Origin: a bacterium
Lineage (GTDB): Bacteria; Planctomycetota; J058; JAJDCP01
NCBI GenBank assembly: GCA_030428695.1
Contig: JAUIEM010000078.1
Span: 1 to 28,704 of the forward strand
Reading direction: 5' to 3'
DNA length: 28,704 nucleotides
Made by a program: the position numbers and the translations under genes. The stretch's first letter is position 1. Every line of letters begins with the position of its first letter. The notes under the pieces were generated by a model. It was not told the DNA's origin and did no database searches. It saw only the letters and a program-made list of their open reading frames with translations. This document shows positions 1-28,704 of this stretch, one piece after another.

Positions 1-1
1 C

Positions 2-691
2 GCCCAGGAGGAGTGGGCGGACAAGCCCTACCCGAACTTCCGCCACCCCGACGGCAAGGCCCGCTTCAAGCTGTGCGAGCAGGACTATGGGGAAGACGGG
101 GCGCTGATCAAGGAGGTGACCGACGCTTTCAAGGCCTACGGCGCCAACCCCGGCCAGGGCCCCTGGCTGTACAAGAACCAGGAGCTGCTGCGGCGCGCCC
201 GCGACCTCGCGTTGACCCCCGAGCTGCCCGACCTCGACTTCTACGACGACCCCGACAAGACCCTCGAGGACGCGATCAGCGAGGACACCTACCCGTTCTG
301 GCTCGGCCTCGGCATCGTCTACGAGCACTTCCACACCAGCAAGACCATCCGCGGCGCGACGACCACGCGCCTCGTGCCCGAGCAGTACGTCGAGGTCAAC
401 GAGGAGGACGCCGCGCGCTGGGAGCTCGAGGACGGCGAGCGCGTGCGGGTCGTCACCCGGCGCGGGAACTACGAGGCCCGGGTCTCGGTCGGCACGACCT
501 CGATCATCCGTCCCGCCCGCAACGAGGTCCCGCCGGGCTACATGTTCAGCCCCTGGAACCTGTCGGTCGCCGACAGCGCCGACCCGAAGAAGAACCGCTG
601 GCTGGTCAACTCGGTCAGCCACCGCGCCTGGGACCCGGTCTCGGGCCAGGCGGACTACAAGAAGATCGCCTGTCGACTCGAGAGGATCTGA
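2..691 (+). CDS. napA: NapA-type periplasmic nitrate reductase, C-terminal fragment
   Basis: This is the C-terminal 229 residues of a molybdopterin oxidoreductase whose start lies before the window; the frame is open from base 2. The visible part resembles the end of NapA. It has a segment starting YPFWLGLGIVYEHFH, then RLVPEQYVEVNEEDA, then a beta-rich molybdopterin-dinucleotide-binding domain (DGERVRVVTRRG), then the closing pattern DPVSGQADYKKIACRLERI, which parallels the DPISKQTDFKKCAVKI type ending of NapA. NapA reduces nitrate to nitrite in the periplasm using a bis-MGD molybdenum centre and one 4Fe-4S cluster; those N-terminal ligands are outside the window. The following napG/napH-like genes support the assignment. 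Another NapA-like member of the DMSO reductase superfamily with a different substrate cannot be excluded from the C terminus alone. Confidence 0.85.
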   Translation, partial: AQEEWADKPYPNFRHPDGKARFKLCEQDYGEDGALIKEVTDAFKAYGANPGQGPWLYKNQELLRRARDLALTPELPDLDFYDDPDKTLEDAISEDTYPFWLGLGIVYEHFHTSKTIRGATTTRLVPEQYVEVNEEDAARWELEDGERVRVVTRRGNYEARVSVGTTSIIRPARNEVPPGYMFSPWNLSVADSADPKKNRWLVNSVSHRAWDPVSGQADYKKIACRLERI

Positions 692-709
692 GCCAGCCGG
701 AGGGGAACT

Positions 710-1363
710 GTGGGGAACAGCCGACGCCAGTTTCTGCGCTCTCTGTGCGGTGGCGCCCTGAGCGTCGCCGGCTGGCTCGCCCTCGGCGGAGCCTGGACGG
801 CGAGCGGCAGCGACGGCCCGAGCGAGGCGCTGCGCCCGCCCGGGGCCCTGCCCGAAGAGGACTTCCTCGCGACCTGCATCCGGTGTGGGCGCTGCGCGGA
901 CGCCTGCCCGAACCGCGCGATCGTCGCCTTCACCGAGGAATCGGGTCGCCATCTCGCCGCGCAGCCGCGCCCGGGGGAGCGCGGCACGCCGGTGATCCTG
1001 CCGCGGCGCCAGGGCTGTATCCTGTGCAACGGGGCCGCAGGGGATGAGCTCCTGTGCGCCGCGGCCTGCCCGAGCGGGGCGCTGCAGCCGGTCAAGAAGA
1101 CCGCCGCCGCGATCCAGGCCCAGGTCGACATGGGCACGGCCGAGGTCGACCGCACGCTGTGCTACTCCTACAACGGCTCCTCCTGCGGCGCCTGCGTCCG
1201 CGCCTGTCCCTTCGAAGGCCAGGCGCTGCGCGCGGGGCTGTGGGAGAAGCCCCTGCTCGACCCCGCGTTGTGCGTCGGCTGCGGCCTGTGTGAGCGGGCC
1301 TGCCTGACCTACCCGCAGGCGATCCGGGTGCGCTCGCGGCGCGCCGAGGAGGCGCCGGCATGA
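710..1363 (+). CDS. napG: NapG/MauM-like Tat-exported ferredoxin, four 4Fe-4S clusters
   Basis: The product is 217 residues. It begins at GTG 710, behind GGAGGGG at 699-705. The N terminus has a twin-arginine motif (SRRQFLRSL, residues 4-12) followed by a hydrophobic stretch (about 13-32), so export by Tat with cofactors already inserted is expected. Sixteen cysteines form four ferredoxin-type sets: C56/59/62/66, C103/106/116/120, C151/159/162/166 and C188/191/194/198. This fits the NapG/MauM family, which passes electrons from membrane-bound NapH to the periplasmic nitrate reductase. The gene lies 18 bases after napA and its stop overlaps the next start by 4 bases. The two middle sets have widened spacing, usual for this family. 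Confidence 0.87.
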   Translation: MGNSRRQFLRSLCGGALSVAGWLALGGAWTASGSDGPSEALRPPGALPEEDFLATCIRCGRCADACPNRAIVAFTEESGRHLAAQPRPGERGTPVILPRRQGCILCNGAAGDELLCAAACPSGALQPVKKTAAAIQAQVDMGTAEVDRTLCYSYNGSSCGACVRACPFEGQALRAGLWEKPLLDPALCVGCGLCERACLTYPQAIRVRSRRAEEAPA

Positions 1364-1965
1364 GCGGACCCTGTGGAAGCGGCGAAGCGATCGACCGGCG
1401 CGGCCTGTTCCGGGCGCTGCTCGGGCGCCTGCGTCCGGCGCCGGCGCCGAGCGTCGCGCGCGCCCTGCCCGGGCAGCGCGGGGCCCTCGGCCTGCTGCGG
1501 CCCCCGGGCGCCGCCGAGGAGGCGCGTTTCCTCGCGCTGTGCGAGCGCTGCGACGACTGCCTCGAGGTGTGCGAGACCGGCTGCATCCGGCTGTTCGGGC
1601 CCGAGGCCGGAGAGCTCGCCGGCACGCCCTACATCCTGCCCGGCGACCGGGCCTGCAACCTGTGCCTGAAGTGCGGGCCCGCCTGCCCGACCGACGCGCT
1701 GCTGCCGCTCGTGACCAAGACCGAGGCGGCGATGGGCCGGGCGCGCGTCGACGAGTCGCGCTGCCTCGCCCACACCGGCGAGGGGATCTGTGGCGACTGC
1801 CACACCCTGTGCCCGCTGCGCAACCGCGCCCTGACCCAGGGCTGGCGGAACCAGCCCTACGTCCAGGACGCCTGCGTCGGCTGCGGGCTGTGTGAGGAGG
1901 CCTGCCCGATGCCCGTGCCCGCGATCGCGGTCACGACCGGACGCCCCCGGAAGGAGGCCGCATGA
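1360..1965 (+). CDS. NapF/NapG-like ferredoxin, four 4Fe-4S clusters, no signal helix
   Basis: A 201-residue iron-sulfur protein starting at ATG 1360, inside the stop of the preceding gene. It has cysteine sets at C61/64/67/71, C99/102/105/109, C135/144/147/151 and C172/175/178/182, enough for four 4Fe-4S clusters. The N terminus carries DRRGLFRALLGRL, resembling the RR-L-RG start of NapF, but no hydrophobic helix follows, so it is probably cytoplasmic. NapF in enterobacteria interacts with NapA in the cytoplasm and may help load its Fe-S cluster; that role is a family inference. The overall layout is close to the gene before it, suggesting an old duplication that gave one exported and one cytoplasmic copy. 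Naming between napF and a second napG is uncertain. Confidence 0.78.
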   Translation: MSGPCGSGEAIDRRGLFRALLGRLRPAPAPSVARALPGQRGALGLLRPPGAAEEARFLALCERCDDCLEVCETGCIRLFGPEAGELAGTPYILPGDRACNLCLKCGPACPTDALLPLVTKTEAAMGRARVDESRCLAHTGEGICGDCHTLCPLRNRALTQGWRNQPYVQDACVGCGLCEEACPMPVPAIAVTTGRPRKEAA

Positions 1966-3008
1966 AGACCCGCGTCAAGAAGCTGCAGCTCCTGCGCCGG
2001 CTCGTCCAGCTCGGTTTCCTCGCGCTCGCCCTCGCCGCGCCGGCCCTCGCCCGCTACACGAACTACCTGATGGCCCGCGAGCTCGACAAGAACATCGAGC
2101 GCTGGGACGGCAGCGCCCAGGGCGAGGCCCTCGAGCTGCTCGACGACGGCCTGCGCAGCCTGCCCGGCGGCGAGAAGGAGCGGGTCGGGAAGATGGTCCG
2201 CGACCGCAAGAACGTGCTCGCGATGGGCACCCACGTGCGCGGGGGCCCGTGGTCGCTGCAGCTCGGCGGGCAGTCCTTCAGCGACCCCCTCGCCGGCGCC
2301 GAGAGCGTGGTCGCCAGCCGACGCCTGCCCTGGGTGCTGGTCGTCGGCCTGGCGCTGCCCGTGCTCCTGACGCTGGTGCTCGGGCGGGTGTTCTGCTCGT
2401 GGTTGTGCCCGGTCGGGCTCTTCCTCGAGCTGAGCGAGAAGCTGCGGGGGGTGCTGCGCTTCCTCGAGCTGCGGCCCCGCAACCTGCGCTTTCCCCGGGC
2501 GAGCAAGTTCTGGCTGCTCGGCCTCGGGCTGACCGCGACGGCGCTGTTCGCGGTGCCGATCCTCGGCGCGATCTACCCGCCGGCGGTGGTCGGCCGCGAG
2601 CTGCACGAGCTGGTGTTCGCCTTCTTCGACCACGCCGAGCTCGGCGAGTTCGGCCCGACCTACTGGCTCTCCGGCCTCGGCTGGGGGAGCGTGATGCTCG
2701 GCGGGATCGCCCTGTTCGAGCTGTTCGTCTCCAAGCGCTGGTGGTGCCGCACCCTGTGCCCGGGCGGGGCGCTGTACGCCCTGCTCGGCGCCCTGCGGCC
2801 GGTGCGCGTCAAGCGCGACCCCGTCGCCTGTACCGGCTGCGGGGAGTGCAACCGGGTGTGCCCGATGGCGCTCCGGCCGATGTCCGACCAGATGGGAATG
2901 GACTGCGACAACTGCGGGCTGTGCCTGTCCTCCTGCGGCGACGATGCCCTGCGCTTCCGCCTGTGGACGCCGAAGCCCGCCGAACGACCCGTGGAGGTGA
3001 CGGTATGA
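1962..3008 (+). CDS. napH: NapH-like membrane quinol dehydrogenase ferredoxin
   Basis: A 348-residue integral membrane protein starting at ATG 1962, overlapping the previous stop by 4 bases. Hydrophobic helices lie near residues 13-30, 122-141, 183-205 and 238-256. Two Cx3CP motifs follow helices (C145-SWL-C149-P and C262-RTL-C266-P), the hallmark of the NapH/NosR/CcoG polyferredoxin family. Two 4Fe-4S sets close the protein: C290/293/296/300 and C315/318/321/325. NapH takes electrons from quinol and hands them to NapG. The loop between the first helix and the second (about residues 31-120) is long and likely periplasmic, longer than in the compact enterobacterial NapH. It belongs to the nap part of the operon. 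Confidence 0.87.
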   Translation: MKTRVKKLQLLRRLVQLGFLALALAAPALARYTNYLMARELDKNIERWDGSAQGEALELLDDGLRSLPGGEKERVGKMVRDRKNVLAMGTHVRGGPWSLQLGGQSFSDPLAGAESVVASRRLPWVLVVGLALPVLLTLVLGRVFCSWLCPVGLFLELSEKLRGVLRFLELRPRNLRFPRASKFWLLGLGLTATALFAVPILGAIYPPAVVGRELHELVFAFFDHAELGEFGPTYWLSGLGWGSVMLGGIALFELFVSKRWWCRTLCPGGALYALLGALRPVRVKRDPVACTGCGECNRVCPMALRPMSDQMGMDCDNCGLCLSSCGDDALRFRLWTPKPAERPVEVTV

Positions 3009-3583
3009 ACGCGCGCCTGGCGCTGCTGCTCGGACTGCTCGCGTTGCCCGTGAGCGCCCATCACATCCTCGGCATCCCGCACTACGCCTATGACGAGGAG
3101 TACCCCCAGACACCGATCCTGACCTACCGCGTCGAGGCGGGGGCCTACGAGGTGTCGATGACCGGCTACCCGGGCGTCCCGAAGCCCGGCGAGCGCTGCG
3201 ATCTGCACGTCGACCTCAAGCACATGCGGGCCGGGACCCCCTTCCCCGGGAAGGTGACGATGACGGTCTTCGAGGACCGCCTGTTCGGCGAGGATCCGGT
3301 GGTCTACGGGCCGATCGAGACCGACGCCGACCTGTCGCTGTTCCGCTTCCATCCGATCTTCGAGGCCGAGGCGAACTACCTGATCCGGGTCGAGTACCAC
3401 GCCGAGGGCGCGCCCTGGATCCTCGACCTGCCGATGGCCGTCGGCACCCCGGGCTCGCCCTGGGTGGTGCTCGCCAGCGTGCTCGGCGGGATGGCGCTGT
3501 TCGCGGTCGTGATCCGCGCGCTGCGCATCAAGCGCGCCCGGCGCCGCCAGACAACCCGCCAGGTCGCGGAGGGCATCGCATGA
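3005..3583 (+). CDS. Exported membrane-anchored protein, histidine-rich N terminus
   Basis: A 192-residue protein starting at ATG 3005, overlapping napH by 4 bases and overlapping the next gene by 4 bases. It has a clear signal peptide (residues 1-18, cleavage likely after PVSA), a mature N terminus beginning HHILGIPHYAY with three histidines in its first eight residues, a beta-rich periplasmic body, and one C-terminal helix (about 156-178) followed by a basic tail (RIKRARRRQ). The shape resembles small FixH/YtkA-like exported proteins found with copper and respiratory genes, but I do not recognise the family with confidence. The exposed histidines could bind a metal; this is a guess from position only. 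Its tight packing between napH and a YHS-polyferredoxin suggests a role in assembling or serving the nearby redox proteins. Confidence 0.75.
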   Translation: MNARLALLLGLLALPVSAHHILGIPHYAYDEEYPQTPILTYRVEAGAYEVSMTGYPGVPKPGERCDLHVDLKHMRAGTPFPGKVTMTVFEDRLFGEDPVVYGPIETDADLSLFRFHPIFEAEANYLIRVEYHAEGAPWILDLPMAVGTPGSPWVVLASVLGGMALFAVVIRALRIKRARRRQTTRQVAEGIA

Positions 3584-5529
3584 AGGCCCGCCTCAACCTC
3601 CTCTGGCCGTGGCTGTGCGCCGTCGGCATCATCGCGATGGTCGCCCTGCCGCGGGTCGTGGAGCCGCCTGCCGAGGCGCCCGTCCAGGAGTCCTGCTGCG
3701 GAACCGAGAGCGGCGGGGCCGAAAACGGCGGGGCCGAGATCGACCTCGTGTGCTCGATGGAGGTCGCCCGTACGATCAGCGCGACCCTCGACGGCAAGGA
3801 CTACTACTTCTGCACCGGGATGTGCCGCGAGGCCTTCCTCGAGAATCCGGCCCCGTACCTCGGGGAGCTGTGCCTGGTCTGCAAGAGCGACGGGAAGCTG
3901 GTGCCGGTCGCCGAGGGCGCGCCGGAGGCGACCTGGCAGGAGAACACCTACCGCTTCTGCGACGAAGAGCACCGCGCCTCGTTCCGCGCCGACGCCGCCG
4001 GCTACTTCCTGCACACGATGTGGGGGATCCCGGGCTGGCTGTACTACGGCAGCATCGCCTTCCTGATGCTGATCTCCTTCGGCGCCCTCGAGCTGCGCTC
4101 GGGGAAGGCCCGGACGGCGCTGCTCGAGGCGCCGCCGCGGCCGCGCTTCGACCTGCTGCGCTGCACCTGGCTGCGCAAGCTCCTCAAGTGGCCGGCCCTG
4201 CGCGCGACCACCCAGGCGGTGTGCGCGGCCTTCTTCCTGCTCATCGTCGCCGCCGGTCTGTTCGGGAGCCAGCTCCCTGGGCGGAACCTCGCGCCGCTGT
4301 TGACCTGGACGGTGTGGTGGTGCGGGCTGGTCCTGCTGATCCTGTTCCTCGGCAAGGCCTGGTGCTACATCTGCCCCTGGGATGGGCTCGCGACCTGGTT
4401 CGAGCGGCTGCGCTTCTACGGCAACAAGCCCGGCCTCAGCCTCGGCCTGAAGTGGCCGCGCGCGATGCGCAACATCTGGCCGGCGAGCCTGCTGTTCATC
4501 GGCCTGACCTGGGTCGAGCTCGGCTTCGGCGTGACCCAGAGCCCGCGGGCGACGGCCTGGATGGCGCTCGTGATGTTCGGCCTGGCCTTCGTCTGCGCCT
4601 TCCTGTTCGAGAAGAAGTCCTTCTGCCGCTACGGCTGCCTGATCGGCCGGATCAGCGGGCTGTACGCCCTGTTCTCGCCGATCGAGGTGCGCGCGACCGA
4701 CCAGAAGGCCTGCCTGAGCTGCAAGACCAAGTCCTGCTACAAGGGCAACGCGGACGGCGAGGCCTGCCCGACCGGCCAGTACCTCGGGCGCATGGCGCAG
4801 AACACCTACTGCATCAGCTGCATGGAGTGCGTCAAGACCTGCGAGAAGGACAACGTCTCGATCAACCTCCGGCCCTGGGGCGAAGACCTGATCCAGCACG
4901 CGAAGCCGCGCTCCGACGAGGCCTACCTCGCGCTCCTGATGCTCGCGCTGACAGGCTTCCACGGGTTGACGATGACCAAGGTGTGGCGCGACCTGACCGC
5001 GTCGCTGTCCGCCGAGCTCGGGCAGACCCTCGCCTTCTCGGCCGGCATGGTCGCGATCATCGCCCTGCCGATCGCCGCCTACGCCGGGCTGGTCTGGCTC
5101 GGGCTGAAGCTGGCCGGCGGCAAGGTCGACGGGCGCGAGTACTTCATCCGCTACGCCTACGCCCTCCTGCCGATCGCCCTGTTCTACCACCTGGCCCACA
5201 ACGCCGAGCACCTGCTGATGGAGGGCCAGAAGCTGATCGTGCTTTTGTCCGACCCCTTCGGCTGGAACTGGAACCTGCTCGGCACCGCCGACTGGCGCCC
5301 GGCGCCCCTGGTCGACCTGCCGACCCTGTGGCTGATCCAGGTCGTGCTCGTGATGGTCGGCCACCTGTACAGCCTGTGGGTCGCCCGCAAGACCGCCGGC
5401 GCCCTGTTCTCCGACCGGCGCTCGGCGCTGAAGAGCCAGCTGCCGATGCTCGCCGCGATGATCCTGTTCAGCCTGCTCAGCCTGTGGCTGCTCAAGCAGC
5501 CGATGGAGATGCGCACCTCGGCGATGTAG
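3580..5529 (+). CDS. Twin-YHS-like domain NapH/CcoG-like membrane polyferredoxin
   Basis: A 649-residue protein starting at ATG 3580. After one N-terminal helix (8-24) and a CC pair (39-40), two YHS-type metal-binding domains follow: C58-SM with YYFC78-TGMC82-REAF, then C98-LVC101 with YRFC127-DEEH131-RASF. Next come a helix (about 152-170) and a NapH-like core: helices near 211-230 and 240-260, C262-YIC265-P, a helix pair near 300-342, and C349-RYGC353. Two cysteine-rich sets follow at C378/381/386/396 and C411/414/417/421. The last third holds several more helices (about 443-460, 485-512, 528-540, 580-600, 630-645). YHS domains occur in copper/heavy-metal sensors and transporters. Joined to an electron-transfer membrane core, they may sense or deliver metal; this is inference. 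Stop at 5529 is 21 bases before the next start. Confidence 0.8.
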   Translation: MKARLNLLWPWLCAVGIIAMVALPRVVEPPAEAPVQESCCGTESGGAENGGAEIDLVCSMEVARTISATLDGKDYYFCTGMCREAFLENPAPYLGELCLVCKSDGKLVPVAEGAPEATWQENTYRFCDEEHRASFRADAAGYFLHTMWGIPGWLYYGSIAFLMLISFGALELRSGKARTALLEAPPRPRFDLLRCTWLRKLLKWPALRATTQAVCAAFFLLIVAAGLFGSQLPGRNLAPLLTWTVWWCGLVLLILFLGKAWCYICPWDGLATWFERLRFYGNKPGLSLGLKWPRAMRNIWPASLLFIGLTWVELGFGVTQSPRATAWMALVMFGLAFVCAFLFEKKSFCRYGCLIGRISGLYALFSPIEVRATDQKACLSCKTKSCYKGNADGEACPTGQYLGRMAQNTYCISCMECVKTCEKDNVSINLRPWGEDLIQHAKPRSDEAYLALLMLALTGFHGLTMTKVWRDLTASLSAELGQTLAFSAGMVAIIALPIAAYAGLVWLGLKLAGGKVDGREYFIRYAYALLPIALFYHLAHNAEHLLMEGQKLIVLLSDPFGWNWNLLGTADWRPAPLVDLPTLWLIQVVLVMVGHLYSLWVARKTAGALFSDRRSALKSQLPMLAAMILFSLLSLWLLKQPMEMRTSAM

Positions 5530-5550
5530 CCGGGGAAAAGCGGAGGAACC

Positions 5551-7476
5551 GTGACCCACGCCGACCTGTACAACCCGCCCCTGGACCCGGCGCGCCTCGC
5601 GATCCCGGACCAGGGCTACTGGGACGCGCAGATCAAGTGCCAGCAGGCCTGCCCGGTCAACACCGACGCCCGGGGCTACGTGCGCGCGATCGCGGACGGG
5701 GACGACGAGCGCGCCTACCTGATCGCCCGCGGCCCGAACCCGCTCGCCTCGCTGTGCGGCCGGGTGTGCGGCGCGCCCTGCGAGTCGGCCTGCCGGCGCG
5801 GCAGCATCGACGCGCCGATCGCGATCCGGGCCCTCAAGCGCTACGTCTGCGAGCGCTTCGGACCGGAGTCGCGCGACGACGGCGGCGCGGGCCTGGTCGA
5901 CTTCCTCAAGCAGGCCGCGGCCCGCCATCCGGACAACGCCAACCGCCGCCAGAACGAGCTGCTGCCCCTGTTGCAGGCCCTGACCGCCGGACGCGTCCCG
6001 CGGGTAGAGGGGCGCTCGGTCGGCATCATCGGCTCCGGACCGGCGGGCCTGGCGGCGGCCCACGACCTCGCCCTGTTCGGCGTCGCCGTCACGATCTACG
6101 AGATGGAGTCGGTGCTCGCGGGCATGCTCGCCGTCGGGATCCCCGAGTACCGCCTGCCGCGGAAGGTGATCGAGGCCGAGGTCGCCGCGATCCTCGCCCT
6201 CGGGGTCGAGGCGCGCACCTCGGTCGAGGTCGGCCGCGACATCAGCTTCGCCGCCGTGCGCGAGCAGCACGACGCGGTGGTCGTCGCGGTCGGGGCGAAG
6301 CGCTCGCGGGCCCTGCCGATCCCGGGGGCCGGGCTCGAGGGCGTGCTCGGCGGCGTCGAGTTCCTGCGCGAGGTCGCGCTCGACCTGCCGCACGGCGTCG
6401 GCCGCGAGGTCGTCGTGATCGGCGGCGGCAACGTCGCCTACGACGTCGGCCGCACGGTCTTGCGCCAGATCTCCATCGACGCCGCCCGCACCGCCAAACG
6501 CGCGGCGGGAGAAGGGGGCCGCGTGACCCTGGTGTCGCTCGAGAGCCTCGAGGAGATGCCCGCCGACGACATCGAGATCATCGAGGGCGACGAGGAGGGG
6601 GTGATCCGGCGCAACAGCCTCGGCCCGGTCGAGATCCTCGGGGATGCCGACGGGAAGGTGCGCGCGGTGCGCTTCCAGCGCTGCCTGCGGGTGTTCGACG
6701 AGAACCGCCGCTTCGCCCCGCTATTCGACGAAGAGGACCGGGTCGACATCCCGTGCGACACGGTGCTGTTCGCGATCGGCCAGCGCGCGGAGATCGGCTT
6801 CCTCGACGGCGTCGAGGGCCTCGAGCGCAGCGGCCGCGGGCTGATCCAGTGCGACCCGGAGAGCGGCGCGACCTCGCTGCCCGACGTGTTCATCGCCGGC
6901 GACCTCGCCTACGGGCCGAAGCTGATGATCCACGCGGTCGCCTCGGGCAAGGCTGTGGCGCGGGCGCTCTACAGCTCCCTGACCGGGAACCGCCTGCGCG
7001 CCGAGGACACCGAGCTGCACTTCCCGCTGCCGACCTACCACCGGGAGCCGGCCTACGAGAAGCGGCTGCGCTGCGACCTGCCGACCGCGCCCGCCCTCGA
7101 CCGCAGCCGCTCCCAGCGCCTGCTGGTCGAGCGCCGGCTCGAGGAGAAGAGCGCGCGGGAAGAGGCCGGACGCTGCCTCGACTGCGGGGTCAACACCATC
7201 TTCGACGGCAGCCGCTGCGTGCTGTGCGGCGGCTGCGTCGAGGTGTGTCCGGAGCAGTGCCTGCGGATCGTGCCCCTGACCGACCTGATCAGCCGCGAGG
7301 AGGTCGCGCAGCTCGCCCGTGAGCAGGGACTGCAGGCGGCGGAGGCCTCGGCGATCGTCAAGGACGAGACCGCCTGCATCCGCTGCGCCCTGTGCGCGGA
7401 GCGCTGCCCGACCGGGGCGATCACGATGGAGCGCTACAGCTCCGCGCGCTCCTGGTGCACGGAGGGCGCGCGATGA
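5551..7476 (+). CDS. GltD-like FAD/NAD(P)-binding oxidoreductase with Fe-S domains
   Basis: A 641-residue cytoplasmic protein starting at GTG 5551 behind GGAGG. The N-terminal 110 residues carry a cysteine-rich Fer4_20-type domain (C30, C34, C69, C73, C77, C81) as in the small subunit of glutamate synthase and related enzymes. A dinucleotide-binding motif for FAD follows (GIIGSGPAGLAAA, about 158-170), then a second Rossmann motif (VVVIGGGNVAYDVGR, near 290-304) for NAD(P), and the FAD-closing motif PDVFIAGDLAYG (near 445). Two C-terminal 4Fe-4S sets (CVLCGGCVEVC and CIRCALCAERC) finish it. Such proteins move electrons between NAD(P)H, flavin and Fe-S partners. In this operon it could connect the cytoplasmic pool to the ferredoxin-like proteins; the partner is unknown. 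It is not glutamate synthase: no large subunit is present. Confidence 0.85.
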   Translation: MTHADLYNPPLDPARLAIPDQGYWDAQIKCQQACPVNTDARGYVRAIADGDDERAYLIARGPNPLASLCGRVCGAPCESACRRGSIDAPIAIRALKRYVCERFGPESRDDGGAGLVDFLKQAAARHPDNANRRQNELLPLLQALTAGRVPRVEGRSVGIIGSGPAGLAAAHDLALFGVAVTIYEMESVLAGMLAVGIPEYRLPRKVIEAEVAAILALGVEARTSVEVGRDISFAAVREQHDAVVVAVGAKRSRALPIPGAGLEGVLGGVEFLREVALDLPHGVGREVVVIGGGNVAYDVGRTVLRQISIDAARTAKRAAGEGGRVTLVSLESLEEMPADDIEIIEGDEEGVIRRNSLGPVEILGDADGKVRAVRFQRCLRVFDENRRFAPLFDEEDRVDIPCDTVLFAIGQRAEIGFLDGVEGLERSGRGLIQCDPESGATSLPDVFIAGDLAYGPKLMIHAVASGKAVARALYSSLTGNRLRAEDTELHFPLPTYHREPAYEKRLRCDLPTAPALDRSRSQRLLVERRLEEKSAREEAGRCLDCGVNTIFDGSRCVLCGGCVEVCPEQCLRIVPLTDLISREEVAQLAREQGLQAAEASAIVKDETACIRCALCAERCPTGAITMERYSSARSWCTEGAR

Positions 7477-8723
7477 GATCCGGAGGAACATGCGCGCGCA
7501 TCCTGCCCTTGCTGCTCGCCCTGTGCTCGCTCGCCGCGGCCCAGCGCCTCGCGTGGCACACGAGCTACAAGGAGGGGCGGCGGGAGGCGGAAGAGACCGG
7601 CAAGCCGCTGCTGATCTCCTTCCGCTGCGTGCCGTGACTGTCGTGCGGCGCCTTCGATGCGCAGGTTGTGCATCCCCGTCCCGACGCGCCCCACGGCGCC
7701 CTGCTGGAAGAGTATGTCCGCGTCCGGATCACCGACCTGACCGGGGTCGACCTCGGCCTGTTCGAGTTCGACGGCCACAACGCCGTGTACTACTTCGTGC
7801 TCAACGCCGAGGAGCAGATCTACCTGCGCTACGGCGGACGCGACGCGCGCGGCCCGGACCGCTACCTCGACCTCGAGAGCTTCGCCCTGGCCCTCGAGCT
7901 CGGGCTCGCCGAGCACGCCGCCTGGCAGCGCGGGGAGCGGCCGGGACCGCCGCGACCCGCGCCGCGCTTCCCGCGCGATGTGCCGCTGGTCCAGGAGCGC
8001 ATCATCACCCCCGGCCGCTGCGTCGAGTGCCACATCGTCGCCGACTACGCGCTCCAGGCCAGCGAGCGGGAGGGGCCGGGCGAGCGGGTGCGCACGATGT
8101 TCCGCTGCCCGGACATCCTGCGCCTCGGCCTCGCCCTCGACGTGCCGCGCGGGCTCGTGCTCGCGCAGGCCACGGGGCCGGCGGCGGAGGCGGGGCTGCA
8201 GCCGGGCGACCTGATCCGTCGCTTTGCCGGCCGGCGAGTGCTGACCTTCGCCGACCTGCAGCACGTCTACGATCGGGTCCCGCGCGACGCCGAGACGGTC
8301 GAGCTCGAGGCGCTCCGCGGGGAAGAGACGCTCGCCTTTCGCGTCGAGCTGCCTCCGGACTGGTGGGCGAGCGACCTGTTCCACCGCTATTGGAGCGTCG
8401 AGCCGCTGGTGTACTTCGCGAACCGCGCGCTGACGCCCGCGGAGAAGGAGCAGCTCGGGCTCGATCCGGACGGCTTCGCGAGCGAGCTCACCGAGGTCCG
8501 GCCCGGCGCGCGCTCGCTCGGCGTCCACGCGCTCGAGGTCGGGGACATCCTGTTCGCGGTCGACGGGGCGACGAGCGATCCGTTGACCCACGACCTCCGG
8601 CTGCACATCAAGCTGCGCAAGGTCGCCGGCGACACCCTCGAGCTGCGCCTGCTGCGCGACGGCGAGCCGCGGACCGAGCGCTTCGCCAGCGAGCGCTGGA
8701 CCTACCGCAAGGAATCGGAGTGA
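7473..8723 (+). CDS. Selenoprotein: thioredoxin-like UxxC, heme c CxxCH and PDZ domain
   Basis: Read through an in-frame TGA at 7635-7637, this gene encodes 416 residues with selenocysteine as residue 55. The start is ATG 7473, behind GGAGG at 7461-7465 and overlapping the previous stop; it gives a good signal peptide (ARILPLLLALCSLAAA). A thioredoxin-like stretch follows (ETGKPLLISFRCVP-U-LSC), so the TGA falls on the first redox position of U55-x-x-C58. Coding quality is seamless on both sides: the same frame resumes with GAFDAQVVHP and stays open to 8723. Later come a heme-binding C183-VEC-H187 and a PDZ-like domain (about 225-300, with AAEAGLQPGDLIRRFAG), then perhaps a second PDZ-like segment (about 330-400). 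A family named Trx7/PDZ (seleno)protein exists in annotation, as I recall it, chiefly in Planctomycetes. A sequencing error (TGC to TGA) is the main alternative. Confidence 0.85.
7656..7674 (+). promoter_or_regulatory. Bacterial SECIS hairpin
   Basis: GATGCGCAGGTTGTGCATC folds into an 8-bp stem (7656-7663 with 7667-7674, one G-U pair) closed by the loop GGU. It begins 18 nt after the in-frame TGA. Bacterial SECIS elements sit just downstream of UGA inside the coding region and carry a G at the first or second loop position, so this fits. The core GCAGGU matches the loop region of the Escherichia coli fdhF element as I remember it, although the bulged U of fdhF is absent. It would recruit SelB-GTP-Sec-tRNA and is translated as DAQVVH. 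Confidence 0.8.
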
Positions 8724-8725
8724 GC

Positions 8726-9253
8726 ATGACTGCACAGAGCGACACGCAACCCGGCCGCCTCGAACCGACGCCCGTCCCGCGCCGCGACTTCCTCGGCATC
8801 GCCGGCCTGTTCAGCGCGGGCCTGGCGATCTGCGCCGCGCTGCTCGGCATGCTGCGGCTGCCGAAGCCGCGCGTCACCCCCGACGCCTCGAGCCGCTTCC
8901 GCATCGGCCGGGCGGAGGACTTCCCGCCGGGCAGCGACACCGAGGTCCCGGGCCGCAACGTGCGGATCCTCTCGACGGCCGAGGGCCTCGCCGCGATGTC
9001 CCTGATCTGCACGCACCTCGGCTGCATCGCCGGGCGCGCGGAGGAGGGCTTCCACTGCCCCTGCCACGGCTCGCTGTTCGACGACGCCGGGGCGGTGCTC
9101 GGCGGGCCCGCTCCGCGCGCGCTGAAGTGGTTCAAGCTCAGCCAGACGGTCGACGGCACCCTGGTCGTCGACAGCGCGGTCGAGGTTCCGCCGGAGACGC
9201 GTTACGAGCCGGTCACCAGCAGCGCGGACGCCGGTCCGCGGCGCGCGGTCTGA
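8726..9253 (+). CDS. Rieske 2Fe-2S protein of a cytochrome bc-type complex
   Basis: A 175-residue protein starting at ATG 8726, two bases after the preceding stop. It has a Tat-like N terminus (RRDFLGIAG, residues 19-27) and one membrane helix (about 25-43) that would remain as an anchor. The Rieske cluster-binding boxes are complete: C95-T-H97-LG-C100 and C111-P-C113-H114-GS, with C95/H97/C111/H114 as cluster ligands and C100-C113 as the expected disulfide. The length matches b6f-type Rieske proteins. It stands directly before the cytochrome b gene, so the two should form the quinol-oxidising core of a bc/b6f-like complex, passing electrons to the multiheme cytochrome c encoded after them. 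Confidence 0.93.
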   Translation: MTAQSDTQPGRLEPTPVPRRDFLGIAGLFSAGLAICAALLGMLRLPKPRVTPDASSRFRIGRAEDFPPGSDTEVPGRNVRILSTAEGLAAMSLICTHLGCIAGRAEEGFHCPCHGSLFDDAGAVLGGPAPRALKWFKLSQTVDGTLVVDSAVEVPPETRYEPVTSSADAGPRRAV

Positions 9254-9263
9254 GGAGGTCTCC

Positions 9264-10805
9264 ATGTCGGCGCTGAAGGACTTCGGACAGAACCTGAAGA
9301 ACCTGCCCCGGCTGGTCTGGCGGTCGATCTTCCGCCACGGCCCGCCGACCTCCGACCGGGCGCGTTCGCAGACCGTGTTCCACAACTTCTTCCTGCACGT
9401 CCACGCGACCCGGGTGCATCCGCACTCCCTGCGCGTGACGACGACCTGGGGCCTCGGCATCGCCCTGCTCGCGGAGCTGTTGATCCTGACCGTGACCGGG
9501 ATCCTGCTGATGGTCTACTACGCGCCCTCGACCGAGCTCGCCTACGACTCGATCAAGGACCTGCAGTTCGTCGTGCCGACCGGGCGCCTGATCCGCAACG
9601 TGCACCGCTGGACCGCGCACATGATGGTCGCGACGGTGATCCTGCACATGGCGCGCGTCTTCTACACGGCCGCCTACAAGGGCGCGCGGCAGTTCAACTG
9701 GCTGATCGGCATGGTCCTGTTCGTGCTGACTCTCGGCATGTCCTTCACCGGCTACCTGCTGCCCTGGGACCAGCTCGCGTACTGGGCGGTGACGATCGGC
9801 GCGAACATCGCCGCCTCGCCGAACGAGCTGGCCGAGGCCCTCTCCCTGCCGGACTGGCTGTACCTCGGCGACCTGCAGAAGGAGCTGCTGCTCGGCTCGC
9901 GCTCGGTCGGCCAGGGGGCCCTGACGCGCTTCTACCTGCTGCACGTGATGGTGCTGCCGCTGATGATGGCGGGCGCGATCGGCGTCCACATCTGGCGCAT
10001 CCGCAAGGACGGCGGGATGGCGCGCCCCGAAGGCGGACGCAGCCTGGCCGGCAAGGGCGTCGACGTCGACAAGCCCGCGCCGACGACGCCGGCCGAGGCC
10101 CCGAAGAAGAGCTTCGGGCTGATGGCCCTGGTCGCCGGCCGCACGCCGCACACCGGCCGCAACCCCGAGGTCACCCTGCCGGTCTGGCCGTACCTGCTGC
10201 GGGCCGAGCTGTTGATCTTCATGCTCGTGTTCCTGATCGCCCTCCTGCTCGGGGTGTGCTTCGACGCGCCGCTCAAGGAGCTCGCCAACCCGGGCGTGCC
10301 GGAGAACCCGGCGAAGGCGCCGTGGTACTTCCTCGGGCTGCAGGAGATCGTGTCGTACTCGGCCTTCGTCGGGGGCATCCTGATCCCCGGCATCGTCGTG
10401 CTCGGGCTCGCGCTGATCCCCTACCTCGACCGCGAGCCGGAGCCCTCCGGGGTGTGGTTCAGCGGCGCCCGGGGCAAGCGCGTCAGCCTCCAGTCGGTGG
10501 CCTTCGGTGCGCTGTGCGCGGTGCTGGCGGTCGCGATCCCGGTCCGGTTCGGCTGGTTGCGGAACTGGTACCCGAACATCGCCCAGCTCTGGGTGATGCT
10601 GTTCAACCCGGGCACCCTGCTGACCGCCGCGTACGCCTTGTGGTCGCTGTGGATCATGAAGCGCACGGACTCGACGCGGCTCGGCGCGATCGCCCTGTTC
10701 ACCTGTTTCCTGGTCGGGTTCGTGATCCTGACCTTCGTCGGAACCTACTTCCGCGGTCCGAACTGGGACTTCTACTGGAGCCCGGCGGACTGGCCGAGCC
10801 ACTGA
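9264..10805 (+). CDS. Cytochrome b, b6 and subunit IV fused
   Basis: A 513-residue membrane protein from ATG 9264, with GAGGAGG just upstream. The N-terminal part matches cytochrome b6: helix A (61-84), helix B with heme ligands H114 and H128, helix C with GYLLPWDQ (163-170), helix D with H227 and H242. The helix D ligands are 15 apart, as in cytochrome b6, not 14 as in mitochondrial cytochrome b. A hydrophilic linker (about 246-305) leads to a subunit IV-like part with further helices (about 312-332, 368-388, 412-430, 450-470, 480-500). The Qo-site motif PEWY is replaced by APWY (352-355). The protein oxidises quinol with the Rieske partner. No cysteine sits at the position used by the extra covalent heme of b6f. 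Confidence 0.92.
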   Translation: MSALKDFGQNLKNLPRLVWRSIFRHGPPTSDRARSQTVFHNFFLHVHATRVHPHSLRVTTTWGLGIALLAELLILTVTGILLMVYYAPSTELAYDSIKDLQFVVPTGRLIRNVHRWTAHMMVATVILHMARVFYTAAYKGARQFNWLIGMVLFVLTLGMSFTGYLLPWDQLAYWAVTIGANIAASPNELAEALSLPDWLYLGDLQKELLLGSRSVGQGALTRFYLLHVMVLPLMMAGAIGVHIWRIRKDGGMARPEGGRSLAGKGVDVDKPAPTTPAEAPKKSFGLMALVAGRTPHTGRNPEVTLPVWPYLLRAELLIFMLVFLIALLLGVCFDAPLKELANPGVPENPAKAPWYFLGLQEIVSYSAFVGGILIPGIVVLGLALIPYLDREPEPSGVWFSGARGKRVSLQSVAFGALCAVLAVAIPVRFGWLRNWYPNIAQLWVMLFNPGTLLTAAYALWSLWIMKRTDSTRLGAIALFTCFLVGFVILTFVGTYFRGPNWDFYWSPADWPSH

Positions 10806-10815
10806 GGAGGGCAGC

Positions 10816-13500
10816 ATGCCGAGCGCGCAAGCCGAACGCCAGGACCGCCGCGTCAAGTGGGCCCTGCTGCTCGTCAGCCTGGGCTGCCTGGTCCTGCTCG
10901 CCATCGCCTTCGTGGCCGAGAACATCCACGCGGAGTGGATCGTCGTGCGGGAAGGCTACGCCGCGCGGCTCGCGGAGAAGGCCGACGACGACCGGGGTCG
11001 CGCCCTCGCCGAGGACTTCGAGGTGCGCATCGTCCAGCACATCGCCCCGGCCTACGGCACGACCGACCGCTGCGTGACCTGCCACGCCGGGGTCGACGAC
11101 CCGCGCATGAGCGACGTCCCCCAGCCGTACACCGCGCACCCCGGGCGCTGGGTCGAGCTGCACCCGCCCGAGCAGCTCGGCTGCACGGTGTGCCACGGGG
11201 GCCAGGGCCTCGCGACGACCAGCGCGGACGCGCACGGCGAGGCGCCGTTCTGGGACCATCCGCTGCTCCCGCGCAGCTACCTGTACAGCAGCTGCGCGCA
11301 GTGCCACGGCGAAGATCGGCTGTTCGGCCCGGAGGGGCTGATCGCGTCGGGGCTGGCCGGGGAATCCTCCGAGCCGGCGGCCCTGCTCGCTCTCGGGCGC
11401 AGCCTGGCGCGCAGCAAGGGTTGCCTCGGCTGCCACAAGCTCGGGGGCGTCGGGGGAATGCTCGGGCCGGCTCTCGACCTCGAGGGCGAGAAGACCGCCC
11501 ACGACTTCGACTTCTCCTCCTACCCGGAGGCCCACACCCCCGCGGAGTGGCTGCGGGCGCACTTCCTCGAGCCCGACGCGGTCTCGCCCGGGACGGTGAT
11601 GCCGGCGACCGCGACCGACCCCCAGCAGGCCGACGCCCTGACCGCCTACATGCTCTCCCTGCGCACGGTGCGCGAGCGGGTCGGGGTCGGGAAGGTCCAC
11701 GAGCAGGTCTCGCTGCTCGACGAGGGGGCCGAGCTGTACGCCCTGTACTGCTCCGCCTGCCACGGCGCGGACGGGGTGATGGGCGAGGTGCCGGACATCT
11801 GGACGCCGTCGCTGCGCAACGCGGACGCCCAGGCGGTGGCGGGGGACGACTTCTACCGGCACATCGTGTCCCGGGGCAAGAGCGGCACCGACATGCCCGC
11901 CTGGCACGAGGATGCCGGCGGCCTGCGCCGCGCTGAGATCGACGCCCTGGTCGCCTACCTGCGCGGCTGGCAGCACGAGGGCGCCGAGACCGCGATCGCT
12001 TCGGCGACACGCGGGGACGTGCGGCGGGGCCGCGCCTACTACCAGGGGCTGTGCGCGAACTGCCACGGCTACAGCGGCGAGGGCGGGCTCGGCAACGCCC
12101 TGCGCCCCGACACCTTCCTCGCCCTCGCGCCGGACGACTTCCTCGCCCGGACCATCGTCGAGGGCCGTCCGGGCACGGCGATGCCCGCCTGGAAACACCT
12201 GTCGACCCAGGCGGTCTCCGACCTGCTCGCCTACCTGCGCAGCTGGCAGCCCGTGCCCGCCCCGTGGGAGGAGGTCCAGGACGCGCTCGCGCGCGCCGAC
12301 CCGGAGGAGCTCGTCCGCCACGGCGCCGCGCTCTACCGCGGCAGCTGCGCGAGCTGCCACGGCGCCGCGGGCGAGGGGGCCGTCGGCCCGAGCCTGGCGG
12401 GCGCGAACATCCTCGGCAGCGTCGACGACCTGTTCCTGTACCGGACCCTGCGCGAGGGCCGGCCCGGCACGGCGATGCCCGCCTGGCCGCAGCTCTCCGC
12501 GCGGAAGCTCGCCGGGCTGATCGCCTACCTGCGGAGCTGGAGCCCGCAGGCCGCCCCGCTCGCGCCGGTCACCCTGCGCGGCGACGCGATGGTCGGGGAG
12601 GTGCACTACCTGCGCTCCTGCGCGGGCTGCCACGGGGCCGAGGGCGAGGGCGGGATGGGCCCGCAGCTCGTCAACCCGGTGTTCCTCGACACGGTCAGCG
12701 ACGCCGCCCTGCTCGAGTGGATCGGGCGCGGGCGCGACGGCACGGCGATGCTCGGCTTCCTCCCCGAAGAGCACGGAGTCACGCGGCTCGAGCGCGAGGA
12801 CATCGCGAACATCGTCGCCTGGCTGCGCGCGACCGGCAGCGGGCGTCCCGCGCCAGTGCGGCGCGGGGTCCAGGGCGACGCGGTGCTCGGCGGCGAGCTG
12901 TACGCCTCGAACTGCGCGGCCTGCCACGGGCCGCAGGGGGAAGGCGCCTCGGGGCCGCAGCTCAACAACCGCGGCTTCCTGCACGCCGCCTCGGACGGCT
13001 TCCTGCTCGGCACCCTCGCGATGGGCCGGACCGGGACCGCGATGCTGCCGATGGTCAAGGGCAGCGGAGGCCTCGTCCAGATCGAGCCCGAGCGGCTGCA
13101 CGACATCGTCGCCTTCCTGCGCACCTGGGAGGAGCCGGAGGGCTGGCGCACGCCGCGCTCCCTCGCCGAGCAGAGCGCGCCGGCCATCGAGGCGGGCCGC
13201 ACCCTGTTCGCGCAGCTCTGCTCGTCGTGCCACGGGCCGAACGGCAAGGGCAGCCAGGACGGGGAGGACTACTTCGCCCCCGCCCTGAACAACCCCGAGT
13301 TTCTCGCGGCAGCGAGCGACGGCTTCCTGGTCGCGACCATCGCCCGCGGCCGGCAGGGCACCCCGATGCGCGCCTTCGGCGCAGGCGCGGGAGGGCTCGC
13401 CTCCTTGCGGGCGGAGGAGATCGCCGACATCGTCTCGTTCATCCGTTCCTGGGCGGCCCCGAACACCGCCGATAGCCAACCCCGAGGAGGAAACCCGTGA
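10816..13500 (+). CDS. Membrane-anchored decaheme cytochrome c
   Basis: An 894-residue protein starting at ATG 10816 behind GAGGAGG. One N-terminal helix (15-34) anchors it; the rest should be periplasmic. Ten CxxCH heme motifs start at C86, C123, C160, C203, C312, C413, C511, C602, C700 and C802. The first three form a compact triheme section; the fourth (CLGCHKLGG, with candidate sixth ligand M262) and the last six look like class I cytochrome c domains spaced about 90-110 residues, most with a GTxMP or GTAM-type methionine (M360, M456, M554, M645, M743, M851). It follows Rieske and cytochrome b, so it probably replaces cytochrome f/c1 and extends as a wire to periplasmic acceptors, possibly the nitrate reductase. 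The stop overlaps the hemerythrin start by 4 bases. Confidence 0.92.
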   Translation: MPSAQAERQDRRVKWALLLVSLGCLVLLAIAFVAENIHAEWIVVREGYAARLAEKADDDRGRALAEDFEVRIVQHIAPAYGTTDRCVTCHAGVDDPRMSDVPQPYTAHPGRWVELHPPEQLGCTVCHGGQGLATTSADAHGEAPFWDHPLLPRSYLYSSCAQCHGEDRLFGPEGLIASGLAGESSEPAALLALGRSLARSKGCLGCHKLGGVGGMLGPALDLEGEKTAHDFDFSSYPEAHTPAEWLRAHFLEPDAVSPGTVMPATATDPQQADALTAYMLSLRTVRERVGVGKVHEQVSLLDEGAELYALYCSACHGADGVMGEVPDIWTPSLRNADAQAVAGDDFYRHIVSRGKSGTDMPAWHEDAGGLRRAEIDALVAYLRGWQHEGAETAIASATRGDVRRGRAYYQGLCANCHGYSGEGGLGNALRPDTFLALAPDDFLARTIVEGRPGTAMPAWKHLSTQAVSDLLAYLRSWQPVPAPWEEVQDALARADPEELVRHGAALYRGSCASCHGAAGEGAVGPSLAGANILGSVDDLFLYRTLREGRPGTAMPAWPQLSARKLAGLIAYLRSWSPQAAPLAPVTLRGDAMVGEVHYLRSCAGCHGAEGEGGMGPQLVNPVFLDTVSDAALLEWIGRGRDGTAMLGFLPEEHGVTRLEREDIANIVAWLRATGSGRPAPVRRGVQGDAVLGGELYASNCAACHGPQGEGASGPQLNNRGFLHAASDGFLLGTLAMGRTGTAMLPMVKGSGGLVQIEPERLHDIVAFLRTWEEPEGWRTPRSLAEQSAPAIEAGRTLFAQLCSSCHGPNGKGSQDGEDYFAPALNNPEFLAAASDGFLVATIARGRQGTPMRAFGAGAGGLASLRAEEIADIVSFIRSWAAPNTADSQPRGGNP

Positions 13501-14081
13501 GCGTCACCGCTGTCCTGCACCGTGAGCACCGGCAGATCGAGCGCGTGCTCGCCTGCCTGGAGGCCGCCGCCGACGATGCCCGGACCCGCGACCGCGCCGA
13601 CCGCGAGAGCTTCGGCGAGCTGCTCGAGCTGCTCGTCAGCTACGCCGACGCCTGGCACCACGGCAAGGAGGAGGACGTCCTCTTCCCCGCGCTGACCCGG
13701 GCGGGGATGCCGGCGCAACACGGGCCGATCGCCGTCATGCTCCACGAGCACGGGCTCGGCCGGGGGTTCATCGCGACGATGCGCGACCAGCTCCCGGGGG
13801 CAGCGGATGGCGACGTGCCGGCGCTCGAGGCCTTGACCGGGGCGGCGCGCGACTACGTCAGCCTGCTGCGGGCGCACATCGGCAAGGAGGACGGCGTCCT
13901 GTTCCCGATGGCCGAGCGCTTCCTCGATGCCGAGGCCCGGCAGGAGGTGCTCGACGGCTTCGCCGCGCAGCTCGACCCCGACCAGGAGCGCGCCTTCCTC
14001 GCCCGGGTCGACGCGCTGTGCGAGCGCTGGCAGATCACGGACGTGCCGGTGACCGGGCGCCCGCCCTGCGCCGGCGGTTGA
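13497..14081 (+). CDS. Hemerythrin-like HHE domain protein
   Basis: A 194-residue soluble protein starting at GTG 13497, overlapping the cytochrome stop, behind GAGGAGG. It contains the helical hemerythrin ligand pattern: H8/H11 in LHREHRQIE, H54-H55 with E59 in WHHGKEEDVLFP, H83-E-H85, and H127 with E131 in HIGKEDGVLFP. These are typical diiron ligands of the hemerythrin HHE family, which binds oxygen or nitric oxide or repairs Fe-S clusters. No signal peptide is seen, so it acts in the cytoplasm. As the last gene of a nitrate/cytochrome operon full of Fe-S proteins, a role in nitric-oxide or oxygen protection is plausible but inferred. Confidence 0.88.
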   Translation: MSVTAVLHREHRQIERVLACLEAAADDARTRDRADRESFGELLELLVSYADAWHHGKEEDVLFPALTRAGMPAQHGPIAVMLHEHGLGRGFIATMRDQLPGAADGDVPALEALTGAARDYVSLLRAHIGKEDGVLFPMAERFLDAEARQEVLDGFAAQLDPDQERAFLARVDALCERWQITDVPVTGRPPCAGG

Positions 14082-14136
14082 GCGGCGCGGCCCCGGGCTG
14101 CCGCGGACCGGAGCGCGGTCGCGATCGCGCCCGGCC
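14082..14136. other. Convergent intergenic gap
   Basis: This 55-base gap separates two genes that converge. It is GC-rich with short self-complementary stretches (for example CGCGATCGCG) but has no T-run, so I cannot call an intrinsic terminator. Confidence 0.4.
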
Positions 14137-15630
14137 TCAGCGTTGCCCTTCCTCGAGCCAGGCGAGCGCCCGGCGCAGGAGCGCGTCGTGGTAGTCCGGC
14201 CAGGCCGCGGCGGTCAGCGGGATGTACTCGACCGGCTCGGCGGGGTTGCCCTCGAGCACCTCGCCGTTCGGGCGGAGGGTGTGGCCGATGCTCCACTGGA
14301 AGCGGACCGCCGGCGCGCCGCTGGTCGGAAAGCGCACGTCCTCGGTCCACTCCCAGGTGTTGCTGTAGCCGCCGGTCGCCATGCCGATGCTGTGGCCGGC
14401 GTCGTTGTCGATCACCATCGCGGCGAACTGGTCGAGGTGCGAGCCTCCCCGCGGTCCGACGAGGATCACCAGCCGGCCGCGGAAGCACACCTCCGCCGGC
14501 TGCATCAGGCCGTCGGAGTCCCGCGGCAGGTGGGCGAGCTTGAAGGGCACGGCCGGCGCGTAGGCGTCGCCGCGGGCGAGGGCGGCGGCGACGTCCTCCT
14601 CCAGCCACTCGACCAGCGGATGCTCGCTGCCGTAGCGACGCCGGCGCTCGGCGGTGAAGGGCGCGACGACATCGGAGCAGCGGAGGTTCCCGAAGGTGGT
14701 CCGGAAGGGCCGCGGCGAGAGCCGTCGCAGCACGTCCGCTCCGAGGGAGCCCCCGCGGCTGTGGGTCAGATCGACGATCACGTCGGCGTCGAGCAGCCCG
14801 CGGGCGGCGGCGAGCTCCATCAAGTCCGCCATGTCCGCGTGCAGGCTCTCACGCTCGAAGCGGTGCCAGTCGAGCAGCACCGGACCGGCGCCCTCCTCGG
14901 GCAGGTACAGGGTGTAGCAGCCGCGCCGGAAGATGCGGCGGAAGCCGGGGAAGCGGCGCGCCCCCACGCCCTCGAAGCGGTAGGGGTCCTCCTCCCAGGG
15001 CAGCCGCAGCACGTAGGCGCTGCCGTCCGCGGCCTGCAGGGTCAGCTTCAGCTCGGCGGGGCGCAGCGCGGCCGGGTAGAAGAGCCGGGTCGTGGCGAGG
15101 GCCTCGGCCAGCTCCCAGGCGCCGTGGGCGGCCGTCGAGTAGCGCAGGAAGGGGTCGATGCGCGCGGCGTGCTCGGCCACCGGGACGTCCCCGACCGCGA
15201 GCAGCCGGTCGCCGAGCTCCGGGCGGCGGAGGTAGGGGAAGCCCCGGGCGCGGTCGGCGACGAAGAAGCCGACGCTGTCGGGGTCGGTGAAGTCCGGCGC
15301 GAAGCGGATCGGCGCGTAGAAGCTCGAGCGCCGGGCATCGATGCCGCCGTCGATCTCGTCGATCCTCAGGTGCCGGTCGCGGCGCAGGTTGCTGAGCTTG
15401 AGCAGCGCGCAGTACAGGGCGTCGTCACGGTCCGCGGCGAGGAACTCTGCCCGCAGCTCTTCGGCCTGGCGCGCGAAGTCGAGCCCGAGGCGCGCGTTCT
15501 TCGGCGGAGAGAAGGCCTCGCGCTCGAGGGTCTTCGCGACCAGGTAGTCGAACAGCGCGGCGCGGTCTTCCCGGGTGTGATCGTCCGCGCAGGCGAGGCC
15601 GGCGAGCAAGCAGAGCAGGTAGCGGTGCAC
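14137..15630 (-). CDS. Exported S41-like (C-terminal processing peptidase fold) protein
   Basis: A 497-residue protein. I choose GTG 15630 over an upstream ATG because GGAGG stands five bases before it and it gives a clean signal peptide (HRYLLCLLAGLACA). The middle contains a short PDZ-like piece (RPELGDRLLAVGDVPV, 136-151). The C-terminal half follows the S41 tail-protease fold: DVIVDLTHSRGGSLGADVL (283-301) and LVILVGPRGGSHLDQFAAMV (387-406), then GHSIGMATGG. Ser397 occupies the place of the S41 nucleophile, but I see no lysine about 25 residues later, where the general base normally sits. It may be an inactive relative or use other residues. It is the last gene of a minus-strand group. 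Substrate unknown. Confidence 0.7.
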   Translation of the reverse strand: MHRYLLCLLAGLACADDHTREDRAALFDYLVAKTLEREAFSPPKNARLGLDFARQAEELRAEFLAADRDDALYCALLKLSNLRRDRHLRIDEIDGGIDARRSSFYAPIRFAPDFTDPDSVGFFVADRARGFPYLRRPELGDRLLAVGDVPVAEHAARIDPFLRYSTAAHGAWELAEALATTRLFYPAALRPAELKLTLQAADGSAYVLRLPWEEDPYRFEGVGARRFPGFRRIFRRGCYTLYLPEEGAGPVLLDWHRFERESLHADMADLMELAAARGLLDADVIVDLTHSRGGSLGADVLRRLSPRPFRTTFGNLRCSDVVAPFTAERRRRYGSEHPLVEWLEEDVAAALARGDAYAPAVPFKLAHLPRDSDGLMQPAEVCFRGRLVILVGPRGGSHLDQFAAMVIDNDAGHSIGMATGGYSNTWEWTEDVRFPTSGAPAVRFQWSIGHTLRPNGEVLEGNPAEPVEYIPLTAAAWPDYHDALLRRALAWLEEGQR

Positions 15631-15711
15631 GGAGTCCTCCCGGACGTGTGACGGTTGCTCCAAGGGTAGCACCCATCGGCAAGGGAGGACACCAGCCGAA
15701 ACACTCGCGCC

Positions 15712-16017
15712 TCAGGAGCGGGACGCCACCGACACCGCGGGCGCGTCCGGCGGCTCGGACGTCAGCGCGGCGTGCCCGGCCCAGGCCGCGGCGCACAGGC
15801 CGATGACGAGCAGGGCGAGCCGCCAGCGGGGGGCGCGTCGCCGGCGGCGGACGCGGGGACGCCTGCGCGGGGCCCTGGAGCTCGGCGGGGGCGGCGGCGG
15901 GGTCCAGCTCTCCAGGGCGCGCAGGGCGTCCTCGGCGGGCTTGGAGCTGTCGAAGACGTCCTCGCTCCACAGGGGAACGTGGGGAACCAGCGGTCTCTTC
16001 CTCTTGCGACGGCCCAT
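15712..16017 (-). CDS. Small tail-anchored membrane protein, proline/arginine-rich
   Basis: A 101-residue protein starting at ATG 16017 with a strong site, AAGGAGG, six bases upstream. It has a basic start (MGRRKRKR), a middle with a PPPPPP run (residues 41-46) and arginine-rich stretches, and one C-terminal hydrophobic helix (about 64-85, RLALLVIGLCAAAWAG) followed by a short tail. I do not recognise the family. The arrangement, basic cytoplasmic part then one helix near the end, suggests a tail-anchored inner-membrane protein. It lies between the hydrolase and the S41-like gene on the same strand, 51 bases after the hydrolase and 81 bases before the next start. Confidence 0.65.
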   Translation of the reverse strand: MGRRKRKRPLVPHVPLWSEDVFDSSKPAEDALRALESWTPPPPPPSSRAPRRRPRVRRRRRAPRWRLALLVIGLCAAAWAGHAALTSEPPDAPAVSVASRS

Positions 16018-16068
16018 CCTGCACCTCCTTCCCGACGTCCTCACCGGGAACGAGACGCGGCCGCCCGC

Positions 16069-16899
16069 TCAGGGAACGCTTTTTTTTGTCTGCGCGAGGA
16101 ACTCCAGCAGCCGGGGGTGCACGACCTCGGGCCGCTCGTAGTGCGCGACGTGGCCGGCCTCGGCGACGGCGAGCAGCGCACACTGCGGGATCAGCTCCTG
16201 GACGCGGGCGCTGTTCGCGAACGGCACGATGGTGTCCGCCCGGCCCCAGATCAGCAACACCGGCAGGCCGAGCCGACCGACCGCGGCGTACTGTTCGCTG
16301 AGCCCGAACAGGTTGGTGTGGCGGATGGTCGACAGGATCGCGGGCAGGTAGCCGCGGTCTTTGAGCTGCGGGGTGAACTTCGCGGCGAAGTCGGGGAATC
16401 GCTCCGGCCGGTAGAAGTTCTGGTGGATCCCCCGCCGCAGCACCTGGTGACCGATCAGCGCGAAGAGGAAGTCGCCGAAGCCGGGCAGCCGCGCGAGGTG
16501 TGCCTTCAGCGGCAGGCGCTGGGCCAGCCCGGCCGGCGACACCAGGCCGAGGGCGACGACCTCGTGGGTCTGGCCGGCGGTGAAGGTGGTCGCGATCGCC
16601 CCGCCCATCGACAGGCCGATCACCCGCAGCGGGCCGTCGAGCTCCAGCGCCGCGAGCAGCTCCTGCAGCTGCGCGACGAACAGCTCGAGGGTGTAGCGCA
16701 AGCGCGGCTTGGCCGAACGGCCCCGGCCGTAGAGGTCGAAGCGCAGCGCGCGGTAGCCGGCCTCGACCAGCACGGGGAAGGTCGGGTCCCAGATGTAGGA
16801 AGGGGTCGCGAGGCCGTGGACGAGCACGACGAGCGGTCCATCACCCGGCCCCTCCAGCTCGTAGTACACAGGGCCGTGGCGTAGGGGGATGGTCGGCAT
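16069..16899 (-). CDS. Alpha/beta hydrolase
   Basis: A 276-residue alpha/beta-hydrolase-fold protein. ATG 16899 is chosen because GAGGAGG lies four bases upstream. The oxyanion region HG (VVLVHGLATPS, 25-35), nucleophile elbow GLSMGGA (Ser97), acid Asp222 (WGRADTIVP) and His250 (EAGHVAHYERP) complete the catalytic triad. No signal peptide is seen. The family splits esters, C-C bonds or haloalkanes; the substrate cannot be told from sequence. The last codons pass through a run of eight A (T8 at 16080-16087 on the plus strand), unusual in such GC-rich DNA. It is first in its minus-strand group and divergent from the MoxR gene. Confidence 0.88.
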   Translation of the reverse strand: MPTIPLRHGPVYYELEGPGDGPLVVLVHGLATPSYIWDPTFPVLVEAGYRALRFDLYGRGRSAKPRLRYTLELFVAQLQELLAALELDGPLRVIGLSMGGAIATTFTAGQTHEVVALGLVSPAGLAQRLPLKAHLARLPGFGDFLFALIGHQVLRRGIHQNFYRPERFPDFAAKFTPQLKDRGYLPAILSTIRHTNLFGLSEQYAAVGRLGLPVLLIWGRADTIVPFANSARVQELIPQCALLAVAEAGHVAHYERPEVVHPRLLEFLAQTKKSVP

Positions 16900-16930
16900 C
16901 CGGCCTCCTCGTGGTCGTCGCGGGGCTCCT

Positions 16931-16959
16931 GATGTATCCGCTCGGGGCGTCGCCGGCAA
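16931..16959 (-). promoter_or_regulatory. Candidate sigma70-type promoter for the hydrolase gene
   Basis: On the minus strand TTGCCG (16954-16959) and TACATC (16931-16936) are 17 bases apart. The -10 side reads GAGCGGATACA, a string shared with the promoter candidate before the kinase gene near 28525. The match to consensus is partial; the shared string is the better argument. Confidence 0.4.
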
Positions 16960-16962
16960 GAA

Positions 16963-16974
16963 GCCTGGCCAGGC
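16963..16974. other. 12-bp perfect palindrome between divergent genes
   Basis: GCCTGGCCAGGC is its own reverse complement and sits in the middle of the 146-bp gap between the hydrolase and MoxR genes. It could be an operator for a dimeric regulator; in GC-rich DNA chance is a real alternative. Confidence 0.25.
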
Positions 16975-16997
16975 GCAGCTCGAGGGGTTAAAAGGTG

Positions 16998-17031
16998 CGG
17001 TTCCCGGAGGAGAACGGTTCCCGGAGGAGAA
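16998..17031 (+). repeat. Perfect 17-bp tandem duplication in the MoxR leader
   Basis: CGGTTCCCGGAGGAGAA occurs twice back to back (16998-17014 and 17015-17031). Each copy carries a GGAGGAG ribosome-binding-like site, and the real site AGAGGAGG lies just after, five bases before GTG 17046. Confidence 0.85.
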
Positions 17032-17045
17032 GAGAGGAGGCTGCC

Positions 17046-18028
<983 letters not shown>

Positions 18029-18032
<4 letters not shown>

Positions 18033-18907
18033 TCCCCGAGCTGCTCAAGGAGGTCAAGCGCATCCAGATCATCACCCGGCGCAAGGTCGACAGCGTGTTC
18101 GCGGGCGGCTACCGCAGCTCCTTCCGCGGCACCGGGATGGAGTTCGAGGAGGTGCGCGGCTACAGCCCCGGGGACGACGTGCGCAGCATCGACTGGAAGG
18201 TCACCGCGCGCAGCGGCCGCCCGCACATCAAGGTGTACCGCGAGGAGCGCGAGCTCAGCATCGTGCTCGCGGTCGATGTGTCCGGCAGCCAGAGCTTCGG
18301 CAGCGGCGCGAAGACCAAGGCCCGCGTCGCCGCGGAGGTCAGCGCCCTGCTCGCCTTCGCGGCGCAGCAGAGCGGGGACAAGGTCGGGCTGCTCCTGTGC
18401 AGCGACCGGGTCGAGCGCTACCTGCCGCCGCGCAAGGGCCGCGGGCACGCCTTCCGCCTGGTGCGGGAGCTGCTCGGCTGCTCCCCCGCCAGCGCGCGCA
18501 CCGACCTTGTGCCGGGGCTCGAGCACCTTTTGCGGGTGTTGAAGCGGAAGGCGACGGTGTTCCTGATCAGCGACCTGCGGGCCGAGGGCTACCAGGCCCC
18601 GCTGCGCATGCTCGCCGCCCGCCACGACCTGGTCGTGCTGCGCACCGCCGACCGCCGCGAGCGCACCTGGGAAGACTGCGGCCTGGTGTTCCTCGAGGAC
18701 CCCGAGAGCGGCGCCGTCGAGCTGGTCGACACCGGCTCCGCCCGGGTGCGGCGGGCGCTGGAGGAACAGGCGCGGGCGCGGGAGCAGGGCTGGACGCACG
18801 AGCTGCGGCGGGCGCGGGTCGACAGCGCGGTGCTCGATCCGGAGGGCGACCTGGCGACCGCGTTGCACCGGCTGTTCCAGCGCCGGGAGAAGAGGCTGAG
18901 CCGATGA
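18029..18907 (+). CDS. DUF58 domain von Willebrand A-like protein
   Basis: A 292-residue protein starting at GTG 18029, overlapping the MoxR stop. The DUF58 signature is complete: FRGTGMEFEEVRGYSPGD, then IDWKVTARSGRPHIKVYREE. A degenerate MIDAS-type motif follows (VDVSGSQSFGS, near residues 82-92). There is no membrane helix. DUF58 proteins almost always accompany MoxR and Bat genes and are assumed to be substrates or adaptors of the ATPase. The stop overlaps ATG 18904 of the damaged lipoprotein gene. Confidence 0.92.
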
Positions 18908-19052
18908 TGGCGCGGGCGGGTGTCGATGGCCTCGTTGGCGGCTGCGATGGCGATCGCGGGTTCGATCGCGATCTCCAACGTGATGTTCCCACGCACGCGA
19001 AGGCGGAAGGCGGGGGCGCACGTCGCGAGCCCCGCCACAACAGCGCAACCGC

Positions 19053-19145
19053 ATGTAGGGGCGGGGTTCACCAGGCTGTCTCACGGAACCCGATGACGCA
19101 CGTCCCCACGCGTGCGGCAGGCGGGGGTAAACCCCGCCCCTACAT
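19053..19145. repeat. 20-bp inverted repeat pair
   Basis: ATGTAGGGGCGGGGTTCACC (19053-19072) and the reverse complement of 19126-19145 differ at one base in 20. They could form a 20-bp stem around a 53-base loop. A third related copy begins at 19227 (ATGTAGGGGAGGGGTTTGC) and runs into hairpins GGGAGGG/CCCTCCC (19233-19239 with 19247-19253) and CCCGC-GAA-GCGGG (19251-19263). Confidence 0.85.
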
Positions 19146-19349
19146 TGGATTTCGACACAATCGGTGGACGATCGGAGGCGTGCGACATGCGAGCCATGCC
19201 TCGCTTGGGCTGATGACCCTATCCGAATGTAGGGGAGGGGTTTGCTCCCTCCCGCGAAGCGGGACGGAGGCGTACCTGACTGGACTCGTGAGACAGCCTC
19301 TTCATCCCCGCCCGCCGAGCGCGTGGGAGTCCGCAGCTTCAACCGATCC

Positions 19350-19373
19350 CGACTCCGACTCCGACTCCGACTT
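19350..19373 (+). repeat. CGACTC hexamer repeat, four units
   Basis: Three CGACTC units and one CGACTT stand in tandem, read in frame as alternating D and S residues just before the lipoprotein signal sequence resumes. Confidence 0.8.
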
Positions 19374-20349
19374 CGCCCGCGCCCGGAGCTTCCTCCCCCT
19401 GCTCCTCCTCATCCTCCTGCTCGGCTGCGGCTCCGAGCCCGCGCCGCCCCACGGGGTAAGCGCCGAGAGCGCGGGGCTGACGGTGCGGCTCGAGGTGCCG
19501 GGGGAGACGCTCGCCTTCGACGCGGCGGTGCCGCTGATCGTCACGGCGGAGGCGGACAGCGCCTGGGCGATCGCGCTGCCGGATGCGCTCGACGGGCTCG
19601 CGCTGATGCTGCCGATCGACAGCCGGCGCGAGGAGCCGTCCGCACGCCAGGGCCGCCGCGGCCTGCGCCAGGTCTGGCGGCTCGAGGCGCTCGCGCCCGG
19701 CGACCAGCGGATCGCGCCGCAGCCGGTGCGGTTCCGACCGCCCGGGGAGAGCGGCTGGCTGACGCTGCGCACGCCCGCGCTCGGCTTCCACCTGTCCGCC
19801 CTGCTCAGCGCGGACGTACCCCTCGACAGCCTGAGCGCCCTGCGCGCGCCGCCGGCCCTGGCGCGGCGGGAGCCCTTCCCCTGGGGCTGGGGGGCCGCGG
19901 CGGTCGGAGCGCTCGGCCTGGCCGGGCTGCTCGTCTGGTGGTGGCGGCGGAGGAAGCGGGGGGACGCGCCGGAGGAGGTTCCCGCGACTCCGCTGCCGCC
20001 CGCCGGTGAGGAGGCCCGCGCGGCGCTGGCGCGGCTGCGGGCGGCGGGCCTGCTCGCGCGCGCAGCTCGAGCCCTTCTTCGTCGAGCTGACCCGCATCCT
20101 GCGGCGCTACGTCGAGCGCGCGTTCGCCCTCTCGGCGCCGCGCCTGACCAGCGAGGAGCTGATCGCCGAGGCCGCCCGGGACCCGCGCCTGGACGCGGCG
20201 ATCCGGCGCGTCCTCGCCGGGGTGCTCGCGGCGGCAGACCAGGTGAAGTTCGCGCGCCACACCCCGCCGGTGGCCGAGGCGGAGGGCGCGTTGGCGGAGG
20301 TCGAGGAGCTCGTGGAGACGGTCGTGACGCGGGAGAGCGAGGAGGCGCC

Positions 20350-21291
20350 GTGCGATTCCTGACCCCGATCCATGCCCTCGTGCTCCTGCCCTTCGCCCTG
20401 GCTGCCGCCTGGGCGCTGTGGCGCCGCCGGCCGCGGGGGGTCGCCGCCAGCGACGGGCTCGGCGCGCTGCCCCGCACCTGGCGGGTGCGGCTGCAGCCCC
20501 TGCCCCTGTGGATGTCCTGGCTGGCCCTGCTCGCGCTGCTGGTCGCGATGGCCCGGCCGCAGACGGGGCTGTCCGAGCTGCTGGTCGACGCCGAGGGCGT
20601 CGCGACGGTGGTCTGCCTCGACCTGTCGAGCAGCATGTCCCGCCAGGACATGGCGCGGGGCCAGGACCGGCTGACGGTCGCCAAGGCGGTGATCGAGGAC
20701 CTGCTCCTGCCCGGAGGCTCGCTGCCCGGGCGCCCGGACGACGCGATCGGGCTGGTCAGCTTCGCCCGCTACGCCGATGCCCGCTGCGGGCTGACCCTCG
20801 ACCACGAGGTCGTCGTCCGCATCATGCAGTCCCTCGAGATGGCGCCGCGCGGCTCCGCCGAGGACGGCACGGCCATCGGCGACGCCCTCGCCCGCAGCCT
20901 CGAGCGGCTCAAGGACGTCGAGGCGGTGTCGAAGATCGTGATCCTGGTCACCGACGGCGAGCAGCGCGACGGCGTCGCCGACCCCCTCGAGGTCGCCGGG
21001 CTGGCCGCGGGGCTCGGCATCAAGCTGTACCCGATCGCGGTCGGACGGGGCCCGGGGGTGCAGCTCCTGCGGGCCTTGGCGGAGAAGACCGGCGGGCGCG
21101 CCTACCTCGCCCGGGACAAGGACCAGCTCGTCGCGGTGGTGCAGGAGATCGACCGGCTCGAGACCAGCGTCGTCGACCGCCGGGAGCTGACGCGCTGGCC
21201 GGATGCCTTCGCGCCGCTGGTGTGGGGCGCCTTCCTCTGCCTGGTGCTCGCCTTCGGGCTCGAGAACACCGTGTTGCGCACGGCGCCGTAG
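20350..21291 (+). CDS. batA: BatA-like von Willebrand A membrane protein
   Basis: A 313-residue protein starting at GTG 20350 behind GAGGAGG, overlapping the end of the lipoprotein frame. Two N-terminal helices (6-24 and 54-68) precede a von Willebrand A domain with MIDAS residues D91-L-S93-S-S95, the threonine in EDGTAIGDAL, and the aspartate in VTDGEQ. A C-terminal helix lies near 289-306. This is the BatA arrangement. Bat proteins are linked to envelope stability and aerotolerance in some bacteria. The upstream frameshift puts the lipoprotein N terminus in this same frame, so an uninterrupted frame runs from 18904 to 21291; the stretch between 20064 and 20349 in that frame is not protein-like, so I treat BatA as separate. 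Confidence 0.9.
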   Translation: MRFLTPIHALVLLPFALAAAWALWRRRPRGVAASDGLGALPRTWRVRLQPLPLWMSWLALLALLVAMARPQTGLSELLVDAEGVATVVCLDLSSSMSRQDMARGQDRLTVAKAVIEDLLLPGGSLPGRPDDAIGLVSFARYADARCGLTLDHEVVVRIMQSLEMAPRGSAEDGTAIGDALARSLERLKDVEAVSKIVILVTDGEQRDGVADPLEVAGLAAGLGIKLYPIAVGRGPGVQLLRALAEKTGGRAYLARDKDQLVAVVQEIDRLETSVVDRRELTRWPDAFAPLVWGAFLCLVLAFGLENTVLRTAP

Positions 21292-21299
21292 GAGGAGCG

Positions 21300-23192
21300 A
21301 TGGTCACCGAGAACCTCAGCGCGGTCCATCTTCTGTGGCTGCTCGCCCTGCTGCCGCTCCTCGCCTGGTGGGCCGGACGGCGGACGCGGCGCATGCTGCG
21401 CCGGATGTTCTCCGCCGAGGCCCTGCCGCGTCTGAACCTGCCGCCGGAGCGCCGGCGCTGGCTGGTGGTCGGGCTGCGCTGCTGCGGGCTCCTGTTCCTG
21501 GTGCTGGTGCTGATGGACTTCCGCTCCAAGGAGCTCGACGTCGAGGTGCGGGTCGACACCCGCGGGGTCGACCTGGTCGTGCTGCTCGACGTCAGCCAGA
21601 GCATGCTCGCGATCGACGCCAGCCCGAGCCGTCTGGGCCGCGCCAGGCTCGCGATCGCCGACCTCGCGCGGGAGACGATCCGGGCGGGGGACCGCATCGG
21701 GCTGGTGCTGTTCGCGGGCACCCAGGAGGTCAAGAGCCCGCTGACCCTCGACCGCGGCTTCTTCCTCGAGCAGCTCGACGCCGCCGGCCCGGGTCAGGTG
21801 TCGCGGGGCGGAACCCTGCTCGGCGACGCGATCCGCCGCGGCCTCGCGCTGTTCCCCGATGCCGACGCCGGGGTCCGGCGGGGACGGGTGATGCTGCTGT
21901 TGACCGACGGCGAGGATCAGGGTAGCTTTCCCCTGGATGCCGCCGGTGTGGCGGCCGAGCAGGGTGTGATCGTGTGCACCGTCGGGCTCGGGGACCCGAG
22001 CGGCGCGGCGATCCGCCTGCCGGACCAGAGCTTCCTGACCTACGGAGGAGAGGTCGTCACCTCGCGCCTCGACGAAGACACCCTGCGGCGCATCGCCGAC
22101 ATCACGCGCGGCGCCTACGTGCCCGCCGGCACCCGCCAGTTCGACCTCGACGTGTTGTACCGCGAGCGCCTCGCCCCGCTGGCCCGCGGACAGGACCGGG
22201 AGGACAAGGCCATCGACCGCCAGCCGCTGTTCCAGATCCCCCTGCTCGGCGCGATCATCTGCCTGCTCGCCGAGCTGTTCCTGCGCGCCCGCCGCGCGCC
22301 GGGCCGGCGGAGCGCCGCGGCCCTGGTCGCCTGCGTGCTGCTCGCCGCGCCGGTCTCCGCCCAGGAGGGCGAGAGGCCGCCCAGCCTCGCCGAGCTGCGG
22401 GCGATGATCGACGGCGGCCAGGCGCCCGAGGCCCAGCAGCTGCTCGAGGGCACGCGCTGGCCCCCGGAGGAGCGCAAGCAGGCCGACTACGCCCTCGCCC
22501 GCAGCCTGTACGCCCAGGGCTCCTGGAAGGAGGCGCGCAACGCCTTCGCCGGCCTGGCCTGGGAGGACGGCGCCCTCGGCCGCGGCGCCCGGGTCGGCCG
22601 CGCGCACTGCTCCCTGCGGCTCGCGGAGCAGGGCGGAGAGGACGCCCGCGAGCAGGTCGTGCAGGCGATCGGGGACTACCGCTCGGTGCTGGCGGAGGAT
22701 CCCTCGCGCGCCGAGCTGCGCGCCGACATCGAGATCGCCAAGCAGCTCCTGCGGCGGCTGCTCGAGCAGGAGCAGGAACAGCAGGACGGGGAGCCGCAGC
22801 CCCAGGAAGGCGAGCAGCAGGACGGCGAACAGCAGGACGGCGAACAGCAGGAAGGCGAGCAGCAGGAAGGCGAACAGCAGCCGCAGGAAGGCGAACAACA
22901 GGAAGGCGAACAGCAGCCGCAGGAAGGCGAACAGCAGGAAGGCGAGCAGCAGGAAGGCGAACAGCAGGAAGGCGAACAGCAGGAAGGCGAGCAGCAGGAA
23001 GGCGAGCAGCAGGAAGGCGAGCAGCAGGAAGGCGAGCAGCAGGACGGCGAGCCGCAGCCGCTGACCGAGCAGGAGGTCCGCGCGGCCCAGGCGCAGCGGC
23101 TGCTCGAGCGCCTGCTCGAACAGCTCGAGCAGCAGGAGGAGCGGCGCCAGTCCCTGCGTCCTCCGCCGCAGCCGGTCGAGAGGGACTGGTGA
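21300..23192 (+). CDS. BatB-BatC fusion: VWA domain, TPR-like part, EQQEG repeat
   Basis: A 630-residue protein starting at ATG 21300 with GGAGGAG at 21291-21297. Two helices (10-25 and 53-72) and a von Willebrand A domain with D97-V-S99-Q-S101 and LLTDGEDQG match BatB. A helix (about 310-325) is followed by a signal-peptide-like relic ([18 protein letters not shown], about 338-355) and a helical, tetratricopeptide-like part (360-475, with [20 protein letters not shown]) matching BatC. A low-complexity stretch of EQQEG repeats (about 488-588) and a Q/R-rich end follow. In Bacteroidetes BatB and BatC are separate genes; here they are one reading frame. The stop overlaps the next start by one base. 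Confidence 0.87.
22763..23062 (+). repeat. 15-bp coding tandem repeat (EQQEG)
   Basis: A 15-base unit GA(A/G)CAGCAGGAAGGC repeats through this region, giving EQQEG or EQQDG, with two EQQPQEG variants. The run from 22929 to 23048 holds eight consecutive units differing mainly at the GAA/GAG third base and in the last unit (GAC for GAA). Such arrays change length readily. Confidence 0.93.
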
Positions 23193-25798
23193 TGCGCGGC
23201 GCGATCCTGCTCACGGGGCTGCTCTTGTGCACGCCCCTCCAGGCCCAGCTCAGCGCCGAGCTGCAGGTCGGCGCGAACGACTTCTTCGTCGGCGAGGAGG
23301 TCGAGCTCACCCTGACGGTGACCGGCGTGCAGAGCCTGGATCCCGCCCCGGAGCTGCGCGGCGACGGCCTGCGCTTCCGCTTCCTCAGCGCCAGCCCCGG
23401 CAACCGCAGCTACACGGTGATCGTCAACGGCCGCACCGAGACCAGCCGACAGACCTGGGTCAGCCTGCGCTACGCCCTGAGCGCCGAGCGCGCCGGACGG
23501 CTCCTGATCCCGGCCCAGAGCTTCGAGGTCGACGGGCAGACCCTGAGCACCCGGCCGGTCAGCGTCGAGGTCCGCCCGCCGACGCCGCGCTCCTACGCCT
23601 TCGTCGAGCTCGCCAGCGAGCCGCCGAAGGTGTACGTCGGCCAGTCCTTCGCCGTCGTGCTCGACGTCTTCCTGCGCCGGCTCGAGCCCGAGGCGGGCCT
23701 GCTCGACCTCGACCCGGTGTTCCCCGACCAGCCCCTGACCCTGCACATCCCCTGGATCGAAAAGCTCGAAGGCAGCGCCTCCCGCGACGCCAACGCCTTC
23801 CTCAACGGGCTGCTCGGCGACGACGGCATCTTCCGCATCAACGACTACAGCGTCGGCTCCGGGCTGTTCTCCTCGGCCGCCCGCTTCAGCCTCGCCCGCG
23901 AGGCGGCCGTTCGCGACGGGCTCCCCTACTTCCGCTACCGCCTGCGGCGCACGCTGACCGCCCAGCAGAGCGGGACGCTGGCGGTGCCGCCGGTCGCCGT
24001 CAGCGGCAACCTCGCGGTCGAGGCCCGCGGAGAGCCGAACGCCCTGCGCGCGAGCTCGCTGCCCCTGCGGCTGCGCAGCGACACCCTGTTCGTCGCGGTG
24101 CAGAGCCCGCCCCTCGTCGGCCGGCCCGCGCTGTTCAACGGCGCGGTCGGCGAGCTGCGGATGCGGACCGCGGTCCAGCCGCGCGAGGCGGCGGTCGGCG
24201 ACCCCTTGACCCTGACCGTCGAGCTCGAAGGCCCGGGCATCGCGATGGCGACCCCGCCCCGGCTCGACCAGCCGGGCATGGAGCGTTTCAAGCTCGGGGA
24301 GGAACCCGACGCCGTGCGCAGCGAGGGGCAGACGAAGACCTACACCTACACCCTGCGCGCGAGCAGCCCGGAGGTCACGGCCCTGCCCGCCCTCGCCTAC
24401 GTCATCTTCGACCCGGACAGCGAGAGCTACCGCACCGTGCACAGCGAGCCCGTGCCGCTCGAGATCCGGGCGAGCGAGCAGCTCAGCCTCGACCTGGTCG
24501 AAGGCCGCGGGAGCTTCGACCTCGGCAGCGAGCAGGGCCCCGGGGTGTCGGTCTTCGGCGCGAGTGAGGACTGGCTGCGCGACGCCACCCCGGCCTGGTA
24601 CAGCCCCCGGACGCTCGGCCCGCAGGCCTGGCTGCTGCTGCTCGCGCCGCCGCTGCTCGCGCTGGCCTGGCGCCTGTTCCAGCGCTGGCGCGGTCGGCTC
24701 AGCCCCGCCGAGCGCCGCCGCCGGGAAGCCTGGACCGCCGCCCGTGCGCAGCTGCACGAGGCGCGCGCCCTGCTCGCCAGCGATGGCGGCGCCGCCCTCG
24801 CGCGCAGCGAGGCCGCGCTGAAAGGCTACGCCGCGGCCCTGTGCGACGTGCCCGAGGCGGGGCAGACCGGCGCCGAGCTCGTGGCGCTGCTGCGCGCGCG
24901 CGGCGCCCCCGAGGAGCTGCTGACCGAGCTCGAGCGGAACCTCACCGCCGTCGAGGGCCTGCGCTTCTCCGGGCAGAGCGGCGAGCAGCGCGGACTGTGC
25001 GAGCGCATCGCCGCGAACCTCCAGGCCCTGCGCGGGGCGGTGGCGGTCGCGCTGGTGCTGGTCTGCGCCCTGCCCGCGCGCGCCGCTTCCCCCGAAGTCC
25101 TCGCCGACCGCGCCCGCGAGGCCCTGCGGCTGGCCGCCGCGCTGCCCGGCGACAGCGCGGCCTTCGCCCTGCGCGAGGCGCGCGCGGCCCTCGACGGCAT
25201 CGCCGCGGCCGGGCTCCACAACGCCGCCCTCTACGGCAGCATCGGCACGCTGTCGCTGCGCCTGTCCGAGCCGGTCCCGGCGATCCTCGCCTTCCGCCGC
25301 GCCGAGCGCTTCGCCCCCGGCGACCGGCGGCTCGCCGCCAACCTCGCCCTCGCCCGCAGCCTGGCCGGGACCGCCGCGCCGGAGCCGGGCTGGCTCGGCG
25401 AGCTGCTGTTCTGGCGGGGCTGGCTCGACGACTCCGCCAAGGGCTGGCTCGCCGCCCTGCTGTGGACGCTCGGCTGGCTGTGGCTGGGGGTCGCCCGCAA
25501 GCACCGCGGCTGGGCGGCCGTGCCGCTGCTGCTCGGGCTGCTGCTGTTCGCGAGCGGCTACTGGCAGCAGCGGCCCTACCTGGACGGGGAGCTCGGCGTG
25601 GTCACGCGCAGCGAGTACCTGTACCGGGGGGACGCGGAGAGCTACGGCAAGCGCTTCGAGAACCCGGTGCCGGCCGGCACCGAAGGTCGGATCCTGCGAC
25701 GCAGCCCCGGCTGGGTCGAGCTCGAGCTGCCCGGGGAGGCCGGCGGCTGGCTGCCCGCCTCCGCGTTCGAGGAGCTGTTTCCCAAGGAGGATGCATGA
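23192..25798 (+). CDS. BatD-BatE fusion: Ig-like oxygen-tolerance protein plus TPR/SH3
   Basis: An 868-residue protein starting at ATG 23192, at the last base of the previous stop. Residues 1-18 are a signal peptide (cleavage after LQA). The body to about 475 is beta-rich with repeats of the BatD type ([46 protein letters not shown]), followed by a helix (478-497) and a basic helical cytoplasmic part. At about 613-630 a new signal-like helix appears ([17 protein letters not shown]), then a TPR-like part (635-725, [15 protein letters not shown]), two helices (about 750-767 and 773-790) and an SH3-like end ([20 protein letters not shown]). That second half matches BatE. The stop overlaps the DUF423 start by 4 bases. 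Confidence 0.86.
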
Positions 25799-26169
25799 GC
25801 ACCCGTTTCGTCGCCCTCGGGGCGTTGCTCGGCGGCCTGGGCGTCGGCCTCGGCGCCTTCGGGGCCCACGGCCTGAAGGAACGCCTGAGCGCGGACATGA
25901 TGGAGATCTACCAGACCGGCGTGCTCTACCACCTCGTCCATGCGCTCGCCCTGGTCCTGGTCGGCCTGCTCGGCCTGCAGAGGAAGCGTCCGCTGCGCCT
26001 CGCGGGCTGGAGCTTCGCGCTCGGCGTGCTGGTCTTCTCGGGCAGCCTGTACGTCCTCGCGATCAGCGGGCAGACCTGGCTCGGCGCGGTCACTCCCTTC
26101 GGCGGCACGGCCTTCCTGGTCGGCTGGGGGGCGCTGGCCTGGAGCTGCCGGAAGCCGACGGGAGGCTGA
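25795..26169 (+). CDS. DUF423 small membrane protein
   Basis: A 124-residue protein from ATG 25795, behind AAGGAGG. It has the DUF423 (YwdK/YgdD) pattern: [34 protein letters not shown], then [29 protein letters not shown] and [15 protein letters not shown], forming four hydrophobic helices. The function of the family is unknown. It overlaps the BatD-BatE stop by 4 bases, so it is probably cotranscribed, though family members usually are not linked to Bat genes. A 41-base gap follows before the convergent glycosyltransferase, without a clear terminator. Confidence 0.92.
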
Positions 26170-26210
26170 GCGGAGCCGGACCTCGGCTCGACCGGGAGCG
26201 CCTGAGCCCG

Positions 26211-27233
26211 CTACGCCAGCTCCCCCGGCTCCACCGCCGCCCAGCGCACCGCCCGTAGCCCCGCCCCCCAGGGCCGCACCCGGGCGGGATCGGTCGGCCC
26301 GAACAGGACGTGGCCGGGAGCCCCCGCCAGCCCCGCCAGGTGGGCCGGCCCGGAGTCGCAGCCGATGAAGCGCCGCGCCCCGAGCAGCAGCGCGCCGAGC
26401 GCCTTGAAGCTCGGCGGCACCCGCCAGTCCGCCCGCGGGGCGAGCGCCTCGAGGGCCTCCTCGCCCGGACCGCGCACCAAGAGCGGCGCCTCGGCGCGGG
26501 CGAGCAGCTTCCGCCACCAGTCCGCGGGCGGCTGCTTGGCCGGCCAGCCCGCCCCCGGGTGGACGACCAGCCGCGTGCGCGGGACGCGCCCGGCCAGCGC
26601 CCCGAGCTCGCCGACCGGCACCGGCGCGCCGAGCTGCTCCGCGGCCCATGCGGCGTCATCCGCGCCGAGGTACAGCTCGGGACGGAAGCCGTCCGGCCGC
26701 ACGCCGAGCGGCCGCGCGAGCTGCAGCCCGGCGCCGATGCGGTGGCCCTTCCAGGCCGGCAGCACGCGGTCGTAGAGCAGGTCCAGCCCCTGGGGAGAGC
26801 GGCCGAGCAGCCGCCCGGAGCGCGCCGCCCGCCGCCCGAGCAGGCTCGCGGCGACCACCCCGGTCGCGTCGAGCACGGCGTCGTAGGCCCGCGGCAGCAG
26901 CGCGCGGCGCAGGAAGGCGGAGGCCGCGCGCCAGTCGGTCGGCGCCTCCCGGGTGCGATCGGTGCAGACCGCATCGCAGACCAGCAGCCGCGCGATCCGC
27001 GGGTTCCCCTCCAGCACCTCCGCCCCGCGCGCCTGCACCCAGACGTCGACGGCGCAGGCCGGGAGCCCCCGCCGCAGGGCGCGCAACAGCGGCGTCAGCC
27101 ACAGCACGTCGCCGCGCTGGTGCAGCGCGATCAGCAACAGACGGCGCGGAGGAAGCAGGCGGCGGCGGCGCAGGAGCGCGCCGGGGGCGAGTCCGAGGCA
27201 GCGCAGGACGAGCTTCGCCAGGCGCCGGCTCAT
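26211..27233 (-). CDS. Glycosyltransferase family 9 (heptosyltransferase-like)
   Basis: A 340-residue protein starting at ATG 27233, overlapping the kinase stop by 4 bases (ATGA). The N terminus holds the GT9 pattern LLIALHQRGDVLWLTPLLRALRR. The C-terminal half contains VVHPGAGWPAKQPPADWWRKL, FIGCDSGPAHLAGLAGAPGHVLFGPTDPARVRPWG, the acceptor/nucleotide-sugar binding region with the D-S-G-P-A-H-L motif. GT9 enzymes add heptose or similar sugars to lipopolysaccharide core in the cytoplasm. Translational coupling to a signalling kinase is unusual, but sharing a transcript does not prove a shared role. Confidence 0.88.
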   Translation of the reverse strand: MSRRLAKLVLRCLGLAPGALLRRRRLLPPRRLLLIALHQRGDVLWLTPLLRALRRGLPACAVDVWVQARGAEVLEGNPRIARLLVCDAVCTDRTREAPTDWRAASAFLRRALLPRAYDAVLDATGVVAASLLGRRAARSGRLLGRSPQGLDLLYDRVLPAWKGHRIGAGLQLARPLGVRPDGFRPELYLGADDAAWAAEQLGAPVPVGELGALAGRVPRTRLVVHPGAGWPAKQPPADWWRKLLARAEAPLLVRGPGEEALEALAPRADWRVPPSFKALGALLLGARRFIGCDSGPAHLAGLAGAPGHVLFGPTDPARVRPWGAGLRAVRWAAVEPGELA

Positions 27234-28483
27234 CCCCCCGCGACGATGGCGGCGAGGTGCGCGCAGGCCTGCTCGGCGCTCGGGCGGCGTCGGGGCTCGG
27301 GGTGGACCATCGCCTTGACCAGCTCGGCGAGCGGCCCGGCGAGCACGGCCTCGGCGCCGAAGGCGTCGCCCGGGGCGTGGTGGACGGTGCGGTCGATGAT
27401 GCGCGCGGTGCTGTCGCCGCTGAAGGGCAGCTCGCCGAGGGCCATCTCGACCAGGGTGATGCCGAGGCCGTAGACGTCCGAGGCGAAGCTCGGGCTCGCC
27501 CCGAGGATCTCCTCCGGGGCCAGGTACCCGGGAGTGCCGAGGATCACCTGCGCCGAGGTCAGCTGGCTCTCTTCGGAGGCCTGCTTGGCGAGCCCGAAGT
27601 CGACGAGCTTGGCGCAGCCCTCGGGCAGGAGGATGTTGCCGGGCTTGATGTCGCGGTGCACGACCCCCTCGGCGTGCAGGTGGGCGAGGGCCGCGCTGAC
27701 GTCCGCGCCGATCGCCGCGATGCGCTCGGGGGGCTGGCCGCCCTCGCGGCCGAGCACCTGGCGCAGGGACGGCCCGTCGACCCACTCCATCGAGTAGAAG
27801 TACAGCCCCTGGCTGCAGCCGATCTCGAACAGCGACACGATGTTGCGGTGGCGGACCGAGGCGAGCGTGTCGCGCTCGCGCAGGAAGCGCGGGATGATGT
27901 CCGGCTCGACGGTCAGGCTCGGGTCGAGGATCTTCAGCGCGACGATGCGCCCGCTGTGGTGCTCCCGCGCGCGGTAGACCACGCCGCCGCTGCCCTGGCC
28001 GAGCAGGCTGATCAGCTGGAAGCGGTCGAAGTCGATGCGGCCCTGCTCGAGGCGCTGCTCGATCTCGCCCTCGCTGAACAGCAGCTGGTGCGGATCGTCG
28101 GTCGGCGGCGCGAGCATCGCCGCCTCGCTGAGCCAGAGCTGGACCCGGAACTGCAGCGCCTGCGGCTCGAAGGGCTTGGCGATGTAGTCGGTCGCCCCGG
28201 CCGCGTAGGCCTGCATGATCAGGTCTTCGCGCTGGCATTGCGAGAGCACGATCACCGGCAGCCGGCTGTCGACCTCGCGGAAGTGCCGGACCACCTCGAC
28301 CCCCGACAGGTCCGGCATGATCAGGTCGGTCAGCACCAGGTCCCAGCGCTCGCGGGCGCGCAGCAGGGCCTTCACCGGGTCGATGCTGCAGGAGACATCG
28401 AGCCCGAGATCGCCGAGCAGCACCTCGGTGAGCGCGAGCACGTCCTCGTCGTCGTCGATGACCAGTATGCGGGAGGCTTCCAT
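27230..28483 (-). CDS. Receiver domain-Ser/Thr protein kinase hybrid
   Basis: A 417-residue protein. ATG 28483 is chosen because GAGG stands just upstream and the candidate promoter would start transcription near 28510; two upstream in-frame ATGs lack a site. Residues 1-120 are a CheY-like receiver (ILVIDDDED, phosphoacceptor Asp in LVLTDLIMP, Lys in IAKPFEP). After a linker (122-150) comes a full Hanks-type kinase: glycine loop LGQGSGGVVY, VALK, catalytic HRDIKPGNILL, DFGLAK, and GTPGYLAPEE. The kinase ends with little beyond the catalytic domain and has no membrane helix. Phosphorelay input and serine/threonine kinase output in one soluble protein is a pattern seen in Planctomycetota, Myxococcota and Acidobacteriota. 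Confidence 0.92.
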   Translation of the reverse strand: MEASRILVIDDDEDVLALTEVLLGDLGLDVSCSIDPVKALLRARERWDLVLTDLIMPDLSGVEVVRHFREVDSRLPVIVLSQCQREDLIMQAYAAGATDYIAKPFEPQALQFRVQLWLSEAAMLAPPTDDPHQLLFSEGEIEQRLEQGRIDFDRFQLISLLGQGSGGVVYRAREHHSGRIVALKILDPSLTVEPDIIPRFLRERDTLASVRHRNIVSLFEIGCSQGLYFYSMEWVDGPSLRQVLGREGGQPPERIAAIGADVSAALAHLHAEGVVHRDIKPGNILLPEGCAKLVDFGLAKQASEESQLTSAQVILGTPGYLAPEEILGASPSFASDVYGLGITLVEMALGELPFSGDSTARIIDRTVHHAPGDAFGAEAVLAGPLAELVKAMVHPEPRRRPSAEQACAHLAAIVAGG

Positions 28484-28516
28484 GTCCTCGGTCGGTTCGT
28501 GGGGAGACGGCATCCG

Positions 28517-28546
28517 AGTGTATCCGCTCACGGCGCGGCCTGCCAA
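28517..28546 (-). promoter_or_regulatory. Candidate sigma70-type promoter for the kinase gene
   Basis: On the minus strand TTGGCA (28541-28546) and TACACT (28517-28522) are separated by 18 bases. Five of six and four of six positions match the consensus. Transcription would begin near 28510, about 27 bases before ATG 28483. Confidence 0.5.
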
Positions 28547-28587
28547 ATTTTTGCGCGCCCACCCTGCGTCGCCGGCTCACAGTCCCT

Positions 28588-28593
28588 TATACT
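28588..28593 (+). promoter_or_regulatory. Candidate -10 element for the gene at 28624
   Basis: TATACT stands out in an otherwise GC-rich leader, 30 bases before ATG 28624. No good -35 box lies at the right distance, so the assignment rests on the -10 alone. Confidence 0.35.
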
Positions 28594-28623
28594 GGTCCCT
28601 CTTCCCAGGTTTGTGAGGTCAGA

Positions 28624-28704
28624 ATGGCCGACTTCCTCCCCCAGGCGGCGGACGACACCCTCGAGTCCGGGCTCGCCCTCGAGCGGGCCGGCGACCTCGC
28701 CGGC
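28624..28704 (+). CDS. Start of an unidentified gene, cut by window end
   Basis: ATG 28624 has GAGG five bases upstream and opens a frame of 27 codons to the window end, beginning MADFLPQAADDTLESG and containing ALERAGDLAG, which has the look of a helical repeat such as a TPR. It is divergent from the kinase gene. Too little is present to name it. Confidence 0.55.
   Translation, partial: MADFLPQAADDTLESGLALERAGDLAG

What the first reader, a model, noticed from the sequence alone, without database searches (positions are those of the whole stretch)
7635..7674. In-frame UGA with a SECIS hairpin: a UxxC selenoprotein
The TGA at 7635-7637 interrupts a single continuous frame (7473-8723) at the first redox position of a thioredoxin-like motif, giving FRCVP-U-LSC. 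Eighteen bases later GATGCGCAGGTTGTGCATC forms a perfect 8-bp stem with a GGU loop, the form expected of a bacterial SECIS. Two independent signals agree. A standard gene caller would report a 54-residue fragment and a separate downstream protein lacking its redox site and signal peptide.
Basis: partly seen in the sequence, partly recalled or inferred. Interest (0 to 1): 0.88.

Follow-up and report, generated by a model that had tools for sequence, protein, structure and literature searches.

The report
Selenocysteine gene of a known family
An in-frame stop codon in this bacterial gene is almost certainly read as the rare amino acid selenocysteine; the gene belongs to a little-studied family, already catalogued by computer, of secreted redox proteins that also seem to carry a haem.

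Summary
TGA 7635-7637 lies inside one open frame, 7473-8723, followed by an 8-bp hairpin with a GGU loop. The product scores 369.5 bits (cut-off 300) against NCBIfam NF041199, 'Trx7/PDZ domain-containing (seleno)protein', a published predicted family. So this is a new member of a known kind.

One correction: the motif is C52-V-P-U55-L-S-C58. Sec sits at the second redox position (CxxU); position 52 is Cys or Sec in all 103 genes aligned, while C58 varies.

New evidence: 87 Planctomycetota genes have TGA at the same codon. Their hairpins covary and are mostly missing from 14 Cys genes. selB occurs in 36 of 40 genomes with TGA forms, but in 2 of 27 without. Of 119 other listed homologues, 115 start after the Sec site; 4 are full length with Cys there.

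Two features that I saw in none of the paper passages read: a CxxCH haem-c motif (C183-H187) kept in every homologue examined, and UxxU in 58 of 88 Sec genes, two UGAs before one hairpin.

No whole genome is held for the window, so its own sel genes could not be checked.

The parts
7473..8723 (+). Whole selenoprotein gene, 416 residues with Sec55; its ATG overlaps the stop of the upstream gene (ATGA), and the next gene starts 2 bases after its stop
7473..7544 (+). Probable signal peptide (residues 1-24, ...LLLALCSLAAAQ); judged by eye, no predictor run
   Evidence: sequence; residues 1-9 have pLDDT < 50 in the model
7545..7931 (+). Thioredoxin-fold domain (residues about 25-153), Pfam Thioredoxin_7
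7626..7646 (+). Redox motif C52-V-P-U55-L-S-C58
7635..7637 (+). In-frame UGA read as Sec (residue 55)
7656..7674 (+). Bacterial SECIS hairpin: 8-bp stem, GGU loop at 7664-7666
8019..8033 (+). CxxCH (C183-V-E-C-H187), predicted site of a covalent c-type haem
   Evidence: 120 of 120 listed homologues, the window's own included, contain C..CH; 103 of 103 aligned genes at this column
8100..8720 (+). Two PDZ-like domains (about residues 210-301 and 309-415)
   Evidence: Pfam PF13180, two stretches; structural matches

Best explanation
The gene encodes a secreted selenoprotein of the known Trx7/PDZ family (NF041199). When the ribosome reaches UGA 7635-7637, SelB carrying Sec-tRNA is held on the hairpin 7656-7674 and UGA is read as Sec instead of stop. 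The 416-residue product has a signal peptide, a thioredoxin-fold domain whose redox pair is C52/U55 with C58 close by, a CxxCH site expected to hold a c-type haem, and two PDZ domains. Shown by computation: the continuous frame, Sec/Cys exchange, covarying hairpin, link to selB and tRNA-Sec in relatives, domains, invariant CxxCH. Inferred: export, haem attachment, and a role as a periplasmic selenol/thiol redox protein passing electrons between the Trx pair and the haem, with PDZ domains binding a partner.
For: NF041199 369.5 bits over residues 27-400, cut-off 300. Four full-length homologues have Cys at residue 55. Of 119 other listed homologues (120 of 158 hits are listed), 115 would start at residue 56 or later, as expected if their gene callers also met a stop at codon 55. 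88 distinct genes with TGA at this codon (87 Planctomycetota plus the window): stem of at least 5 bp at the fixed place in 78 of 88, against 1 of 14 Cys genes; at least 4 bp in 84 of 88 against 5 of 14. Covariation: 82.1% of cells paired and 7 of 8 pairs with double changes, against 26.0-51.3% paired in six slid controls; Cys genes 18.8%. selB in 36 of 40 genomes with TGA forms and 2 of 27 whose listed matches have no in-frame stop (Fisher p 4e-12). tRNA-Sec at 60 bits or more in 33 of 40 and 2 of 27 (p 5e-10). Synonymous recoding 6 of 20,000. Model mean pLDDT 88.1.
Against: The window's own Sec machinery cannot be checked. Four of the 40 Sec genomes (G238, G147, G190, G282) lack a selB hit at E 1e-60; three of these have a tRNA-Sec of 60 bits or more, G190 has neither. 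Of the 27 genomes without in-frame stops I read the motif as Cys in 14; in the other 13 Cys is inferred. 4 of 88 Sec genes lack a stem of 4 bp at the fixed place. Single pairs break in up to 40 of 88 (the loop-closing A-U), partly because many have a 4-5 nt loop. In the Cys set, a slide of -1, which leaves only a 2-nt loop, pairs 59.8% of cells, so pairing percentages in short coding alignments can be high by composition. Whole-stretch folding energy is ordinary. Only one relative with the window's CVECH signature (L001) was available as DNA.
Confidence: 0.95

Rival explanations
1. The TGA is a real stop: the gene is a pseudogene or makes a short 54-residue peptide, and the downstream PDZ protein is made from its own start (GTG 7668).
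For: The database does hold a 351-aa protein here (P0002).
Against: TGA recurs at this one codon in 88 distinct genes, and the other aligned genes have Cys there; its occurrence tracks selB. The hairpin covaries. The downstream part alone lacks the export signal that a CxxCH/PDZ protein would need (inference). The search for members split frames at TAA and TAG; I did not look separately for members with those stops at this codon.
Confidence: 0.02
2. The TGA is a sequencing or assembly error for TGC.
For: The reads were not available to me.
Against: The window has the SECIS hairpin that Cys genes mostly lack; 87 other genes show TGA at the same codon.
Confidence: 0.01
3. The organism reads UGA as another amino acid (Trp or Gly code), so no Sec is involved.
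For: None in the window beyond the TGA itself.
Against: Seven of the eight other operon frames scanned end in TGA and none of the eight has an internal one; homologues have Cys, not Trp or Gly, at residue 55; a SECIS is present.
Confidence: 0.01
4. Sec is inserted, but the CxxCH is not a haem site: it may be a structural disulfide or metal site.
For: No Pfam cytochrome-c domain is matched; no clear sixth ligand: H148 is kept in 39 of 40 rows of A2 but only 89 of 103 wider rows.
Against: Both Cys and the His are invariant in 103 of 103 rows and a C..CH occurs in 120 of 120 listed homologues; the protein appears to be exported, where CxxCH normally takes haem (established knowledge).
Confidence: 0.3

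Closest known systems
Trx7/PDZ domain-containing (seleno)protein, NCBIfam NF041199 (PMC13188914 Table 1: CxxU, one Sec; PMC9312934 table: 'PDZ domain-containing protein', pfam13899, CxxU)
   Same: Score above the curated cut-off, Thioredoxin_7 plus PDZ, CxxU, SECIS just downstream.
   Different: Nothing that takes it out of the family. The window gene sits in a nitrate-reductase-like/cytochrome b operon; I found no sign that this link is conserved. The CxxCH, and the UxxU form of relatives, are not mentioned in the passages I read.
'Putative secreted serine protease MucD' selenoprotein of the Global Ocean Sampling set (PMC2398784, 2008: 2 Sec sequences, 12 Cys homologues, CxxU; [quoted passage not shown]
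   Same: The 2026 review cites the 2008 paper (its ref. 61) for Trx7/PDZ, and MucD is the 2008 entry that fits; that the two are one family is my inference, no sequences were compared.
   Different: The serine-protease label does not fit the window protein: only PDZ and Thioredoxin_7, no protease domain, are matched.
3f9u, C-terminal domain of a putative exported cytochrome C biogenesis-related protein, Bacteroides fragilis
   Different: Covers the Trx domain only; 17% identity.
MamE/MamP magnetosome proteins (PDZ plus CxxCH 'magnetochrome'; the latter recalled)
   Different: Scores 26.1 and 19.4 bits against cut-offs of 800 and 300; the matches lie over the PDZ part, outside the CxxCH; no Trx domain or Sec known there (recalled).

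Membership tests
NF041199 Trx7/PDZ (seleno)protein | Whole-protein score over the curated cut-off (300 bits) | tested here: met
   369.5 bits, residues 27-400, with Sec written as Cys
NF041199 Trx7/PDZ (seleno)protein | Thioredoxin_7 domain followed by PDZ | tested here: met
   PF13899 37.0 bits (cut-off 27) and PF13180 44.9 bits (cut-off 27)
NF041199 Trx7/PDZ (seleno)protein | CxxU motif with Sec/Cys exchange at U | tested here: met
   C52-V-P-U55; Cys in P0014, P0015, P0021, P0029 and in 14 distinct Planctomycetota genes
Bacterial SECIS (model as given in PMC13188914 Fig. 2 legend) | 3-9 nt apical loop, 4-16 bp stem, G in the first two loop positions, 16-37 nt from UGA to loop, MFE at or below -7.5 kcal/mol | tested here: met
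   3-nt loop GGU, 8 bp, 26 nt, -9.1 kcal/mol; bSECISearch itself was not run
Bacterial selenoprotein | selA, selB, selC, selD in the same genome | not testable with these tools
   No whole genome is held for the window; no tRNA gene in the window
Bacterial selenoprotein | Sec form of the family co-occurs with selB and tRNA-Sec in relatives | tested here: met
   selB 36 of 40 against 2 of 27; tRNA-Sec at 60 bits or more 33 of 40 against 2 of 27; selA and selD were not searched
MucD/DegP serine protease | Trypsin-like protease domain | tested here: not met
   Only PDZ families and Thioredoxin_7 are matched at E up to 1; TIGR02037 31 bits, cut-off 416.2, best stretch 231-293 in the PDZ part
c-type cytochrome | CxxCH haem-attachment motif | tested here: met
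   C183-V-E-C-H187, invariant Cys, Cys and His in 103 of 103 aligned genes
c-type cytochrome | Recognised cytochrome c domain | tested here: not met
   No cytochrome family among Pfam hits at E up to 1
c-type cytochrome | Covalently bound haem with axial ligands | not testable with these tools
   Needs a purified protein; H148 is only a candidate ligand
Magnetosome MamE/MamP | Score over the NCBIfam cut-off | tested here: not met
   26.1 of 800 and 19.4 of 300 bits

The most novel reading that the evidence does not exclude
The whole Trx7/PDZ family is a group of exported haem-c selenoproteins in which a Sec-bearing thioredoxin pair exchanges electrons with a covalent haem in the same chain; in many Planctomycetota the pair is UxxU, and one SECIS hairpin (about 26 and 35 nt from the two UGAs, both inside the published range) decodes two UGAs three codons apart. 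The window protein is a single-Sec member of this group.
Probability: 0.5. Interest if true: 0.62.

Novelty: new member of a known kind. Interest (0 to 1): 0.42.

Why it matters
Standard gene calling cuts this protein at its active site: 115 of 119 other listed homologues begin after it, so in that database the family is nearly always stored without its redox centre and export signal. The result gives the family covariation-level support for its SECIS, a genome-level link to the Sec machinery, and a testable biochemical guess (a haem beside a Sec thioredoxin centre) in place of the old 'serine protease' label.

Tried and rejected
Operon context as a clue to function. The gene lies in a cluster: NapA-like C-terminus / NapG-like x2 / NapH-like / small membrane protein (by eye) / large membrane Fe-S protein, NosR-like by eye, with a YHS match below cut-off / FAD-FeS oxidoreductase / selenoprotein / Rieske / cytochrome b / ten-CxxCH cytochrome / hemerythrin. 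I found no sign that it travels with the family: eleven window neighbour proteins gave 2 weak tblastn hits (E 1e-8 and 2e-7) over 81 Planctomycetota loci, several of them short contigs (at E 1e-8 gave none). None of the longest-contig lengths in the listed selenoprotein homologues recurs in the FAD-FeS or cytochrome b lists (120 rows each of about 8,000 hits) except the window's own 28704; I compared these by eye. Those two lists share many lengths with each other (for example 115329, 53469, 135391). I therefore do not use the operon to assign a substrate.

Rfam (gathering scores) and ARAGORN found nothing in the window. A PDB sequence search with the Trx part alone found nothing, and the 47 chains matched by the profile lie over its PDZ positions; so the match of C52/U55 to a Trx CxxC pair rests on family alignment and the published motif, not on residue-level superposition. 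Foldseek and VIA lists are filled mostly by PDZ proteins; no haem-domain match was shown, which excludes nothing.

The tRNA-Sec cut at 60 bits was chosen after seeing the list, because the Rfam search also rings on other tRNAs (14 of 14 controls at E 0.001; over the gathering score in 5 of 14 controls and 48 of 80 genomes). Genomes without the family: selB in 7 of 13, tRNA-Sec at 60 bits or more in 8 of 13.

Rows dropped: 13 short loci fetched again in longer form (116 hits became 103 rows) and one identical Cys row. Not every match was read: I used its 30 automatic loci, 80 fetched regions and L001. The selB and tRNA-Sec tests used 80 of the 392 genomes: 40 with TGA forms (all read), 27 whose matches have no in-frame stop (14 read as Cys, 13 not read), 13 without the family.

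Full report
What is in the sequence. The frame 7473-8723 is open but for TGA at 7635-7637 (codon 55) and its terminal TGA. GATGCGCA-GGT-TGTGCATC at 7656-7674 forms 8 pairs, one of them G-U, with the GGU loop 26 nt after the TGA; alone it folds at -9.1 kcal/mol, z -3.58. A random synonymous recoding of the next 23 codons with the operon's codon usage reaches this score and geometry in 6 of 20,000 trials, and 8 bp in 13. In a gene with 94% G or C at third positions, three of the six codons 7656-7673 end in T, as if the RNA and not the codon preference had set them. Longer stretches fold no better than shuffles, so energy alone would not have proved it.

Sec/Cys exchange. One search lists 120 of 158 homologues. 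Of the 119 other than the window's own, 4 are full length and all have Cys at residue 55 (P0014, P0015, P0021, P0029); the other 115 would start at residue 56 or later, the mark left by gene callers that met a stop. In a Pirellulaceae genome the relative L001 (46% identical) has TGA at the same codon.

Test across Planctomycetota. NF041199 matched 124 of 392 genomes drawn from the phylum of L001's genome (110 over the cut-off; 0 of 14 control genomes). I aligned 103 genes, the window and L001 included: residue 55 is Sec or Cys in 103 of 103, and so is residue 52. After removal of one duplicate, 88 distinct genes have Sec at 55 and 14 have Cys. Of the 88, 30 have Cys at 52 (the window among them) and 58 have a second TGA there, UxxU.

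SECIS covariation. In the ungapped alignment of the 88 Sec genes the window's 8-pair stem is formed in 82.1% of cells, 7 of 8 pairs show changes on both sides, and the covariation score is 0.278; slid controls give 26.0-51.3% and 0.064-0.153. Sequences are related, so the shuffle counts are not probabilities. The 14 Cys genes give 18.8% for the same stem, though 59.8% when slid by -1, which would leave a 2-nt loop. A stem of at least 5 bp at the fixed place occurs in 78 of 88 Sec and 1 of 14 Cys genes; at least 4 bp in 84 of 88 and 5 of 14. In UxxU genes the same hairpin lies about 26 nt from the second UGA and so about 35 nt from the first, both within the 16-37 nt of the published model (PMC13188914, Fig. 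2 legend, seen as a passage).

Sec machinery. selB over the cut-off: 36 of 40 genomes with a TGA form, 2 of 27 whose listed matches have no in-frame stop (14 of these read as Cys), 7 of 13 without the family. tRNA-Sec at 60 bits or more: 33 of 40, 2 of 27 (the same G307 and G308 that have selB) and 8 of 13. Only G190 among the 40 lacks both. selA and selD were not searched. The window's own genome is not held.

The redox motif. The window reads C52-V-P-U55-L-S-C58. Residue 52 is Cys or Sec in 103 of 103; residue 58 is Cys in 92 of 103 but Gly in 14 of the 20 rows of alignment A2 that reach this column. The literature labels the family CxxU. I take C52/U55 as the pair and C58 as an accessory residue.

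A haem motif. C183-V-E-C-H187 is a CxxCH. C..CH is present in 120 of 120 listed homologues and at this column in 103 of 103 aligned genes; both sets include the window and may overlap further. No Pfam cytochrome domain is matched and the sixth ligand is open; H148 is a candidate (39 of 40 rows; 89 of 103). [quoted passage not shown] CxxCH may be what those are (inference).

Literature. PMC2398784 (2008; passages) reported 'putative secreted serine protease MucD', 2 Sec and 12 Cys sequences, CxxU; 'cxxch' occurs 0 times in its main text. PMC13188914 (passages and table rows) cites that paper for Trx7/PDZ, NF041199, CxxU, one Sec; PMC9312934 (table passages) and PMC9402790 (passages) list the same kind of protein. 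That MucD and Trx7/PDZ are one family is my inference from these. Searches: selenoprotein + PDZ domain + thioredoxin-like + metagenom, 3 papers; selenoproteome + novel selenoprotein + bacterial SECIS + Acidobacteria, 0; NF041199, 1; Trx7 + PDZ + selenoprotein, 1; selenoprotein + planctomyc + UxxU, 0; selenocysteine + planctomycet + selenoproteome, 6; global ocean sampling + selenoprotein + PDZ, 3; selenoprotein + MucD + thioredoxin, 2. PMC4807772 on Planctomycetes genomes has no 'PDZ' in its main text (passages); its supplement was not open to me. So within open-licence papers and the passages seen, I found no mention of the UxxU form or the haem motif in this family.

Verdict. A real UGA-encoded selenoprotein with a SECIS; a new member of a known predicted family. 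Its function is inferred: an exported selenol/thiol redox protein, probably haem-bearing, whose partner is unknown.

Noticed in passing
for example L041:7058-7111, L044, L045, L108, L110, L112, L114, L116; 58 of 88 distinct Sec genes: Double-Sec UxxU form of the Trx7/PDZ family in Planctomycetota: both codons 52 and 55 are TGA with one downstream hairpin. The 2026 review lists one Sec for this family.
   Followed up: partly
window 8019-8033: CxxCH haem-c motif in the selenoprotein, kept in every homologue examined.
   Followed up: partly
window 2-14081: Operon with a NapA-like C-terminus, two NapG-like and one NapH-like proteins, a large membrane protein judged NosR-like by eye with a YHS match below cut-off, a 641-aa FAD-FeS oxidoreductase, Rieske, cytochrome b, a cytochrome with ten CxxCH and a hemerythrin; listed FAD-FeS and cytochrome b homologues share many contig lengths with each other but none with the selenoprotein list beyond the window (by eye).
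   Followed up: partly
L041, L084, L086, L093: Two copies of the family gene on one stretch: two Sec copies in L041, L084 and L086; a Cys copy beside a Sec copy in L093.
   Followed up: no
window 16995-18029 and 20418-23192: A MoxR-like AAA ATPase (PF07726; PF20030 also matches) and an open frame with a von Willebrand factor A domain.
   Followed up: no
window 27230-28576, minus strand: Response-regulator receiver domain together with a protein kinase domain in one open frame.
   Followed up: no
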